In this document: one piece after another, positions 1 to 64,000 of the stretch | Layout: every line of letters begins with the position of its first letter | How positions within the stretch are numbered: the stretch's first letter is position 1 | Source: an uncultured Roseateles sp. | GTDB taxonomy: Bacteria; Pseudomonadota; Gammaproteobacteria; Burkholderiales; Burkholderiaceae | Length of the DNA stretch: 64,000 bases | Assembly: GCA_946480605.1 (NCBI GenBank) | Contig: CAMLKW010000001.1 | Coordinates: 14,253 to 78,252 of the forward strand | Direction of reading: 5' to 3' | Made by a program: the position numbers and the translations under genes | The notes under the pieces: generated by a model | Told to the model about the DNA's origin: nothing | The model's input: the letters and a program-made list of their open reading frames with translations, nothing else | The model's database searches: none

Positions 1-432
1 CGCCGGCTGGCGCCAGACCAGGCGCGCATGCCAGACCCCCACGCCGCCCAGCAGCAGGCCCATGAACAACACGCGCCAGCCATAGGCCCCGGCAAAGAAG
101 CGCATGAACAGCAGCACGCCCAGGCCGGCCAGCCACAGCAGTGCCTGCGCGCGTGGCGACAGCGGCTGCTCGAAGAAGCGGTGCGTGCCGGCCAGGAACA
201 GCGCGGCGCCGGCAAACATCAGCGCGTTGGCCAGCCCCACCGACAGCAGCTCGGGCAGCAGGCCGCGCCCGGTGAACAGCGCTGCCGACGCGAAGGTCAC
301 CAGCGGTGCAGCCGTCCAGTGGCCCAGGCCGTGGATGGAGGGTGGATAGCTGCGGCGCTGGAAGAACATCACCAGCGCCATCAGGCAGCCCATCACGCCC
401 GTGACGCCGCTGATGGTGCGCAACTCCAGCAT
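1..432 (-). CDS. Membrane protein, N-terminal part (cut by window edge)
   Basis: Reading leftwards from ATG at 432 the frame stays open to the window edge (144 residues seen). The visible part begins MLELRTISGV and consists of about five hydrophobic segments separated by short basic loops (for example after FFQRR and before the loop HRFFEQPL), so it is an integral inner-membrane domain. A GTG three codons upstream (441) is an alternative start. N-terminal multi-helix domains of this style often precede GGDEF diguanylate cyclase domains in Burkholderiales, but the cytoplasmic part lies outside the window, so that is only a guess. It is divergent from the histidine kinase at 556. Confidence 0.55.
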   Translation of the reverse strand, partial: MLELRTISGVTGVMGCLMALVMFFQRRSYPPSIHGLGHWTAAPLVTFASAALFTGRGLLPELLSVGLANALMFAGAALFLAGTHRFFEQPLSPRAQALLWLAGLGVLLFMRFFAGAYGWRVLFMGLLLGGVGVWHARLVWRQPA

Positions 433-555
433 GTCGAGCACGGCCGGCCCTCCGCTCGTGGAGCTGCGAGTCTAGGCGCGCCGGCCGGGGCGGATGGTGG
501 GCCGGGTGTGGTGAATGGTGGCCGTGGTGGCGACTGGCGCGGGCACACTGCGGCC

Positions 556-1605
556 ATGACGCTGCTCCCGCCGCCCCGCTGGCGCCTGCCCTATGCCGCG
601 CTGCTGGCCGGCGTGGGCCTGCTGCTGAGCTTCTCGGCGCTGCAGGCCTACCGCAACAGCGGCGGCACGCGGCCCTGGGAACCCTTCCTGTGGGAGTTCA
701 GCTCCGTGCTGGTCATCGGCGCGCTGGCGCTGGGCGTGCACGCGCTGGTGGGCCGGCTGCGCGGCCGGCCCTGGCCGCAGCAGCTGGCCGCGCATGCGCT
801 GGCGCTGCCGCTCTTCAGCGGGCTGCACATCGCGGGCATGTTCGGCCTGCGCCTGCTGGTCTACGGCCTGGTCGGCGTGGACTACCGGCCCGACGACGTG
901 CCGACGCTGCTGGTCTACGAGGGCGGCAAGGACGCGGTCAGCTACCTCAGCTTCTGCCTGATCTCGCGCGGCGTCTGGATCGCGCAGGCCGCCGCGCAGG
1001 CGCGCGTGGAGCTGGCCGAGCTGCGCCTGGCGCGGCTGGCCGACCAGGTGCAGCCGCACTTCCTGTTCAACACGCTGAACCTGATCTCGTCCGTCATGTA
1101 CGAGGACGTCGGCCGCGCCGACCGGCTGCTGTGCCAGCTGGCCGACCTGCTGCGCCAGACGCTCGCGGCTCAGGCGCGGGCGGAGCACACGTTGCGCGAG
1201 GAGCTGGCCCTGGTGCGGCCCTTCCTCGCGTTGATGCAGGCGCGCTTCGGGCCGGAGCGGCTGACGGTGCGCATCGAGGCCGACGCCGCCGCACAGGACT
1301 GCCGGCTGCCGGCCCTGCTGCTGCTGGCGCCGGTGGAGAACGCCGTCAAGCATGACGTGGCGCGCCACCTGGGCCGCGTGACCGTGGCGGTGGCCGCATC
1401 GTGCGAGGGCGGGCGGCTGCGGCTGCGCGTCAGCAACCACGGGGAGCGCCCGGCGCCCGAGCCGCAGCCCGACCCGGACGGCGGCCTGGGCCTGCGCAAC
1501 CTGCGCGAGCGGCTGGCGGCGCGCCATGGCGACGCGGCCACCGTGTCGTTCGGCCCGGACGGCAGCGGCATGACGCTGAAGCTGGAGCTGCCATGCGCAT
1601 CCTGA
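556..1605 (+). CDS. LytS/AlgZ-type sensor histidine kinase
   Basis: 349 residues. Four hydrophobic segments (about residues 13-30, 46-66, 84-106, 128-146) anchor it in the inner membrane without a recognisable periplasmic sensor domain. The cytoplasmic half has the His_kinase (PF06580) signature QPHFLFNTLN at 166-175, with His168 the predicted phosphorylation site, followed by the N-box PVENAVKH (259-266) and the G-box GGLGLRNLRERL (309-320). The start at 556 was chosen because the membrane domain begins there; the open frame runs further upstream, but only through low-complexity antisense of the divergent gene. Its last 13 bases overlap the LytTR response regulator, so the two are a translationally coupled two-component pair. 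The signal sensed is unknown. Confidence 0.92.
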   Translation: MTLLPPPRWRLPYAALLAGVGLLLSFSALQAYRNSGGTRPWEPFLWEFSSVLVIGALALGVHALVGRLRGRPWPQQLAAHALALPLFSGLHIAGMFGLRLLVYGLVGVDYRPDDVPTLLVYEGGKDAVSYLSFCLISRGVWIAQAAAQARVELAELRLARLADQVQPHFLFNTLNLISSVMYEDVGRADRLLCQLADLLRQTLAAQARAEHTLREELALVRPFLALMQARFGPERLTVRIEADAAAQDCRLPALLLLAPVENAVKHDVARHLGRVTVAVAASCEGGRLRLRVSNHGERPAPEPQPDPDGGLGLRNLRERLAARHGDAATVSFGPDGSGMTLKLELPCAS

Positions 1606-2285
1606 TCGTCGACGACGAGCCCGCCGCGCGCGCCCGGCTGCGCCGCCTGCTGGCCGCCGAGCCCGACGTGGCCGAGCTGCTGGAGGCGCCCGATGCGCCG
1701 GCCGCGCTGGCCTTGGTGCGCACGCTGGCCGCACCGCCCGACCTCGCGCTGCTGGACATCGAGATGCCCGGCGGCAACGGCGTGCAGCTGGCGGCTGCGC
1801 TGCGGGCGCTGGGCGTGCGCAGCGTCGTCTTCTCGACGGCCCATGCCGAGCATGCGCTGCAGGCCTTCGAGCTGGCCGCGCTGGACTACCTGCTCAAGCC
1901 CTGCACGGCCGAGCGCCTGGCCGCGGCGCTGACGCGCGTGCGCGATCTGCTGGCGCGGCCTGTCGCGCCGGTGGGCGAATGCTGGGTGGATGGCGAGCGC
2001 GTGAGGCTGGCCGACGTGCAGTGGATCGCCGCGGCCGACAACTACATCGAGCTGCATCTGCCCCCGCGCACGCTGCTGGAGCGCGCCACGCTGGCCGACG
2101 CGCTGGCCCGCCCCGGCTGGGCCGCGCGTTTCCTGCGCGTGCACCGCAGTCACGCGGTCAACCGGGCCCATGTGCAGCGCATCCAGCGGCTGGCCAGCGG
2201 CGAGGCGCTGCTTGGCTTGAGCTGCGGCGAGACCTTGCGGGTGTCGCGCGGCTACCGCGAGGCGCTGGCGCTCATCAGCGCGTAG
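1593..2285 (+). CDS. LytTR-family response regulator
   Basis: 230 residues. The receiver domain occupies 1-120 with acidic pocket VDDEP near the start, phospho-acceptor Asp55 in LLDIEMP, and the conserved Lys102 in YLLKP. A LytTR DNA-binding domain follows from about 125 to 228, recognised by FLRVHRSHAVN and by the ending VSRGYREAL. This is the AlgR/LytR domain order, so the protein is a transcription factor activated by the kinase whose gene overlaps its start. The ATG at 1593 begins directly with the receiver motif MRILIVDDEP. No target sites were recognised in the window. Confidence 0.93.
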   Translation: MRILIVDDEPAARARLRRLLAAEPDVAELLEAPDAPAALALVRTLAAPPDLALLDIEMPGGNGVQLAAALRALGVRSVVFSTAHAEHALQAFELAALDYLLKPCTAERLAAALTRVRDLLARPVAPVGECWVDGERVRLADVQWIAAADNYIELHLPPRTLLERATLADALARPGWAARFLRVHRSHAVNRAHVQRIQRLASGEALLGLSCGETLRVSRGYREALALISA

Positions 2286-2960
2286 CGGCAGGTTTCAGGC
2301 GCGGCGGGGCGGACTGCAGGCTGGCCAGCGGCGCGCGGATGGGGATGACGACCACCCGCGTGCTGCCGCTCCAGAACAGCGCATCCCCCAGCGGGCTGAT
2401 GATGAACGAGCCGGCGCGCTCGCAGCAGGGTCCGCTGCAGTCGACGGCCTGGGCGGCCACGGGGATCTCGCCCAGCTTGGTCAGGTCCGTACTGCCCGCC
2501 GCGGGCTGCGTCGCGTCGTAGACGTCGATGTGGCCCACGGCCAGCGAGTCGTGGTTGATGGACGCGAGGCGTTACAGGCGCCGGCCGTCCGGCGACAGGA
2601 ACACCTGCGGATGGCGGAACCGACCGCCCCGCAGGCCGGTGGCCGGCTGCGTGACGAAGCAGGTCGAAGTAGCGCAACGGCCTCCACTGCGTGCCGGCGA
2701 ACCACAGGCGCAGGTCGCTCGTGACGACCACCATCGTCGCGCTGGTGGGCGTGAACGAGGCCTGGAAGCCGCCAGACACGTCCGGCACGATTTGGCCGTA
2801 GTACTCGCCGCTGGCCGATGCGTTGACCAGCGTGAAGTTGATGCTCTGCGGCCTGGGCAGCGATTCCAGGAAGGCGTGCTGAAGCCCATCTGTAACGCCA
2901 GCCGCTCGCCCCGCAGGCTCAGCGGCTCGCCCCGGCGCGCTCGCGCCGCGCCGTTGCTGC
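2275..2960 (-). pseudogene. Decayed beta-propeller-like gene remnant
   Basis: On the minus strand three neighbouring open frames read as consecutive pieces of one protein. The first piece reads QHAFLESLPRPQSINFTLVN, then GGFQASFTPTSATMVVVTSD, and breaks at DLL (near 2665). The next frame continues FVTQPATGLRGGRFRHPQVF and LSPDGRRL, then an in-frame TAA (near 2573) interrupts it before RLASINHDSLAVGHIDVYDA. The last piece ends at 2275. Another frame change near 2885 is suggested by GERLALQMGF joining QHAFLESLP. LSPDGRRL and HIDVYDA are typical of WD40/YncE-like propeller blades. At least one frameshift and one nonsense codon are needed, and the 5' end is missing next to the acyltransferase at 2977. 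Either a true remnant or local sequence error. Confidence 0.6.
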
Positions 2961-2976
2961 CGCGAAGCTGACGGTC

Positions 2977-4164
2977 ATGGACACCCCACGACTCCCCTTC
3001 CTCGACGGCCTGCGCGTCTTCGCGTTCACGCTGCTGATCCCCTACCACGTGGGCATGTACTACGTGAGCTGGGACTGGCACGTGAAAAGCCCGGCCGCCA
3101 GCGACGCGCTGGAGCCCTTCATGCAGCTCAGCTCGCCGTGGCGGCTGTCGCTGCTGTTCCTCATCGCCGGCGCGGCCTGCCATGGCCTGTTCGCGAAGCG
3201 CGGCGCGCTGGGCACGCTGAAGGACCGCTCCAGGCGCCTGCTGCTGCCTCTGCTGTTCGGCATGGCCGTCATCGTCACGCCGCAGGCCTACTACGAGGTG
3301 CTGACCAAGGTGCCCACGCAGCTGCCCGGCAACGGCGGCTACCTGGACTTCTGGTGGGTCTACCTGCAGGGCGGCAAGTACTGCCGCGGCGCCGACTGCA
3401 TGGTCGTGCCGACCTGGAACCACCTGTGGTTCCTGCCCTACCTGTGGGCCTATGCGGTGCTCGGCGCGGGCATAGCCGCGCTGTGGCGCTGGCCGCTGCC
3501 CACGCTGAGCCTGCCGACAGTGGCCTGGCTGTTGCTGCCCGCCGTGCCGCTGGCGCTGCTGCGTGTGTTCGTCATGCCGCACTGGCCCAGCACGCACGAC
3601 CTGGTTCACGATCTCTACAACCACTTGCAGTACGGCTGGGTGTTCGCCATCGGCTGGGCCAGCCGCACGCCGCTGGCCCAGGGGCTGTGGCCCGCGGCGC
3701 TGCGGCTGCGTTGGTGGGCGGCGGGACTGTCTCTGGCGAGCTGGGGCCTGCTGCTGGCCTTCAACAGCCACTACGACGCGCTGAAGCACTTCGACGGCCT
3801 GCTGGCCGCGGTGCGCAGCCTGCGCGGCGCGCTGACCTGGTGGTCCATCGTGGCCGCCTGCGGCTGGGCGCAGCGTGCGTTCACCCGCGAATCGCCGGCC
3901 CTGCGCGCGGCGGCCGGGGCGGTGTTCTGCCTCTACATCCTGCACCAGAGCGTCATCGTGCTGCTGAGCCAGGCGCTCAAGCCACTGGCGCTGCCCTGGG
4001 GCCTGGAGGCGCTGCTGCTGGTTGCGCTGACCTTCGCGACCTGCACGCTGGCCTACCTCGGCGCACGCCGCGTGCCGGGCCTGGCATTGCTGCTGGGCAT
4101 CGCGAGGCGGCCGCGCATCACGGCCCGTCGGCAGCTGCCCCGCTCAGGCGCCATAGCTCGTTGA
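2977..4164 (+). CDS. Acyltransferase family 3 membrane protein (OpgC-like)
   Basis: 395 residues with about ten hydrophobic segments. It opens with PRLPFLDGLRVFAF followed by IPYHVGMYYVSWDW; a histidine in the first helix (about residue 22) is the hallmark of the Acyl_transf_3 family. The family, including OpgC/MdoC, moves acyl groups onto extracytoplasmic glycans or other carbohydrates at the inner membrane. The acceptor here cannot be told from sequence. It is flanked by a decayed gene upstream and overlaps tail-to-tail by 21 bases with the unknown protein on the opposite strand. No operon partner suggests a pathway. Confidence 0.85.
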   Translation: MDTPRLPFLDGLRVFAFTLLIPYHVGMYYVSWDWHVKSPAASDALEPFMQLSSPWRLSLLFLIAGAACHGLFAKRGALGTLKDRSRRLLLPLLFGMAVIVTPQAYYEVLTKVPTQLPGNGGYLDFWWVYLQGGKYCRGADCMVVPTWNHLWFLPYLWAYAVLGAGIAALWRWPLPTLSLPTVAWLLLPAVPLALLRVFVMPHWPSTHDLVHDLYNHLQYGWVFAIGWASRTPLAQGLWPAALRLRWWAAGLSLASWGLLLAFNSHYDALKHFDGLLAAVRSLRGALTWWSIVAACGWAQRAFTRESPALRAAAGAVFCLYILHQSVIVLLSQALKPLALPWGLEALLLVALTFATCTLAYLGARRVPGLALLLGIARRPRITARRQLPRSGAIAR

Positions 4165-4872
4165 AAAGAAAACGCCTGCGCGTTCGAGGGGCGGGCTGTT
4201 GGCGGTCAGGCGGCTCGCCGCAACGTTGAGGCCGCTCAGGCCTCGAGTACCGGCATCCAGGTGGATGCGCCTGGAGTCGAAGATGACATCCGCGTCCTGC
4301 AGCAGCTCGCGGAACGAGAGCTTCTGCGCGAGCTGTTCGGCGACATTGGAAAAGTCGTAGCGCTCCATGCGACGCGACAGGTAGTTGTAGTCTGCGTGCA
4401 CGGGGGTTTGCGCCGTGGTCTCCAGCGCGCCGGTGGCTGCCGTGATGAAGGCACCGGCGGCGGCCATCAGCGCCGGGTTGGCGTTCAGCCGGCCCTCCAA
4501 CCACCTGGCGTCGTCGGCGGGCAGGCCCGACACCTTGAACTCACCGTCCACCAGTCTGAAGTCCCAGCCGGTGCCGATGTCGGGCCGGCGCTTCGCAAGC
4601 ATGGCGTCGAGCTTGCCCAGCTCCTTCTGGATGATGTCCATGCTGCGGCCGGCAGCATTCCTGTGAACGATCTGCCTCTCGATGAACGCGGGCTGATGCT
4701 TCAGCGACTCCGCAACGGGGATGATCGTGACCGCTCCGAGCGCCGGATCCTCATGGAGGCCGCCATTCGCCAGCGCCAGGCGCTCCGCCGTAACCCCCAC
4801 CCAATCGGCCGCGGCGCGTTGGGCACCGCTGGAGCTGAGCGCCATGGGCACCTGGGAAACGCTGGAAATCAC
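4144..4872 (-). CDS. Hypothetical protein, no family recognised
   Basis: 242 residues from a GTG at 4872; the first ATG is codon 10 (4845) and is a plausible alternative. The protein is soluble-looking with no signal peptide or membrane segment: an Ala/Leu-rich helical N-terminal half and a C-terminal stretch DYNYLSRRMERYDFSNV then LLQDADVIFDSRR. I do not recognise a domain. A strong Shine-Dalgarno (AGGAG) sits before a different-frame ATG at 4915 whose peptide MPAVDLIQPYCGT would lead into this protein if one base were added or lost near 4875, so the true N-terminus may lie there. It has no co-directional neighbour close enough to suggest an operon except the cyanophycinase upstream, about 120 bases away. 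Confidence 0.6.
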   Translation of the reverse strand: MISSVSQVPMALSSSGAQRAAADWVGVTAERLALANGGLHEDPALGAVTIIPVAESLKHQPAFIERQIVHRNAAGRSMDIIQKELGKLDAMLAKRRPDIGTGWDFRLVDGEFKVSGLPADDARWLEGRLNANPALMAAAGAFITAATGALETTAQTPVHADYNYLSRRMERYDFSNVAEQLAQKLSFRELLQDADVIFDSRRIHLDAGTRGLSGLNVAASRLTANSPPLERAGVFFSTSYGA

Positions 4873-4995
4873 GTCTGGTTCCGCAGTACGGTTGGATTAG
4901 GTCGACGGCCGGCATCAGCCCCTGCTCTTCTCCTCTGCTTGTCGGCCTTGCACGACAGAACTTGAGCGCGCGTATCCGCCTGGCTGGACGCGCCG

Positions 4996-6234
4996 CTAGG
5001 GGGTTGCCTCGACGGGCGTGAACAACGGGCTGGCCATGCGCACCGGCGTCACGTCCAGCCTCACCTTCAGCACGGTGTAGTCGTCGCCGCCCAGCGCGTT
5101 GCTGAACCAGCCGACGGTGCCGGGGCCCTTGTAGAGCCGGAACTCGAAGCCCAGCTCGGGCGACAGGTCGCCGGGCCGCGGCCGCACCCGGTAGGCCAGA
5201 CCGCGCACCTCGGGCGAGCGGGCGTCCAGCAGCTGCGTCATCGCGGTGACGATGGTGTTGTCGGCCAGCATGTCCATGAAGTAGGGCTCGAACTGCAGCG
5301 CCGGTCGGTAGTCGGCGGCGGCCGGGTCCAGCCGCTGGTCGCGCAGCTTGTGGGCCGCGGGCGTCGTGACGCCGGTCTTCAGGTCGTGGCGGTCGCCGCG
5401 GTCGAGGTAGCTGATGACGGCGCCGCGCAGGTTGAAGGCAGGCAGCCGGGCATCCGACGCGGCCTCGGACAGGTCCACCAGCATCGCACCGCGCGCACCG
5501 ACGATCTCGACCTCGTGACCCTTGATGACAGCCGCCGAGTTCTCCTCGATGCCCAGGCCCAGCGTGTAGCCCAGCGCCCGCATCGCCGGCAGCATGCGGC
5601 CGATGCGCCCGCGCTTCAGGAAGTGCTGGTCGACGAACAGGCTTGGCATCACGAAGTCCAGGCCCCGGTCGTACTCGCGCCTGTCGCGCCACTGGCCCTT
5701 CAGGATCTGCAGGTTGTCCGGCGCGTCGCGGAACATGACGCGGCTCATGATGGTCGCGCCGGCGCTGGTGCCGGCAACGACGCCGCCGTTGTCGAACACC
5801 TGGCGGATGGCCCCCAGCATGGCCGTCGGCTGGCCGCCGGGCTGCAGCGTGTCGACGATGTACTCCTGCGCGCCCCCCGAGAAGAACACCGCCTTGGAGG
5901 CGGCGACCCTGGCGATCAGCGCCGGGTCGTTCAGGTTGGCCTGCCAGTCCACGTCCTTCTGGCGCGGCGCGACGGGAATGGCCTCGGCATTCGCGCCACG
6001 CCGGTTCAGCGACGCGACGATGAGGCCGGCGCTGCGCTCGGGGTTGGCCGCGGCGGTGGCGAACACGGCGATGCGCGCGCCTGGGCCGCCCGCCTCGTCG
6101 ACCACGCGCTGCCAGACGGCGTCGTTGTCGCTCTTGGTGGCGCCGCCGATGACGATGGCCGTGCCGGCATGGGCGCTGAGCTGGAGAAGAAGGAGGGCCG
6201 CCGCGGCGGTCAGTCGCAACAGGAGGGCATGCAT
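4996..6234 (-). CDS. Secreted cyanophycinase (peptidase family S51)
   Basis: 412 residues. A signal peptide of about 23 residues (hydrophobic run ending in LSAHA) is followed by the S51 fold: IVIGGATKSDND, AVFATAAANPERSAG, the FFSGGAQ loop (117-123) and VVAGTSAGA with nucleophile Ser158. This is the cyanophycinase arrangement; the enzymes split multi-L-arginyl-poly-L-aspartate into beta-Asp-Arg dipeptides. With a signal peptide it resembles the extracellular CphE-type enzymes that scavenge cyanophycin rather than the intracellular CphB. The region after about residue 300 is longer than in CphB and ends in a beta-rich tail (EFRLYKGPGTVGWF). No cyanophycin synthetase or isoaspartyl dipeptidase lies nearby. 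Confidence 0.88.
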   Translation of the reverse strand: MHALLLRLTAAAALLLLQLSAHAGTAIVIGGATKSDNDAVWQRVVDEAGGPGARIAVFATAAANPERSAGLIVASLNRRGANAEAIPVAPRQKDVDWQANLNDPALIARVAASKAVFFSGGAQEYIVDTLQPGGQPTAMLGAIRQVFDNGGVVAGTSAGATIMSRVMFRDAPDNLQILKGQWRDRREYDRGLDFVMPSLFVDQHFLKRGRIGRMLPAMRALGYTLGLGIEENSAAVIKGHEVEIVGARGAMLVDLSEAASDARLPAFNLRGAVISYLDRGDRHDLKTGVTTPAAHKLRDQRLDPAAADYRPALQFEPYFMDMLADNTIVTAMTQLLDARSPEVRGLAYRVRPRPGDLSPELGFEFRLYKGPGTVGWFSNALGGDDYTVLKVRLDVTPVRMASPLFTPVEATP

Positions 6235-6244
6235 GCCCCCGAGC

Positions 6245-7045
6245 TTAAGCGGCGGCCTGGGCGGCGACGCCCTCGCTGAGCCAGACGCAGTCGCCCTGCT
6301 CGAACAGGCGCACCTCGCCGGGTTGAAAGGCGGTCCAGGCCTCGTCGTGCGTCAGCGGCTCGGTGGCCACCAGCGTCATCAGGTCGCGCGGGCCGTTCAG
6401 CAGGGCCAGGTCCACGCCGAGGTCGCCGTCGCGCAGGCGCACGTGGCCGAACGGCGGCTGGCGGCGCAGCCAGTGCAGCCGCGTGGAGGCATGGGCCAGC
6501 ATGGCGCGGCCATCGGTCAGCAACAGGTTGAAGCGGCCGTGCTCGGCGATCTCGTGCAGCCAGGGCGTCAGCGTGACAGCCAGCTCGGGCCAGCCGGGCA
6601 GGCGTGCGCCGAAGCGCTGCTGCAGCCGCTGCATCAGCCAGCAGAAGGCTCGCTCGCTGTCGGTCTGGCCGGTCGGCGCGAAGCTGCCGTCCAGGCTGGG
6701 GTGGAAGTCTTTCAGGTCGCCGTTATGGGCGAACACCCAGGTGCGGCCGGCCCATTCGCGGCGGAAGGGGTGGCAGTTCTCCGGCGCGCGCACGCCCTGC
6801 GTGGCCTTGCGGATGTGGGCCAGGATGTTGCGCGCCTGTACCGGATGCCGGCCGTAGTGCGAGGCCAGGTCGGACTCGGCGGCAGGCCGGTCCTCGACGA
6901 TCACCTCGCACCGCTCGCCCGCATGGAAAGCCACGCCCCAGCCGTCCACATGGTCCGCCGTGCGTCCACCCCGGGCGGCGAAGCCGTGCAACGAGAAGTT
7001 GGCGGCGGCCGGCAGGCGGCTGTTGAGGGCGAAAAGCTCACACAT
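6245..7045 (-). CDS. Class II glutamine amidotransferase, YafJ-like
   Basis: 266 residues. It starts MCELFALNS, so after Met removal Cys2 is the N-terminal nucleophile of class II (Ntn) amidotransferases. Further signatures are DHVDGWGVAF (about 32-41), HIRKATQG and VFAHNGDL. No synthetase domain is attached, as in the stand-alone YafJ/GATase_4 group, whose acceptor substrate is generally unknown. Its stop lies 10 bases from the cyanophycinase start and both face the same way, so they may share a transcript, but no functional link is obvious. Confidence 0.88.
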   Translation of the reverse strand: MCELFALNSRLPAAANFSLHGFAARGGRTADHVDGWGVAFHAGERCEVIVEDRPAAESDLASHYGRHPVQARNILAHIRKATQGVRAPENCHPFRREWAGRTWVFAHNGDLKDFHPSLDGSFAPTGQTDSERAFCWLMQRLQQRFGARLPGWPELAVTLTPWLHEIAEHGRFNLLLTDGRAMLAHASTRLHWLRRQPPFGHVRLRDGDLGVDLALLNGPRDLMTLVATEPLTHDEAWTAFQPGEVRLFEQGDCVWLSEGVAAQAAA

Positions 7046-7333
7046 CGGAATAGGCGGGGCAGCTCGGTCGGGGTGTTGAACGCCTGCAGTCTGAAGTGCG
7101 ATGACAGGATGGGCAACGATTCTTCCGTCATGAGCTCATGCCGGCGTGCCTAGTTCACGCATCAGCACAGCATCACGCAGTCATCAGCCGGCAATCCCTA
7201 GGTTGTTGCGTGCCAACGGCGCCACGCCGTAATTCGTTCACAGGCACATCTCGCAACATTTACGCCTGACCCGTGGCCCGTCCTCCTACCCTTTGGGGAA
7301 GGGCTGAACGATGAAGCCGAGAGGAGTGTTGCG
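7046..7333. other. Divergent intergenic region
   Basis: This 288-base gap separates the divergent amidotransferase and LuxR-type genes and must carry both promoters. I see a short inverted repeat CCCT...AAGGG near 7290-7305 and a good Shine-Dalgarno (GAGGAG) just before the ATG at 7334. I find no convincing gene, tRNA or repeat in it. Confidence 0.4.
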
Positions 7334-8011
7334 ATGTGGATGACCGAGTTTGTGCTGCCGGGCCAGGTGCCCGGGTCTCGCCCCAGCGAGCGCCGCGGCG
7401 CGGCATCGCTGTCCAACCAGTGGCTGGGTCTGGTGCTGGAGGAACTGGACCACGGCATCGTGCTGCTGAACGGCGCGGGCCGGGTGCTGCACACCAACCT
7501 GGCGGCCCGCGCGGCGCTGGACGACAACCACCCGCTGGAGATGGTGGGCCCGCACCTGCGCGCGCGGCTGCTGACCGACGCCGTGCCGCTGGCCGAGGCG
7601 CTGGAAGGCGCCGAGACCAGCGGGCGCCGCTGCCTGTTGCGCCTGGGTGACGACCGCTCGGAATGCGGTCGTGCCAACGTGGTGGTGGTGCCGCTCAACC
7701 GTGACGTCAGCCAGGCAGCCGTGCTGCTGATCCTGGAGCGCCGCCAGCTGTGCGGCGACCTGGCCGCGCAGTGGTTCGCGCTGCGCTACCAGCTGACGCC
7801 GGCCGAGACCGAGGTGCTGAAGGCGCTGTCCAACGGCGTGAAGCCCACCGACGTGGCGCGCCGCCAGGGCGTGGCCATCTCCACCGTGCGCAGCCAGATC
7901 CAGAGCATCCGCGCCAAGAGCGGCGCCGACAGCATCGGCGAGCTGATGCGCCAGCTGGCGCTGCTGCCGCCGCTGGTGTCGTCGCTGCGGCCGGCCAAGA
8001 TGGTCAACTGA
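7334..8011 (+). CDS. LuxR-family transcriptional regulator with PAS-like sensor
   Basis: 225 residues. Residues about 28-75 (NQWLGLVLEELDHGIVLLNG) resemble the start of a PAS domain. The C-terminal 65 residues form a LuxR-type helix-turn-helix: LTPAETEVLKALSNGVKPTD then VARRQGVAISTVRSQIQSIR. There is no receiver domain and no autoinducer-binding domain, so it probably senses a small ligand or acts constitutively. A GAGGAG ribosome site precedes the ATG. It is followed 139 bases downstream by a Crp/Fnr regulator in the same direction; whether they are co-transcribed is unclear because a short repeated sequence lies in the gap. Confidence 0.87.
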   Translation: MWMTEFVLPGQVPGSRPSERRGAASLSNQWLGLVLEELDHGIVLLNGAGRVLHTNLAARAALDDNHPLEMVGPHLRARLLTDAVPLAEALEGAETSGRRCLLRLGDDRSECGRANVVVVPLNRDVSQAAVLLILERRQLCGDLAAQWFALRYQLTPAETEVLKALSNGVKPTDVARRQGVAISTVRSQIQSIRAKSGADSIGELMRQLALLPPLVSSLRPAKMVN

Positions 8012-8064
8012 GACGAGCGCTTGGCGTTGGCGGGCCGCCGCGAGCCGGCCCGAGTCCCAGCGGC

Positions 8065-8095
8065 GGACCGGCCAAGGTATTCCTCGGACGAGGGG
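8065..8095. repeat. Short dispersed repeat, copy 1
   Basis: The sequence GGACCGGCCAAGG, about eight variable bases, then CGGACGAGGGG occurs here between two regulator genes. The same arrangement recurs at 54177-54207 (GGACCGGCCAAGG...TTGGACGAGGGG). Both copies are intergenic. Function unknown; the second copy contains a small hairpin. Confidence 0.45.
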
Positions 8096-8150
8096 CTTCA
8101 TCTCTTAACATCCGGCGCGCCGTGCTGCCCATTGCACGCGGCACGTCCGG

Positions 8151-8783
8151 ATGGCTGAAGACACGCAAGACAACGAACTCCTGGTCCTGCCGCCCTCGCT
8201 GCGGCTGCTCGCCGCGCGCGGCATGGCGCGCAGCCACCGCAAGGGCGTGGTGCTGATCGAGGAGGGCTCGGTCGGCGACAACCTCTACCTGATCCTGTCC
8301 GGCTCGCTGCGTGCCTACAGCAGCGACGCGCGCGGCCGCGAGATCACCTACGGCGTCTACGGCCCCGGCGAGTACGTGGGCGAGATGAGCCTGGACGGCG
8401 GCCCGCGCTCGGCCAGCGTCATCACCGAGACGGCGAGCCGGCTGGTCATGGTCACGCGGGCCAGCCTGCTGACCCACATCAGCGAGCACCCCGAGTTCGC
8501 GTTCGAGCTGCTGACCAAGGTCATCCGCCGCGCCCGCGCGGCCACGCTGTCCACCAAGCAGCTGGCGCTGAACGACGTCTACGGCCGGCTGCGCAATCTG
8601 GTGGATCAGGCCACCAGCGACGGCCAGCATCTGGCGCTGACCCACCAGGGCATGGCCCAGCGCCTGGGCTGCTCGCGCGAGATGGTGTCCAAGCTGGTCA
8701 AGGACCTGGAGCTGGGCGGCTACCTGAAGCGCGTGGCGGCAGGCGAGTACCAGCGGTTGAAGACGCTGCCGGCGCGCTGGTGA
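8151..8783 (+). CDS. Crp/Fnr-family transcriptional regulator
   Basis: 210 residues. An N-terminal cyclic-nucleotide-binding beta-roll (about 20-120) contains GSVGDNLYLILSGSLRAYS and the phosphate-cassette-like region VGEMSLDGGPRSASV. A long C-helix follows, then a winged helix-turn-helix of the Crp class (about 145-200: HQGMAQRLGCSREMVSKLVK). It lacks the N-terminal cysteines of FNR, so an iron-sulphur sensor is unlikely; the EMSLDGGPRSAS stretch fits a cAMP-type pocket. The next gene is convergent, so it is monocistronic or follows the LuxR gene. Confidence 0.9.
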   Translation: MAEDTQDNELLVLPPSLRLLAARGMARSHRKGVVLIEEGSVGDNLYLILSGSLRAYSSDARGREITYGVYGPGEYVGEMSLDGGPRSASVITETASRLVMVTRASLLTHISEHPEFAFELLTKVIRRARAATLSTKQLALNDVYGRLRNLVDQATSDGQHLALTHQGMAQRLGCSREMVSKLVKDLELGGYLKRVAAGEYQRLKTLPARW

Positions 8784-9737
8784 TCAGGCTTTCTTGAGCG
8801 GCGGCGCGACGGGAAAGCGCCGTTCCGGCCGCGGCGCGCGGGCGTACAGGCCGGCCACCTTGGGCAGGTTGGCCTGGATGTCGCGGATGCGCGTGGCGTT
8901 GGCCGGGTGGGTGGACAGCCATTGCGGCGGCGCACCCTTGTTGCCGGCCATCATCTTTTCCCACAGCCGCACGGCGGCGGCCGGGTCGTAGCCGGCGCGG
9001 GCCGACAGCTCGATGCCCACCAGGTCGGCCTCGCTCTCGTCCTCGCGGCTGAACGTCAGCTTGGCCAGCTCGGCGATACCGCCAGTCAAGGTGCGTCCCA
9101 GCTGGCCTAAGCCCAGCAACGCTGAAACGGCTTCTGCGCCGAGATTGGTCAGGGCCGACTTGCCCACCCGCTCGCGCGCATGCTCGCGCAGCGCATGCGC
9201 CACCTCGTGGCCCATGATGGCGGCGACCTCGTCGTCCTCCAGCTTGAGCTTTTCCAGGATGCCGTAATAGAAGGCGATCTTGCCGCCCGGCATGCAGAAG
9301 GCGTTGAGCTGCTGGCTGCCCAGCAGGTTGACCTCCCACTTCCACTGCCGCGAGCGCTCGTTCCACTCGTAGCTGTGCGGGATGATGCGCTGCGCGATGT
9401 AGCGCAGCCGCTGCACCTGCGGATGGTCCATGGGCGCCAGGCCGCGCTGCTGCTGGGCCTCGCGCATCATCTGCGTGTACTGCTGGGCGCCGGCCTGCTC
9501 CAGCTGCTCGGCCGACACCACCTTGGTGGCCCAGCTCTTCTTGCCGACATCCACACCCTCGCGCGCCCAGGCCGGCGTCAGCGCCGCGGCGCCCAGCAGG
9601 CCTGTGAACAGACGGCGCGTGCGCTGACGCGGTGGCGTGCAGCGGCCGGCGGCGCAGTCGGCGCAGGCGCCGAACATGCGTTGCGGCAGGTGGGACAGCT
9701 GAAGGTCGTCGCGGACGATGAAGTCGGGGGCTGGCAT
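8784..9737 (-). CDS. M48-family metallopeptidase, exported
   Basis: 317 residues. The zinc motif HEVAH is at 177-181 and the third ligand region ESEAD at 234-238; WLSTHPANATRI downstream is typical of the M48C/YggG (LoiP-like) group. An unusual N-terminus carries a cysteine cluster CADCAAGRC (25-33) and then TRRLFTGLLGAAAL, resembling a twin-arginine or ordinary signal segment, so the peptidase domain is probably periplasmic. The frame stays open far upstream, but 9737 is the first Met before coherent protein and sits beside the divergent flavin reductase promoter. It would act in envelope protein quality control. Confidence 0.87.
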   Translation of the reverse strand: MPAPDFIVRDDLQLSHLPQRMFGACADCAAGRCTPPRQRTRRLFTGLLGAAALTPAWAREGVDVGKKSWATKVVSAEQLEQAGAQQYTQMMREAQQQRGLAPMDHPQVQRLRYIAQRIIPHSYEWNERSRQWKWEVNLLGSQQLNAFCMPGGKIAFYYGILEKLKLEDDEVAAIMGHEVAHALREHARERVGKSALTNLGAEAVSALLGLGQLGRTLTGGIAELAKLTFSREDESEADLVGIELSARAGYDPAAAVRLWEKMMAGNKGAPPQWLSTHPANATRIRDIQANLPKVAGLYARAPRPERRFPVAPPLKKA

Positions 9738-9794
9738 GCCGGCATTGTGCGGCGCTGCACGGCAAGGCTTCGTAGGACTGGCGACAATCCCGCC

Positions 9795-10271
9795 ATGGAT
9801 CCACAGCAATTCCGCGCCGCGCTGGGCATGTTCGCCACCGGCGTGACCATCGTCACCGTGCGCTCGGCGGACGGCGGCCTCGTGGGCCTGACGGCCAATT
9901 CCTTCAATTCCGTGTCGCTCGATCCGCCGCTGGTGCTGTGGAGCCTGGCGCGGCGCGCCGGCTCGCTGCCGGTGTTCACGCACGGCACGCACTACGCGAT
10001 CAACATCCTGGCGGCCGACCAGAAGGAACTGGCCCAGCGCTTCGCGATGCGCGACATCGACCGCTTCGCCGGCGTGGCCTGGCGCGAGGGCGCCGGCGGC
10101 GCGCCGGTGCTGGACGGCGCGGTGGCCGTGTTCGAGTGCGCCAACCGCAGCCGCTACGAGGAGGGCGACCATGTCATCTTCGTCGGCGAGGTGGAGCGCT
10201 GCACCGCGCGGCCCGGCGCGCAGCCGCTGATCTTCCACGGCGGGCGCTACTTCACCGAGCTGCCGATCTGA
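9795..10271 (+). CDS. Flavin reductase domain protein
   Basis: 158 residues matching the flavin_reductase (PF01613) fold: FRAALGMFATGVTIVTVRSA, GLTANSFNSVSLDPPLVLWS, then INILAADQKELAQRFA and the C-terminal FHGGRYFTELPI. Such proteins bind FMN and use NAD(P)H to supply reduced flavin to a partner monooxygenase (HpaC-like). No monooxygenase is adjacent, so the partner is unknown. The ATG at 9795 begins the domain directly. It is convergent with the ABC permease gene, 5 bases away. Confidence 0.9.
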   Translation: MDPQQFRAALGMFATGVTIVTVRSADGGLVGLTANSFNSVSLDPPLVLWSLARRAGSLPVFTHGTHYAINILAADQKELAQRFAMRDIDRFAGVAWREGAGGAPVLDGAVAVFECANRSRYEEGDHVIFVGEVERCTARPGAQPLIFHGGRYFTELPI

Positions 10272-10276
10272 GCCCG

Positions 10277-11728
10277 TCAGGCCGCCAGCCGCCCGGCCGG
10301 CAAGGCCGTGGGCGCGGCGGCCAGCCGCGGCCAGCGCCAGGCCAGCAGCGCGGCCGTGACGCCGGCCAGCACCAGCCCCAGCGCCCACAACGGCACGATC
10401 TGCTGCGCCGCCAGCGCGTGGCAGAGGCCGGCCAGCGTCAGGAAGGCCAAGCTGGGCGCCACGGCCGTCATGCTGGTGGGCGGGCGCAGCAGCGCCGGGC
10501 GCCGCGTCAGCATGCAGGCGGCGACGGGCAGCGCGGCCAGCGGCAGACTCAGCAGCAGTTGGTTGGCTGCGGCGAGGCCCAGCGCGAACAGCAGCCCCGT
10601 GGTCAGCAGCCAGCTGACGCCGAAGTCCCGCCATTGCAGCCGCGCCACCGCCACATTGAGTTCGCGGCCCAGGGGCATTCCCGGCAGCAGGCGCAACAAG
10701 GCCTGCTCGCGCCGGCTGGCCCACAGCGTGTTGGTCAACGCGAACCCCGGGTTGACGCCCGCGCTGGCGATGCCGATGCCCATGCCGAAGGCGCCGTGCT
10801 GCAGCACCAGGGCCAGGCTGGCACCGGTGGTGGCCAGCACCAAGGTGAACACCATGGCCACGAGGGCCATGATGGTGCCCATCGTCAGCGCATGCCGCAG
10901 CCAGTGCTGCTGGCCGTGCATCACGATCTCGGCGCGCGCCATGACGCTGCGCAGGCGGGTGTTGTCAGCGCGGTCCAGCACATGCTGCAGCCAGGCCGAC
11001 AGCACGCGCGCATAGGGCCGTGCGAGCCGCTCGAACGGCGCCCACGAGTTGATGGCCGGCGCCTTGCCTTCCATCTGCATCTGCATGGCGCGACGCATCA
11101 GCACCTGCGTGGCATAGCGGGCCCGGTGCCGGGCGTTGCCATTGGCAAAGGCGCGCAGCACCAGCCAGGCCTGGAGCAGCAGGCAGGCCGCCAGCACCGC
11201 GTAGGCGTGCGTGTCCCACAGCGACGCGAGCGCCTGCCGGGCGGGCGCCAGCCAGCCGCCCAGCGCGACGGACAGCGGCGACAGCAGGATGGTCAGGAAC
11301 CACAGCCACACCAGCCGCGTCGTCCACAGCAGGAAGGCGGTGAGGAAGCCGCTGCACAGCAGCAGCAGGGGCCAGAACCCGGGCGCAGACACGAGCAACA
11401 GCAACAGGACGGTGTCCAGCGCCGTGAACAACGCCCAGCCCAGCAGCGCGGCGCGCCTGAGCGTGGGCAGGTGGCCGGGCACGGTGCGAGCGGCGGTGGG
11501 GTGGTTCTGCTCCAGCAGGCTGTAGGAGACGGCCATCCAGGCGCCCAGGCCGATGGTCAGCAGCAGCCCCACCACCACGCGCCAGCCGGCCGCGGGTGGC
11601 AGCCAGACCAGGCTGGCACCGCCGACCACGAGCAGCAGCGCAGCGATGATCCGCCGGCCCCAGGGCGAGGCGCGATCGCGCTGACGCCAGGGCGCCAGCA
11701 GCACCTGCGAGTAGCGGGCGGCGCTCAT
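10277..11728 (-). CDS. ABC transporter membrane subunit (ABC-2 type)
   Basis: 483 residues with about twelve hydrophobic segments, beginning MSAARYSQVLLAPWRQRDRA. I recognise no precise family, but its start codon overlaps the stop of the ABC ATPase gene (TGATG), and a GntR regulator precedes both. This is the arrangement of YtrA-YtrB-type exporters, in which the permease and ATPase pump an antimicrobial or envelope-active compound, or serve membrane homeostasis. Function as the permease partner is therefore inferred from context and topology. Confidence 0.75.
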   Translation of the reverse strand: MSAARYSQVLLAPWRQRDRASPWGRRIIAALLLVVGGASLVWLPPAAGWRVVVGLLLTIGLGAWMAVSYSLLEQNHPTAARTVPGHLPTLRRAALLGWALFTALDTVLLLLLVSAPGFWPLLLLCSGFLTAFLLWTTRLVWLWFLTILLSPLSVALGGWLAPARQALASLWDTHAYAVLAACLLLQAWLVLRAFANGNARHRARYATQVLMRRAMQMQMEGKAPAINSWAPFERLARPYARVLSAWLQHVLDRADNTRLRSVMARAEIVMHGQQHWLRHALTMGTIMALVAMVFTLVLATTGASLALVLQHGAFGMGIGIASAGVNPGFALTNTLWASRREQALLRLLPGMPLGRELNVAVARLQWRDFGVSWLLTTGLLFALGLAAANQLLLSLPLAALPVAACMLTRRPALLRPPTSMTAVAPSLAFLTLAGLCHALAAQQIVPLWALGLVLAGVTAALLAWRWPRLAAAPTALPAGRLAA

Positions 11729-12612
11729 CAGGTCAGCTCCGCGAACAGGTCGTCGAGGTTGACGCGGTCCATGCTCAGGCCGGCAGGCAGGGCCGCGTCA
11801 GCCGGCAGCCGCGCCAGCACGCGCTCGCGGCCGGCCTCCAGCGGCGTGCGCTTCAGCGGCTCGACGCCCAGCCGGGCCATCAGCACGGCCATCTCGGTGA
11901 CCGTGCCGGTGAAGGCGCGCACCTGGTCCAGCAGCTCATCCAGCGGCGCCTGCAGCGCGATGCGGCCGCCGCTCATGAAGGCGACGTTGAAGGCCACGCG
12001 CTCCAGGTCCGACAGGATGTGCGTGGAGAACACCACGGTGGCGCCGCGGTCCAGCACCTGGCCCACCAGCTCGCGCAGGAAGTCGCGCCGGCCGGCCGGG
12101 TCCAGGCTGGCGACGGGCTCGTCCAGCACCAGCAGGTCGGGCTCGTGGGCCAGAGCGCGGATGATGGACAGGCGCTGCTTCTGGCCGCCCGACAACTTGC
12201 GGATGGGCTTGTCGCGCGCGATGTCCCAGCGCGACATCAGGCCCTCCACCTTGGCCTCGTTCCAGCGCGGGTAGAAGCTGCGGAAGTAGGCCAGCAGCTG
12301 GGCCGGCGTGAAGCCCTCGAACAGGTCGCTGTGCTGCGGCACGTAGCCGATGCGGGCGCGCGCGGCGTCGTCCAGCGCCAGCACGTCCTGGCCGAACAGC
12401 CGCACGCGGCCGGCATCGGGCTCGCGCAGGCCCAGCAGCGTCTCCAGCAGCGTGGTCTTGCCGGCGCCGTTGCGGCCCAGCAGACCCACGACCTGGCCCG
12501 GCTTCAGCGCCCAGTCCAGGCCGTCCAGCACGGCGGGACTTTTGGGGTAGGCCAGGCTCACGCGGCTCAGTTCGGCGCTGGCGGACTCGGTATGCGGAAA
12601 GTGAGGGCTCAT
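11728..12612 (-). CDS. ABC transporter ATP-binding protein (exporter type)
   Basis: 294 residues. Walker A GLLGRNGAGKTTLL (about 43-56), signature LSGGQKQRLSIIRALAHEPD, Walker B LLVLDEPVASLDP, and H-loop VVFSTHILSDLERV are all present. The C-terminal extension of about 80 residues is typical of ATPases paired with ABC-2 permeases. It lies between the GntR regulator (32-base gap) and the permease (1-base overlap), so the three form an operon, probably induced when the regulator binds its ligand. Confidence 0.92.
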   Translation of the reverse strand: MSPHFPHTESASAELSRVSLAYPKSPAVLDGLDWALKPGQVVGLLGRNGAGKTTLLETLLGLREPDAGRVRLFGQDVLALDDAARARIGYVPQHSDLFEGFTPAQLLAYFRSFYPRWNEAKVEGLMSRWDIARDKPIRKLSGGQKQRLSIIRALAHEPDLLVLDEPVASLDPAGRRDFLRELVGQVLDRGATVVFSTHILSDLERVAFNVAFMSGGRIALQAPLDELLDQVRAFTGTVTEMAVLMARLGVEPLKRTPLEAGRERVLARLPADAALPAGLSMDRVNLDDLFAELT

Positions 12613-12644
12613 GGGGGCCTCTTGAGGTTGCGGAAGGTGGCGCC

Positions 12645-13040
12645 TCAGGAGGCGCCGTCCTCCAGGAGGGTCTTGAAGAGTTGCAGGACCTGGGCCTTGG
12701 GCAGCTCCAACTGCCGGGCCTCGGCAGCGGCCTTCTCCAGCGTGGGGCGCAGCAGCTCCACGCGGTCCGCGGTGGGCTGGGCCTTCTGGTGCTGCGCCGC
12801 CACCACCATGGACAGGCCGCGCCGGCGCTCCAGCACGCCCTCCATCTCCAGCATGGAGTAGGCCTTGGAGATGGTCATGGGGTGCACCGCCAGCGCCTGC
12901 GCCAGCTCGCGCACCGACGGGATCTCGTCACCCGCCTTCAGCTGCCCCGCCGCCACGCGCCGCCGGACCTGCTCGATGAGCTGGCGGTAGATGGGCTCGG
13001 GCGAGCCGGTGTTGATGTGGACGAAATGGGTCGGGTCCAT
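12645..13040 (-). CDS. GntR-family regulator, YtrA-like
   Basis: 131 residues from ATG at 13040 (MDPTHFVHINTGS). The GntR winged helix (about 10-75) reads EPIYRQLIEQVRRRVAAGQL, then SVRELAQALAVHPMTISKAY. A short helical C-terminal part of about 50 residues with no FCD or UTRA domain marks the YtrA subfamily, which usually represses a neighbouring ABC exporter operon including itself. The open frame extends to 13094, but that would place a palindromic operator (13054-13077) inside the coding sequence, so the 13040 start is preferred. Confidence 0.9.
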   Translation of the reverse strand: MDPTHFVHINTGSPEPIYRQLIEQVRRRVAAGQLKAGDEIPSVRELAQALAVHPMTISKAYSMLEMEGVLERRRGLSMVVAAQHQKAQPTADRVELLRPTLEKAAAEARQLELPKAQVLQLFKTLLEDGAS

Positions 13041-13053
13041 GCGGAACTGCCAA

Positions 13054-13077
13054 TGTGTACTAGTACGATAGTACACA
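13054..13077 (-). promoter_or_regulatory. Palindromic operator of the YtrA-like operon
   Basis: TGTGTACTA, six-base spacer GTACGA, TAGTACACA: a perfect 9-bp inverted repeat 14 bases upstream of the GntR start codon. The GTGTAC...GTACAC arms fit the GT...AC symmetry of GntR-family operators. Its position at the expected core promoter implies autorepression of the GntR-ABC operon. Confidence 0.75.
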
Positions 13078-13191
13078 TGGACAGTATCCGTCAAGCGGGC
13101 GCGTCGCGACGCGCAGCACGGTCGAGCGCTTAAGCGGCCTCAGGTCTCCAGCAACCCGCTTGCATGAGCAACGCTTCAGCGCGTCGCACGG

Positions 13192-14451
13192 TCAGGGATG
13201 GAGCGCCCTCCAGCGCGGGTAGGCCTCCAGCGCCTTTTGCGGCCAGGTGCCCCACCAGGTGTAGCCGTTGCGGCGGCCCTTGGAGATCTCGTTGACGTCG
13301 TCATGGATGGTCTTGCCCCAGTCGCCGAAGATGGGGCGGCCGGTCGACACGTCGTAGAGCCGGGACCACAGCGGGCCGGCGCCGGGCTGGGAGATGAGCT
13401 TGCGGCCGTCGGGCGTCATCGTGAAGGCGTGGTCGCGCAGCGCCTGGGCCTGCAGCCAGGCGATACCGGCGTGGATGGCGGCCTTCATCGCGGGCGTGGG
13501 GCGGGGCTGCTGCATCAGGAACAGCAGCACGCCCGCGCTCTCGGCGCTGGCCAGGCCGCGCGGCTCGTAGTTGCGGGCGGAGATGGGGGTCAGCGTGAGC
13601 GCGTCGATCTGCTGCGGCCAGCCGGTCAGGCGGCCGTCGACCTTCACCTGGGCCGACAGGATGACGTCGACCGCACGGGCCGCTGCTGCACGGGCCTGGC
13701 GGCGCTGCGCCTGGGGCACGAAGGCGAAACCGGGCGCGCCGTCGGCCACGTCCTGCAGCAGGTGCGCGGCCTCGGACACGGCCTCGTCGTTGAAGGTGAT
13801 GCCGTCGTGGAAGCCCCCTTCCAGCGGGTAGTTCTGCGGCCAGCCGCCGTTGGGGTACTGAGCCATCAGCAGGTAGTCCAGGCCCTTGAGGATGGCGGCT
13901 CGATAGGCGTCGCTGGCGCGCTGCTGGTTCACACGCGCGAGAAAGCGGATCTCGGTGTGCGTGGCGTCGTTGTCCAGCGTGCCGACGAAAGTCCAGAAGC
14001 GGTCGCGCGGCTCGTCGAAGCTGCCGCTGCCAACCGTCATCGTCTCGGCGTTGTTCGCGTAGCGCTGGCCGGGCAGGCGCGGCGGGCCGGCGCGGTTCTG
14101 GTTCTTGCTCCAGCCACCGCTGGGGGTCTGGAAGCTGAGGATGGTCGCGGCGATGGATTGCGCCTCGTCCGACGCGTACCAGCCGGGCTCGCCGTCCAGC
14201 GGCGCATTCATCTTGCCGGCCACGGGCGGCGGCGGCACGGGGTCGCCGGGCTTCAGCTCGCGGGCCAGCGTCGCGCGGTCGAAGGCCATCTGGCGTTCGG
14301 AGCGGTCGATATAGGCCTGCCAGGCCGGGCGCTGCGCGGCAGGCAGCTCGGCGAGGCGGGCCCTACTCACCTCGGGCGCCGGTGTGTTGTGGCCGATGAC
14401 GGCGGCCAGCGCCGCACTCGGCAGCAGGGCGAGGAGCAACAGGTGCTTCAT
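13192..14451 (-). CDS. Pectate lyase, polysaccharide lyase family 10
   Basis: 419 residues. Signal peptide of about 16 residues (MKHLLLLALLPSAALA), then the PL10 alpha/alpha toroid: TPSGGWSKNQNR, YLLMAQYPNGGWPQNYPLEG, SAESAGVLLFLM, and near the C-terminus LYDVSTGRPIFGDWGKTIHD followed by ISKGRRNGYTWWG. That last block is the PL10 catalytic area, where an Arg acts as general base; the RR of KGRRNGY is the likely location. The enzyme eliminates alpha-1,4-galacturonan in the periplasm. Its ATG overlaps the stop of the upstream glycosidase (ATGA), so the two are translationally coupled. Confidence 0.93.
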   Translation of the reverse strand: MKHLLLLALLPSAALAAVIGHNTPAPEVSRARLAELPAAQRPAWQAYIDRSERQMAFDRATLARELKPGDPVPPPPVAGKMNAPLDGEPGWYASDEAQSIAATILSFQTPSGGWSKNQNRAGPPRLPGQRYANNAETMTVGSGSFDEPRDRFWTFVGTLDNDATHTEIRFLARVNQQRASDAYRAAILKGLDYLLMAQYPNGGWPQNYPLEGGFHDGITFNDEAVSEAAHLLQDVADGAPGFAFVPQAQRRQARAAAARAVDVILSAQVKVDGRLTGWPQQIDALTLTPISARNYEPRGLASAESAGVLLFLMQQPRPTPAMKAAIHAGIAWLQAQALRDHAFTMTPDGRKLISQPGAGPLWSRLYDVSTGRPIFGDWGKTIHDDVNEISKGRRNGYTWWGTWPQKALEAYPRWRALHP

Positions 14452-16589
14452 GGCAGCGGCAGCAGGCCTTCGGCGCGCACGGTCCAGGCGCCGTCCTTGG
14501 GGAAGCCGGGCGTGACAGCGCCCTTGGGCGCCGCGTCCCAGCCACCGGCCATCAGGCCCATGGCCATCAGGTAGGCGGCGTTGGTGGGCAGGTAGGCCAC
14601 CGCACCCTCGGGGTCGCGCGGGCGGCGGCTGTAGCCGCTGGGCATGAAGCGGGCTGCGGCGCCGGTGTTGGCCAGGATGCTGACGGCGCGTTCCGGCTCG
14701 CCCAGCCGCGCCGCCGTCAGCGCGCCCTGCCCCATCTGCCAGCTGACCCAGCCGCCATCCTCACCGCGCTGCGCATGCACGGCGTGGAAGGTGCGGCGCG
14801 CGGTCTCGATGTCGATCTTGTCGGTGGCCGGCAGATAGCCCAGCGCCAGCAGCATGGACGACGGCGCGCCACGCTTGCCCGGGCCGAACAGGTTGCGGAT
14901 GCCTTCGATCTCCAGGTAGCGGCCGTCCTGCTGCGGCAGCGGCGCGAGGTTCTTGATGACGTCGGCCCACTTCGCGTCGGGTGCCAAACCTTGCCGCTCT
15001 CGCCATTGCTGCGCGACCTGCAGCCCGTAGTACCAGAAGGCCACCTCGAAGGTCGGGTTGCGCACCAGCTCCACCGACGTGCTCTCGCTGACGTTCTTCA
15101 GCGGCGGGCCCAGGTGGTAGACGCCGGTGGCCGGGTCGCGGTGAGCGAAGGACGCGAGGAACTTGGCGGACTCGGCCACCAGCTCGCCGTAGCGCTGCAG
15201 CGTCTCCTTCGTCGGCTTGGCACGGTAGACCAGCTCGGCCAGGTAGATCGGGTTGGGCTGGTTCCAGATGATGTAGGGGTTGATGCCGCCGGGCGTGGGG
15301 CGGCCGTCCAGGCCCGACATCTTGGGCCAGCGCACGCCGTCGAAGCCTTCTCTCTTCGCCTGCGCGATGCCCTTGGGCAGTTGCCCCAGATACCAGGCCA
15401 GGCCCTTCTCCAGCAGGTCCACATGGCCCCATTGGTAGAACTGCGCGGCGTGGAAGACGTAGACCTCGGAGTTGTGCTTGCCGAACCAGCTCAGGTGCTG
15501 CAACCCGGTCTCGGCGGGCGGGAAGCTGCCGGCGTAGTTCACGCGCATCAGGTAGAGCGACTGGATGGTGCGGCGCTCGATCTCCTTGGCGCGCGGATCG
15601 GTGGCGGCGCTGAGGTCCACCATGCCGCCCTTCGTCCAGTAGTCGCGCCAGGCCTGCTTCGATGACGCCAGCGTGCTGTCCACCGTTTCCTTGGGCGCGG
15701 GGTGCTCGGCGTCGGCGAACGCGGCCGTGAAAGCGAGGGTGTCGCCGCGGGTCGCGCGCAGCCGGTAGTCATGCGGCGCGGCCAGCTGCGGCGTGGAGGC
15801 GCTGACCAGCTCGGCCGGCGTGGACCAGCGCAGCTCGGCGTCGTAGCGCGTGCCGTCGGCCTCGCGGGCGATGCGGGCGTGGCCGGTGGCGACCTGCGTC
15901 AGCGTGCTGCGGTGCTTCTCCGGCTGCTCCCAGATGAAGGGCGGCTTGTGGGCTATTGCACTGCGATAGGCGTAGGGGAAGCGCACGCGCACCTGCAGGT
16001 CACCGCTGGCGATCAGCGGCGAGCGCGCCTGCACGGCCAGCACGGCGGCGCTGCCGTGGGTGGCGGTGGTGACCTCCAGCGGCTGGCCGCGCACCAGCAG
16101 CTTGCTGGTGACGATGCCGGTCCACAGGTCCAGCGTCTGCTGGATGCCCGCGATGTCCTCGCTGCGCAGCACCTCGCCGTAGAGCATGAACTGGAACTGA
16201 CCCAGCGGCATGGGCTGGGGGTTCTCGCGGTAGTAGCGGCCGGCGGGCGTGTTCTGCTGGATGGGATAGAGGATCTGCCGGCCATGGAAGGGCACGGGCG
16301 CCAGCGTGTCCTCGAAGTGCAGGCCCTCGGGGTTTGGGAAGCTGTGCCAGCTCCAGGTGTTGCGCGTCTCCAGCGGCAGGCCGTTGTCGTAGTAGATGCG
16401 CTCCAGGCTCTGCAGGCCGGTCACGTCCACGGTCACCGCAAAGTCGCCGTTGCCAACGGTCAGCGCGGACTCGGGGTTGATCCCGGTGTTGCGCACCGCG
16501 TGGCGGGCGACGACGGCGGCGCGGTCTATGGGTTGGGCGAGTGCGGGCAATGCCACGCACGCGGCCAGCAGGAAGGAAAGCAGCTTCAA
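14448..16589 (-). CDS. Secreted six-hairpin glycosidase-like protein
   Basis: 713 residues if started at TTG 16589, where the encoded peptide is a clean signal sequence (KLLSFLLAACVALPALA) and GAGGTC sits at Shine-Dalgarno distance; an ATG at 16628 would overlap the upstream gene and put an uncharged tail before the signal. After an N-terminal beta-sandwich (about 20-280: TVGNGDFAVTVDVTGL) comes an alpha/alpha-six barrel with GLQHLSWFGKHNSEVYVFHA and NPYIIWNQPNPIYLAELVYR, the style of GH65-like and six-hairpin glycosidases. I cannot assign a CAZy family. Partnership with PL10 and a DUF4450-like protein suggests pectin side-chain processing. Acidic catalytic residues cannot be named with confidence. 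Confidence 0.75.
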   Translation of the reverse strand: MKLLSFLLAACVALPALAQPIDRAAVVARHAVRNTGINPESALTVGNGDFAVTVDVTGLQSLERIYYDNGLPLETRNTWSWHSFPNPEGLHFEDTLAPVPFHGRQILYPIQQNTPAGRYYRENPQPMPLGQFQFMLYGEVLRSEDIAGIQQTLDLWTGIVTSKLLVRGQPLEVTTATHGSAAVLAVQARSPLIASGDLQVRVRFPYAYRSAIAHKPPFIWEQPEKHRSTLTQVATGHARIAREADGTRYDAELRWSTPAELVSASTPQLAAPHDYRLRATRGDTLAFTAAFADAEHPAPKETVDSTLASSKQAWRDYWTKGGMVDLSAATDPRAKEIERRTIQSLYLMRVNYAGSFPPAETGLQHLSWFGKHNSEVYVFHAAQFYQWGHVDLLEKGLAWYLGQLPKGIAQAKREGFDGVRWPKMSGLDGRPTPGGINPYIIWNQPNPIYLAELVYRAKPTKETLQRYGELVAESAKFLASFAHRDPATGVYHLGPPLKNVSESTSVELVRNPTFEVAFWYYGLQVAQQWRERQGLAPDAKWADVIKNLAPLPQQDGRYLEIEGIRNLFGPGKRGAPSSMLLALGYLPATDKIDIETARRTFHAVHAQRGEDGGWVSWQMGQGALTAARLGEPERAVSILANTGAAARFMPSGYSRRPRDPEGAVAYLPTNAAYLMAMGLMAGGWDAAPKGAVTPGFPKDGAWTVRAEGLLPLP

Positions 16590-16599
16590 AACGGCGACC

Positions 16600-19500
16600 T
16601 CAGTTGCGGGAACGATCAGCTTGGCCACGGTCGAGCGTCAGGCTCATCAGACCGATCACCACGTCATTGCTCAGGGTGCGCAGCGTCAGGCGCGCGAGGG
16701 GCTTGCCCGGGTCGAGCGGCAGGTCGACCACGGTGGCGGCGCCGCCAGGCACCGCGCGGCCGGTGGGCTGCAGGCGCACCAGGCCGGTCTTCAGGTCCAC
16801 GCGCGGCGGCACGGGGCCGAAGCGGTGGAACTGGTAGTCATCGATGAAGTAGTCCTGCTCAATGGGCCACCAGGTGGTGGGATTGTGCAGGGCCAGCCAG
16901 GCACGGCTGCCGTCGGCGTACTCGACGATGACCTCGCCGTTGTCGATGCGGCTTTGCATGAAGTTGGTGGTGCCGGCCATCAGCAGGTAGGCGTGGCGGG
17001 CCTGGCCGGTCAGCGGGATGCTGATCTCCTTCGGGTAGTTGTCCCAGCGGGAGGTGAAGACGATGTTGCGGGCCTCGGGTACGCCCGGCGTGGCGAAGGG
17101 CAGGCCATTGGGCAGCTTGAGTAGGCCCTGCTGCTCGGCAGCCACGCGGCGCAGGCCGCTGTCGTCGAGGGCGGGCAGCTCGTTCACATGGCCAGCCCAG
17201 GCACCGGCGCCTTGGGAGGGCAGCGTCAGCGACACACCGCTCGGTCGTGGCGTCAGGTATTTACCGAGCTTGAAGAGATCGGTGACGCGGTCGTTGAAGT
17301 GGAGATCCAGCGCGATGGGGTCGAAGACGGCGTCCGCCACGGGCGTTGTCCAGTCCAAGGTCCTGGGCTGCCATGGCGTGGGAAGGCGAAGCCCAAACTT
17401 CGGCCACGGTGCCTTGCGCCAATGCACGACGACCTCGGCACGCGCCTCCCAGGGTTGCTCGACGAGCACCACGAGAGCCTCAGGATCAGGCTTCCATTCG
17501 ACGGGCCGGCCGTTCCACGTCACCGACTCGATGGCACGGCCCCAGGCCGGGAACTTCATGCGCAGTTGCTTGAAACGCGAGCCGGGCTGCGTGATCTGCC
17601 ACCGCTCGCGCATCCCTTCGCGCTTGAAAGCCACGCCCACACCGGGGTGCTGCAGCTCGGCCTCGTTCCACTTGTCGGGAAAGCCGGGCTGCACGGTCAT
17701 CACACCAGCCAGCGCATCGGGCTTCACGCCAAACAGCCCCTCCACCAATGCGCGCGCCGTCACGCCGGTGCCGTCGGCAAAGTCGCGCTGCGACTCGCGG
17801 CGGTAGTGGTCCAGGTAGTTCATGGAGCCCACGTTGCCCGGCGTGATGCCCATGTTCATGCTGGCCATCAGCGCGCTCTTGGCCAGGATGAACGCGGACT
17901 CGGAGTAGCTGGCCTGCCACATCGCCAAGGCCGTGTGCAGGTTCTCGCCCATCACGACGTTGTTGACCGACCAGGCATAAGGCATCCAGTCCGTGCTGGG
18001 CAGCACGTGATACGCCAAATCCTTGGGCACGCCTGGGCCGTGCACAGGAATCTGTTTGAAGGAGCTGAACACGTCCCGCGCCATCTGCATGGCCTCCTGA
18101 GAAGTGGGCACTTCAGAGTCGATGGCGTGATAGAAGCTCCACAGCCCGTAGCTTGTGTGTAGTCGCTGCAGACCCAGGCTGTCGCGGTACTCGCCGAAGG
18201 CGCCGCGATACGGCATCCACAAGTGTTTGCGCATGCCTTGCGCGATCAGGTCCGCCTCGCGCTGGTAGGCACTGCCGTCCTCGCCCAGCAGCTTTGCCAA
18301 GCGCGCCGCACTGCGGAAGGCGTAGACGTTGTAGGCCGACGCATGCGTGACGCCGCCGCCGCCGTAGTAGATGTCGTCGCTGGCCCAGAAATTGGCATAG
18401 CCCTCGTACAGCGGCAGGCCGCCGAAGTCGCGGCGGAACAGGCGTTGCTCCCAGGCCAGGTGGCGCTGGATGGCGGGCCACGCGCGGCGGGCGAGCTCCA
18501 GGTCGCCGGTCCACAGCAGGTGGCGGAACAGGGCGTCGAAGAACACCATGTTCATGTCGTAGTGCGAGGCGGTCAGGTTGCCGTTGGAGTGCAAGGCCGT
18601 CCTGCTGCGCGCGAGGTTCGTGTCCGCGTCGGGTGGCGGCAGCTGCGCGGGAATGGGCGACGTGTTCTGCCGCGCCAGCCAAGTCTCGATGTTCTGCTTC
18701 GCGCGGTCGTGCCAGCCGAGGGCATCGAGCGCATAGGCGCCGCGCCAACCCAGCAGCGGCACGCGCCAGGCGACGGCGCCGTGCAGGATGGCCTTGGCGT
18801 CGTCGTCCCACAGCGCATCACCCACCACGTTGATCGCGCCGACGGCGGCGTTCAGCCACGGGTCGGGCGTGGTGATGCGGATCTGCTGGCGCAAGGCCTT
18901 GAAGTGGGCCCGCTCCCGGGCAAACAGCGTGGGCAGCTCGGCCGCCGTGAAGCGCGGCACCAACGGCGTGCCGCGCGTGGCGGGGCGGGGCGCGCCGACG
19001 GCGGCATAGGTCTGCGCGGCGGCGCTGGCTTGCGAGCGGGCGGCGTCGGCCAGGCGTTGCAGCGCGAGCCAGGCCGGCTTGCGCTCGCGCAGGGCGACGC
19101 GGCCGACGGTGATGGCCACGTCAGGTGTTGCGCCGGACGCTGCGAGCAGCGCGGGCAGCGAGTCCCAGTCGCTCGCCGCGGCCAGATGCTGCTGCGCGCC
19201 CACAGGCACCACACCGGCGATGAGCGCCGCCGGCGCGGCCAGCACGAAGCCGTCGCTGCCCAGCACCAGCCGGTTGCCCGCCGCGAACTGCGGCTGGAAC
19301 TGGAAGTAGCGGCTGATCGGCACGGACTCGGTGCCGATGTCGCCATCGCGCCGGCCCCGCTGGCCGGTGACGCCACCATAGGTCCACACCAGCTCGGCGC
19401 CTTCCGGCAGGCCGCGCCCCTCGGCGCGGATCACCAGGCCTTCGGTAGTCGTCGTGGCGAGCGCGACGACGGCCAGGCTGCCCTCGCCGAGCAGCGGGTC

Positions 19501-19878
19501 GCGGATGTCGTAGTGCAGCTCGCCCGGGCGGTAGCGCGTCGTGACGGACTCGGCCTCGTGCAGCCAGCGACTGCCGGCGGGCGTTCGCAGTGCCAGCCGC
19601 AGGTTGCCGCCACGACCGGGCAGGTAGAGGATGAACTCCGGCTTGTCGCCACCGTCGACACGGAAGCCCGTGCGGCCACCGTACAGCGGACGGTTGAAGA
19701 ACTCGGTGCCGTTGTGGATGACGAAGTCTTCGCCCTCCGGCGTGTAGCGCAGTGGCTGGGCCGTCTGGCCCTGCAGATTGATGCGCGTCTGCTGCGGGCC
19801 GGAGATGGCCTGCGCGGCGACCGGCCACGGCAGCGCCAGCACGGCCACGACCACACCTTCGAAAAACCAGCTGCGCAT
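16600..19878 (-). CDS. Large secreted DUF4450-like glycosidase candidate
   Basis: 1092 residues from ATG 19878, which begins a signal peptide (MRSWFFEGVVVAVLALPW, cleavage near AAQA). An N-terminal beta domain (about 25-270: GEDFVIHNGTEFFNRPLYGG, LYLPGRGGNLRLAL) matches what I remember of DUF4450. The centre (about 340-720) is an alpha/alpha barrel with AINVVGDALWDDDAKAILHG, WRVPLLGWRGAYALDALGWH and HYDMNMVFFDALFRHLLWTG; a C-terminal beta region follows from about 750. The overall plan resembles GH78-like rhamnosidases. Known DUF4450 proteins occur in Bacteroidetes pectin loci without settled activity. It lies 10 bases before the six-hairpin gene and 76 after the lactonase. Name of family is from memory, not a search. 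Confidence 0.7.
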   Translation of the reverse strand: MRSWFFEGVVVAVLALPWPVAAQAISGPQQTRINLQGQTAQPLRYTPEGEDFVIHNGTEFFNRPLYGGRTGFRVDGGDKPEFILYLPGRGGNLRLALRTPAGSRWLHEAESVTTRYRPGELHYDIRDPLLGEGSLAVVALATTTTEGLVIRAEGRGLPEGAELVWTYGGVTGQRGRRDGDIGTESVPISRYFQFQPQFAAGNRLVLGSDGFVLAAPAALIAGVVPVGAQQHLAAASDWDSLPALLAASGATPDVAITVGRVALRERKPAWLALQRLADAARSQASAAAQTYAAVGAPRPATRGTPLVPRFTAAELPTLFARERAHFKALRQQIRITTPDPWLNAAVGAINVVGDALWDDDAKAILHGAVAWRVPLLGWRGAYALDALGWHDRAKQNIETWLARQNTSPIPAQLPPPDADTNLARSRTALHSNGNLTASHYDMNMVFFDALFRHLLWTGDLELARRAWPAIQRHLAWEQRLFRRDFGGLPLYEGYANFWASDDIYYGGGGVTHASAYNVYAFRSAARLAKLLGEDGSAYQREADLIAQGMRKHLWMPYRGAFGEYRDSLGLQRLHTSYGLWSFYHAIDSEVPTSQEAMQMARDVFSSFKQIPVHGPGVPKDLAYHVLPSTDWMPYAWSVNNVVMGENLHTALAMWQASYSESAFILAKSALMASMNMGITPGNVGSMNYLDHYRRESQRDFADGTGVTARALVEGLFGVKPDALAGVMTVQPGFPDKWNEAELQHPGVGVAFKREGMRERWQITQPGSRFKQLRMKFPAWGRAIESVTWNGRPVEWKPDPEALVVLVEQPWEARAEVVVHWRKAPWPKFGLRLPTPWQPRTLDWTTPVADAVFDPIALDLHFNDRVTDLFKLGKYLTPRPSGVSLTLPSQGAGAWAGHVNELPALDDSGLRRVAAEQQGLLKLPNGLPFATPGVPEARNIVFTSRWDNYPKEISIPLTGQARHAYLLMAGTTNFMQSRIDNGEVIVEYADGSRAWLALHNPTTWWPIEQDYFIDDYQFHRFGPVPPRVDLKTGLVRLQPTGRAVPGGAATVVDLPLDPGKPLARLTLRTLSNDVVIGLMSLTLDRGQADRSRN

Positions 19879-19954
19879 CCCTTGCCCTCGCCCGGCGCGG
19901 AGCCGGAGCACGGCGAGTCGTCCCGGGCGCGCAGGGCCGGGGACGACAGGCGAT

Positions 19955-20875
19955 TCAATCGTCGTTGAACAGCGGCTCGGCCAGGTAGAGGCCGGCGGCT
20001 ACGGTCATGCCGAACAGGCTGCCGGACTGTGGCATGGCCATCAGCTCGGCGCTGCTGAGGCCCACGCGGGCGGTCGTCACGGTGATCTGGTCGCCGTTGG
20101 CGCCGCCGAAGGCGGGGCAGGTGATGTCGCGCACCGGCACGCTGTAGCGGGCAAGCAGCCGGCCGTCGGCGCCGTAGCGCGCCACGGCGCCGTTGCCCCA
20201 TTCGGCGTTCCACAGGCAGCCCTGGGCGTCGATGGTGGAGCCGTCGGGCTCGGCGGCCTCGACGTCCTTCTTCACGAACAGCCGCGGCTCGCTGACGCGG
20301 GCGCTGGCCGAGTCGTAGTCGCACACCATGATGCGGCGCGTGGGCGAGTCGCAGTAGTACATGCGCCGGCCGTTGGGGCTGAAGCAGATGCTGTTGGCGA
20401 TGGCCACGCCGTCCAGCGGCAGGCGGCGCAGGCCGCGCGCCGCCGAGTACTGGTAGAAGCCGGCTATGGTCTGGCGCGGCTCGGCCTCGTCCAGCGTGCC
20501 GAAGACCAGCGCACCGCTGCGGTCGCAGCGGCCGTCGTTGGAACGGGTACTGGGCAGGTGGGCCTCGATCAGCGTGATCTCTTGCGGCTGCGCATCGATG
20601 ACGCCGGTGGCCCGCAGGTCGGGCAGCGTCAACCAGGCCAGGCGCTTGGCCATGGCCAGCAACAGCCGGCCGGAGCGGGTGTGCACGAAGCAGCCGACGC
20701 GCTCGGGCAGGCGCACCTGCAGCGTGGCGCTCGCGCCAGGCGTCCAGGCATGGATGCAGCTGCCGGCGATGTCGGTCCACCACCAGCGGCCCGAAGGTGC
20801 ATGCCATTGCAGGCCTTCGCCGAGGCTGTTGGCCTGGGCGAGAACGAGGGAGAAGGGGTGTTCAGCTTTGCTCAT
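19955..20875 (-). CDS. SMP-30/gluconolactonase family, probable L-arabinolactonase
   Basis: 306 residues of the SMP-30/regucalcin six-bladed propeller: N-terminal SLGEGLQWHAPSGRWWWTDI with the metal-binding Glu20, central RSNDGRCDRSGALVFGTLDE, NSICFSPNGRRMYYCDSP, and EPDGSTIDAQGCLWNAEWGN. It hydrolyses a sugar lactone in the cytoplasm (no signal). Since the operon also encodes an SDR sugar dehydrogenase and the locus holds arabonate and KDA dehydratases, the likely substrate is L-arabino-gamma-lactone, step two of L-arabinose oxidation. Start 20875 overlaps the thioesterase stop by 14 bases. A longer frame exists upstream but only by antisense extension. Confidence 0.9.
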   Translation of the reverse strand: MSKAEHPFSLVLAQANSLGEGLQWHAPSGRWWWTDIAGSCIHAWTPGASATLQVRLPERVGCFVHTRSGRLLLAMAKRLAWLTLPDLRATGVIDAQPQEITLIEAHLPSTRSNDGRCDRSGALVFGTLDEAEPRQTIAGFYQYSAARGLRRLPLDGVAIANSICFSPNGRRMYYCDSPTRRIMVCDYDSASARVSEPRLFVKKDVEAAEPDGSTIDAQGCLWNAEWGNGAVARYGADGRLLARYSVPVRDITCPAFGGANGDQITVTTARVGLSSAELMAMPQSGSLFGMTVAAGLYLAEPLFNDD

Positions 20876-21347
20876 CGGGGCTGGCTTGGGCGCTGGATTC
20901 CAGGGCGGCGCGGGCCTGCTTGCGCCGGATGGCGCTGGCATGGCGTTGGCGCTCTTCGGGCGTGAAGGGACGCAGCGGCGGCACGGGCACGGGCTTGTTG
21001 TCGTCGCCCACCGCCACCATCGTGAAGTAGCAGCTGTTGACGTGCCGCGACTCCTGCGTGCGGATGTTCTCGGCGACGACCTTGATGCCCACTTCCATCG
21101 ACGAGGTGCCGGTGTGGTTGACGCTGGCCAGGAAGGTCACCAGTTCGCCCACGTGGATGGGCTGGCGGAAGATGACGCGGTCCACCGACAACGTGACGAC
21201 GTAGCGGCCGGCATAGCGGCTGGCGCAGGCGTAGGCCACCTGGTCCAGCAGCTTGAGGATGTTGCCGCCATGGACGTTGCCGGAGAAGTTGGCGGTGTCC
21301 GGCGTCATCAACACCGTCATCGTCAGTTGGTGGGCGGGCAGGTCCAT
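20862..21347 (-). CDS. Acyl-CoA thioesterase, hotdog fold (YciA-like)
   Basis: 161 residues. The hotdog signature is clear: NVHGGNILKLLDQVAYACAS (25-50), VDRVIFRQPIHVGELVTFLA, then the C-terminal strand HVNSCYFTMVAVGDDNKPVP. The HGG/Asp arrangement is that of the acyl-CoA hydrolases YciA and BACH, which release free CoA from acyl-CoA in the cytoplasm. Its presence inside a sugar oxidation operon (18 bases after galM, overlapping the lactonase) is odd; it may be a fortuitous passenger, or act on a CoA ester linked to the pathway. Confidence 0.9.
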   Translation of the reverse strand: MDLPAHQLTMTVLMTPDTANFSGNVHGGNILKLLDQVAYACASRYAGRYVVTLSVDRVIFRQPIHVGELVTFLASVNHTGTSSMEVGIKVVAENIRTQESRHVNSCYFTMVAVGDDNKPVPVPPLRPFTPEERQRHASAIRRKQARAALESSAQASPDEQS

Positions 21348-21365
21348 GGCGACGGCTTCAGCGGT

Positions 21366-22430
21366 TCAGGAGAAGCGGTGGATTGTCGTGCTGCGGAACA
21401 CCTCGCCCGGCCTCAGCACGGTGCTGGGCCAGTCGGCGCTGGCTTCGTGGTGCGGCGAGTCGGGGTTGTGCTGGGTCTCCAGGCACAGGCCGTCGCCCTG
21501 GCGGTAGATGCGGCCATCGGGGCCCGCGAGGCTGCCGTCCAGGAAGTTGCCGGAGTAGAACTGGATGGCGGGCTCACTGGTCAGCACGTCCATGCGGCGG
21601 CCGGAGTGCGGGTCCTCCAGCGTGGCGGCGGGGCGCAGGCCGTCGGCGTTCAATTCGCTGTCCAGCAGCCAGTTGTGGTCGTAGCCCTTGGCGAGCAGCA
21701 GCTGCGGGTGGGCCTGGCGGATGCGGGCCGCGATGGGCGTGGGCCGGCGGAAGTCGAAAGGCGTGCCATCGACAGCGGCGTGCCGCAACGGGATCAGGTG
21801 CTCATCCACCTCGCTGTAGCGCGAGGCCGGCAGGGTGAGGTGGTGGTCCAGCACGCTGCCTGCGCCGGCTAGGTTGAAGTAATCGTGGTGCGTGAGGTTG
21901 ACGACGGTGGCGCGGTCGGTGGTGGCCTCGTAGTCCACGCGCCAGCCGTTGTCGGTGGCGCTGACCGAGTAGCGCACGCGGACGCTCATCTCGCCGGGGA
22001 AGCCCTGGTCGCCATGCGGGCTGGTCAGGCTGAAACGCAGTGCCTGGGCCTCGCCGGGCCGGGGCGTGTCGGGTTCGGCCGCCCACAGCCGGTGGCCGAA
22101 GCCCTCGGTGCCGCCGTGCAGGCAGTTGGGGCCGTCGTTGCGGGCCAGCGCGTGGGTCTCGCCATCCAGCGCGAAGCTCGCGCCGGCGATGCGGTTGCCG
22201 TAGCGGCCCACGATGATGCCGAACGAAGGGTTGCGGTGGACGTAGTCGTCCAGGTTGTCGAAGCCCAGCACGACATTGCCGCTGCGACCCTGGGCATCCG
22301 GCAGCCACAGGCCCGTGACGATGCCGCCCAGCGTGATGGCGGTGAGCTTCAGGCCCAGGCCGTTGGAGAGGGTGTATTCATGCACCACCCGCCCGTCGGG
22401 CAGGTGGCCGTAGTCGCGGCATTCAATCAT
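21366..22430 (-). CDS. galM: Aldose 1-epimerase
   Basis: 354 residues from ATG 22430. GalM features: NPSFGIIVGRYGNRIAGASF, NCLHGGTEGFGHRLW, the catalytic His region VNLTHHDYFNLAG, DHNWLLDSELN, and the catalytic Glu in GLCLETQHNPDSPHHEA. No signal peptide, so cytoplasmic. It interconverts alpha and beta anomers, here presumably L-arabinose or galactose delivered by the transporters so that the dehydrogenase receives the right anomer. Codons upstream of 22430 extend the frame but overlap the intergenic hairpin area, so they were not used. Confidence 0.93.
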   Translation of the reverse strand: MIECRDYGHLPDGRVVHEYTLSNGLGLKLTAITLGGIVTGLWLPDAQGRSGNVVLGFDNLDDYVHRNPSFGIIVGRYGNRIAGASFALDGETHALARNDGPNCLHGGTEGFGHRLWAAEPDTPRPGEAQALRFSLTSPHGDQGFPGEMSVRVRYSVSATDNGWRVDYEATTDRATVVNLTHHDYFNLAGAGSVLDHHLTLPASRYSEVDEHLIPLRHAAVDGTPFDFRRPTPIAARIRQAHPQLLLAKGYDHNWLLDSELNADGLRPAATLEDPHSGRRMDVLTSEPAIQFYSGNFLDGSLAGPDGRIYRQGDGLCLETQHNPDSPHHEASADWPSTVLRPGEVFRSTTIHRFS

Positions 22431-22503
22431 TGGTGAACCCTTCGGCCTGCGGCCTGTCCCGCCAAGCGGGAGCGAGCTTGCTTGGGATGGCCCGGCGCAG
22501 CGC

Positions 22504-23271
22504 TCATGCCCAGCCTCCATCAACGACGAAGTCTTGCGCAGTGCACATCGCGGAGTCGTCCGCCGCCAGGAACAGCGCCATCGCCGCGATGTGCTGCGGC
22601 ATCAGCGGCTCATTGATGCACTGGCCCTTGGCAATCTCCTGCTTGGTCTCCTCGGTGACCCAGAGCTTGAGCTGCTTCTCGGTCATGACCCAGCCCGGCA
22701 CCAGCGTGTTGACGCGGATCCTGTGCGGCCCGAAGTCGCGCGCCAGGCAGCGCGTCAGGCCCTGCACGGCCGCCTTGCTGGCCGTGTAGGCCGGCATGCC
22801 GCCCTGCTTCAGCATCCAGCTGATGGAGCCGAAGTTGACGATGCTGCCGCCGCCCGCCGCCTTCATGTCGGACAGCACGGCCTGGGCCGCGAAGAACTGG
22901 TGCTTGATGTTGACGGCCACACTCGCGTCCCAGAACTCGGGCGTGGTGTCCTCGACGGCGTGGCGCTTGTCGTTGGCGGCGTTGTTCAGCAGCGCCGTGA
23001 ACGGGCCGACGCGCTCGCGCAGCGTCGCAATGGACAGGCGCATCGCCGCCACGTTGCTCAGGTCAGCCGCCATGAACTGCGGCGCGTGGCGCGACCTGCC
23101 GGCCAGGCGGGCGGCCAGCGCCTCGCCCTCGGCAGCGGCCAGGTCGATGAAGGCCACCCGGGCACCCTGTTCGGCGAAGGCTTCGACCAGCGTTTCGCCG
23201 ATGCCGGTGGCCCCGCCGGTGATCAGGACGCCCCGGTCCTGCAGGCTGGGATAGCGCGCGTAGGCACTCAT
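22504..23271 (-). CDS. SDR sugar 1-dehydrogenase (L-arabinose/D-xylose type)
   Basis: 255 residues. Cofactor loop TGGATGIG (18-25), NNAAND (96-101), and catalytic Ser149 (NFGSISW), Tyr162 and Lys166 (AYTASK) give a complete classical SDR. The text YPSLQDRGVLITGG, NDKRH and SIVNFGSISW closely follows Caulobacter D-xylose dehydrogenase XylB as I recall it, ending with FVVDGGWA. In this arabinan locus L-arabinose (perhaps also D-galactose or D-xylose) is the expected substrate, giving the lactone in step one of oxidation. AGGAGACA precedes the ATG. First gene of the long minus-strand operon, divergent from the dehydratase at 23492. Confidence 0.9.
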   Translation of the reverse strand: MSAYARYPSLQDRGVLITGGATGIGETLVEAFAEQGARVAFIDLAAAEGEALAARLAGRSRHAPQFMAADLSNVAAMRLSIATLRERVGPFTALLNNAANDKRHAVEDTTPEFWDASVAVNIKHQFFAAQAVLSDMKAAGGGSIVNFGSISWMLKQGGMPAYTASKAAVQGLTRCLARDFGPHRIRVNTLVPGWVMTEKQLKLWVTEETKQEIAKGQCINEPLMPQHIAAMALFLAADDSAMCTAQDFVVDGGWA

Positions 23272-23329
23272 GCAACTGTCTCCTGGATGCTGCCTCCCGA
23301 CTTCTACGGCCGGGCGATGCCAGGATTAT

Positions 23330-23341
23330 TAGTCATACTTT
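23330..23341 (+). promoter_or_regulatory. GntR/FCD-type site 1
   Basis: TAGTCATACTTT, identical to a second copy 64 bases downstream. The core GT-CAT-AC obeys the T.GT...AC pattern of FadR/FCD-type GntR operators. It lies in the AT-rich divergent promoter between the SDR and dehydratase genes, 58 bases upstream of the SDR start. The regulator at 34295, an FCD protein, is the natural candidate. Confidence 0.55.
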
Positions 23342-23393
23342 TTTGTTTGCAAAGTTAGCAATTTGCGGGTTAACCCCAATCAACTTGCATAAA

Positions 23394-23405
23394 TAGTCAT
23401 ACTTT
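23394..23405 (+). promoter_or_regulatory. GntR/FCD-type site 2
   Basis: Second exact TAGTCATACTTT, 87 bases before the KDA dehydratase ATG. Spacing of 64 bp between copies (about six helical turns) would suit repression by looping or joint control of both divergent promoters. Confidence 0.55.
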
Positions 23406-23410
23406 AATGA

Positions 23411-23452
23411 CGACATGCCGGCGCCCACAGCTGGCCGTGTGCCGGCATGTCG
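23411..23452 (+). promoter_or_regulatory. Leader hairpin before KDA dehydratase
   Basis: CGACATGCCGGC and GCCGGCATGTCG form a perfect 12-bp stem around an 18-base loop, in the leader between the GntR sites and the start codon. It is not followed by a T run on either strand, so it is not a simple terminator. It may be a leader RNA structure or an additional operator pair. Confidence 0.55.
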
Positions 23453-23491
23453 GCGCTTGATCCAACTTCCCCAGAGACAAGGGACCGCACC

Positions 23492-24430
23492 ATGAGCGCC
23501 TCCGCCACCCGCCCTGGACGACCGTACCGCGGCGTCTTCCCGGTCGTTCCGACCATCTTCAACGCCGACGGTTCGCTGGACTTGCCCGGCCAGCTGCGCT
23601 GCGTCGACTTCATGATCGACGCCGGCTCCAACGGCCTGTGCATCCTGGCGAACTTCTCCGAGCAGTTCGTGCTGTCGGACGCCGAGCGCGAGACGCTGAC
23701 CCGCGCCATCCTCGGCCACGTGGCCGGCCGCGTACCGGTCATCGTCACGACGACGCACTACTCGACGCAGATCTGCATCGAGCGCAGCCAGCTGGCGCAG
23801 CAGCTTGGCGCGGCCATGGTCATGGTCATGCCGCCGTACCACGGCGCCACGTTCCGCGTGTCGGAAGGCCAGATCGAGAGCTTCTACCAGCGCCTGTCCG
23901 ACGGCATCAACATCCCCATCATGATCCAGGATGCCCCGGTGGCCGGCACGCCGCTGTCGGTGCCGCTGCTGGCGCGCATGGCGACCAACATCGCCAACGT
24001 GAAGTACTTCAAGCTGGAGATGCCCCAGGCCGCCAGCAAGATGCGCGAGCTGATCCGCGTCGGCGGCGCCGCCATCGAAGGCCCGTGGGACGGCGAGGAA
24101 GCCATCACGCTGCTGGCCGACCTGGACGCCGGCGCCACCGGCGCGATGACCGGCGGCGCCTTCCCCGACGGCATCCGCAAGATCTTCGACGCCTTCCACG
24201 CCGGCGATCGCGAGACCGCCGTGGCGGAGTACGGCCGCTGGCTGCCGCTGATCAACTACGAGAACCGCCAGGGCGGCATCCTGACCGCCAAGGCGCTGAT
24301 GAAGGAAGGCGGCGTCATCAAGAGCGACGCACCGCGCCACCCCTTCCCCGAGATGAGCCCCGAAGTGCGCGCCGGCCTGCTGGACGCGGCCAAGCGACTC
24401 GATCCCCTGGTCCTGCGCTGGGGCAAGTGA
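23492..24430 (+). CDS. araD: L-2-keto-3-deoxyarabonate dehydratase (DHDPS family)
   Basis: 312 residues of the dihydrodipicolinate synthase/NAL TIM barrel. The sequence RGVFPVVPTIF, GLCILANFSEQF, VPVIVTTTHYSTQ, MPPYHGATFRV, EGPWDGEEAITLLADL and NRQGGILTAKALMKEGGVI follows Azospirillum KDA dehydratase (there called AraD) almost phrase by phrase; the Schiff-base lysine is Lys174 in KYFKLE. It converts L-2-keto-3-deoxyarabonate to 2-oxoglutarate semialdehyde (EC 4.2.1.43), step four of the non-phosphorylating pathway. Start 23492 is the ATG at the domain beginning. Its TGA overlaps the ATG of the next gene. The symbol is not the E. coli ribulose-5-phosphate epimerase. Confidence 0.93.
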   Translation: MSASATRPGRPYRGVFPVVPTIFNADGSLDLPGQLRCVDFMIDAGSNGLCILANFSEQFVLSDAERETLTRAILGHVAGRVPVIVTTTHYSTQICIERSQLAQQLGAAMVMVMPPYHGATFRVSEGQIESFYQRLSDGINIPIMIQDAPVAGTPLSVPLLARMATNIANVKYFKLEMPQAASKMRELIRVGGAAIEGPWDGEEAITLLADLDAGATGAMTGGAFPDGIRKIFDAFHAGDRETAVAEYGRWLPLINYENRQGGILTAKALMKEGGVIKSDAPRHPFPEMSPEVRAGLLDAAKRLDPLVLRWGK

Positions 24431-25353
24431 TGCGTGCGGCGCTCGCGGCGCTGCTCGCGCTGTGCCTGGCCGCCCCCGTCATCGCGCTGGAACCCCAGGG
24501 CGAGACGGGCGCGCACGACCCGACGCTGCTGATCCAGGCCGACCGCTGGTTCGTCTTCACGACCGGCAAGGGCCTGCAGCGGCTGGAGTCGACCGACCAG
24601 GGCAAGACCTGGCGCCGCCTGGCCCCGCTGTTCACACAGGCGCCCGCCTGGTGGGCCGAGGCCGTGCCCGAGCAGAAGCCGCTGGACATCTGGGCGCCCA
24701 AGGTCTTCCAGCACGCGGGCCGCACCTGGGTGCTGTACTCCATCTCCACCTTCGGCAAGAACCGCTCGGCCATCGGCCTGGCCAGCAGCGACAAGCCGGA
24801 TGGCAGCGACTGGCGCGACGATGGCCTGGTGGTGGCCAGCACGGCGGCGGACAACTTCAACGCCATCGACCCCGACCTCTTCGTCGACCGCGACGGCAAG
24901 CTGTGGATGAGCTACGGCTCGTTCTGGGGCGGGCTGCGCCTGACGGAACTGGACGCGAAGACGCTGAAGCCGATCGGCAGCACGCGATTCGTCGCCCGCA
25001 GCCCGGCCATCGAAGCACCGACGATCGTGCGGCGTGGCGACTGGGTCTACCTGTTCGCGTCCTACGACCTGTGCTGCAAGGGCGCCCAGAGCACCTACAA
25101 CATCCGCGTGGGCCGCGCCCGCAGCGTGGCCGGCCCTTACCTCGACCGCGACGGCAAGGACCTGATGGACGCGGGCGGAACACAGCTGCTCGCAGCCACC
25201 GGCACACGCTGGAAGGGGCCGGGGCACCAGGACGTGGTGGGCGACCTGATGGTGCACCACGCCTACGACACCGAACGCGGCGGCAGGCCGCATCTGCGCT
25301 TCGCGCGACTGGGCTGGTCCGAAGACGGCTGGCCGGTCATCCAAGAAGAATGA
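24430..25353 (+). CDS. Secreted GH43 arabinanase-like hydrolase
   Basis: 307 residues: signal peptide of about 19 (LAALLALCLAAPVIA), then a five-bladed GH43 propeller. The three carboxylates are visible: base Asp30 in GAHDPTLL, pKa-modulating Asp147 in NAIDPDLF, acid Glu195 in AIEAPTIV. LDIWAPKVFQHAGRTWVLYS and the loop WMSYGSFWGG are typical of alpha-1,5-L-arabinanases. It has no extra carbohydrate-binding domain and would act in the periplasm on imported arabinan chains. The start codon overlaps the dehydratase stop (TGATG), so catabolic and hydrolytic genes are coupled. Confidence 0.9.
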   Translation: MRAALAALLALCLAAPVIALEPQGETGAHDPTLLIQADRWFVFTTGKGLQRLESTDQGKTWRRLAPLFTQAPAWWAEAVPEQKPLDIWAPKVFQHAGRTWVLYSISTFGKNRSAIGLASSDKPDGSDWRDDGLVVASTAADNFNAIDPDLFVDRDGKLWMSYGSFWGGLRLTELDAKTLKPIGSTRFVARSPAIEAPTIVRRGDWVYLFASYDLCCKGAQSTYNIRVGRARSVAGPYLDRDGKDLMDAGGTQLLAATGTRWKGPGHQDVVGDLMVHHAYDTERGGRPHLRFARLGWSEDGWPVIQEE

Positions 25354-25369
25354 ACCGGAGACAAACACC

Positions 25370-26461
25370 GTGGCTGGCCTCAAGCTGGAGAACATCTGCA
25401 AGCGCTACGGCGCGGTGCAGGTCATAGAGAACCTGTCGCTGGACGTCGAGCCGGGCGAGTTCGTCGTCTTCCTGGGCCCGTCGGGCTGCGGCAAGACGAG
25501 TCTGCTGCGCATGATCGCGGGGCTGGAGGAGGTCACCGGCGGCCGCATCCTGATCGGCGACCGCGATGTGACGCACGCCGCACCGGGCCTGCGCAACCTG
25601 GCCATGGTGTTCCAGCACTACGCGCTGTACCCGCACATGACCGTGCGCGACAACCTCGCGTTCGGGCTGAAGAACATCGGCATTCCGGCCGACGAGATCG
25701 CCAGGCGCATCACCGAGTCCGCCCGCATGCTGGAGCTGGACACGCTGCTGGACCGCAAGCCGGGCCAGCTGTCGGGCGGCCAGCGTCAACGCGTGGCGAT
25801 TGGGCGCGCGGTGGTGAAGGAGCCGGGCATCTTCCTGTTCGACGAGCCGCTGTCCAACCTGGACGCCGCGCTGCGCGGCCGCACGCGGCTGGAACTGGCG
25901 CAGCTGCACCAGCGCCTGGGCGCCACGATGATCTTCGTGACCCACGACCAGATCGAGGCGATGACGCTGGCCACGCGCATCGTCGTCATGAAGGGCGGCG
26001 CGATCGAGCAGGTGGCGACACCGGCGGAGCTGTATCGGCGGCCGGCGACGAAGTTCGTGGCGAGCTTCATTGGCACGCCGGGGATGGGTTTTGTGCCGGT
26101 TGAGCGTGCTGCGGATTCGCGTGGCCGAGTGGCCGTGACGATGCCGGGCGGGCAGGTGCTGACGACGCATGTGTCGACGGGTGCCGTGCCGTCGCAGGGC
26201 CTGGTGATGGGCGTGCGGCCGGAGAACCTGCGCGTGGCTGAGGAAGGCCCTCTGCGGGGGCGCGTAGAGCTGGTGGAGTTCCTGGGCGAGCGGACGTTGG
26301 CGCACCTGAAGGTCGAAGGCGAGACGCCGTTGATCGTGACGGTGCCGGCGGGCGTGGTTTCGCCGAAGCTGGGGGCGCATGTGCAGGTCACGGTGGATCT
26401 GGCGGATGCGCATCTGTTCGATGAGAGCGGTCGCGCTCATCATGCGGAGGCTTTGTCGTGA
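25370..26461 (+). CDS. Oligosaccharide ABC importer ATPase (MalK/UgpC/MsmX type)
   Basis: 363 residues from a GTG start (25370) with GGAGAC upstream. Walker A LGPSGCGKTSLLRM (about 36-49), signature LSGGQRQRVAIGRAVVKEPG, Walker B IFLFDEPLSNLDAALR, and the switch FVTHDQIEAM are present, followed by the roughly 120-residue OB-fold regulatory domain of CUT1 importers. It energises the permease pair starting at 26832. The gene is separated from them by 370 bases containing an interspersed repeat, which is unusual within such an operon; MsmX-type ATPases can be shared by several importers. Confidence 0.94.
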   Translation: MAGLKLENICKRYGAVQVIENLSLDVEPGEFVVFLGPSGCGKTSLLRMIAGLEEVTGGRILIGDRDVTHAAPGLRNLAMVFQHYALYPHMTVRDNLAFGLKNIGIPADEIARRITESARMLELDTLLDRKPGQLSGGQRQRVAIGRAVVKEPGIFLFDEPLSNLDAALRGRTRLELAQLHQRLGATMIFVTHDQIEAMTLATRIVVMKGGAIEQVATPAELYRRPATKFVASFIGTPGMGFVPVERAADSRGRVAVTMPGGQVLTTHVSTGAVPSQGLVMGVRPENLRVAEEGPLRGRVELVEFLGERTLAHLKVEGETPLIVTVPAGVVSPKLGAHVQVTVDLADAHLFDESGRAHHAEALS

Positions 26462-26489
26462 GGGCGGCGGCGCACGCACGACGCTCGAT

Positions 26490-26521
26490 GTTGGGGTTCG
26501 CCGCGCTCACCCCAACCTACG
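26490..26521. repeat. REP-like palindromic sequence
   Basis: TTGGGGT...ACCCCAA with a GC-rich loop (stem 26491-26497/26509-26515), followed by CCTACGGG. This type of GTTGGGGTTCGC...CCCCAACCTACG element is a familiar intergenic repeat of proteobacterial genomes. A degraded relative lies at 37467-37496. Confidence 0.55.
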
Positions 26522-26530
26522 GGCTGAAGC

Positions 26531-26826
26531 GCGCCGCCCGAGCGGCGCTGCATTCCACTGATGAGCCCGGCGTGCAGCCGGCGTTAACCGGCGTGAAGCG
26601 GCGATCGCTAACGCTCTGCACAAGTGGTAGGCGAGAGCGCAGCGGCTCGCTTGTGGGCACGCCGCCATTGCCTGTTGCACGCCGCACTGCGGCCGTGCGC
26701 TTCTCGTGTGCGGTTCAGGGCCTTTTCTTTGGTGACTTTCTTTTGGCCCCGCAAAAGAAAGTTACCGCGCTGCCGGGCGCGCATCCCGGCATGGGCCTAG
26801 GCGACAAGCCGAACCAGCCGGAGCAA
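26531..26826 (+). repeat. Interspersed ~310-bp repeat, copy A
   Basis: First of four copies (others 36048-36358, 37115-37427, 37925-38237). Shared blocks in order: GCCGCCCGAGCGGCGCTG, GAGCCCGGCGTGCAGCCGGC, GCGAGAGCGCAGCGGCTCGC, GTGCGGTTCAGGGCC, TTCTTTGGTGACTTTCTT, an 11-bp perfect hairpin (here ACTTTCTTTTG-GCCCCG-CAAAAGAAAGT), then CTGCCGGGCGCGCATCCCGG. It fills the 370-base gap inside the ABC importer operon. No protein of its own is credible; short frames through it recur in all copies only because the DNA is repeated. Confidence 0.8.
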
Positions 26827-26831
26827 CCGAC

Positions 26832-27725
26832 ATGACCGCCCAAACCGTCGGCATCCGAGCAAGCCGCCCGGCCTACGCCCTCTTCGTACTGCCCTTCGTA
26901 ACGCTGTACGTCCTCCTCCTCCTCTGGCCCCTCGCCAAAGGCATCTGGATCAGCTTCCACGACCACGACCTGCTGTCCGACGACAGCTTCTGGGTTGGCC
27001 TCGCCAACTACAAGGAACTGTTCACCGACGAGGTCTTCCACCAGGTCGTGTGGAACACCATCCGCTTCGTCGGCATCAGCACACCGATCTTCGTGATCCT
27101 GTCGCTGATGCTGGCCCTCGCGCTCAACCGCCCCGGCAAGCTCGCCACCTTCCTGCGCGCCACCTTCTTTTGCGCGTCGGTGTTCTCCGTCACGCTGATC
27201 ACGCTGGTGTGGAAGCTGGCGCTGATGCCCGAGCGCGGCCTCATCGCTCAGATGTTCGCGGCCCTCGGCATTCCCGAGCTGCCGCTGCTGACCAGCGACA
27301 ACCTCGCGCTTCTCACCATCGCTCTCGTCACGGTGTGGTGGATCATCGGCCTGCCGATGATCATGTTCCTGTCGGCGCTGCAGCAGATCCCGGGCGACAT
27401 CTACGAGGCCGCAGCCCTCGACAACACGCCGCGCTGGCGCGTGCTGACGCACATCACGCTGCCCAGCCTCAAGCGCGCCGTCATCCTCGTCACGCTGATC
27501 GAGGTGATCCGCCAGTTCCAGGTCTTTCCGCAGATCATGCTGATGACCAACGGTGGGCCCAACAACACCACGCGGTCCATCGTGCAGTTCACCTACGAGC
27601 AGGCCTTCATGCAGCTCTCGCTGGGCTTTGCGACCGCCGCCTCGCAGATCCTCTTGGCCATCATGCTCATCGGCGTTTCGGCCCAGCTGTGGCTCGAACG
27701 TGACCGCAAGGGAGCCCAACGATGA
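26832..27725 (+). CDS. ABC sugar permease (MalF/UgpA/AraP type)
   Basis: 297 residues, six predicted membrane helices, first at about 17-40 (YALFVLPFVTLYVLLLLWPL). The cytoplasmic EAA loop is present as EAAALDNTPRWRVLTHITLP (about 197-216). Such CUT1 permeases import oligosaccharides or glycerol-phosphate type substrates; with an arabinanase upstream and GH51/GH43 downstream, arabino-oligosaccharides are the probable cargo, as for Bacillus AraNPQ. Its stop overlaps the second permease start by four bases (ATGA). Confidence 0.93.
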   Translation: MTAQTVGIRASRPAYALFVLPFVTLYVLLLLWPLAKGIWISFHDHDLLSDDSFWVGLANYKELFTDEVFHQVVWNTIRFVGISTPIFVILSLMLALALNRPGKLATFLRATFFCASVFSVTLITLVWKLALMPERGLIAQMFAALGIPELPLLTSDNLALLTIALVTVWWIIGLPMIMFLSALQQIPGDIYEAAALDNTPRWRVLTHITLPSLKRAVILVTLIEVIRQFQVFPQIMLMTNGGPNNTTRSIVQFTYEQAFMQLSLGFATAASQILLAIMLIGVSAQLWLERDRKGAQR

Positions 27726-28558
27726 ACCCCTTGCTCAGACGCGGCTGGTTCGACCGCGCCGTCATGGTCAGCCTCACGCTGCTGGCGCTGGCCTGGATGG
27801 CCCCGCTGCTGTGGGTGCTGGCGCTGTCCTTCAAGCCCAACGAGTTCCTGCTGCGGCACACCGACGTCTTCCTGTCGCCGCCGTACACGCTGCAGAACTA
27901 CCTGGACATCCTGCAGACCTCGCAGGTGTTCCGCTGGCTGGGCAACAGCGTCGCCGTCGCGGCGATGCAGACGGTGGGCGTGCTGGTGCTCTCGTCACTC
28001 GCCGGCTACGGCTTCGCGCGCTGCGAGTTCCCCGGCCGCAAGTGGCTGTTCGCGCTGGTGCTGTTTGGCCTGGCCATTCCGGCGCAGTCGGTCTTCATCC
28101 CGCTGCACCGCCTGTTCTCGGATTGGAACCTGCAGAACACGCTCGCCGGCCTGGCGTTGCCAGGGTTGGCCGCGCCGTTCGGCGTCTACCTGATGACGCA
28201 GTACTTCAAGGCCATCCCGGCCGAACTGGAAGAGGCGGCGATGCTGGACAACGCGTCGCGCTTCAAGACCTTCCTGACCATCATCCTGCCGCTGACGCTG
28301 CCCGCGCAGGCGACGCTCGGCATCTTCACCTTCCTGGCCTGCTGGAACGACTACCTGTGGCCGCTCGTCATCGCGACGCAGCCCGACATGTACACGCTGA
28401 CCCGCGGCCTCGCGTCCACACAGACCAACTTCGCGCAGTCGGAGGGCTTGGGCTTCCTGATGGCCCAGGCCGTGTTTGCCGGCGTGCCCGCGCTGATGCT
28501 GTATCTCTTCTTCCAACGCCATCTCGTCACCGCGGTCGCAGGGACGGGCAAGTCATGA
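27722..28558 (+). CDS. ABC sugar permease (MalG/UgpE/AraQ type)
   Basis: 278 residues with six helices and the EAA motif EEAAMLDNASRFKTFLTIIL (about 177-196). It forms the heterodimeric channel with the preceding permease. The N-terminus is LRRGWFDRAVMVSLTLLALA, a standard membrane start. Overlaps of four bases on both sides (ATGA) show tight translational coupling with permease one and the binding protein. Confidence 0.93.
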   Translation: MNPLLRRGWFDRAVMVSLTLLALAWMAPLLWVLALSFKPNEFLLRHTDVFLSPPYTLQNYLDILQTSQVFRWLGNSVAVAAMQTVGVLVLSSLAGYGFARCEFPGRKWLFALVLFGLAIPAQSVFIPLHRLFSDWNLQNTLAGLALPGLAAPFGVYLMTQYFKAIPAELEEAAMLDNASRFKTFLTIILPLTLPAQATLGIFTFLACWNDYLWPLVIATQPDMYTLTRGLASTQTNFAQSEGLGFLMAQAVFAGVPALMLYLFFQRHLVTAVAGTGKS

Positions 28559-29883
28559 AGCGCCTGTTGATCTGCCTCTCGGCCGCATTGCTCGCAGCCT
28601 GTGGCCCCAGCGCCAAGGATCCGGCCAAGACCGAGATCACGCTGATGCGTTTCTTCGGCAGCTGCGAGTCGCAGTTCGGCCAGGTGAACAAGGCCTCCGA
28701 GGGCGTGGGCGAATGCGGCATCGTGACCACGCTGGTCAACGAGTTCAACGCGACCCACCCCGACATCGTCGTTCGCACGCAGATCGGCGAGTGGGGTCCG
28801 TACTACGACCAGCTCACCGCCCGCCTGGTGTCCAAGGACATCCCGACCGTGGCCGTCATGCACGAGTCCGCCCTGGGCGACTACGTGCGCCGCAAGCTGG
28901 TACTGCCGCTGGACGCCGACTTCGCGCGCGTCGGCGTGCCCGTGGACGACTTCACCGAGCATGCACGCAAGGGCACCACGTTCAACGGCCAGACCTACGC
29001 ACTGCCCTTCGACACCTGGGCCTGGCTGTGGCACATCAACACGACGCTGATGAAGCAGGCCGGCCTGCTGGGTGCCGATGACCAGCCGGTGCTGCCGCGC
29101 TCGCCCGAAGAGCTGCTCGCGCAGGCGCGGCAGTTCAGGCAGAAGACGGGCAAGCCCCTCTTCGCCTGGGCCGTGGCCAACGAGACCGCCGCCAACAACC
29201 GCACCTTCCAGTCGCTGATCGCGCAGCAGGACGCCAAGCTGTTCTCCGAGGACGGCAAGCGCATCAACATGCAGCAACCGGCGGTCGTCAACGCGCTGAC
29301 GCTGATGCAGACGCTCTACAAGGAAGGCCACGTGCGGCCCAACCTCGACTACGCCGCCGCCAACCAGGCCTTCCTGAACGGCCAGGCCGGCGTCGTCGTC
29401 GTGGGCACCTGGACCATCGACCAGTTCCTGCGCGAATCGCAGAAGCCCGACTCGCCGTTGAAAGGCGGCTATGCGGTGCGGCCGTTCGCGCAGCTGTATG
29501 CCAAGCCTGCGGTGTTCGCCGACGGCCACTCGTGGGCGCTGTTCAAGGGCGGAGCTACCGACGCCAAAGGCCACGAGGCGGCCGTGAAGTTCCTGAAGTT
29601 CGTCTGGGACCGCAGCGCCGAATGGTCGCGCACGGGCCACCTGCCGGTCAGCAAGACCGTGGCGCAGAGCGACGCCTTCCGGTCCTTGCCGCAACGCGAG
29701 TCGCTGGCCGAGATCACGACCACCGGCGCGTCCATGCCCGGCAACGTGCCCACCCAACGCAACATCGAGCTGCTGATCGGCGAGGACGTGGCCAACCTGC
29801 TGCTGTCGGGCAAGCCCGTCGCCGAGGTGCAGGCCAGCGTCGAGAAGCGCGTCAACAAGGCCTTGCAGAAAGCACGTCGATGA
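28555..29883 (+). CDS. Lipoprotein substrate-binding protein of oligosaccharide importer
   Basis: 442 residues. Lipobox LLAACG with Cys about 16 anchors it on the periplasmic side of the inner membrane. The body is a family 1 solute-binding fold (EITLMRFFGSCESQFG, VVRTQIGEWGPYYDQLTARL, YALPFDTWAWLWHINTTLMK, VVVVGTWTIDQFLRES). Aromatic residues in the cleft segment DTWAWLWH fit sugar stacking. An extra segment GSCESQFGQVNKASEGVGEC near the N-terminus contains two cysteines that may form a disulfide. Its stop overlaps the GH51 start (ATGA), tying uptake to cytoplasmic hydrolysis. Confidence 0.92.
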   Translation: MKRLLICLSAALLAACGPSAKDPAKTEITLMRFFGSCESQFGQVNKASEGVGECGIVTTLVNEFNATHPDIVVRTQIGEWGPYYDQLTARLVSKDIPTVAVMHESALGDYVRRKLVLPLDADFARVGVPVDDFTEHARKGTTFNGQTYALPFDTWAWLWHINTTLMKQAGLLGADDQPVLPRSPEELLAQARQFRQKTGKPLFAWAVANETAANNRTFQSLIAQQDAKLFSEDGKRINMQQPAVVNALTLMQTLYKEGHVRPNLDYAAANQAFLNGQAGVVVVGTWTIDQFLRESQKPDSPLKGGYAVRPFAQLYAKPAVFADGHSWALFKGGATDAKGHEAAVKFLKFVWDRSAEWSRTGHLPVSKTVAQSDAFRSLPQRESLAEITTTGASMPGNVPTQRNIELLIGEDVANLLLSGKPVAEVQASVEKRVNKALQKARR

Positions 29884-31406
29884 GCTTCAAAGCCAGCCTC
29901 ACCGTCGACCGCGATTTCAAAATCGCGCCGCTGGACCGCCGCCTGTTCGGCGTCTTCGTCGAGCACCTCGGCCGATGCGTCTACTTGGGGCTCCACGAAC
30001 CCGGCCACCCGACCGCGGACGAACACGGCTTCCGTGGCGACGTGGCCGAGCTGACCAAGGAGCTGGGCGCCACCATCGTGCGCTACCCCGGCGGCAACTT
30101 CATGTCGGGCTACAACTGGGAAGACGGCGTCGGGCCGAAGGACCAGCGCCCGCGCCGCCTGGACCTGGCCTGGTTCTCCACCGAGACCAACCAGGTCGGC
30201 ACGCACGAGTTCATGGCCTGGTGCAGGAAGGTCGGCATCGAGCCGATGTTCGGCGTCAACCTCGGCACGCGCGGCCCGGACGAGGCGCGGCACTACCTCG
30301 AATACTGCAACCATCCCGGCGGCACGGCACTGTCGGACCTGCGCCGCAGTCACGGCGCCGAAGAGCCGCTGGGCATCAAGTTCTGGTGCCTGGGCAACGA
30401 GATGGACGGCCCCTGGCAGATCTGCCAGAAGACGCCCGACGAGTACGGCCGCATCGCCAAGGAAACCGCGAAGCTCATGCGCTGGGTGGACCCGACCATC
30501 GAGCTGGCCGCCTGCGGCTCGTCGGCCTACGACATGCCCACCTACGGCGTGTGGGAAGACCGCGTGCTGGAGCACTGCTTCGAGTTCGTGGACTACCTGT
30601 CGCTGCACAGCTACTTCGTGAAGCCCCCGGCGGACACCTCCACCGAGAGCTTCTTCGCGCAGATCGAAACGAACGCGCGCTACATCGAAGACACGGTGGC
30701 GATTGCCGATGCGGTCGCCACGCGCAAGCGCTCCACCAAGCGGCTGAAGCTGTCCTTCGACGAGTGGAACGTCTGGTACCGCGCCCGCCATGGCGAGCAC
30801 CTCAAGCAGGCCGGATGGCCCGAGGCGCCGCGGCTGCTGGAAGAGGTCTACACGGCCGAGGATGCGCTGCTCATCGGCGGCATGCTGACGATGTTCATGA
30901 ACCATGCGGACCGGCTCAAGGTGGCCTGCATGGCGCAGCTGTGCAACGTCATCGCACCCATCATGACCGAGCCCGGCGGGGCGGCGTGGCGGCAGACGAT
31001 CTTCCATCCCTTCGCGCAGGCCGCAAAGTGGGCGCATGGCGAGGTACTGCGGCCCGTGCTGAAGTCGCCCGGCTACCCGCATGCGAAGCACGGCGAGCTG
31101 CCCTATCTGTGCGCCAGCGTCGTGGACGATGCGGCCACGGGCCAGACGGCCGTGTTCCTGCTGAACCGCCACCTCACCGACGAGATGGAGCTGTCCATCA
31201 CGCTGCGCGGCTTGGGGATGGACCGCGAGCTGGTGCTGGCCGAGCAACTGCATTCGGCCGACCTGAACGCCACCAACACCGCCGACGCACCCGACCGCGT
31301 CGTGCCTCAAGCCTTGAACAGCACCTCCGTTGCCGACGAGCGACTGAGCGTGAAGCTCAAGCCCGCCTCCTGGAACGTCATCGTCACGAAAGCCGTCCGC
31401 GCATGA
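29880..31406 (+). CDS. Cytoplasmic GH51 alpha-L-arabinofuranosidase
   Basis: 508 residues, no signal peptide. GH51 signatures: FGVFVEHLGRCVYLG, TIVRYPGGNFMSGYNWEDG, acid/base Glu174 in CLGNEMDGPW, nucleophile Glu295 in LSFDEWNVWY, then the C-terminal beta-sandwich. The length matches bacterial AbfA enzymes (about 500). It releases L-arabinose from imported arabino-oligosaccharides. The gene overlaps the binding-protein gene upstream and the GH43 gene downstream by four bases each. A second GH51 at 52519, with a signal peptide, is the exported counterpart. Confidence 0.95.
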   Translation: MSFKASLTVDRDFKIAPLDRRLFGVFVEHLGRCVYLGLHEPGHPTADEHGFRGDVAELTKELGATIVRYPGGNFMSGYNWEDGVGPKDQRPRRLDLAWFSTETNQVGTHEFMAWCRKVGIEPMFGVNLGTRGPDEARHYLEYCNHPGGTALSDLRRSHGAEEPLGIKFWCLGNEMDGPWQICQKTPDEYGRIAKETAKLMRWVDPTIELAACGSSAYDMPTYGVWEDRVLEHCFEFVDYLSLHSYFVKPPADTSTESFFAQIETNARYIEDTVAIADAVATRKRSTKRLKLSFDEWNVWYRARHGEHLKQAGWPEAPRLLEEVYTAEDALLIGGMLTMFMNHADRLKVACMAQLCNVIAPIMTEPGGAAWRQTIFHPFAQAAKWAHGEVLRPVLKSPGYPHAKHGELPYLCASVVDDAATGQTAVFLLNRHLTDEMELSITLRGLGMDRELVLAEQLHSADLNATNTADAPDRVVPQALNSTSVADERLSVKLKPASWNVIVTKAVRA

Positions 31407-32344
31407 CCAGCTGGACCAATCCCCTCATCCCGCAACGCGCCGACCCGCACCTGAGCCGGGTCGATGGCCGCTACTGGTTCACCGCCTCGGTGCCCAGCTA
31501 TGACGCCATCGAGATCCGCGCCGCCGACAGCATCGCCGGCCTCGCCACCGCGCCGACCCAGGTGATCTGGCGCAAGCATGACAGCGGCCCCATGAGCTTC
31601 CACGTCTGGGCGCCGGAGCTGCACCGCATAGCCGGCCGCTGGTACGTCTACTTCGCCGCTGCTGAGCGCGACGACATCTGGAAGCTGCGCATGTATGTCC
31701 TCGAATGCGAAGGCGCAGACCCGCTGAGCGACAACTGGATCGAGCGCGGCCAGATCGTGACGCCCGAGCAGGGCTTCTCGCTGGACGCGACTCCCTTCGA
31801 GCACAACGGCAAACGCTTGCTCTGCTGGGCACAGAAGAGCCCGCCGGCGGAGAGCAACCTCTACATCGCCGAGATGGCCAACCCCTGGACCCTGAAGACC
31901 GAGCCGGTCGTCATCACGCGCCCGGACCTGGCCTGGGAGCGCATCGGTTTCTGCGTCAACGAGGGCCCGGCCCTGCTGAAGCGCAATGGCCGCGTCTTCA
32001 TCGCCTACTCCGCCGCGGCCACCGACGCCAACTACTGCATGGGCCTGCTGTGGGCCGACGAGAACGCCGACCTGCTCGACGCCGCGAGCTGGCACAAGTC
32101 GCCCACGCCGGTATTCACGACGGACGAATCGGTGAGCCAGTTCGGCCCCGGCCACAACAGCTTCACGACGACGCCCGACGGCCAGACCGACCTGCTGGTC
32201 TATCACGCGCGCAACTACCGCGACATCGTCGGCGACCCGCTCAACGATCCCAACCGCCATGCGCGCGTGCAGGCCTTCGGCTGGCGCGACGACGGCTTCC
32301 CCGACTTCGGCACACCCGTCGCCGACGGTCCTTACTCCACCTGA
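31403..32344 (+). CDS. Cytoplasmic GH43 exo-arabinofuranosidase-like enzyme
   Basis: 313 residues without signal. The opening NPLIPQRADPHLSRVDGRYW places the general base at Asp14 and, with YWFTASVPSYDAIEIRAA, resembles GH43 subfamily 26 exo-1,5-alpha-L-arabinofuranosidases. FSLDATPFEHNGKRLLCWAQ holds the modulating Asp and VNEGPALLKRNGRVFIAYSA the acid Glu. The C-terminal FGPGHNSFTTTPDGQTDLLV completes the propeller. It would trim linear arabino-oligosaccharides after import. The enzyme at 57681 is a clear paralogue (same motif order). Confidence 0.9.
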   Translation: MTSWTNPLIPQRADPHLSRVDGRYWFTASVPSYDAIEIRAADSIAGLATAPTQVIWRKHDSGPMSFHVWAPELHRIAGRWYVYFAAAERDDIWKLRMYVLECEGADPLSDNWIERGQIVTPEQGFSLDATPFEHNGKRLLCWAQKSPPAESNLYIAEMANPWTLKTEPVVITRPDLAWERIGFCVNEGPALLKRNGRVFIAYSAAATDANYCMGLLWADENADLLDAASWHKSPTPVFTTDESVSQFGPGHNSFTTTPDGQTDLLVYHARNYRDIVGDPLNDPNRHARVQAFGWRDDGFPDFGTPVADGPYST

Positions 32345-32351
32345 GACAACC

Positions 32352-34247
32352 ATGCGCCTCATCGCTTCGCTTCTGCTCGCCCTGCCCGCCCTGGCCCAAG
32401 CCCTGGGCAGCCCCGACGGGCAAATCCAGGTCGACGTCTCGGTCAATGCCCAGCAGCAACTGGTCTACACGGTGCAGCGCGCCGGCCAGCCGGTGCTGCT
32501 GGCCTCGCGGCTGGGCCTGGTGCTGGAACAGGGCGACTACGCCAACGGGTTGAAACTCGTGGCGACCTCGCCCGTCAAGGCCCACCGCGAGCAGTACACG
32601 CTGGCTGCGGGCAAGAAGAGCCGCGTGGACTACCGCGCCAACGAGCAGGCCTTCACCGTGGCCAACGCGGCCGGCCAGAAGTTGACCGTCACGCTGCGCG
32701 CCTCCAACGACGGCCTGGCGCTGCGCTACACGGTGGACGGCGCGGGCAAGAAGACCTTCAAGGACGAGCTGACCAGCTTCGCCTTCCCCACCGACGCCCG
32801 TGCGTGGCTGCAACCCATGTCCGTCGCCAAGACGGGCTATGCACGCACCAACCCGTCTTATGAAGAGCACTACCAGGCCGACATCCCCGTCGGCACGAAG
32901 GCGCCCTCGCACGCGGGCTGGGTCTTCCCCGCACTGTTCCGCGCCGGTGTCAGCTGGGTGGCGTTGACCGAGGCCGGCATGGACGGCCGCTTCCACGCGT
33001 CGCGGCTGGCCAGCGACTCGACCGGCGGCACCTACCGCATCGGCCTGCCCGAGCCCAGCGAGGTCTTCACCGGCGGCCATCTGCTGGCCGATGTGGACGG
33101 GCCGCTGACCACGCCCTGGCGCGTGCTCGCCATCGGCTCGCTGAAGACGGTCATGGAGTCGACGCTCGGCACCGATCTCGCCGCGCCCGCGGTCGCCTTC
33201 GACAAGAAAAGGCTGCAGCCCGGCCATGCGTCCTGGAGCTGGGCCATCCTGAAGGACGACGCGACCGTCTTCGACGTGCAGAAGCGCTTCGTCGACTACG
33301 CCGCCGACATGCGCTGGAACTACACGCTGGTGGATGCCTACTGGGACAAGAAGATCGGCGACGCCAAGATGAAGGAGCTGGCCGACTACGCCAAGACCAG
33401 GAGCGTCGGCATCCTGGCCTGGTACAACTCCTCGGGCGCCTGGAACGACACCGACATGAGCCCCAAGAGCGCGCTGCTGAACCCGGCCGACCGCGCCAAG
33501 GAGTTCGCCCGCATGAAAGCCATCGGCGTGAAGGGCCTGAAGGTGGACTTCTTCGGCGGTGACGGCGCTTCGATGATGGCCTACTACGTGGACCTGCTGA
33601 AGGAGACGGCCGCCGCCGGCCTGCTGCTGAACTTCCACGGCGCCACGCTGCCGCGTGGCTGGAGCCGCACCTACCCCCACCTGATGACGGTGGAGGCCGT
33701 GAAGGGTTTCGAGTTCGCCACCTTCACGCAGGGCGACCAGGACAAAGTCGCTCATCAGGCGGCCATGATCCCGTTCACGCGCAACCTGTTCGACCCCATG
33801 GACTTCACGCCCATGGTGTTCGGCGACATTCCCAAGATCAAGCGCGCGACGCGCAACGGCTTCGAGCTGGCGCAAAGCGTGCTGTTCCTGTCCGGCATCC
33901 AGCACTACGCCGAGACGCCCGAGGGCATGGCCACCGTGCCGGCCTACGTGAAGGGCTTCCTGCGCGAGCTGCCACGGGCCTGGGACGAGGTGCGCTTCCT
34001 GGACGGCGAGCCCGGCAAGTACGTCGTCATCGCGCGCCGCGCCGGCAAGCAGTGGTTCGTCGCCGGCCTGAACGCCGACGACACGCCGCGCGAGATCACG
34101 CTGGACCTGGGCTGGCTGGGCGCGAAGGACGGCCAGCTCATCACCGACGGCGCCGGCCCCCGCGAGTTCAGCGAAGGCAAGCTGTCCGCCTCGGCGCCGA
34201 AGCTGACGCTGGCGCCACGCGGCGGCTTCGTCGCTCGCTTTCGCTGA
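32352..34247 (+). CDS. Secreted GH97 glycosidase, retaining type
   Basis: 631 residues; signal peptide ends near ALAQA. An N-terminal beta-super-sandwich (about 20-290) is followed by the TIM barrel beginning WNYTLVDAYW. The catalytic stretch GLKVDFFGGDG places a nucleophilic Asp at about 399, the pattern of retaining GH97 enzymes (alpha-galactosidase or beta-L-arabinopyranosidase) rather than the inverting alpha-glucosidase SusB, which uses glutamates. In an arabinan/arabinogalactan locus, removal of terminal galactose or arabinopyranose caps fits. The stop overlaps an ATG of the regulator frame. Confidence 0.9.
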   Translation: MRLIASLLLALPALAQALGSPDGQIQVDVSVNAQQQLVYTVQRAGQPVLLASRLGLVLEQGDYANGLKLVATSPVKAHREQYTLAAGKKSRVDYRANEQAFTVANAAGQKLTVTLRASNDGLALRYTVDGAGKKTFKDELTSFAFPTDARAWLQPMSVAKTGYARTNPSYEEHYQADIPVGTKAPSHAGWVFPALFRAGVSWVALTEAGMDGRFHASRLASDSTGGTYRIGLPEPSEVFTGGHLLADVDGPLTTPWRVLAIGSLKTVMESTLGTDLAAPAVAFDKKRLQPGHASWSWAILKDDATVFDVQKRFVDYAADMRWNYTLVDAYWDKKIGDAKMKELADYAKTRSVGILAWYNSSGAWNDTDMSPKSALLNPADRAKEFARMKAIGVKGLKVDFFGGDGASMMAYYVDLLKETAAAGLLLNFHGATLPRGWSRTYPHLMTVEAVKGFEFATFTQGDQDKVAHQAAMIPFTRNLFDPMDFTPMVFGDIPKIKRATRNGFELAQSVLFLSGIQHYAETPEGMATVPAYVKGFLRELPRAWDEVRFLDGEPGKYVVIARRAGKQWFVAGLNADDTPREITLDLGWLGAKDGQLITDGAGPREFSEGKLSASAPKLTLAPRGGFVARFR

Positions 34248-34294
34248 TGGGGCCCGATGCGAGCCGACTCAAGGTATTTGGTAGCCTGCCGCCG

Positions 34295-35047
34295 ATGAGA
34301 ACGCGCGCCGACCACTCCACCTACTCCGCCGAACCCGAAGGCAAGAGCCAGCACGCCCGCATCGTGCGCGACCTGGGCCTGGCCATCGTCGGAGGCGAGC
34401 TGAAGCCCGGCGACAAGCTGCCGCCCGAGGCGCAGCTGCTGGAGCGCTACGAGATCAGCCGCCCGGTGCTGCGCGAGGCCGTGCGCGTGCTCGTCGCCAA
34501 GGGCCTGGTGGTGTCGCGCCAGCGTGCCGGCGCCAGCGTGCGCCCGCGCAACGAGTGGCACATGCTGGACCCGGACGTGCTGTACTGGCTCATCCAGGCC
34601 CAGCCGCAGCGCGACTTCGTCGGAACGCTGCTGGAGGTCCGCCGCATCTTCGAACCCGCCGCCGCCGCGCTGGCCGCCAAGGCCGCCACCGACGAGCAGC
34701 TGGTGGGCATTGCCACCGCCTACGAAGGCATGGCCGCCGCCAGGACGACGGCCGAGCTGCTGGAGCCCGACCTCGCCTTCCACCGCCGCATCGCCGAGGC
34801 GACCGGCAACGACCTGCTGGCCTACATCGGCAACATGCTGTCGCTGGCGCTGCGCGAGTCCATCATCCTGAGCAGCCAGCTGCCCAACACGCACGAGCTT
34901 TCGCTGCCGCGCCACAAGGCCATCCTGACCGCGCTGCAGGCCCGCGACGCGCTGGGCGCCCGCCAGGCCACGCTGGTGCAGCTGGAAGAGACCGGCGACG
35001 ACATCGACACCGTGCTGGCCGCCGACGGCCGCGTGAACCTCGCCTGA
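34295..35047 (+). CDS. GntR-family regulator with FCD domain (FadR subfamily)
   Basis: 250 residues from ATG 34295; an in-frame ATG at 34247 overlapping the GH97 stop would add 16 residues. Winged helix (about 20-85) IVRDLGLAIVGGELKPGD, YEISRPVLREAVRVLVAKGL; then the helical FCD ligand domain (about 100-225) with metal-type residues in LAFHRRIAEATGND. FCD regulators typically sense sugar acids or keto acids and act as repressors. The twin TAGTCATACTTT sites at 23330 and 23394 have the expected GT-N3-AC core, so I infer control of the divergent catabolic promoters by an arabonate-like effector. Confidence 0.9.
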   Translation: MRTRADHSTYSAEPEGKSQHARIVRDLGLAIVGGELKPGDKLPPEAQLLERYEISRPVLREAVRVLVAKGLVVSRQRAGASVRPRNEWHMLDPDVLYWLIQAQPQRDFVGTLLEVRRIFEPAAAALAAKAATDEQLVGIATAYEGMAAARTTAELLEPDLAFHRRIAEATGNDLLAYIGNMLSLALRESIILSSQLPNTHELSLPRHKAILTALQARDALGARQATLVQLEETGDDIDTVLAADGRVNLA

Positions 35048-35061
35048 TCAAGAAGAACAAC

Positions 35062-36045
35062 ATGGCCCGCGAAGACGACGAAGACGACAACGGCGCGCTG
35101 ACCGACGCCAGCCCAAACCCCAACTGGTTCCTGCGTGCGCGGCTAAAGACGCGCCAGCTGCTGCTGCTGATCGCGCTGGACGACGAGCGCAACATCCACC
35201 GCGCCGCCGACGTGTTGTGCATGACCCAGCCGGCCGCCTCCAAGCAGTTGAAGGACCTGGAGGACATGCTGGACGTGAAGCTGTTCGAGCGCCACCCGCG
35301 CGGCATGGAGCCCACGCTGTACGGCGAGACCATGATCCGCCACGCGCGCATGGCGCTGACGTCGCTGTCGGCTGCACATGACGACATCGTCGCGCTGAAG
35401 CACGGGCTGTCGGGCCAGGTGGAGGTGGGCGTCATCATGACCCCCGCCATGGGCCTGCTGCCGCGCGCCATCTCGCGCATCAAGCTGCAGGCGCCCAAGC
35501 TGCGCATCGGCGTGCACATGGAAAGCAGCAAGGTGCTGCTGGACATGCTGAAGCGCGGCACGCTGGACTTCATGATCGGCCGCATCCTGGAAGAGGACGC
35601 CGCTGCGGGCCTGCACTACGAGGAATTGACGGTGGAGCCCGCCTGCGCGGTGGCGCGCGTGGGGCACCCGCTGCTGAAGGCCGACAACCTGAAGCTGGCG
35701 GACCTGGCCGACCAGCCATGGATCCTGCCGCCGCCCGGGAGCGTGCTGCGGCACCGGTGGGAGCTGATGTTCCGGCGTGCCGCGCTGGAGCCGCCGTCCA
35801 ATTGCGTCGATACGACGGCGTTGCTGCTGATCACGGCGTTGCTGCACCAGACGGATTCACTGCACGTGATGCCGGTGGAGGTGGCGCGGTACTACGCGTC
35901 GTTGAATGTGCTGGCCATCCTGCCCATCGAGCTGCCGTGTCACATGGATGCGTTCGGGATCATCACGCGTGAGGGGCATCTGATGTCGCCGGGGGCGAGA
36001 CAGCTGCTGCACGAAGTTCGATTGGCTGCTCGCGATTTGTACTGA
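35062..36045 (+). CDS. LysR-family sugar-locus regulator (GbpR-like)
   Basis: 327 residues. Helix-turn-helix about 27-85: LLLLIALDDERNIHRAADVL, MTQPAASKQLKDLEDMLDVK, LFERHPRGMEPT. The effector domain (about 115-320) contains LSGQVEVGVIMTPAMGLLPR and the hinge typical of LTTRs. The N-terminal ILxALDxxRxxxRAAxxLxxTQPAASK pattern is that of GbpR-like regulators that control galactose/arabinose uptake in Azospirillum and relatives. It is the last gene of the plus-strand operon, 14 bases after the GntR gene, and is the best candidate to activate the four minus-strand promoters described in this annotation; that link is inference. Confidence 0.9.
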   Translation: MAREDDEDDNGALTDASPNPNWFLRARLKTRQLLLLIALDDERNIHRAADVLCMTQPAASKQLKDLEDMLDVKLFERHPRGMEPTLYGETMIRHARMALTSLSAAHDDIVALKHGLSGQVEVGVIMTPAMGLLPRAISRIKLQAPKLRIGVHMESSKVLLDMLKRGTLDFMIGRILEEDAAAGLHYEELTVEPACAVARVGHPLLKADNLKLADLADQPWILPPPGSVLRHRWELMFRRAALEPPSNCVDTTALLLITALLHQTDSLHVMPVEVARYYASLNVLAILPIELPCHMDAFGIITREGHLMSPGARQLLHEVRLAARDLY

Positions 36046-36047
36046 GC

Positions 36048-36358
36048 TTCGTTGGTTGCTTTTGCGGAGTGTGCGCGTGCTCCCTGCATTGCCGGGAGTC
36101 CGTCCCGGCGGCCGGGTAACTTTCTTCTGCGGGGCCAGAAGAAAGTCACCAAAGAAGAGGCCCTGAACCGCACACGAGCGCGGAGCCGCCCAGAGCGGCG
36201 CGCGAAAACAACCAGCGGCGTTGCGCCCAGACGCGAGCCGCTGCGCTCTCGCCGCTGTCCTAGTGACGAGCGTCACTTATCGCCGCTTCAGACCGGTTAA
36301 CGCCGGCTGCACGCCGGGCTTACGAGGAGTGCGAAGACAGCGTCGCTCGGGCGACGCG
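36048..36358 (-). repeat. Interspersed ~310-bp repeat, copy B
   Basis: Minus-orientation copy filling the gap between the LysR stop and the VOC gene. Hairpin ACTTTCTTCTG-CGGGGC-CAGAAGAAAGT; inner-end sequence GCGTCGCTCGGGCGACGCG at 36340-36358. The distal end reads (minus strand) CGCAAAAGCAACCAACGAAG, related to the ends of copies C and D. Nothing else is seen in this 325-base gap. Confidence 0.8.
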
Positions 36359-36370
36359 TTCAGTTGGCGC

Positions 36371-36739
36371 TCAGGTGCTGACTGCGTTCGTGAACGTCAG
36401 GCGGTTGCCGAACGGGTCGGTCACGCTCACGTCGCGCGAACCCCAGGGCGTGTCATGGATGCCGGGGCGCGAGTGGTCGTAATGTTTGGCGCTCAGCTCG
36501 GCGTGGAAAGCTTCGATGTCGCTGACGCGGATGCGCATGCCCGCGCCCGGGCAGCAGTCGCCATGGTGCTCGCTCAAATGCAGCACGCAGTCGCCACGCG
36601 ACACCTGCATATACAGCGGCAGGCCGGGCTCGAAGCGGTGCTCCCAGTCGACGGTGAAGCCCAGGATGTCCACATAGAACTCGCGCGCCTTGGCCTCGTT
36701 GAAGCTGCGCAGGATGGGGGTGGTCTGGTCGAAGTGCAT
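36371..36739 (-). CDS. VOC/glyoxalase superfamily protein
   Basis: 122 residues in two beta-alpha-beta-beta-beta halves: ILRSFNEAKAREFYVDILGF then VDWEHRFEPGLPLYMQVSRG; second half DIEAFHAELSAKHY and SRDVSMTDPFGNRLTF-type ending (here SVTDPFGNRLTFTNAV). This is the single-domain glyoxalase/bleomycin-resistance/dioxygenase fold. Which chemistry it performs cannot be read; HLSEHHGDCCPGAG may carry metal ligands. It belongs with the small gene upstream rather than with the arabinan genes. Confidence 0.88.
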   Translation of the reverse strand: MHFDQTTPILRSFNEAKAREFYVDILGFTVDWEHRFEPGLPLYMQVSRGDCVLHLSEHHGDCCPGAGMRIRVSDIEAFHAELSAKHYDHSRPGIHDTPWGSRDVSVTDPFGNRLTFTNAVST

Positions 36740-36774
36740 GCCCCAGTGTGCCGGCTCGGCATCGTGGGTTCGCG

Positions 36775-37077
36775 TCAGTCGTCCTCAGGGCTGACGAAGA
36801 CCGCCCGGAAGGCCTCGGCGAACTCGCGTGACGCGCTGAAGGTCAGCGTGACGGTGATCCAGCCGCCGGCCTCGTGCTGGATCAGCAGTTCATGGTCCCA
36901 GTCGTTGCCGTCTTCCACGGAGCCTTGCCGGTCGCCGTAGTTTGTCTGCGCCCAGGCCAGTACTTGATCCACCTCGGCCATCACGGCCGCATGCTCGGCC
37001 TCGCGGGTGGAGGCCATGGCTTCCAGCGTGAGGATGTCGTCGGAGCTGTCGGTGAGGGCTAAGGTGAGATGGCGCAT
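36775..37077 (-). CDS. Small hypothetical protein
   Basis: 100 residues, acidic, no signal or membrane segment: MRHLTLALTDSSDDIL at the start and AEAFRAVFVSPEDD at the end. A central helix EAEHAAVMAEVDQVLAWAQT precedes beta-type sequence with WDHELLIQHEAGGWITVTLT. I do not recognise a family. Composition and frame resemble genuine host genes, and it is 35 bases upstream of the VOC gene on the same strand, so a two-gene unit is likely. Confidence 0.7.
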   Translation of the reverse strand: MRHLTLALTDSSDDILTLEAMASTREAEHAAVMAEVDQVLAWAQTNYGDRQGSVEDGNDWDHELLIQHEAGGWITVTLTFSASREFAEAFRAVFVSPEDD

Positions 37078-37114
37078 GGGGTGAAGCGTAAGCGGGCCGG
37101 CGCTTGGGGGTCAG

Positions 37115-37427
37115 CTTGGCTTGGATGCTTTTTCGGGGAGCGCTGCTGATCGAGAGATTGCCGGGAGTCCCGCCCGGCGGCGGGGTAACTTTCTTCTGTC
37201 TTGCCAGAAGAAAGTCACCAAAGAAGAGGCGCTGAACCGCACACGAGCATCACGGCGCCATGACCGGCGCGCGAAAACAGCCTACGGTGAGGCGCCCCGA
37301 CGCGAGCCGCTGCGCTCTCGCGGCTGTCCCTATGACGAGCACCACCTATCGCCCCTTCACGCCGCTTAACGCCGGCTGCACGCCGGGCTCACCAGGAATA
37401 CCAAGTCAGCGTCGCTCGGGCGACGCG
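37115..37427 (-). repeat. Interspersed ~310-bp repeat, copy C
   Basis: Minus-orientation copy. Hairpin ACTTTCTTCTG-TCTTGC-CAGAAGAAAGT at about 37189-37216: the loop differs entirely from the other copies while the 11-bp stem is intact. Its outer end (CGGCAATCTCTCGATCAGCA on the minus strand) is identical to the outer end of copy D, and its inner end is GCGTCGCTCGGGCGACGCG. C and D are therefore closer to each other and face outward. Confidence 0.8.
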
Positions 37428-37924
37428 AGGTGGTGTCCGCAAACTCGGCACCTGCATCGAAGAATCGTTGGGGTTCACCGCGCCCAACCCCGCCTATGTG
37501 CTTACTGCCCGTGCACAAACAAAGCTAGGGTCGCCACAATGCGCGGCAGTCGCATGATGAGCAAGGCAGCTAGCTTGATAGCTGGCCCATCGTTTCTGAA
37601 GTGGTCCAACACAGTTGCAGCCGTGTCGCGTCCTTTTGGTAGGCCGGCACCGTAGCCGGCAACGCCACGAGTGACTTGACGGGAGATGGGCTTACGGGGT
37701 TTGACGCTGTCTTTATGGCGAGTGATTACCGAATCTTTCATGACCATTCCGCTTAGCCCAGCTTGGGATGGCACCAAATGAAAGCGGCAGCCATCAATCC
37801 AAACTGGAAAGATGAGCTGCCGGAGCCCGGTTACTCGGCGGGCCGCTTCCGCGGCCGACGGGCGTAAATATAGCTCTCAGGTTGGAATAGGCAAAGCGAA
37901 CCGCAGACCGCGCAATCCACCGTG
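37428..37924. other. AT-richer segment between inverted repeats C and D
   Basis: About 500 bases of visibly lower GC than the surroundings, bounded by inverted copies of the interspersed repeat. It contains a degraded REP-like sequence (37467-37496), an inverted GCCGGC pair near 37643-37660, a possible 91-codon frame on the minus strand and a 29-codon frame on the plus strand (37778-37867). No transposase or known gene is seen. Confidence 0.5.
37502..37777 (-). CDS. Possible small ORF of unknown function
   Basis: 91 codons: basic N-terminal half (KDSVKPRKPISRQVTRGVAG) and a hydrophobic C-terminal stretch (IKLAALLIMRLPRIVATLAL) that could be a membrane helix. It is the only reasonable frame in the AT-richer segment between repeats C and D. 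No family recognised, no clear ribosome site; it may be chance. Confidence 0.25.
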   Translation of the reverse strand: MVPSQAGLSGMVMKDSVITRHKDSVKPRKPISRQVTRGVAGYGAGLPKGRDTAATVLDHFRNDGPAIKLAALLIMRLPRIVATLALFVHGQ

Positions 37925-38237
37925 CTGTCGCCAGAGCGATGCTGACTTCGTATTTCTGATGAGCCCGGCGTGCAGCCGGCGTTAAGCGGCGTAAAGGGCC
38001 GATGGATGGCGCTCGTCACAAGGACAGCCGCGAGAGCGCAGCGGGTCGCGCGTGGGCGCCAAGCTGCAGGCTGTTTTCGCGCGCCGCTCATGGCGCCGCC
38101 GCGATGGTGTGCGGTTCAGGGCCTCTTCTTTGGTGACTTTCTTCTGGCCCCGCAGAAGAAAGTTACCGCGCTGCCGGGCGCGCATCCCGGCAATCTCTCG
38201 ATCAGCAGCGATCTTCCCGAGAGCATCCAACCAAGAC
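37925..38237 (+). repeat. Interspersed ~310-bp repeat, copy D
   Basis: Plus-orientation copy ending three bases from the GH43 stop. Hairpin ACTTTCTTCTG-GCCCCG-CAGAAGAAAGT at about 38137-38164. Compared with copy A, one stem pair has changed from T-A to C-G on both sides, a compensatory substitution. The distal end reads CAATCTCTCGATCAGCAGCG and then GAGAGCATCCAACCAAGAC. Confidence 0.8.
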
Positions 38238-38239
38238 CA

Positions 38240-39202
38240 TCACTTCTTGCAAGCAGAAGAAGGATTCGCCCTCGGCCCCGCCTTGGTCTGATGGATGAAC
38301 GGAATCGTCCCATCCGCGCGATACGAGAACTCCTCGATGGCCACCGACCGCCGATGCTCATGCCCCCCCGGCAGCTCTGCGTTGTGATACGCCACATAGC
38401 TGCGCCCGTTGAACTCGAAGAACGCCTGATGGATGGTCTTTGTCTTCGTGTTGCGCTCCATGACGACGCCCTGCGGCGTCCACGGCCCAACCGGTGACGG
38501 CCCCGTCATGTACGCCGTCTCTTCCGGCCAGTGCTGCGAATAGCTCAGGTAGTAGACGTTCTTGCCCATGACCTTGCGCTTGTGCAGATACGGCGCCTCC
38601 ACGAAATTGGCCACCGGCACCGTCGTGATCGGCCCGTCCAGCTCCGTCATGTTGGCCTTGAGCTTGGCGTACTTCAGCACCGTGTTGCCCCAGTACAGAT
38701 AGGCCTGGCCATCGTCGTCGACGAACACGCCGGGGTCGATGTCGTCCCAGGCGATGTCGGTCTGCTTGGTCATGTCGTTGGTGATCAGCGCCGAGCCGCG
38801 CGCATCGACGAACGGGCCGGTGGGCGAATCGGACACCGCCACGCCCACGGCAAAGCCCGGCACCGTCGCGTGCTCCACCGTCGAGTAGAACCAGTACCTG
38901 CCGTTGCGCTTGACGATGTCGGACGCCCACGCGCGGCCCTTGGCCCACGCGAAGGTCTTGGCGTTCAGCGGGATGCCTTCGTCCTTCCAGTTCACCATGT
39001 CGCAGGTGGAGAACAGGCGCCACTCGTGCATGACGTAGTCCTTGCCCTCGGGCTCTGCCTCGTCGCGGCCGGCGAACAGGTAGACACGGCCCCCATCCAC
39101 CAGCACGGCCGGGTCGGCCGTGTACAGCGGCGCGAACAGCGGGTTGGCGGCTTGGGCCGTGCCGCAGGCAAAGGCGGCGGCCAACAGGAGTTGCTTGAAC
39201 AT
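38240..39202 (-). CDS. Secreted GH43 arabinosidase/xylosidase-like enzyme
   Basis: 320 residues: signal peptide of about 19 (LLLAAAFACGTAQA), general base Asp30 in LYTADPAVLVDGGRVYLFAG, modulating Asp156 in DDIDPGVFVDDDGQAYLYWG, acid Glu202 in NFVEAPYLHKRK. The WASDIVKRNGRYWFYST block is characteristic of GH43. Specificity (arabinofuranose or xylose) is not readable. The ATG overlaps the stop of the YjfF-type permease (TGATG), making it the last gene of a transporter operon; the operon's 3' end abuts repeat copy D. Confidence 0.9.
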   Translation of the reverse strand: MFKQLLLAAAFACGTAQAANPLFAPLYTADPAVLVDGGRVYLFAGRDEAEPEGKDYVMHEWRLFSTCDMVNWKDEGIPLNAKTFAWAKGRAWASDIVKRNGRYWFYSTVEHATVPGFAVGVAVSDSPTGPFVDARGSALITNDMTKQTDIAWDDIDPGVFVDDDGQAYLYWGNTVLKYAKLKANMTELDGPITTVPVANFVEAPYLHKRKVMGKNVYYLSYSQHWPEETAYMTGPSPVGPWTPQGVVMERNTKTKTIHQAFFEFNGRSYVAYHNAELPGGHEHRRSVAIEEFSYRADGTIPFIHQTKAGPRANPSSACKK

Positions 39203-40170
39203 CAGTGTTGGGCCTTCTTCAAGGACAGCAGGCGCTGGACCGCGCAGAACACGAACAGCAGCGCGCCGATGACGATCTTGGTCCACCAGGAGCTGAGCGT
39301 GCCGTCGAAGGCGATCAGCGTCTGGATCAGGCCCAGCACCAGCACGCCCGACAGCGCACCAGCGACGAAGCCATAGCCGCCCGTCAGCACGGTGCCGCCA
39401 ATCACCACGGCGGCGATGGCGTCCAGCTCCACGCCCTGGCCATGCTGGCCGTAGCCGCTGAGCATGTAGAACGCGAACAGCAGGCCGGCCAGCGACGCGC
39501 AAAAGCCGCTGAGGCCGTACACCGCCACCTTGGTGCGGCCGACCGCCAGGCCCATCATCAACGCGGAAGCCTCGTTGCCGCCGAGCGCGTAGACGGTGCG
39601 GCCGAAGGCGGTCCAGTGCGCCAGCCACAGGCCCAGGCCCAGCACCACCAGCGCGATGACGGCGCCAGGCGACAGGAAGGCGTCGCCGAACAGCGGGATC
39701 TGCGTCTGCGACAGCGTGACGAACAGCGGCGCGTCGATGGTGATGCTGTCCACGCTGATGAGGAAGCACAGGCCGCGCGCCAGGAACATGCCGGCCAGCG
39801 TGACGATGAAGGCCTGCAGCTTGAACACGTGGATGACCAGCCCTTGCAGCGCGCCGAATGCCGCGCCGCCCAGCAGCACGACGACGATGACTGCTTCAGC
39901 CGGCCACTGCGCGACCTGGAGCAGCCAGGCGGCGACCATCGTGGTCAGCGCCAGCACGGAGCCCACCGACAGGTCGATGCCGCCGGACAGGATGACGAAG
40001 CTCATGCCCACCGCGATGACGAGCAGGAAGGCGTTGTCGATGAGCAGGTTCAGCACCACCTGCGTGGAGCCGAAGCCGGTGTAGCTGGTCGCACCCGCGG
40101 CGAACAGCAGCAGCATCAGCACGACGCTGACCCAGGTGGTGAAGGAAGGGGCGGAGAGCAGGCGCTTCAT
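39202..40170 (-). CDS. yjfF: Sugar ABC permease, YjfF type
   Basis: 322 residues with about ten helices, CUT2/RbsC family. Features: FVILSGGIDLSVGSVLALTT (about 55-75), TVYALGGNEASALMMGLAVG, and VVIGGTVLTGGYGFVAGALS. It pairs with the YtfT-type permease upstream (four-base overlap), as YjfF pairs with YtfT in the E. coli galactofuranose importer. In this locus a furanose form of arabinose is the probable ligand. Confidence 0.92.
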   Translation of the reverse strand: MKRLLSAPSFTTWVSVVLMLLLFAAGATSYTGFGSTQVVLNLLIDNAFLLVIAVGMSFVILSGGIDLSVGSVLALTTMVAAWLLQVAQWPAEAVIVVVLLGGAAFGALQGLVIHVFKLQAFIVTLAGMFLARGLCFLISVDSITIDAPLFVTLSQTQIPLFGDAFLSPGAVIALVVLGLGLWLAHWTAFGRTVYALGGNEASALMMGLAVGRTKVAVYGLSGFCASLAGLLFAFYMLSGYGQHGQGVELDAIAAVVIGGTVLTGGYGFVAGALSGVLVLGLIQTLIAFDGTLSSWWTKIVIGALLFVFCAVQRLLSLKKAQH

Positions 40171-41171
40171 GCGGACCTCCGCGACCAGATGGACGACTGC
40201 GAGATGCAGACGGCGAACACGACGACGGCCTTGACGACCATGGTGACCTGCGGCGGCACGCCCAGCGCGTAGATGGCGGAGGTCAGCGTCTGGATGATGA
40301 GCGCGCCGATCAGGCTGCCGAGCAGGCTGAACTTGCCACCGTTCAGCTGTCCGCCGCCCAGCGTGACGGCCAGGATGGCATCCAGCTCCAGCAGCAGGCC
40401 GGCGTTGTTGGCGTCGGCGCTCTTGATGTTGGACGAGATCAACAGGCCCGCCAGGCCCGAGCCCAGGCTGCAGTAGACGTAGACGAAGAACACGATGGCC
40501 GCCGTGCGCACGCCGGCCAGCCGCGCGGCGACGGGGTTGATGCCGACCGTCTGGATGAACAGACCCAGCGCAGTGCGCTTCATCAGCAGCGCGGTGAGAC
40601 CCGCGACGATGGCGACGACGTAGAAGGACACCGGCAGGCCCAGCACGTAGCCGGCGCCCAGCCAGAAGAAGCTGGCGGGCTCGTAGACGGTGATGATCTG
40701 GCCGTCGGTCAGCAGCTGCGCCAGACCCCGGCCGGCGACCATCAGGATCAGCGTCGCGATGATGGGCTGCAGGCCCAGGCCGGCGACGAGCAGGCCGTTC
40801 CACAGGCCGCACAGCAGCGCGGCGCCGAGTGCCGCTGCGAACGCGACGGCCAGGCCGTGCTCGGCGACCAGCACGCAGGCCACGGTGCCGGAGATGGCGA
40901 CGATGGCGCCCACCGACACGTCGATGCCGCGCGTGGCGATGACCAGCGTCATGCCCAAGGCGGCCAGCATCAGCGGTGCGGCCCGGTGCAGGATGTCGAC
41001 GAGGTTGCCGTACAGGCGGCCGTCCTTGATCTCCAGGTGCAGGAAGCCGGGCACGCTGAAGGCGGCGATGGCCAGCAGCAGCGCAAGCGCGGCCAGTGGG
41101 CGGAACAGCGGATGGCGCCAGACAGCAGCGCGCGCGGGAGGAGAGGACATGGCTAGCGTGGGAGAACTCAT
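40167..41171 (-). CDS. ytfT: Sugar ABC permease, YtfT type
   Basis: 334 residues, CUT2 permease. VIATRGIDVSVGAIVAISGT and LLLELDAILAVTLGGGQLNG are family landmarks; the N-terminus is rich in Ala/Pro before helix one (PLFRPLAALALLLAIAAFSV). An internal ATG seven codons in gives a slightly shorter alternative. Its start overlaps the GH31 stop by four bases (ATGA), an unusual coupling of a periplasmic hydrolase gene to a permease gene. Confidence 0.92.
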   Translation of the reverse strand: MSSPTLAMSSPPARAAVWRHPLFRPLAALALLLAIAAFSVPGFLHLEIKDGRLYGNLVDILHRAAPLMLAALGMTLVIATRGIDVSVGAIVAISGTVACVLVAEHGLAVAFAAALGAALLCGLWNGLLVAGLGLQPIIATLILMVAGRGLAQLLTDGQIITVYEPASFFWLGAGYVLGLPVSFYVVAIVAGLTALLMKRTALGLFIQTVGINPVAARLAGVRTAAIVFFVYVYCSLGSGLAGLLISSNIKSADANNAGLLLELDAILAVTLGGGQLNGGKFSLLGSLIGALIIQTLTSAIYALGVPPQVTMVVKAVVVFAVCISQSSIWSRRSA

Positions 41172-44074
41172 GGGGTCTTGAAATGCAGCGCCGTCGCTTC
41201 GCCACGGTAGACGACGGACCGCGCGGCGGCCGGGCGGCCGCCAGCGTCGAGCAGCTTCACGTCGAAGCGGCGTTGCGCGGCCAGGCCGGGGTAGCGGCCC
41301 TCGCGCGCCGCCACCTGCAGCGTGCGGCGGGCGTCGTCCCAGCGCAGCTGCACGGTAGCGCGCCGGCCCCGCTCGTAGGCATAGGTCTCGCCGTCGTCCT
41401 CGTACAGCGTGAACTGGGCATCGGCGCCGGGGTAGATGCGGATCTCGTAGGGCGCATCGCGGCGCTCGCCCACGTGCTGGACCACCGGGCCCATGGGCAC
41501 GATGCTGCCGGCGCGCACGAACAGCGGGAACTCGTCCAGCGCGTACTCGCGCGCCACCGCCTGGCCGCCGTCGTGCACGCGGCCGCTCCAGAAGTCGAAC
41601 CAGCGGTGGCCGGCAGGCAGCCGCGTGGCCTGGCGCTTGTCCACGTGACGCAGTTCGTCCGCCAGCGTGCGCAGCTGGGCCGGCGTGCGCCAGGCCAGGC
41701 GCAGCTTGGCGCCGTAGGCATCCTGGTAGAAGTCCAGCCGCAGGCGCACGGCCTGGCCGGCGGCGAGCTGCAGCCGGGTGCTCTGGTAGCGCGGCGCGCC
41801 GTTCTTCCAATCCTCGACGACGAGCTTGTCATCCAGCCACAGGCGGAAACCGTCGTCGCCTTCGACGCCGATCTCGTACTCGCCCGCCTCGGGCGCCACC
41901 AGGGTGCCCTGCCAGCGCGCGGAGAACTGCTGCAAGCCCTTCAGGCCGGGCGGCACGCTGCCCAGCGGCGGCGGCGGCCAGCTGTGGTCCACCGGACCGT
42001 CCACGGTGCGGCTGGCGGGCGTCTCGAAGTTCATGCCCGAGAAGTAGTCCAGCTGCAGGCCGGGTTCACCGGACGGCGTGCGCAGCGCGCTGGCGGGGAT
42101 GGTGGTGGCCGGCGGCGGTTCGGCATGCAGCACCGCGCGAGTGACGGGCTGCACGAGGAAGGCCGGGCCGAACATGAAGGTGTCGTCCACGCGGCGCAGC
42201 GCGGTCTGGTCGGGGAAGTCCATCGCCAGGCCGCGCATCATCACGTAGCCCTCGGTGTGGGCGCGCCAGGCCAGCCCGTAGACGTAAGGCAGCAGGCGGT
42301 AGCGCAGCTGCGCGGCTTTCAGCAACGACTGGTAGACGGCCGGGTCCAGTGACTTGAACAGGTAGGGCTCGCGCTCCACGTCGGTGCCGTGGATGCGGTA
42401 GATGGGGTTGAAGATGCCGAACTGGTTCCAGCGCGCGTACAGCTCGCGCCAGGCCGGGTTGCGCTCGCCGCCTGGATGGCGCACGAAGAAGCCGCCGGTG
42501 TCCTGCGTCCAGTAGGGCAGGCCGGCCATGCCCACGTTCAGGCCGCCGGCGATCTGTGCGCGCAGCGTGGCCCAGCTGGCCGTCGTGTCGCCGGACCACG
42601 GCAGGGCCGCGTAGCGCTGCTGGCCGGCCCAGCCGGAACGCGTCAGCGTGAACACGCGCTTGTCGCCGCCGGCGCGCTGGCCTTCGTAGACCCCGCGCGT
42701 GGTGACGAGGCTGTAGACGTTCAGGTAGCGGGTGAAGTCGCCCATCGCGTTGCGGCCCAGCCGCTTGATGTCGGCCTCCACCTCGCCGGGGTCGTGCGCG
42801 GCGCCGCCCACCTCCACCTCGGTGCCGTCCATCCACAGCGCGTCCACGCCGATGTCCAGCAGCCCCTGCTTGACGTGCTTGAAGTAGATGCGGCGGCCTT
42901 CGGCGCTGAAGGCGTCGTAGATCTGCGCCTTGCCGGAGATCCAGTGCTTGGGGGCGAAGCGCAGGCCTTGCGCATCCAGCTCGCGGGCCAGCGCCGTGTC
43001 GTCGCCCACCGAGGGCCAGATGGACACCATCAGCTTCATGTCCAGCTGGCGGTGCAGCGTGTCCACCATGCCGCGCGGGTCGGGGAAGCGCTCGGCGTTC
43101 CAGGTCATGCCGCTCCAGCTGCCGTCCTTGTCACCGCCCCAGTACTGCCAGTCCTGCACGATGGTGTCGAGCGGGAAGCGCTCGGCCCGGAAGCGCTTCG
43201 CCACGTCCAGCAACTGCTGCTGCGTCCTGTAGCGCTCCTTGCTCATGAACAGGCCGAAGGCGCTCTTCGGGAACATCGGCGCGGCGCCGGTGAGCTGGCG
43301 GTAGCCGGCCATCAGCTCGTCCATCGTCGTGCCGGCGACGAAGTAGTAGTCGGCCCCGGCCGGCGCGCTCTCGGCCCAGAAGCGGGCGCCCTGCGCGTCG
43401 TCGGTGAAGCGCATCTTGGAATACACATCCCACAGCACACCCCAGCGCCGCGTGGACACCATGAAGGGCAGCACGGTGCCGATGTTGGTCTGCACCATGG
43501 ACACGTCGCGGCCGCGGTAGTCCATGTGGGACTCGTTGTACTGGCCCAGGCCGTACAGCGACTCGTCGGGCGTCAGGCTGAAGGCCTGCGTCATCGTGTA
43601 GCTGGGCGCGCCGGAGAACTCGGCCGGCTGCAGCGCGGCCGGCGCCTGCTCGCGCGTGAAGGGCTGGCCGTCGGGCCGCAGGAAGGCGATGGCGCCGCTG
43701 CGCTTGTCCACCTGCACGCGCAGCGCGGGGCTGGCCAGCACCAAGGTGTCGGCGCCATCCTGGACCTCAAGCGGCTGGGGCTGCGGCGCGGCCACGACGA
43801 CGAGACTGGGCTGGGTGGCGTGGCTCTGGCCCAGGTGGGTGGTCACGCGCACCAGGCCGGGGCCGTAGAACAGCAGGTTGCGCGTGAGCGTCCCGCGCTG
43901 CACCTGCACGCCGGCGGTCAACCGCGTCCATGCGAAGCCGCCGGCATCGGGCGTCAGCGGCTGGCGCTGGGCCTGACCCAGGGCGTCCAGGCCCGTGGGG
44001 GTCTCGGCCCGCGCGGCGGGGGCCAGCGCGGCCAGGCACAGCAGGGCCAGGGCGGAGAGGGTGCGCAGGTGCAT
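41168..44074 (-). CDS. Secreted GH31 glycosidase with PA14 domain
   Basis: 968 residues. Signal peptide of about 23 (LSALALLCLAALAPAARA). N-terminal GH31 beta-sandwich to about 265, then the catalytic barrel with nucleophile Asp416 in DALWMDGTEVE and acid/base Asp497 in PWSGDTTASW. A PA14 domain is inserted after the barrel (about 670-800; EGDDGFRLWLDDKLVVEDW), as in Cellvibrio alpha-xylosidase Xyl31A, although there its position differs. C-terminal sandwich follows. Substrate could be alpha-xyloside or alpha-galactoside; PA14 suggests an oligosaccharide. It sits between the importer ATPase and permease genes. Confidence 0.92.
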   Translation of the reverse strand: MHLRTLSALALLCLAALAPAARAETPTGLDALGQAQRQPLTPDAGGFAWTRLTAGVQVQRGTLTRNLLFYGPGLVRVTTHLGQSHATQPSLVVVAAPQPQPLEVQDGADTLVLASPALRVQVDKRSGAIAFLRPDGQPFTREQAPAALQPAEFSGAPSYTMTQAFSLTPDESLYGLGQYNESHMDYRGRDVSMVQTNIGTVLPFMVSTRRWGVLWDVYSKMRFTDDAQGARFWAESAPAGADYYFVAGTTMDELMAGYRQLTGAAPMFPKSAFGLFMSKERYRTQQQLLDVAKRFRAERFPLDTIVQDWQYWGGDKDGSWSGMTWNAERFPDPRGMVDTLHRQLDMKLMVSIWPSVGDDTALARELDAQGLRFAPKHWISGKAQIYDAFSAEGRRIYFKHVKQGLLDIGVDALWMDGTEVEVGGAAHDPGEVEADIKRLGRNAMGDFTRYLNVYSLVTTRGVYEGQRAGGDKRVFTLTRSGWAGQQRYAALPWSGDTTASWATLRAQIAGGLNVGMAGLPYWTQDTGGFFVRHPGGERNPAWRELYARWNQFGIFNPIYRIHGTDVEREPYLFKSLDPAVYQSLLKAAQLRYRLLPYVYGLAWRAHTEGYVMMRGLAMDFPDQTALRRVDDTFMFGPAFLVQPVTRAVLHAEPPPATTIPASALRTPSGEPGLQLDYFSGMNFETPASRTVDGPVDHSWPPPPLGSVPPGLKGLQQFSARWQGTLVAPEAGEYEIGVEGDDGFRLWLDDKLVVEDWKNGAPRYQSTRLQLAAGQAVRLRLDFYQDAYGAKLRLAWRTPAQLRTLADELRHVDKRQATRLPAGHRWFDFWSGRVHDGGQAVAREYALDEFPLFVRAGSIVPMGPVVQHVGERRDAPYEIRIYPGADAQFTLYEDDGETYAYERGRRATVQLRWDDARRTLQVAAREGRYPGLAAQRRFDVKLLDAGGRPAAARSVVYRGEATALHFKTP

Positions 44075-44087
44075 GGTGGGCCTGCGC

Positions 44088-45635
44088 TCAGGCCGCGTCG
44101 GGCACCGGCTCGGCGGCAATGACTTCGAGCACGCTGCGCTCGTCCAGCTCGCCGCGGCGGTACTCGCCGGCGGCGCGGCGGTCGCGCAGCACCAGCACGC
44201 GGTCGCTGCAGTGCAGCACCTCGGGCAGCTCGGAGGAGATGAAGACGACGGCCATGCCGGCCTTGCCGTCTTCGGCATGGGCCAGCGCACGCACCTGGTC
44301 CATCAGGTCTTCCTTGGCGCGCACATCGATGCCGCGTGTGGGCTCGTCCAGGATCAGCACGTCCGGCTGCGTGGCCAGCCAGCGCGCGAGCAGCGCCTTC
44401 TGCTGGTTGCCGCCCGACAGTTGCCCGATGGGCGTGTCGGCGCTGGACGTCTTGATGCCCAGCTTGCGGATGTAGTCGTCGGCCAGCGCCTGCTGCTGCT
44501 CGTGGCTCATGCACAGCCGCAGGCCGGTGCGGGCCTGCAGCGCCAGCAGGATGTTGTCGCGCACGGACAGATCCAGGATCGCGCCCTCGTGCTTGCGGTC
44601 CTCGGAGCAGAAGGCGATGCCAGCGGCGATGGCTTCGCGCGGCGAATGCCAGGCGCCCTTGCGGCCTTTGCGTGCGGCCATGTCCACGTGGCCCGCGTCG
44701 GCCGCGTCGGCCCCGAACAGCAGCCGCGCGGCCTCGGTGCGGCCCGAGCCCAGCAAGCCCGCCAGGCCCAGCACCTCGCCGCGGTGCAGCGTCAGGTCCA
44801 GCGGCTGCACGGCGCCGCGGCGGGCCAGGCCTTCGGTCTTCAACACGACCTCGCTGCTGCCGACGGCGCTGCTGTCCAGCCGTGTGGGCTGCTGGTCGGG
44901 CGGAGCGCCGACCATCTTGTTGACCAGCGCCAGGCGGCCCAGGTCGGCGGCCAGGTACTCGCCCTCGGTCTCGCCGTTGCGCATCACGGTGATGCGGTCG
45001 GCCAGCGCATAGGTCTGGTCCAGGAAGTGAGTGACGAACAGGATGGCCAGGCCCTGGTCGCGCAGGCGGCGCAGCACGGTGAAGAGGCGCTGCACGGCGG
45101 CGTCGTCCAGGCTGGACGTGGGCTCGTCGAGGATGAGCACGCGGGCCGAGATGCGCAGCGCGCGGGCGATGGCGACCATCTGCTGCACGGACAGCGAGTA
45201 GCGGGACAGCGGCGCGGTGACGTCGATGTCCAGGTCCATCTGCTTCAGCACACGTTCGGCTTCGGCGTTGACGGCACTCCAGTCGATGCGACCCCACTTG
45301 CGGGGGAAGCGCCCGGCACAGATGTTCTCCGCCACGCTGAGGTTGGGGCAGAGGTTGACCTCCTGGTAGACCGTGCGGATGCCGAGGTCTTGTGCGTCTT
45401 CCGTCCGCTTCGGCGCGATGGTGTTGCCGTCGAGCGTGATGACGCCGGCGTCGGGCTGGTAGAGGCCCGTCAGCACCTTGATCAGCGTGGACTTGCCGGC
45501 GCCGTTCTGGCCCATCAGCGCATGAACCTCGCCGGGGAACAGGCGCAGGCTCACGTCGCTGAGCGCCTTCACGCCGGGGAAGCCCTTGTGGATGCCGGAG
45601 AGCTCCAGCACGGGCAGGGTTTTGTCGAGGTTCAT
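44088..45635 (-). CDS. ytfR: Sugar ABC ATPase with two nucleotide-binding domains, YtfR type
   Basis: 515 residues with two ATPase domains. The first has GQNGAGKSTLIKVLTG (about 41-56), LSVQQMVAIARALRI and LILDEPTSSLDD; the second has a degenerate Walker A (LAGLLGSGRTEAARLLFG), LSGGNQQKALLARWL and LILDEPTRGIDV. This is the CUT2 (RbsA/AraG/YtfR) plan. FPGVKALSDVSLRLFPGEVH opens the first domain. It energises YtfT/YjfF. The GH31 start lies 13 bases downstream. Confidence 0.94.
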   Translation of the reverse strand: MNLDKTLPVLELSGIHKGFPGVKALSDVSLRLFPGEVHALMGQNGAGKSTLIKVLTGLYQPDAGVITLDGNTIAPKRTEDAQDLGIRTVYQEVNLCPNLSVAENICAGRFPRKWGRIDWSAVNAEAERVLKQMDLDIDVTAPLSRYSLSVQQMVAIARALRISARVLILDEPTSSLDDAAVQRLFTVLRRLRDQGLAILFVTHFLDQTYALADRITVMRNGETEGEYLAADLGRLALVNKMVGAPPDQQPTRLDSSAVGSSEVVLKTEGLARRGAVQPLDLTLHRGEVLGLAGLLGSGRTEAARLLFGADAADAGHVDMAARKGRKGAWHSPREAIAAGIAFCSEDRKHEGAILDLSVRDNILLALQARTGLRLCMSHEQQQALADDYIRKLGIKTSSADTPIGQLSGGNQQKALLARWLATQPDVLILDEPTRGIDVRAKEDLMDQVRALAHAEDGKAGMAVVFISSELPEVLHCSDRVLVLRDRRAAGEYRRGELDERSVLEVIAAEPVPDAA

Positions 45636-45649
45636 GGCAATGGGCTCAC

Positions 45650-45672
45650 CCTCGGCGACTACGGTGCCGAGG
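45650..45672 (-). promoter_or_regulatory. Intercistronic hairpin between binding-protein and ATPase genes
   Basis: CCTCGGC and GCCGAGG form a 7-bp stem around a nine-base loop in the 85-base gap after the ytfQ-like gene, without a T run. Hairpins here commonly stabilise the abundant binding-protein message or dampen downstream expression. Confidence 0.4.
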
Positions 45673-45720
45673 CCTGCGGAGGGTGGCGGACAGGGCTTGG
45701 CCCCCGTCCACCGGCCCGCC

Positions 45721-46680
45721 TTAGTACTTCCGGTTCGGCAGTTCCTTGGCGGCCACCTCGGCCGGGAACACGCCCTCGATGACGGTGATGCGCTTTTCCA
45801 CCGGCTTCTTGGCCACCACGTCCTTGGCCAGCTGCATCAGCTGCGGGCCCAGCAGCGGGTTGCACTCGACGGTGACGTTGAGCTTGCCGGCCTTCATCGC
45901 CTCGAACGCGCCGCGCACGCCGTCGATGGAGATGATGACGATGTCCTTGCCCGGCTTCAGACCGGCTTCCTCGATGGCCTGGATCGCGCCGATGGCCATG
46001 TCGTCGTTGTGCGCGTACAGCACGTCGATCTTCTTGTCGCGCTGCTTCAGGAAGGACTCCATCACCTCCTTGCCCTTGGCGCGCGTGAACTCGCCGGACT
46101 GCGAACGGATGATCTGCAGCTTGGGGTTGGTCTTGATGACTTCCTCGAAGCCCTTCTTGCGGTCAATGGCCGGGGCCGAGCCCACGGTGCCCTGCAGCTC
46201 GACGATGTTCAGCGCCGCGTTCGGCGTCTTGGCGGCACGCTCCAGCAGCCAGCGCGCGGCCTTGCGGCCTTCCTCGACGAAGTCGGAGCCGATGAAGGTC
46301 ACGTACAGCGACGGGTCGGCCACCTTGACGGCACGGTCGGTCAGGATGACCGGGATGCCGGCCTTCTGGGCTTCCTTCAGCACCGTGTCCCAGCCGCTCT
46401 CGACGACTGGCGAGAAGGCGATGACGTCGACCTTCTGCGCGATGAAGCTGCGGATGGCCTTGACCTGGTTTTCCTGCTTCTGCTGCGCGTCGGCGAACTT
46501 CAGCGTGATGCCGGCCTCCTTGGCAGCCGACTTGATGGAGGCGGTGTTGGCGGTGCGCCATTCGCTCTCGGCACCGACCTGCGAGAAGCCCATGACCAGG
46601 GGCGCGGCCAACGCGCCGAAGGCGGGCAGGACGAGTGCGGCGGCGAGCAGCGCACGGCGCGCAACGAGCTTGTGATTCAT
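45721..46680 (-). CDS. ytfQ: Periplasmic sugar-binding protein, YtfQ type
   Basis: 319 residues from ATG 46680, which has AAGGAG seven bases upstream; signal peptide of about 30 ends near GALAA. PBP family I features: PLVMGFSQVGAESEWRTANT, VDVIAFSPVVESGWDTVLKE, VLYAHNDDMAIGAIQAIEEA, IVIISIDGVRGAFEAMKAGK, VECNPLLGPQL. These closely follow E. coli galactofuranose-binding YtfQ. In this arabinan context the ligand may be arabinofuranose or galactofuranose. It leads its operon and has its own promoter (46706-46772). Confidence 0.93.
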   Translation of the reverse strand: MNHKLVARRALLAAALVLPAFGALAAPLVMGFSQVGAESEWRTANTASIKSAAKEAGITLKFADAQQKQENQVKAIRSFIAQKVDVIAFSPVVESGWDTVLKEAQKAGIPVILTDRAVKVADPSLYVTFIGSDFVEEGRKAARWLLERAAKTPNAALNIVELQGTVGSAPAIDRKKGFEEVIKTNPKLQIIRSQSGEFTRAKGKEVMESFLKQRDKKIDVLYAHNDDMAIGAIQAIEEAGLKPGKDIVIISIDGVRGAFEAMKAGKLNVTVECNPLLGPQLMQLAKDVVAKKPVEKRITVIEGVFPAEVAAKELPNRKY

Positions 46681-46705
46681 TTGGTTGTCTCCTTCGGGTG
46701 TGCGG

Positions 46706-46772
46706 ATGCTAGAAAGCGGGGTGATGCTCGACCAATGAGATTTTTTGCGCAATAGATATCAGTTTCGAGATG
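46706..46772 (-). promoter_or_regulatory. Locus promoter 1 (before ytfQ-like gene)
   Basis: On the minus strand: -10-like TAGCAT (46711-46706), 18-base spacer, -35-like TTGGTC within TCATTGGT (46738-46731). Twenty-two bases before that box begins GATATC (46760-46755) and 34 bases before it CATCTC (46772-46767). The same layout is found before three other operons (57616, 52354, 61680). The 13-mer AATAGATATCAGT (46751-46763) differs by one base from one at 57673-57685. Confidence 0.65.
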
Positions 46773-46789
46773 TCTGACGGCGGGGGCGC

Positions 46790-48409
46790 TCAGGCGATGC
46801 GCAGCACATAGGCCGGCAGCGCCGCGACCCCGCCGGCCGGCAGCTGCACCTCCAGGCCGTCGTCCCGCTGCTGGAAGCGCAGCGCCTGGGCGCCGCCCAG
46901 CAGGTCGACGCGCTGCACCGGCCGGTGCCGGCCGCGCGCCAGGCTGCGGATCAGCGCCCGGTCGCCGTCCGGCGCCGCAAAGCCGCTGGCAAAGACGAGG
47001 TCACCGCGTGCGGTGAAGCGGAAGTCGGCGGCGCCCAGCGGCGCGCCCTTGCCTTCGTTGAAGCCCTGGGCCGTCAACGGGGCCTGCTTGTCCATCGCGG
47101 GGCCCTCGCCGAACACGCGCCAGGGGCGGGTGCCGTAGATGCTCTCGCCGTGCCTCTGCATCCAGACGCCGATGGCCTCGACCACGCGCCGCTCGACCGC
47201 GTCGATGCTGCCGTCGCCCTTGACCGGCACGTTCAGCAGCAGGTTGCCGTTCTTGCTGACCACGTCGATCAGCATGCGGATGACCGTCTCGGCGGACTTG
47301 TACTGGCCGCGCTCCAGCACGCGCCTGTCATAGTGCCAGGCGCCCAGGCAGGTGTCGGTCTGCCAGGGCAGCGGCTCGATGCCCTGCGCCTGACCGCGCT
47401 CGATGTCCCACACCATGGCGCGGCGCTGCTGCTCGTCCAGGATCTTGCCGAACAGCACGGCCTGGGTGCGGCCGGTCTTGTCGAGGTGCTGGTTGTAGAG
47501 GTGGGCGGCGATGTCCAGGCCCACCGGGCTGACGGGCCACAGCGGCAGCGCGGTGTCGTCGAAATAGACCAGCTCGGGGCGGTGCTGGTCCAGCAGGTCC
47601 AGCGTGCGGGCCAGGAAGTTTCGGCAGTAGGCCTCGCTGGGCCGGCTGGCGCCCTCGCCCCAGTCCCATTGGCGGTGGATGGCCTTGGGGTCGTGGGCGT
47701 CGGCGCTGGGGGCATGGTCCTGCGCATACAGCTGCTGCGGGTCCAGGCCGTCCCACCACTGGCCGCGGCCGTCTTCCTTGCGCAGGCGGCCGTCGTAGGG
47801 CACGCCGGCCAGCGGACCTTGGGTGTCGGCGCGCTGGGCCGGTTCGTACCAGGTCCAGGCGTGCGCCGCGTGCACGCTGACGCCCAGCGGCAGGCCCTGG
47901 GCGCGGGCGGCGGCGGCCCAGCGCTTGATGATGTCCTGCTTCGGTCCGATGCGCGTCGAGTTCCACGCATGGTGGCGGCTGGCGAACAGGTCGAAGTTGT
48001 CGTGGTGGTTGGCCATCGCCATGAAGTAGCGCGCGCCGGCCTGCTTGTAGAGCCCCAGCAGCTCCTCGGGCTCCCAGCGCTCGGCCTTCCAGTCGCGGAT
48101 GACCTCCTTGAAGCCATAGACCGACGGGTGGCCGTAGGTGGCGACGTGGTGGCGGTTCTTGGCGCTGCCCTCGATGTACATCTCGCGCGCGTACCAGTCG
48201 CCAAACTCGGGCTGGCACTGCGGTCCCCAGTGCGCCCAGATGCCGAACTTGGCGTCACGGAACCAGTCGGGGGTCTGGTAGGTCGTCAGCGAATCCCAGC
48301 TCGGCCGGAAGGCGCCGCGCGGGGCCGCGGGCGCCGTTTGGGCCCAGGCCGGCAGCGCCGCCGCGGGCATGAGGGCGGACAACTGCTGCAGGACTTGTCT
48401 TCTCTTCAT
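46790..48409 (-). CDS. GH29 alpha-L-fucosidase-like enzyme, exported
   Basis: 539 residues. Twin-arginine style leader MKRRQVLQQLSALMPAAALP, cleavage near AWAQ. GH29 features: PDWFRDAKFGIWAHWGPQCQ, ARYFMAMANHHDNFDLFASR, WNSTRIGPKQDIIKRWAAAA, nucleophile region LVYFDDTALP (first Asp after YF), and LIDVVSKNGNLLLNVPVKGD. It would release alpha-L-fucose (or alpha-L-galactose) from pectin or xyloglucan side chains. It is third in an operon with GH43 and GH127 genes and ends 110 bases before the ytfQ-like start. Confidence 0.92.
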   Translation of the reverse strand: MKRRQVLQQLSALMPAAALPAWAQTAPAAPRGAFRPSWDSLTTYQTPDWFRDAKFGIWAHWGPQCQPEFGDWYAREMYIEGSAKNRHHVATYGHPSVYGFKEVIRDWKAERWEPEELLGLYKQAGARYFMAMANHHDNFDLFASRHHAWNSTRIGPKQDIIKRWAAAARAQGLPLGVSVHAAHAWTWYEPAQRADTQGPLAGVPYDGRLRKEDGRGQWWDGLDPQQLYAQDHAPSADAHDPKAIHRQWDWGEGASRPSEAYCRNFLARTLDLLDQHRPELVYFDDTALPLWPVSPVGLDIAAHLYNQHLDKTGRTQAVLFGKILDEQQRRAMVWDIERGQAQGIEPLPWQTDTCLGAWHYDRRVLERGQYKSAETVIRMLIDVVSKNGNLLLNVPVKGDGSIDAVERRVVEAIGVWMQRHGESIYGTRPWRVFGEGPAMDKQAPLTAQGFNEGKGAPLGAADFRFTARGDLVFASGFAAPDGDRALIRSLARGRHRPVQRVDLLGGAQALRFQQRDDGLEVQLPAGGVAALPAYVLRIA

Positions 48410-48428
48410 GCGGACCCCGGGGTTGGAT

Positions 48429-50783
48429 TCAGCGCAGCAGCCGCAGGCCGTACAGGCCACCGGCCACGCTGCCCGGCTTGGCCACGAACTTCACGCTGAG
48501 CTTGCCGCCGGCAGCGCGCACCAGGTCCTGCGGCAGCTCGAAGTCGCGCGTGTAGATGGCTTCCTGGCCGGCGTCGGACGCCAGCTCGATGTCGGCGACC
48601 GGCTGGCCGTTGACGAGCAGCTCGAAGCGGCGGCCGTTGTCGCGCGTGGAGAAGCTCAGGCGCAGCACGCGGGCCTCGGATTTCGCGTCGTTCAGCTCGT
48701 AGCTGAACCACTTGCGCGCGTGCCGCCAGCGGCCGGCCGGTGCGATGCCGCTCTCGGCGCCATCACCCTTGAAGAAGTGGTCGGACTCAGGCTGCTGCTC
48801 GCCGGGTGCCACCTGGTCGATGGTGATGGCATCCAGCGCCAGCCGGGCCTGCTCGGACTGGGCCAGCTCGGCGCGCATCAGGCTCTGCTGGGCGGGCGTG
48901 GAGCGGCCCCAATAGAGCATGTAGCGCGAGTCATGCAGGCGGAAGAAGGGGATGAGCTGCAGCTTCTCTTCACCCTTGGCGCCCTGGATCAGCCCCGGCG
49001 CCGTGAAGGTCAGCGGCTGACCCGGCACGGGCTTGAAGCGGCGGATGAAGTCATCCTTGTCGCTGACGAACACCGGCGCAGCCTCCTGCGGGCACACGGC
49101 GCCGTGCGCGATATGGCCCATGCGGGACGCGTCGGCGCGGAAGTTCAGCGTCTCGCCCGGCTGCGGCGTCTTGGCCGCCAGCACGATGGGGCCGTGCAGC
49201 ACGGCGACAAACTTCTTCAGGCCGTGCAGCGGCTCCAGCGTCGTGCGCATGGGCAGTTCCACATCGACGGTGTCGCCGGTCTTCCACGCGCGCTTCAGTT
49301 CCACGAAGCCACCGGGCCGGGCCTTCACCTTGACCGGCTTGCCGTTGAGCTTCACTTTCAGCGCGCCGGGCGCCACCCAGCCGGGATAGCGGACCTTCAG
49401 CGCGAACATGCCGGCGCCGTCCACCGTCAGCCGCGTGCGCGACTCGTCGGGGAAGCGGGTGGATTGCGTGAGCTTGATGCCGCGCTCGCGCCAGTCCAGC
49501 GTGGAGGCGATGAACAAATTCACCTGCAGCGCATCGCCGTCGTGCGCATAGATGAACTCGCCATGGCGAGCATGGCTCTCGATGCCGGAGCCCACGCAGC
49601 ACCACATGCCGTCGTGCACCTGCGAGTAGACGCGGTAGTGCTGCGGCCGCATCGGCGTGAAGTAGACGAAGCCGCCCTGCGGGTGCTGGGACGCGAGGAT
49701 GTGGTTGTAGAGCGTGCGCTCGTAGTAGTCGGCGTAGGCGCCCACCTGCGGCGACGCCTGGGCCAGCAGCGCCGTCAGCTTCAGCATGTTGTAGCTGTTG
49801 CAGGTCTCCGGGCCTTCCACCTCGTTCAGCATGGGCTTGAAGTCGGTGTCGGGGTGGAAGTGCTCCTTCACGCTGTTGCCGCCGATGGCGACGGAGCGCT
49901 TGTCCACCACCGTGCGCCAGAAGAACTCGGCCGCCTGGCGGCCCTCGTCCTCGCCGGTGAGCTGAGCGATGCGCGCGAAGCCGATGACCTTGGGGATCTG
50001 CGTGTTGGCGTGCAGGCCGGTTAGCTTGTCCTGGCCGCTGGCCAGCGGCTGCAGGATGGCCTGGTGCGAGAAGCGCCGCGCCAGCGCCAGGTAGCGCAGG
50101 TCGCCGGTCATCTGCGACACGTCGGCCAGCACCTCGTTCATGCCACCGTGCTCGGCACGCAGCATGTCCTGCATCTGCGCGTCGGACAGCGGCGTGGTCA
50201 GCCGCAGCGCCCAGTCGGACAGCTTGACCAGCATGGCCTTGGCATCGGCATTGCCGGTGTAGACCCAGGCATCGCGCAGGCCCGCGAAGACCTTGTGGAT
50301 GTTGTACCAGGGCACCCAGCGGCCGTTGACCGAGAAGCTGTCCACCTTGAGCCGGCCCGCCGCGACGTCGGCCCAGGCCTTGGCGCCGTCGGGCACGCCG
50401 CCGATGTAGCCGGTGCCCAAAGCGTCCTGGCAGCGCTTCAGCTCGGCGATGGCGTAGTCCAGCTTCTGCCGGGCCTGCGCATCACCGGTGGACGCCACCA
50501 TCAGCGCCAGCGCCGACAGGTAGTGGCCGCCCATGTGACCGTCCAGGCCCGTGGACTCCCAGTTGCCGTAGGTGGGCGACTTGGCCGGCAGACCGGCTTC
50601 GCGCAGGAAGGGCGCGAGCAGCTTGTCGGCGTCCAACGCCATCAGGTAGTTCAGGTCCGTGTCCTGCGCGGCCTTGAACGGGCCATCCAGCAGGCGCACG
50701 CGCTCCAACGCAAACAGCTGCGTCGCCGCGCCGGCGCTGTGGGCACAGACCACGAGGGCCAGCGAGGCAAGCAGCTTTCTCAC
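48429..50783 (-). CDS. GH127/GH146 beta-L-arabinofuranosidase, exported
   Basis: 784 residues; signal peptide of about 19 (SLALVVCAHSAGA). The former DUF1680 barrel is unmistakable: NYLMALDADKLLAPFLREAG, HMGGHYLSALALMVASTGD, and the zinc-thiolate set Glu326 and Cys328 (EVEGPETCNSYNM) with Cys395-Cys396 (MWCCVGSGIESHARHGEFIY). In the Bifidobacterium enzyme HypBA1 the first Cys of the pair is the nucleophile. A long C-terminal extension (about 600-784) with a beta-sandwich resembles GH146 members. It removes beta-linked arabinofuranose from RG-II or hydroxyproline-type chains. Two bases separate it from the GH43 gene upstream. Confidence 0.94.
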   Translation of the reverse strand: MRKLLASLALVVCAHSAGAATQLFALERVRLLDGPFKAAQDTDLNYLMALDADKLLAPFLREAGLPAKSPTYGNWESTGLDGHMGGHYLSALALMVASTGDAQARQKLDYAIAELKRCQDALGTGYIGGVPDGAKAWADVAAGRLKVDSFSVNGRWVPWYNIHKVFAGLRDAWVYTGNADAKAMLVKLSDWALRLTTPLSDAQMQDMLRAEHGGMNEVLADVSQMTGDLRYLALARRFSHQAILQPLASGQDKLTGLHANTQIPKVIGFARIAQLTGEDEGRQAAEFFWRTVVDKRSVAIGGNSVKEHFHPDTDFKPMLNEVEGPETCNSYNMLKLTALLAQASPQVGAYADYYERTLYNHILASQHPQGGFVYFTPMRPQHYRVYSQVHDGMWCCVGSGIESHARHGEFIYAHDGDALQVNLFIASTLDWRERGIKLTQSTRFPDESRTRLTVDGAGMFALKVRYPGWVAPGALKVKLNGKPVKVKARPGGFVELKRAWKTGDTVDVELPMRTTLEPLHGLKKFVAVLHGPIVLAAKTPQPGETLNFRADASRMGHIAHGAVCPQEAAPVFVSDKDDFIRRFKPVPGQPLTFTAPGLIQGAKGEEKLQLIPFFRLHDSRYMLYWGRSTPAQQSLMRAELAQSEQARLALDAITIDQVAPGEQQPESDHFFKGDGAESGIAPAGRWRHARKWFSYELNDAKSEARVLRLSFSTRDNGRRFELLVNGQPVADIELASDAGQEAIYTRDFELPQDLVRAAGGKLSVKFVAKPGSVAGGLYGLRLLR

Positions 50784-50784
50784 A

Positions 50785-52317
50785 TCAAGCTCCGGTGCGG
50801 ATGGCCCACAGCGACACGCCGCCGGCAGACAGGGCGGACAAGCTCACGACGAAAGCACTCGCGTTGGTATTCCACTGCCGGGACAGTACGCCCGAATAGG
50901 TCACGCCGCCGCTCACCACGCTGAGTTTGTTGCCGCCCTTGTGTGTCCAGGTGCCGGTCATGCCACCGGTCACCGAACCGTCCGCGTTCAGCGTCACGTT
51001 GATGGACGCCTTGGGCGCGGCGGCGATGTCCTTGCCGTGGTTGACCAGCTTGTACGCGCCGGCCGCCTGCGTGGCGCTGACGTCGGCCGTCTGCGCCGGC
51101 GTGGCCAGGCTCAGCGGCGCATAACGCAGCGGCGCGATGACCGGCCAGCCGTCCTCGTTGATGTGCATCTCGTGCGTGCGGATCTCGTGCGCCTCGCCGG
51201 TGCCGGGGAAGCGCGTGTGGAAGATCATGAAGTACTGCTTGGTCGCCGTGTCGTAGCAGGCCGAGTTGTGGCCGGGCGAGATGTAGCCCAGCGCAGTGCC
51301 GGTCTCGCCGGTGGCGTTGGCGAACTGGTGCGCGCCCATCAGCTTCATGCCGTGCGGCGTGATGCTGGCGTCGTCGAACACCGTGCCGGTCGCGCCCTTG
51401 ACGGTGGACATGTCCTTGCCGGCGCCGTCCACATAGGGGCCGTCGGGGTTGCGCGAGCGCGCCACGCGCACGTTGTAGCCGCCGTCCGTGCCGGCGCCCA
51501 GGCCGCCGAACGAGACGAACAGGTAGTAGTACTGCGACTCGGGGCTGTACAGGATGTAGGCGCCCTCGATGCGCGCATGGTTGCCGCCCATCAGGTGCTT
51601 GCCATACCCCTGGCCGGCCAGCGGCACGCCCGTCGTCGCGTTGAGCTGCAGGATGAAGATACCGCCCGAGTACGAGCCGTAGACCATCCACAGCCTGCCC
51701 GTCGCGTCGGCGAACACGGCCGGGTCCACCGCGTTGGGATGCTTGGTGGCGTCGTAGACGCTGCCGTCTTCGCTGGGCAGGCCCCACATGCCGGACTTCA
51801 GCAGGATCTGCTTGTTGACGTAGGGGCCGTCCACCTTGTCGGCCACGGCGATGCCCAGCGCCGAGCGCGGCGAGTCGCCCTTGCAGGCGCAGTAGTACAT
51901 GTAGAACTTGCCGTCCGCGAGCCTGGTCACGTCGGGCGCCCACAGCGTCGTCGTCTCGGCCCAGGCCAGCGTCTCGGCCAGCTCGGTGGTCACCTTGTTG
52001 CCGAAGATGGGATTGGCGTTGTTGACGCCGTCGCCGATCTTGGTCCAGTTCATCAGGTCGGGCGTCTTGGCCGCGGCCAGGTGGGAGCCGAACACGTAGA
52101 ACTGGCCGTCGGCCTTGATGACGGAGGGGTCATGCACCGACGCATTGGCGAAGTTGACCGGCGCCTGCGACGGAGCGGGCGCTGGGGCAGGAGCTGGCGC
52201 CGGGGCAGGGGCCGGGCTGGGCGAAGGTGCGGGGCTGCTGCCGCCGCCGCCGCCGCAGGCGCTCAGGGCGAGCGCGGCCGAGCCGGCGAGGAAGTCGCGG
52301 CGCTTGTGAATGGCCAT
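50785..52317 (-). CDS. Tat-exported lipoprotein GH43 endo-arabinanase
   Basis: 510 residues. The N-terminus KRRDFLAGSAALALSAC joins a twin-arginine motif to a lipobox (Cys21), then a Gly run and a Pro-Ala repeat linker (about 28-53). The GH43 domain starts at ASVHDPSVIKADGQFYVFGS (base Asp63), has HPNAVDPAVFADATGRLWMV and HARIEGAYILYSPESQYYYL, and HNSACYDTATKQYFMIFHTR. A C-terminal domain of about 100 residues (GAYKLVNHGKDIAAAP onward) matches the small beta-barrel of Bacillus Abn2-type endo-1,5-alpha-L-arabinanases. Anchored to a membrane, it would start backbone cleavage. First gene of its operon. Confidence 0.92.
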   Translation of the reverse strand: MAIHKRRDFLAGSAALALSACGGGGGSSPAPSPSPAPAPAPAPAPAPAPSQAPVNFANASVHDPSVIKADGQFYVFGSHLAAAKTPDLMNWTKIGDGVNNANPIFGNKVTTELAETLAWAETTTLWAPDVTRLADGKFYMYYCACKGDSPRSALGIAVADKVDGPYVNKQILLKSGMWGLPSEDGSVYDATKHPNAVDPAVFADATGRLWMVYGSYSGGIFILQLNATTGVPLAGQGYGKHLMGGNHARIEGAYILYSPESQYYYLFVSFGGLGAGTDGGYNVRVARSRNPDGPYVDGAGKDMSTVKGATGTVFDDASITPHGMKLMGAHQFANATGETGTALGYISPGHNSACYDTATKQYFMIFHTRFPGTGEAHEIRTHEMHINEDGWPVIAPLRYAPLSLATPAQTADVSATQAAGAYKLVNHGKDIAAAPKASINVTLNADGSVTGGMTGTWTHKGGNKLSVVSGGVTYSGVLSRQWNTNASAFVVSLSALSAGGVSLWAIRTGA

Positions 52318-52353
52318 GGGGATGTCTCCGGGTCTGTGTGTTCTGGCGGGCGC

Positions 52354-52420
52354 AGCCTAGGGGCCATGGCCGCGGCGCACCAATGACATTGCAGGCGCGG
52401 TTGATCCCGGTTTTGATATG
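52354..52420 (-). promoter_or_regulatory. Locus promoter 2 (before lipoprotein arabinanase)
   Basis: Minus strand: -10-like TAGGCT (52359-52354), 18-base spacer, TCATTGGT (52386-52379) supplying -35 TTGGTG. At the two fixed upstream distances are GGGATC (52408-52403) and CATATC (52420-52415). The 12-mer ACCAATGACATT on the plus strand matches ACCAATGAGATT before the ytfQ-like gene at 11 of 12 positions. Confidence 0.6.
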
Positions 52421-52518
52421 CCGCGTGCGGATCACGCGCGCAGCGCAAGGCCTGGGCGAGCAGCATGGCGGGCCCAGGCCTGGTCAGGTCGGCAAAAGGC
52501 GCCTGCCGTGCGGGGCGA

Positions 52519-54057
52519 TCAGCCCTCGACGGCCACGACGACGATGGACTTGGCCGGCAGCTTGATCGTCAGCTTGCCGTTGACCGACTGCGCCTCGAAG
52601 GCGGTCGGCACCACCTGCGGCGCCTTGCCCAGCTCGTTCTGCGCATCCATCGCACCGGCGGTCAGCAGCTGGCCCTTGACGGCCTTGGGAGCGTTCGCGC
52701 CCAGCTGCAGGTCCAGCTCGGCGGCCTGCGTGGCGTTGGCGTTCACCAGGCCCACCCAGACCTTGCCGTCCTTGCCGCGGCCGGCCGTGACGCTCAGGCC
52801 CGGCATCTCGAACTTGTCGACCTTGTAGGTCGGGTTGTTCTCGACCTTGACAGGCAGCGAGGTCGCGTCCTGGAAGGGGATGTAGAGCTTGAACGCGTGG
52901 TAGGTCGGCGTCAGCACCAGCTTGTCCTTGCTGGTGAGGATCATGGCCTGCAGCACGTTGACCATCTGGGCCACGTTGCTCATCTGCACGCGCTCGGCGT
53001 GGCTGTGGAACACGTTGAAGTGCAGGGCGGCCAGCAGCGCGTCACGCAGCGTGTTGCGCTGGACAAGGAAGCCGGGGTTGCTGCCGGGCTCGGGGTCGTA
53101 CCAGCTGCCCCACTCGTCGAAATACAGCGCGATCTTCTTCTGCGGGTCGTTCTTGTCGAGGATGACCTTGCTCGCGGCCAGCACGTCGTCGATCTTCTTG
53201 ACCTGCGACAGCATGGAGATCCATTCGCTCTCCGGGAAGCCAGCCGCCGCGCCCTTGGTTTCCCACTTGCCGCTGGGGAAGGTGTAGGCGTGGTGGGCGA
53301 TCGCGTCGATGTTGTGCTTGACCTGCTTGCTCAGCACGTCGGTCCACGTCGTGTCGCGGTCGTTGCCGCCGCTGGCAATGAACTTGGGACGGTTGTGCGC
53401 CGGGGTCTTCAGGAAGGTGGCCCAGTGGCGGTACAGGTCGGCGTAGTACTCGGGCCGCATGTTGCCGCCGCAGCCCCAGGTCTCGTTGCCCAGCGCGTAG
53501 TAGTGGACGCGGAAGGGCTTGTCGCGGCCGTTCTTGCGGCGCTGCTCGACGATGGTGGCATTGCCCTCGCCGGTCATGTATTCCAGCCATTCGGCCGCTT
53601 CCTGCGGCGAGCCGGTGCCCATGTTGGCGTTCACGTAGGCCTCGGCGCCCAGCTGCTCGACCAGGTCGAAGAACTCGTGCGTGCCGACGGCGTTGTTCTC
53701 GGGCACGCCACCCCAGTGGGTGTTGACCTTGACCGGGCGCTTGTTGCGCGGGCCGATGCCGTCGCGCCAGTGGTATTCGTCGGCGAAGCAGCCGCCGGGC
53801 CAACGCACCAGCGGCACCTTCAGGTCCTTCAGTGCCGCGACGACGTCCTTGCGCCAGCCACGCACGTTGGGGATCTTGGACTCGGGGCCCACCCACATGC
53901 CTTCGTAGATGCCGGTGCCGAGATGCTCGGCGAACTGGCCATAGATGTTGCGGTGGATGACCGGGCCGGGCTGGTCGGCGCTGACGACGACCTTGATGTC
54001 GGCGGCCTGGGCGGCCAGGGCCAGCATCGCCGTCACGGCGAGCAGTTGCTTCTTCAT
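52519..54057 (-). CDS. Exported GH51 alpha-L-arabinofuranosidase
   Basis: 512 residues from ATG 54057 preceded by AGGAGACA; signal peptide of about 19 (LLAVTAMLALAAQAA). GH51 landmarks: IYGQFAEHLGTGIYEGMWVG, VRWPGGCFADEYHWRDGIGP, acid/base Glu192 in YALGNETWGCGG, nucleophile Glu315 in LYFDEWGSWY. It is a different branch from the cytoplasmic GH51 at 29880 (lower resemblance and altered loops), giving one enzyme per compartment. It follows the dehydrogenase gene after 153 bases containing two hairpins, and has 201 bases of promoter DNA after it. Confidence 0.94.
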   Translation of the reverse strand: MKKQLLAVTAMLALAAQAADIKVVVSADQPGPVIHRNIYGQFAEHLGTGIYEGMWVGPESKIPNVRGWRKDVVAALKDLKVPLVRWPGGCFADEYHWRDGIGPRNKRPVKVNTHWGGVPENNAVGTHEFFDLVEQLGAEAYVNANMGTGSPQEAAEWLEYMTGEGNATIVEQRRKNGRDKPFRVHYYALGNETWGCGGNMRPEYYADLYRHWATFLKTPAHNRPKFIASGGNDRDTTWTDVLSKQVKHNIDAIAHHAYTFPSGKWETKGAAAGFPESEWISMLSQVKKIDDVLAASKVILDKNDPQKKIALYFDEWGSWYDPEPGSNPGFLVQRNTLRDALLAALHFNVFHSHAERVQMSNVAQMVNVLQAMILTSKDKLVLTPTYHAFKLYIPFQDATSLPVKVENNPTYKVDKFEMPGLSVTAGRGKDGKVWVGLVNANATQAAELDLQLGANAPKAVKGQLLTAGAMDAQNELGKAPQVVPTAFEAQSVNGKLTIKLPAKSIVVVAVEG

Positions 54058-54135
54058 CGACTTGTCTCCTAGGTTGTTGATCTGGCCTCTTCGGGCCGAG
54101 CGCCGGGCCGCCCCAAGCCGGCCCGTCTGGCGATG

Positions 54136-54160
54136 TGCAGGCCGGTCAATCCGGCCTGCA
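54136..54160. promoter_or_regulatory. Intercistronic hairpin
   Basis: TGCAGGCCGG-TCAAT-CCGGCCTGCA, a perfect 10-bp stem with a five-base loop, between the dehydrogenase and GH51 genes. No T run follows on either strand, so attenuation or RNA-end stabilisation is more likely than factor-independent termination. Confidence 0.55.
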
Positions 54161-54176
54161 TCGCCGTCCCCTCGGG

Positions 54177-54207
54177 GGACCGGCCAAGGCAAAGCCTTGG
54201 ACGAGGG
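54177..54207. repeat. Short dispersed repeat, copy 2
   Basis: GGACCGGCCAAGGCAAAGCC followed by TTGGACGAGGGG; contains the hairpin CCAAGGC-AAA-GCCTTGG. Related to 8065-8095. It ends four bases from the dehydrogenase stop codon. Confidence 0.45.
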
Positions 54208-54210
54208 GTA

Positions 54211-55797
54211 TCAATTCCGCGTCAGGGCTCCATCCCGACGACGCCACACGCCGCGTTCATTCGGCTCGCGCAACACTGCGGGAAGCAGCGCACGCGGCAG
54301 GTTCTGGTAGCTGACCGGGCGCAGGAAGCGCTGGATGGCAGCGGTACCGACGGAGCTGCTGCGGCCGTCGCTGGTGGCCGGGAAGGGGCCGCCGTGGACC
54401 ATGGCCGTCGAGACCTCGACGCCGGTGGGGAAGCCGTTGGCCAGGATGCGGCCGACCTTGCGCTCCAGCGCCGGCAGCAGCGCGCGGGCGATGGCGATGT
54501 CGGCCTCGTCGTCGTCCTGCAGTTGCAGCGTGGCGGTCAGCTGGCCTTCCAGGCCCTCGATGACGGCCAGCAGTTCGGCCTCGTCCTGGCAGGCGACCAG
54601 CAGCGACGCCGGGCCGAAGATCTCGGACTGCATGGCGTGGTTGGCCAGGAAGGCAGCGCCCGTGGTCTTGAACAGGCTGGGCGCGCCGGTGCAGGCGGCG
54701 GACTGGCCGCGCAGCAGCGCGTCCACCTGCGGCTGGCCGGCCAGCGCCGCCTCGCCGCGCTGGTAGGCGCCGGCGATGCCGGGCGTCAGCATGGTGGCGG
54801 CGGGCACGGGCTTGAGCGCCTCGGCGGCGGCGGTCGCGAAGCGATCGAAATCGGCACCCGCGATGCCCAGCACCAGGCCGGGGTTGGTGCAGAACTGGCC
54901 CACGCCCATCGTCAGCGAGCCGGCGAAGCCGGTGGCGATCTCCGCGCCGCGCTTGGCGAGCGCGCCGGGCAGCAGGATGGTGGGGTTGATGCTGCTCATC
55001 TCGGCATAGACCGGAATGGGCTGCGGACGGGCTGCGGCCACGGCCATCAGCGCCAGGCCGCCGGCCCGCGAGCCGGTGAAGCCCACGGCCTGGATGGCGG
55101 GGTGCTTCACGAGCGCCGTGCCGATGTCGTTGCCGTTGCCGGGCAGCAGCGCGAACACGCCGGCGGGCAGCTTGGACAGCTTGACCGCCTCGATGACCGC
55201 GCGGCCGACCAACTCGGACGTGCCGGGGTGGGCCGGGTGGCCCTTGACGACGACGGGGCAGCCTGCAGCCAGCGCGGCGGCGGTGTCGCCGCCGGCGACC
55301 GAGAAGGCCAGCGGGAAGTTGCTGGCGCCGAACACGGCGACGGGGCCCACGCCGATGAAGCGCAGACGCAGGTCGGGCCGCGGCGGCGTGCGCGTGGGCA
55401 GCGCGGTGTCGATGCGGGCGTCCTGCCAGCTGCCTTCGCGCAGCAGTTCGGCGAACAGCTTCAGCTGGTTCATCGTGCGGCCCCGCTCGCCTTCCAGGCG
55501 GGCACGCGGCAGGCCGCTCTCGGCCATGGCGCGGACGATGAGGTCGTCGCCCAGCGCCAGGATCTGCGCGGCGATCTGCTCCAGGAAGTCGGCACGCTCG
55601 TGGTCGGTCGTCGCGCGGAAGGCATCGAACGCGGCGTTGGCCAAGTTGCAGGCCTGCTCGACCTGGGCCGTGTCCACCGAATGGAAATCGGGGCCGAGGG
55701 CGGCGTTCTTGCTGGGGTCGAACCCCTGGAAGGCGGCGCCGTTGCCGCGCACGGCCTCACCACCGATCAGGGCGAGGCCTTGGATCGCGTTGCTCAT
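54211..55797 (-). CDS. 2-oxoglutarate semialdehyde dehydrogenase (ALDH family)
   Basis: 528 residues of the NADP-type ALDH subgroup: substrate/cofactor loop FGASNFPLAFSVAGGDTAAA (Asn160), Lys185 in VVVKGHPAHPGTSEL, Glu266 in VYAEMSSINP, catalytic Cys303 in GQFCTNPGLV. The FPLAFSVAGGDTAAALAAGC text is diagnostic for ketoglutarate semialdehyde dehydrogenases (called AraE in Azospirillum) and fatty-aldehyde relatives. It finishes L-arabinose oxidation by making 2-oxoglutarate. Twelve bases separate it from the arabonate dehydratase upstream, so the pair is an operon. Confidence 0.92.
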   Translation of the reverse strand: MSNAIQGLALIGGEAVRGNGAAFQGFDPSKNAALGPDFHSVDTAQVEQACNLANAAFDAFRATTDHERADFLEQIAAQILALGDDLIVRAMAESGLPRARLEGERGRTMNQLKLFAELLREGSWQDARIDTALPTRTPPRPDLRLRFIGVGPVAVFGASNFPLAFSVAGGDTAAALAAGCPVVVKGHPAHPGTSELVGRAVIEAVKLSKLPAGVFALLPGNGNDIGTALVKHPAIQAVGFTGSRAGGLALMAVAAARPQPIPVYAEMSSINPTILLPGALAKRGAEIATGFAGSLTMGVGQFCTNPGLVLGIAGADFDRFATAAAEALKPVPAATMLTPGIAGAYQRGEAALAGQPQVDALLRGQSAACTGAPSLFKTTGAAFLANHAMQSEIFGPASLLVACQDEAELLAVIEGLEGQLTATLQLQDDDEADIAIARALLPALERKVGRILANGFPTGVEVSTAMVHGGPFPATSDGRSSSVGTAAIQRFLRPVSYQNLPRALLPAVLREPNERGVWRRRDGALTRN

Positions 55798-55809
55798 GAA
55801 TTCAAACCT

Positions 55810-57564
55810 TCAATGTGAATGGCGCGGGACGGCCGAGCCGCGACAGCCGCGCAGGAAATCAAAATCGCAGCCCTCGTCGGCCTGCAGCACGTGCTGCACG
55901 TAGAGGTGGCGATAGCCGGTGGCGTCGGCCGGGTCCACGGTCTGTGCGGCGGCCCAGGCTTCGAGACGCTTCGCGAGCTCTTCCTCGGGCACGTCCAGGT
56001 GCAGGCGGCCGGCAGCGCAGTCCAGCTCGATGAAGTCGCCTTCCTGCACGACGGCCAGCGGGCCGCCGGCGCGGGCTTCGGGCGCCACGTGCAGCACGAC
56101 GGTGCCGTAGGCGGTGCCGCTCATGCGGGCGTCGGAGATGCGCACCATGTCCTTCACGCCGGTGGCGAGGATCTTGGGCGGCAGGCCCATGTTGCCGACC
56201 TCGGCCATGCCGGGGTAGCCCTTGGGGCCGCAGTTCTTCATGACGAGGATGCAACTGGCGTCGACGTCCAGGTCGGGGTCGGCGATGCGGGCCTTGTAGT
56301 CGTCGAAGTTCTCGAACACGACGGCGCGGCCGCGGTGCTTCATCAGCTCGGGCGTCGCGGCCGAGGGCTTGAGCACGGCGCCGCGCGGCGCGAGGTTGCC
56401 GCGCAGGATGCAGATGCCGCCGTCTTCGATCAGCGGCTTGTCCAGCGGGCGGATGACCTCTTCGTCGTAGATGGGCGCATCGTGGCAGTTGTCCCACAGG
56501 CTCTTGCCGTTGACGGTCAGCGCGCCGGGGTTGGGCACCAGGCCGGCTTCGCCCAGGCGGCGGATGACGCCCGGCAGGCCGCCGGCGTAATAGAACTCTT
56601 CCATCAGGAAGCGGCCCGAGGGCAGCAGATCCACGACGGTGGGCGTGCCGCGGCCGATGCGGGTCCAGTCTTCCAGCTCCAGGTCCACGCCGATGCGGCC
56701 GGCGATGGCCTTCAGGTGGATGACGGCGTTGGTGGAGCCGCCGATGGCCGCGTTGACGCGGATGGCGTTCTCGAAGGCTTGCTTGGTCAGCACCTTGGAC
56801 AGGCGCAGGTCTTCCCACACCATGTCGACGATGCGCATGCCGGACAGATGCGCCAGCACATAACGGCGCGCGTCGACGGCGGGAATGGCGGCGTTGTGCG
56901 GGAGGGACGTGCCCAGCGACTCGGCCATGCAGGCCATCGTGGACGCGGTGCCCATGGTGTTGCAGGTGCCGGCCGAGCGCGAGTGGCCGGCCTCGGCGGC
57001 CAGGAAGTCGTGCATCTTGATCTCGCCGGCCTTGACCTGCTCGTGCAGCTGCCACACGGCCGTGCCCGAGCCGATGTTCTTGCCGTTGAGCTTGCCGTTC
57101 AGCATCGGGCCGCCGGTGACGACGATGGCCGGCACGTCCACGCTGGCCGCGCCCATCAGCAGCGCGGGCGTGGTCTTGTCGCAGCCGACCAGCAGCACGA
57201 CGGCGTCGATGGGGTTGCCGCGGATGCTCTCTTCCACGTCCATGCTGGCGAGGTTGCGCGTCAGCATGGCGGTGGGGCGCAGATTGCTCTCGCCGTTGGA
57301 GAACACCGGGAACTCGACGGGGTAGCCGCCGGCTTCGAGGATGCCCTTCTTCACATGCTCGGCGAGCTTGCGGAAGTGGGCGTTGCAAGGCGTCAGCTCG
57401 CTCCAGGTGTTGCAGATGCCGATGATGGGCTTGCCCTGGAACTCATGATCCGGGATGCCCTGGTTCTTCATCCAGGAGCGGTACATGAAACCGTTCTTGT
57501 CCTGGGTGCCGAACCACTCGGCCGAACGCAGCTTGACCTTGCTCTTCTTGTCCTCAGTCGTCAT
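55810..57564 (-). CDS. L-arabonate dehydratase (IlvD/Edd family)
   Basis: 584 residues. The iron-sulphur ligands are Cys60 (ELTPCNAH), Cys128 (LLVGCDKTTPALL) and Cys201 (SAGTCNTMG), each offset by one from those of the characterised Rhizobium L-arabinonate dehydratase as I remember it. RSWMKNQGIPDHEFQGKPII near the start, the base-serine region SDARMSGTAYGT and the ending DFDFLRGCRGSAVPRHSH are features of the sugar-acid branch rather than of IlvD proper. It converts L-arabonate to 2-keto-3-deoxy-L-arabonate (EC 4.2.1.25), step three. Promoter elements lie at 57616-57682. Confidence 0.93.
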   Translation of the reverse strand: MTTEDKKSKVKLRSAEWFGTQDKNGFMYRSWMKNQGIPDHEFQGKPIIGICNTWSELTPCNAHFRKLAEHVKKGILEAGGYPVEFPVFSNGESNLRPTAMLTRNLASMDVEESIRGNPIDAVVLLVGCDKTTPALLMGAASVDVPAIVVTGGPMLNGKLNGKNIGSGTAVWQLHEQVKAGEIKMHDFLAAEAGHSRSAGTCNTMGTASTMACMAESLGTSLPHNAAIPAVDARRYVLAHLSGMRIVDMVWEDLRLSKVLTKQAFENAIRVNAAIGGSTNAVIHLKAIAGRIGVDLELEDWTRIGRGTPTVVDLLPSGRFLMEEFYYAGGLPGVIRRLGEAGLVPNPGALTVNGKSLWDNCHDAPIYDEEVIRPLDKPLIEDGGICILRGNLAPRGAVLKPSAATPELMKHRGRAVVFENFDDYKARIADPDLDVDASCILVMKNCGPKGYPGMAEVGNMGLPPKILATGVKDMVRISDARMSGTAYGTVVLHVAPEARAGGPLAVVQEGDFIELDCAAGRLHLDVPEEELAKRLEAWAAAQTVDPADATGYRHLYVQHVLQADEGCDFDFLRGCRGSAVPRHSH

Positions 57565-57615
57565 GTCTTGTCTCGGAGTCGTTCTGACAGCGCGCGGGAA
57601 TTCCGCCTGAATTTG

Positions 57616-57682
57616 ATGCTAGGCGCGGGGGGAATTGCAATCCAATCAATTTCCGCCGTGTACCGATATGGAAATTGATATC
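57616..57682 (-). promoter_or_regulatory. Locus promoter 3 (before arabonate dehydratase)
   Basis: Minus strand: -10-like TAGCAT (57621-57616), 18-base spacer, TGATTGG (57648-57642) giving -35 TTGGAT. Upstream at the fixed distances: CATATC (57670-57665) and GATATC (57682-57677). In addition ATCAATTTCC (57645-57654) and GGAAATTGAT (57670-57679) form a perfect 10-bp inverted repeat with 15-base spacer. The distal half-site overlaps the last codons of the GH43 gene ending at 57681. Confidence 0.7.
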
Positions 57683-58634
57683 AGTCGTACCGTGAGGGCC
57701 TGCCGAACAGCGGCATGCCCTCATCGCTCCACCGCATGGGCTTCACGAAGGTATGGCGGTCGGGGTTCCACAGCGGGTCGCCCTCGATCTCGGTGTAGGT
57801 GCGGGCGTGATAGACCAGCAGCACCTCATCGGACGAGCGGCCTTCGGTGAAGCTGTTGTGGCCGGGACCGAAGACGCTGTCTTCGGCGCAGCTGCGCATC
57901 ACCGGCTCGGGCGACTTGTGCCAGCTGGCCGGGTCCAGCAGGTCGGCGTTCTCGTCGGCCCACAGCAGGCCCATCGCGTAGTTCTCGTCCGTCGCGCTGG
58001 CGGAGTAGCTGATGAAGACCTTGCCGTGGCGCTGCAGCACCGACGGCCCCTCGTTGACCAGGAAGCCGCGGCATTCCCAGTCGAACTCGGGCTTGCTGAG
58101 CATGACCGGCGCGCCGGCCAGCTGCCAGGGCGTGCTCATCGGCGCGATGTAGAGGTTGGAGTTGCCGGCGATGGCCGGGTCCTTCTGCGCCCACAGGTAG
58201 TAGAGCTGGCCGCGATGGGTGAAGGTGGTGGCATCGAGACAGAAGCTGTCGATGCCGCTGTCCACCTGGCCCAGGAACTCCCATGCACCGGTGAAAGGGT
58301 CGGCCGCCGTATTGCGGATCGCATACATGCGGTGCTGGAACATGCCCAGATGGTCCAGCGCCCGGGTGTGGGCCGCCGCGAAGTAGACGTACCAGGCGCC
58401 TTGGTTGAAATGCAGCTCGGGCGCCCAGATCAGCTCGGACCAGGGTCCCGTGTCGGGCTTGCGCCAAGCGACGAAGGCCGGCGCGTCCACCAAGCCCTGG
58501 ATCGTGGACGCTCGGCGCAGTTCGATGCGGTCGTACTGCGGCACCGAGGCGGTGAAGTAGTACAGGCCGTCGGCGTGGTGGCTGATGTGGGGATCGGCGC
58601 GCTGGCGGATCAGCGGCTCAAGCAGGTCGGACAT
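57681..58634 (-). CDS. Cytoplasmic GH43 exo-arabinofuranosidase-like enzyme (paralogue)
   Basis: 317 residues from ATG 58634; no signal peptide. LIRQRADPHISHHADGLYYF gives base Asp14, then YFTASVPQYDRIELRRAST, SFCLDATTFTHRGQLYYLWA and FLVNEGPSVLQRHGKVFISY supply the other carboxylates. This is the GH43 subfamily 26 pattern and parallels the enzyme at 31403 along its whole length (FGPGHNSF, VYHARTY). It would act on imported arabino-oligosaccharides. It follows the TonB receptor gene, with a terminator-like hairpin between them, so its expression may be a fraction of the receptor's. Confidence 0.9.
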   Translation of the reverse strand: MSDLLEPLIRQRADPHISHHADGLYYFTASVPQYDRIELRRASTIQGLVDAPAFVAWRKPDTGPWSELIWAPELHFNQGAWYVYFAAAHTRALDHLGMFQHRMYAIRNTAADPFTGAWEFLGQVDSGIDSFCLDATTFTHRGQLYYLWAQKDPAIAGNSNLYIAPMSTPWQLAGAPVMLSKPEFDWECRGFLVNEGPSVLQRHGKVFISYSASATDENYAMGLLWADENADLLDPASWHKSPEPVMRSCAEDSVFGPGHNSFTEGRSSDEVLLVYHARTYTEIEGDPLWNPDRHTFVKPMRWSDEGMPLFGRPSRYD

Positions 58635-58650
58635 GGGTACAGCGGCGGAT

Positions 58651-58690
58651 AAGAAAAAAGGGCGTTGCCCGGGAGGCCCGTGCAACGCCC
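58651..58690 (-). terminator. Factor-independent terminator/attenuator after TonB receptor
   Basis: On the minus strand GGGCGTTGC (58690-58682), 13-base loop, GCAACGCCC (58668-58660), directly followed by TTTTTTCTT (58659-58651). A 9-bp GC-rich perfect stem plus T run is the classical intrinsic terminator. It ends the receptor transcript 31 bases after its stop and 17 bases before the GH43 start, so it must attenuate the downstream gene if they share a promoter. Confidence 0.85.
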
Positions 58691-58720
58691 GCAACGAGGA
58701 AGAGTTTCAGCCTCGCAGGA

Positions 58721-61588
58721 TCAGAGCTTCCAGCGGAACCCGACCGACACCGAGCGGCCGGTCTGCACCGTACCAAAGTTGGTCAACTCGGGGCTGCCCG
58801 CGTCGCCGAACTTGTAGTACTGCTGCTGCATCTCGTTCGTCAGGTTGACGCCGCTGATGTCCAGCGCCATGCGGTCGTTGATGTTGTAGGTCAGCTGGAA
58901 GTCCACGCTCTTCTCCGGCTGGCGCCAGATGCCGATCGGGTTGGCGAACAGCGCGGCTTCGTTGGCGGCCAGGAAGGCGGCGCGACGAACGTAGGACAGG
59001 CGTGCGCCGACCGGGCCCTTCTCGTAGGCCAGCGTGGCGTTCCACGACAGCTTGGACACGCCGAAGAACGGCGCTTCGAGCTGCGACACGATCTCGCCGG
59101 CGTTGTTGGCGGTCGGCACGTTCTGCGACGAGGTCAGGCGGGTCACGCTGCCCTGGAAGCCCAGGCCGTCCAGATACCACGGCAGATTCTTCGGGAAGTA
59201 GATCGCGCCAAGTTCGAGGCCGCTGATCTTGCCGTTGGAGGCGTTGACCGGCGAGCTGATGACGTAGTCGTAGCCATTGGTGTGATCGCCGCCCGAGGTG
59301 GAGTTGCGGAACGGATCGTTGGCCGGGTCGACGTGGATGCGGCGGCGCAGCGGCACGACCAGACCCTCGATCTTGCGCTGGAACACGGTGCCGTACAGCG
59401 CACTGTCCTTCTGGAAGTACCACTCGCCCGTCAGGTCCAGGTTCTTGGAGCGGGTGGGCTCCAGGCCCGGGTTGCCGCCGCTGCCGCCGCCGTAGCCGAC
59501 GCGGGAGACGTCGTCGCTGAGCTGCAGCACCGGGTTCAGATCGCCGAAGCCCGGGCGGCGCAGCGTTTCACCGTAGTTGAAGCGCACCAGCACATCCTTG
59601 GCCGGCTCGTAGCGCAGCGTCAGGCTGGGCAGGAACTTGCGGGCGGTCTTCTCGCCGAACTTCGGCGTCGCGACCTTGGTGGTGGCGTTGACGTCGTAGG
59701 CGGTCATGTGGGTCTTGACCTGCACATAGCGCACGCCGAAGTTGGCGCGCAGCGAGCGGCCGAACAGCTGGTGCTCAGAGTCGGCCATCAGGAAGGCGTT
59801 CGTCGTGTCTTCCTTGACCTGGAAGGTCTTCTGCAGGTACAGCTTGTCGGTCGTCAGGAAGTTCGCATCGACCGAGTTGTAGAGCTTGCGCCAGGCGTCC
59901 ACGTTGTCGCGGATGTAGTAGGCGTTGGGCTCGATCCAGGAGCGCGGCACGTCGGAGATGTCGGTGCCGAAGCCCGAGTTGACGTGGTAGTAGTCCGCGC
60001 CCAGCGAGGCCAGGTTGCGGCCCAGGAAGGCCGACTGCGTGCGGTTGGCTTCCGACGCCTTGCGGCTGTCGAAGCGCACGCCGAAGTTCAGCGTCTTCAC
60101 GGGACCCCAGTCGAGGTCGTACTGGCCGTTCAGGCTGGCCGTGCCCGCGCTGCCCTCATTGCGGTTGGCGTTGTCGTAGAACTGCGCGACGTTCCACTTG
60201 GTGGGGTCGGTCAGGTCGGCGTTGTTGTTGTTGAACTTGAACGCCATGTTGCCGCCGCCGGCATTGAAATCGACGGTGATCTGCGGCGCGACGCGGTCGA
60301 TGCGGGTGGCGGTGAATTCCGAGTGGAACTTGCTGGTCTGGTACGAGATGTCACCGTCCAGGCGCAGGCGGTCACCCAGGTTCCACTTGCCGTTCAGCGC
60401 GTAGACGTAGGAGTCGGTGGCCGACGTGAGGTAGTCGCCGCTGTTGAAGGCGTAGACGTCGTTGACGACGCGCGTCTTGATGACGTTGGTGCCCGGGAAG
60501 GTCGTGATCGTGCTGGCCGGGTTGGCGCCGAGGTTGCCCCACCAGTCGGCAAAGCTGAACAGCAGCTTGGTGAAGGCCTTGTCGCGGTAGCCGTTGTACA
60601 TCGCCTCGAAGGTGTACTCGGCGTCATCGTTGGGCTTCCATTGCAGCGCCAGGTTGGCGGCGGGGCGCTCGCGCTGGCCCGCCACGTCGGCCTGGAACAC
60701 GGCGTCACGCGCCAGGTAGTAGGGGCGCTGCGTGCCGCCGAAGTTCAGCGTCGAGCCGGCCTTCTGCGGCAGGCCGGTGTAGGTGCCGGGCGTCCAGACG
60801 TTGTTGTCGAAGATGCGCTGCAGCGGCGTGTAGCCCGCCGGCTGTTCCGAGGCATTGGGGCTGGTGAACGGCACCATGGCGCCCGGCGTCACGCTTTCGT
60901 TGCGGTAGTCGGTCTTGACCATCGACAGGTTGACCAGCGCACCGATGTCGCCGATGTCGGTCTTCCAGCGGTTGCTGGCCAGCGCGCTCAGCTGCGGGTT
61001 CCACTTCTCAGCCGGGTCCAGGTAGGTGCCACGTGCCAGCACCGAAAGCCGGGCGCCCTTGAAGTCGAAGGGGCGCAGCGACTTCACGTCGATCTGGCCG
61101 GCAATGCCGTTCTCCAGCTGGCTGGCGTCACGGGTCTTGAAGACGTCGATCTGGCGCACCAGCGTGGAGGGGATGTCCTGCAGCGCGACCTGCGTGCCGG
61201 ACGCGGTGAAGATGTTGCGGCCGTTCCAGGTGGTCGCGATGTCGGGCATGCCGCGGATGGAGATGGCGCCCACCTCGCCGCCGGCGCGGTTCGTGACCTG
61301 GATGCCCGTCACGCGCTGCAGCGCCTCGACGACGTTGTTGTCGGGCAGCTTGCCGATGTCTTCGGCCACCACCGATTCCACGACCTGGTCGTTGGTGCGC
61401 TTGTTCGCCAGGCTCTTGGTCAGCGAAGCCCGGACGCCGGTGACCACCACCGTTTCCAACTCCTTGGCGGCTTCCTGGGCCAGGGCGTGGGTAGACAGGG
61501 CGGCAAGCGCGGCGGCGGCCGTCAGGCGCAGCGCGAAGCGGGAGGTATTGGCGCACGCACGCAGCGGCACCAGGGCTGGTTTGTTCAT
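58721..61588 (-). CDS. TonB-dependent outer-membrane receptor
   Basis: 955 residues. Signal peptide (LRLTAAAALAALSTHALAQ), TonB box ELETVVVTGVRASLTKSLAN, plug domain (about 55-190: VVAEDIGKLPDNNVVEALQR, AISIRGMPDIATTWNGRNIF), then a roughly 750-residue 22-stranded barrel ending SVSVGFRWKL. The VVTGVRASLxxSLxxKR start is typical of the large receptors for plant polysaccharide fragments in Proteobacteria. There is no N-terminal signalling extension for an ECF sigma system and no SusD partner. By position it imports pectic arabinan oligomers. Promoter 4 lies upstream. Confidence 0.95.
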   Translation of the reverse strand: MNKPALVPLRACANTSRFALRLTAAAALAALSTHALAQEAAKELETVVVTGVRASLTKSLANKRTNDQVVESVVAEDIGKLPDNNVVEALQRVTGIQVTNRAGGEVGAISIRGMPDIATTWNGRNIFTASGTQVALQDIPSTLVRQIDVFKTRDASQLENGIAGQIDVKSLRPFDFKGARLSVLARGTYLDPAEKWNPQLSALASNRWKTDIGDIGALVNLSMVKTDYRNESVTPGAMVPFTSPNASEQPAGYTPLQRIFDNNVWTPGTYTGLPQKAGSTLNFGGTQRPYYLARDAVFQADVAGQRERPAANLALQWKPNDDAEYTFEAMYNGYRDKAFTKLLFSFADWWGNLGANPASTITTFPGTNVIKTRVVNDVYAFNSGDYLTSATDSYVYALNGKWNLGDRLRLDGDISYQTSKFHSEFTATRIDRVAPQITVDFNAGGGNMAFKFNNNNADLTDPTKWNVAQFYDNANRNEGSAGTASLNGQYDLDWGPVKTLNFGVRFDSRKASEANRTQSAFLGRNLASLGADYYHVNSGFGTDISDVPRSWIEPNAYYIRDNVDAWRKLYNSVDANFLTTDKLYLQKTFQVKEDTTNAFLMADSEHQLFGRSLRANFGVRYVQVKTHMTAYDVNATTKVATPKFGEKTARKFLPSLTLRYEPAKDVLVRFNYGETLRRPGFGDLNPVLQLSDDVSRVGYGGGSGGNPGLEPTRSKNLDLTGEWYFQKDSALYGTVFQRKIEGLVVPLRRRIHVDPANDPFRNSTSGGDHTNGYDYVISSPVNASNGKISGLELGAIYFPKNLPWYLDGLGFQGSVTRLTSSQNVPTANNAGEIVSQLEAPFFGVSKLSWNATLAYEKGPVGARLSYVRRAAFLAANEAALFANPIGIWRQPEKSVDFQLTYNINDRMALDISGVNLTNEMQQQYYKFGDAGSPELTNFGTVQTGRSVSVGFRWKL

Positions 61589-61679
61589 GTTGTCTCCGGG
61601 ATCGTTTTGGGAGGAGCGGCCAACCTCGACAGCCGTCCCGGCCTCGTCAGGGAGCCGGGTGGAGCTGGGGTCTCAATTC

Positions 61680-61746
61680 ATGCTAGGGGGCCGACTGATC
61701 CCGTACTAATCACATTTTTGGATTTATCGATGCCGCTTTTCGCATC
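61680..61746 (-). promoter_or_regulatory. Locus promoter 4 (before TonB receptor)
   Basis: Minus strand: TAGCAT (61685-61680), 18-base spacer, TGATTAG (61712-61706) giving -35 TTAGTA, then GGCATC (61734-61729) and GATGCG (61746-61741) at the same two upstream distances as in the other three promoters. The run CCCCCTAGCAT closely matches that of promoter 3. The upstream half-sites are the weakest of the four. Confidence 0.6.
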
Positions 61747-61844
61747 GTTACCGCGGGTATCCCCGGAGGCGCCACCTCACCGACCCAGCACCCGGACGCT
61801 GGTGCACCCGTATTATCGAAAATCGACTCCACAGGCCTGAATCC

Positions 61845-63116
61845 ATGCCATCCGAGGCTATTGAAAAACCCACCACAAACTCACGACAACCCGCCGGGTT
61901 ATTTGTCCTGGCAGGTTCTGAAATGTGGGAGCGATTCAGTTTCTACGGCGTGCGATCGCTGCTGGTCCTGTACCTGGTGGAGGCTTTGCAATATTCGCGC
62001 GCGGACGCGCTGTCGGTATATGGCTGGTATACGGGCTCGGCATTTTTCTGCGCCATCTTGGGCGGCTGGCTCGCCGATCGCCTGCTGGGCCAGCGCCGCG
62101 CCGTCGTGCTTGGGATGGCGCTGATGATGGCGGGCCACATCGCGCTCGGCCTGGACCAGCCGGTCGGCCTCGCACTGGGTTTGCTGGCGGTCGGGACCGG
62201 CCTGTTCAAACCCACGACGACGGCCATGGTCGGCCAGCTATATGAATCCGACGATGCCAGACGCCAAGGTGGATATACCGTCTTCTATATGGGGATCAAT
62301 ATAGGGGCAGCGTTGTCAGCGCTGATCGGCGGATATCTGGCCCAACGGTACGGCTGGAGTTACGGCTTCCTCGCCGCGGCGGTGGGCATGGCTGTGGGCG
62401 TGGTCGTCTTCCTGGCCGGCTGGCGCTACCTGCCCGCCGCCGTGGCGCCGGCGCCGCAGCCGGCACGCGCCGCCTGGAGTGATGCGTCGGCGCGACGCCG
62501 CATCCAGGTCATCCTGCTGATGTCGGTCGTTGCCATCTGCTTCTACCTGGGCTACGAGCAGGCGGCCGGCGTCATGACGCTGTTCGTGCGCGACCACGTG
62601 TCGCCGCAGTTCCTCGGCTTTGAGCTGACGGCCGCGCAGTTCCTGGCCGTGAATCCCATCCTCGTCATCCTGCTGGCGCCGCTGTCGGCGCGGCTGCTCG
62701 CGCGGCTCGACTGGCCGGAGTTCCGCGTGCAGGGCCTGGGCATGCTGGTGCTGGGCGCCAGCTTTGTGCTGCTGCAGGGTCTGCAAGGCCTGGCCGCGCA
62801 AGGGCAGGTCGTCCCCGCCTGGATGATGGTGGGCGTCATCGGCGTGCAGACGGTGGCGGAACTGCTGGTCGTGCCCATAGGCCTGGCCGTGGTGTCGCGC
62901 TACGGCCCGGCCGGCTGGGGCTCCACGCTGATGGGCGCCTGGATGCTGGCCAAGGCCACGGCCGGGCTGCTGGCCGGCCAGCTGTACGGCTGGCTGCTGC
63001 CGACGGGCCTGTCGCTGTACCTGGTGGTGACGGCCATCAGCTTCGCCGGCGGCCTGCTGCTGATCTCGGTGTCGGGCGCGCTGCGGCGCTACGCGGGCAT
63101 GGGCGGCGGCGCGTGA
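61845..63116 (+). CDS. POT/PTR2-family proton-coupled transporter
   Basis: 423 residues, about twelve helices. The POT helix-1 motif appears as GSEMWERFSFYGVRSLLVLY (ExxERF, about 24-43) and the loop motif as GGWLADRLLGQRRAVVLG; FYMGINIGAALSALIGGYLA is the PTR2 signature. Such carriers import di- and tripeptides with protons, some also other small solutes. It is shorter than E. coli DtpA (about 500), lacking the extra helical hairpin. The first 150 bases are noticeably less GC-rich than the rest. It is divergent from the TonB receptor with 256 bases between; a link to arabinan use is not evident. Confidence 0.9.
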   Translation: MPSEAIEKPTTNSRQPAGLFVLAGSEMWERFSFYGVRSLLVLYLVEALQYSRADALSVYGWYTGSAFFCAILGGWLADRLLGQRRAVVLGMALMMAGHIALGLDQPVGLALGLLAVGTGLFKPTTTAMVGQLYESDDARRQGGYTVFYMGINIGAALSALIGGYLAQRYGWSYGFLAAAVGMAVGVVVFLAGWRYLPAAVAPAPQPARAAWSDASARRRIQVILLMSVVAICFYLGYEQAAGVMTLFVRDHVSPQFLGFELTAAQFLAVNPILVILLAPLSARLLARLDWPEFRVQGLGMLVLGASFVLLQGLQGLAAQGQVVPAWMMVGVIGVQTVAELLVVPIGLAVVSRYGPAGWGSTLMGAWMLAKATAGLLAGQLYGWLLPTGLSLYLVVTAISFAGGLLLISVSGALRRYAGMGGGA

Positions 63117-63126
63117 CCGCCACCCA

Positions 63127-63360
63127 TCAGCGCCCGTGCGGCCAGGTGCCCTTGGACACCGGCGCCTTGGCGGCCTTGGTGCGCGACACCCACAGCTTGT
63201 AGGCCGCCGGCGTCAGCTCGCGCTTGAGCAGCGCCACCAGCTCGCCGTGGCCGATGCCATGCTCGATGAGCACCTTGCGGAAGGGCGGCTTGTCGTCCCA
63301 GGCGGTGGCGATGACGCGCTGGGTCTCTTCGGGGCTGAGGCGGGGTGCGGACTTGGCCAT
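63127..63360 (-). CDS. Small TIGR03643/DUF2805-like protein
   Basis: 77 residues: RLSPEETQRVIATAWDDKPP, FRKVLIEHGIGHGELVALLK and RELTPAAYKLWVSRTKAAKA. The W-D-D-x-P-F and the trailing K-R-x-L-x-x-x-x-F/Y-x-x-W-R/S pattern match the small TIGR03643 family of unknown function, from memory. No signal or membrane segment. It is convergent with the transporter (10 bases) and follows the acyl-CoA dehydrogenase by 22 bases on the same strand. Confidence 0.8.
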   Translation of the reverse strand: MAKSAPRLSPEETQRVIATAWDDKPPFRKVLIEHGIGHGELVALLKRELTPAAYKLWVSRTKAAKAPVSKGTWPHGR

Positions 63361-63382
63361 GGCCGCATTGTCCGCCCGCCGC

Positions 63383-64000
63383 TCAGCCGCCGCGCGTGAC
63401 CGGCATGCGGACCTGGTCGGCCGGCAGCTTCATGTGCCGTGCCAGCTCCAGCTTGGCCAGCGAGTTGCGATGCACCTCGTCCGGGCCGTCCGCCAGGCGC
63501 AGCGTGCGCTGGTGGGCCCACATCATGGCCAGCGGCGTATCCTGCGATACGCCGGCACCGCCGAACACCTGGATGGCCCAGTCGATGACCTGCAGCGCCA
63601 TGTTGGGCGCCACGATCTTGATCATCGCGATCTCGGCCTTGGCGACCTTGTTGCCCACGGTGTCCATCATGTAGGCGGCCTTCAGCGTCAGCAGGCGGGC
63701 CTGCTCGATGCTGCAACGCGCCTCGGCGATGCGCTCCTGCGTGACGGTCTGCTGCGCCAGCGTCTTGCCGAAGGCGGTGCGCGCGACGGCGCGCTCGCAC
63801 ATCAGCTCCAGCGCGCGCTCGGCCGCGCCGATTGAGCGCATGCAGTGGTGGATGCGCCCCGGGCCCAGGCGGCCCTGCGCGATCTCGAAGCCGCGCCCCT
63901 CGCCCAGCAGGATGTTCGCGGCCGGCACGCGCACGTTCTTCAGCTCCACCTCCATGTGGCCGTGCGGCGCGTCGTCGTAGCCGAACACCGAGAGCGGGCG
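63383..64000 (-). CDS. Acyl-CoA dehydrogenase, C-terminal part (cut by window edge)
   Basis: About 205 residues are visible, open to the window edge. [60 protein letters not shown] and [20 protein letters not shown] then [20 protein letters not shown] are the C-terminal helical domain of acyl-CoA dehydrogenases of the ACAD10/11-like group, which bind FAD and oxidise acyl-CoA. The QVFGGAGVS and DGPDEVH motifs contact FAD. The substrate-binding N-terminal half lies outside the window. Confidence 0.93.

Follow-up and report, generated by a model that had tools for sequence, protein, structure and literature searches.

A rigid candidate promoter module before four arabinan-related operons of a Roseateles contig and its probable LysR-type activator

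In Agrobacterium, chvE is under the control of the LysR-family regulator GbpR when sugars are present (passages of PMC4086400), and a gbpR-sbpA-arabonate dehydratase cluster is listed for Roseobacter (passages of PMC3141670). In Halomonas, another LysR-family protein, AraR, is predicted to control arabinose oxidation genes (passages of PMC5507952), while in Escherichia coli the ytfQ transporter (gafABCD) is controlled by AraC (passages of PMC10191376). PcaQ, the LysR-type regulator associated with protocatechuate, serves aromatic genes. The steps of the non-phosphorylative oxidation of L-arabinose are established.

Here we analysed a 64-kb stretch of DNA from an uncultured Roseateles sp. (the window), in which an earlier note had described one promoter architecture before four operons. 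Our analysis suggests, with a probability of roughly 85%, that the four promoters are targets of a single LysR-type activator, the GbpR/AraR-like protein encoded at 35062-36045. The source DNA is this window, and genome-wide statements rest on genomes of relatives; the nearest homologues of its dehydratase are from Pelomonas (Roseateles group), with 93% identity.

The protein shares its family with GbpR. In Collimonas (L028) and in one further locus (L174), chvE is preceded by a site of the type described below, and each locus also encodes a homologue of the window's LysR. In the window, however, chvE is not among the genes with sites, which encode a receptor, glycosidases, a dehydratase and YtfQ. 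Seven Halomonas-type LysR homologues found in the loci are 40-42% identical to the window's LysR, but the stretches upstream of their genes score at best 11.8, and no match to the matrix of this study was found upstream of the LysR or dehydratase gene in these seven loci. PcaQ is the nearest NCBIfam model (184.7 bits), although this score lies well below the equivalog cut-off of 303.8 (TIGR02424), the inner bases of the sites differ, and sugar genes rather than aromatic genes are concerned here. E. coli has the same type of transporter under arabinose control, but its AraC belongs to the AraC family and not to LysR. The occurrence of chvE, porins and aldose epimerase at sites elsewhere suggests that the LysR belongs to a GbpR/AraR-like branch near PcaQ; it is likened to GbpR by the chvE neighbourhood and not by sequence. 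The idea that it is GguR was dropped, GguR being a GntR protein in passages of PMC5507952.

Gene series and promoter module in the window

Profile searches revealed that the minus strand between 44 and 61.7 kb carries a single gene series, from the receptor through the sugar transporter, which is given here in its order.

58721..61588 (-), TonB-dependent receptor, TonB-Xanth-Caul subfamily (TIGR01782, 576.9 bits, cut-off 310)
57681..58694 (-), GH43 glycosidase, open reading frame (ORF) as listed (PF04616)
55810..57564 (-), IlvD/EDD dehydratase, probable L-arabonate dehydratase (PRK06131, 957.5 bits, cut-off 539)
54211..55797 (-), aldehyde dehydrogenase, probable 2-oxoglutarate semialdehyde dehydrogenase (PF00171; substrate suggested by context)
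52519..54192 (-), alpha-L-arabinofuranosidase, ORF as listed, real start probably downstream (PF06964)
50785..52317 (-), GH43 endo-arabinanase-like lipoprotein (PF04616; AbnB model 672.9, cut-off 750)
48429..50783 (-), GH127 beta-L-arabinofuranosidase (PF07944)
46790..48460 (-), alpha-L-fucosidase-like protein, GH29 by Pfam family (PF01120)
45721..46680 (-), YtfQ/GafA-type sugar-binding protein, ATG at 46680 (NF041827, 380.2, below cut-off 510)
44088..45635 (-), YtfR-type sugar ABC ATPase (NF041861, 621.5, below cut-off 850)

With the L-arabinonate dehydratase model, the dehydratase scored 842.8, slightly under the cut-off of 882. Behind ytfQR lie a 1040-aa GH31/PA14/DUF5110 glycosidase ORF (41168-44290, -) and, after it on the same strand, two BPD_transp_2 permease ORFs (40167-41810 and 39202-41205).

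A composite element is present at four breaks in this series. Scanning the sequence located the four boxes and both upstream hexamers where the earlier note had placed them: with the initial base of the upstream element as origin, the second hexamer begins at +12, T[CG]ATT[GA]G at +34 and CTAGCAT or CTAGGCT at +60 in all four sites. As written in that note the boxes are 19 nt apart, and its gap of 18 bases holds for the hexamers TTGGNN/TTAGNN and TAGCAT/TAGGCT. In the following list, the second score of each dyad was obtained with a matrix trained on 46 sites, all from outside the Roseateles group.

61729..61746 (-), predicted LysR recognition dyad of the TonB-receptor promoter, GATGC-N8-GCATC (57.3 bits; 48.7)
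61704..61709 (-), -35 hexamer of the TonB-receptor promoter, TTAGTA (sequence; ATTRG columns conserved in 59 sites)
61680..61685 (-), -10 hexamer of the TonB-receptor promoter, TAGCAT (sequence, 59-site columns)
57665..57682 (-), predicted LysR recognition dyad of the dehydratase promoter, GATATC-N6-CATATC (54.8 bits; 52.1)
57640..57645 (-), -35 hexamer of the dehydratase promoter, TTGGAT (sequence, 59-site columns)
57616..57621 (-), -10 hexamer of the dehydratase promoter, TAGCAT (sequence, 59-site columns)
52403..52420 (-), weak predicted LysR recognition dyad of the arabinanase promoter, CATATC-N6-GGGATC (22.1 bits; 18.2)
52378..52383 (-), -35 hexamer of the arabinanase promoter, TTGGTG (sequence)
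52354..52359 (-), -10 hexamer of the arabinanase promoter, TAGGCT, the weakest (sequence)
46755..46772 (-), predicted LysR recognition dyad of the ytfQ promoter, CATCTC-N6-GATATC (48.5 bits; 46.7)
46730..46735 (-), -35 hexamer of the ytfQ promoter, TTGGTC (sequence, 59-site columns)
46706..46711 (-), -10 hexamer of the ytfQ promoter, TAGCAT (sequence, 59-site columns)

That such fixed spacing is hard to explain by chance, as had been proposed, is borne out by the window itself. The composite scores of the four minus-strand sites (upstream ends 61746, 57682, 52420 and 46772) are, ranked from the highest, 26, 25, 22 and 21 out of a maximum of 26, and the next-best place in the 64 kb reaches 17. 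With the non-Roseateles matrix the next-best score in the window is -9.8, and the top score in 60 dinucleotide-shuffled windows was -2.4. The arabinanase site, at 18.2, lies below the best match in the reversed sequence of 91 loci (25.8); its dyad has an aligned copy in a relative (G291, L166). The upstream elements had been called weak at the receptor, whereas the reverse is true: the receptor site has arms that form a perfect inverted repeat and ranks first or second by matrix score, and it is the arabinanase site that ranks last.

Form and conservation of the element

Alignment columns were derived from 59 non-redundant sites, four of them from the window (63 before removal of sites at least 85% identical to another), and are numbered so that position 1 is the first base of the upstream hexamer; sites too close to locus ends were left out of this set and of the 37-site set used below. 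The columns describe a rigid module of about 67 bp, consisting of the dyad YGATAYC-RAWWTY-GRTATCR (0-19), an A-tract (29-33), T[GC]ATTGGA (35-42), which contains the -35 element, a GNTATC half-site (45-50) and the -10 element TANNAT (62-67). The -35 hexamer TTGGAN (38-43) and the -10 hexamer are separated by 18 bp, and the half-site, which is merely partial in the window's own sites, lies just downstream of the -35 element. If transcription starts 7 nt past the -10 hexamer, the dyad would be centred at about -64.5, so that the module would have the layout of LysR-type promoters, with a dyad near -65 at a constant distance from the promoter.

The upstream arms, which had been taken for half-sites of a tandem spaced by 12 bp, are better read from their sequence as an inverted repeat, YGATAYC-N6-GRTATCR, whose inner form ATAYC-N6-GRTAT spans 16 bp. 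GATATC is its own reverse complement, so perfect copies fit either reading and degenerate copies discriminate between them. In 37 non-redundant sites chosen by the core promoter alone (46 before those at least 85% identical were dropped), column divergence summed over six pairs was 0.10 for the inverted and 0.93 for the direct arrangement. Over the 59 sites, the arms match at 273/354 positions as a dyad and at 231/354 as a direct repeat. Within the window, the receptor site (GATGCG/GGCATC) has five of six matches as a dyad and one of six as a tandem, whereas the other three sites do not discriminate (5 and 5, 3 and 3, 4 and 4). Covariation of the arms within sites is weak (p = 0.0095, 0.78 and 0.93 for pairs 4-15, 5-14 and 6-13 in the 59 sites; p = 0.079, 0.37 and 0.70 in a repeat test, with p = 0.027 for pair 1-18). 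The centre of the element is asymmetric, positions 9-10 being AA or TT in 52/59 sites and complementary in 5/59, and complementarity there falls below that of shuffled columns (19 sites versus 26.8 for pair 8-11, 5 versus 28.6 for pair 9-10). Given this weak covariation and asymmetric centre, the case for the dyad rests on the mirrored column frequencies of the arms.

The fixed spacing is conserved in orthologous loci. Counts were made over the window and 91 loci that exceed 5 kb, 13 of which had been fetched on account of sites or LysR. Pairs of dyad and box were found 78 times at the expected offset versus at most seven at any other, and pairs of box and -10 element 79 times versus at most five. 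The dyad also follows the core promoter where it played no part in the selection. The window and the 80 loci that had been retrieved with the dehydratase protein amount to 1.63 Mb, and a search of these with the core alone gave 46 matches, of which 41 have all five invariant dyad bases, five have four and none has fewer. BLAST matches shorter than 120 residues were dropped from the homologue searches, and those shorter than 200 from this core-promoter test. In 28 of the 80 loci, including those of Massilia, Duganella, Undibacterium, Ralstonia and Paraburkholderia, the dehydratase gene is preceded by a site of 20 bits or more, and the remaining 52 loci score at most 15.

Nor did the motif appear at many unrelated genes in close relatives. 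With at most one mismatch, the strict pattern has exactly three matches in each of four close genomes, all in the arabinan cluster, and none in the reversed control. Genome G010 has six matches, two of which (L138 and L175) could not be linked to arabinose genes; the one in L138 (2173698) is without mismatch and may be due to chance, and that in L175 (1537, -) is a 49.2-bit site ahead of a gene with a lipoprotein-like start. A loose dyad-plus-box pattern with up to three mismatches was uninformative, giving 63-77 matches per genome.

The LysR-type protein and alternative readers of the sites

Two regulator genes stand side by side on the plus strand of the window; a GH97 glycosidase gene (32259-34247, +) lies immediately ahead of them.

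35062..36045 (+), LysR-type regulator, GbpR/AraR-like, proposed activator of the four promoters (PF00126, PF03466, comparison)
34247..35047 (+), GntR/FCD regulator, disfavoured as reader of the sites (locus comparison)

The first has both domains of the LysR family, the helix-turn-helix domain HTH_1 (PF00126, 67.6 bits) and the substrate-binding domain (PF03466, 114.2 bits). As the earlier note had proposed, this protein is the best candidate for the activator, as judged by divergent adjacency and by co-occurrence with the motif, and its role as the regulator of the four sites is well supported by these comparisons. In other genera, the gene for a LysR homologue has a divergent site of at least 24 bits immediately upstream in 12 of 15 loci where the homologue is at least 49% identical, versus none of eight where it is 39-43% identical. 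The weakest of the 12 (L034) scores 24.1, which is near background, as reversed sequence reaches 25.8 under a matrix that differs slightly. A Paraburkholderia plasmid has the LysR gene flanked by two operons, one for an aldehyde dehydrogenase and chvE (site 56.6) and one of ytfQ type (site 19.0). In the window and its close relatives, some 8-130 kb separate the LysR gene from the sites (in G430 it is on a different contig), and the matrix scan found no site at the LysR gene itself. In L015 (8855-8922), a perfect dyad (GATATCGATTTCGATATC) stands upstream of the LysR gene without the promoter part and is possibly autoregulatory. No site was found in the locus of an Azospirillum homologue (43%, L178). 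One LysR relative (P0111) is annotated by its source as a galactose-binding protein.

Genome samples gave a concordant picture. In a sample of the order, the strict motif occurs in 8/150 genomes, all of them within the ten whose LysR match reaches E <= 1e-85. The two of these ten that lack it are G153, with a one-mismatch site beside the LysR gene, and G115, with no match free of mismatches. In a sample of the family, it occurs in 7/299 genomes, exactly the seven with a LysR of 82-96% identity, and is absent from one genome with a 76% LysR gene containing an in-frame stop and from 49 with a LysR of 51-59%; weaker forms (24.1, 39.2, 32.5 and 56.6) are present in loci of other records whose LysR identity is similar. 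Fisher tests of motif against LysR gave p of about 1e-11 and 3e-14 for the order and family samples, values that overstate independence because the genomes share ancestry. For each genome, scoring covered the best 7 or 14 first-look candidates, with a pattern derived from sites of the same order. Within the fetched loci, which are short, a dehydratase site accompanies a LysR of at least 50% identity in 7/13 cases and occurs in 21/67 of the others, not a significant difference (p = 0.20).

The neighbouring GntR/FCD protein, directly upstream of the LysR, might instead read the sites as a repressor. The two genes adjoin in the window and in four close genomes, and in Halomonas control of arabinonate genes is predicted for AraR2, a GntR-family protein (passages of PMC5507952). 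However, five loci (L014, L017, L028, L053 and L056) have sites beside LysR homologues but yielded no such GntR, and GntR is anti-correlated with the sites, a dehydratase site being present in only 2/22 GntR loci (p = 0.003), both of which also have the LysR. The position of the dyad, at about -65 and not across the promoter itself, would moreover suit an activator, and we regard the GntR reading as very unlikely. Even less probable is control by another LysR, a paralogue of 43-47% identity (e.g., G001 C31, L127). It belongs to the same family and was found in three of four close genomes searched, and two genomes of the order sample (G026 and G148) carry the motif although their best LysR is 50 and 47% identical. 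Against this, no site lies near the paralogue (best score -18.3 in L127-L129), and in the family sample the strict motif tracks the 82-96% orthologue and is absent where the best LysR is at the level of the paralogue. In L127, the paralogue gene (47%, 1432 on) stands near ORFs that by eye resemble a sugar ABC permease and a short-chain dehydrogenase, and it is motif-less.

The conservation of the ATTGG and -10 parts, which equals that of the dyad in the 59 sites, would also be expected if the sites were a promoter class of a special sigma factor, with no regulator involved. The dyad, however, accompanies all 46 core matches, the -35 and -10 elements resemble sigma-70 hexamers with an 18-bp spacer, and there are just three matches per genome in four genomes, which together leave this idea with little credit. 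Chance resemblance or a duplicated intergenic cassette might be invoked because the -10 boxes alone are not enriched in the window (three CTAGCAT versus 2.36 expected, one CTAGGCT versus 2.81) and the arabinanase site is weak. This is contradicted by the shuffled windows and by conservation across genera, and by flanking sequences that have no relation to one another (identity at 29-41 of 120 positions), which rules out a copied cassette; we give this explanation almost no weight.

Regulon content, proposed mechanism and meaning

Activation of the four promoters by the LysR-type protein, the reading that we prefer, would work as follows. A LysR dimer would sit on the dyad, centred at about -64.5, and a second dimer would contact the GNTATC half-site just past the -35 element, with the A-tract making bending easier. 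Binding of an inducer, most likely L-arabinose or one of its oxidation products, would shift the complex, which would then recruit the sigma-70 polymerase. A shift of the complex and recruitment of polymerase are the general model of LysR action. Passages of PMC5002191 describe this activation model in part. Uptake by the TonB receptor, hydrolysis of arabinan and arabinosides, import by ytfQR and non-phosphorylative oxidation of L-arabinose (dehydratase, aldehyde dehydrogenase) would thus be switched on jointly.

The name arabinan regulon holds in part. Its four operons do share a promoter type, but outside this group the name is too narrow. In other genomes, the first genes after the sites examined encode Gram-negative porins, LamB, ChvE (565 and 552 bits, above the curated cut-off of 460), aldose 1-epimerase, aldehyde dehydrogenase, a DHDPS-family protein, TonB receptors and YtfQ, a set which by its annotation fits uptake and non-phosphorylative oxidation of L-arabinose. 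Two complete sites 137 bp apart were seen upstream of a sugar-transporter region in loci of two genomes (L028, 5482 and 5619, with ChvE; L172, 4867 and 5004).

Sites also come and go between relatives. The arabinanase gene has no site and follows closely behind the arabinofuranosidase gene in L001, L002, L165, L167 and L018, whereas in the window and G291 there is a gap with a site ahead of it. Likewise, ytfQ is without a site and close behind the preceding gene in L165, L166 and L168, and L167 retains a -10-like remnant. As siteless genes follow closely and gapped genes have sites, the promoters stand at operon breaks in the relatives examined. It may be, with the odds evenly balanced, that one LysR has kept a rigid module across Burkholderiales while its regulon changed use: in the Roseateles and Massilia groups, a regulon for taking up monosaccharides (porin, ChvE) would have turned to foraging on polysaccharides (TonB receptor, arabinanases), whole modules arising or vanishing at operon breaks.

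No published description of the motif was present among the literature matches listed, RegPrecise and most subscription papers lying outside the search. As predicted from sequence, the regulon is real, small, clearly delimited, testable and of a known kind, with candidate activator-type promoters. For arabinan foraging in one group of soil bacteria, the analysis provides a candidate regulator, a precise predicted motif and a short list of genes. A rigid module available from many genomes would suit the study of LysR activation from about -65, and it would also suit the study of how a regulon shifts from a sugar to its polymer.
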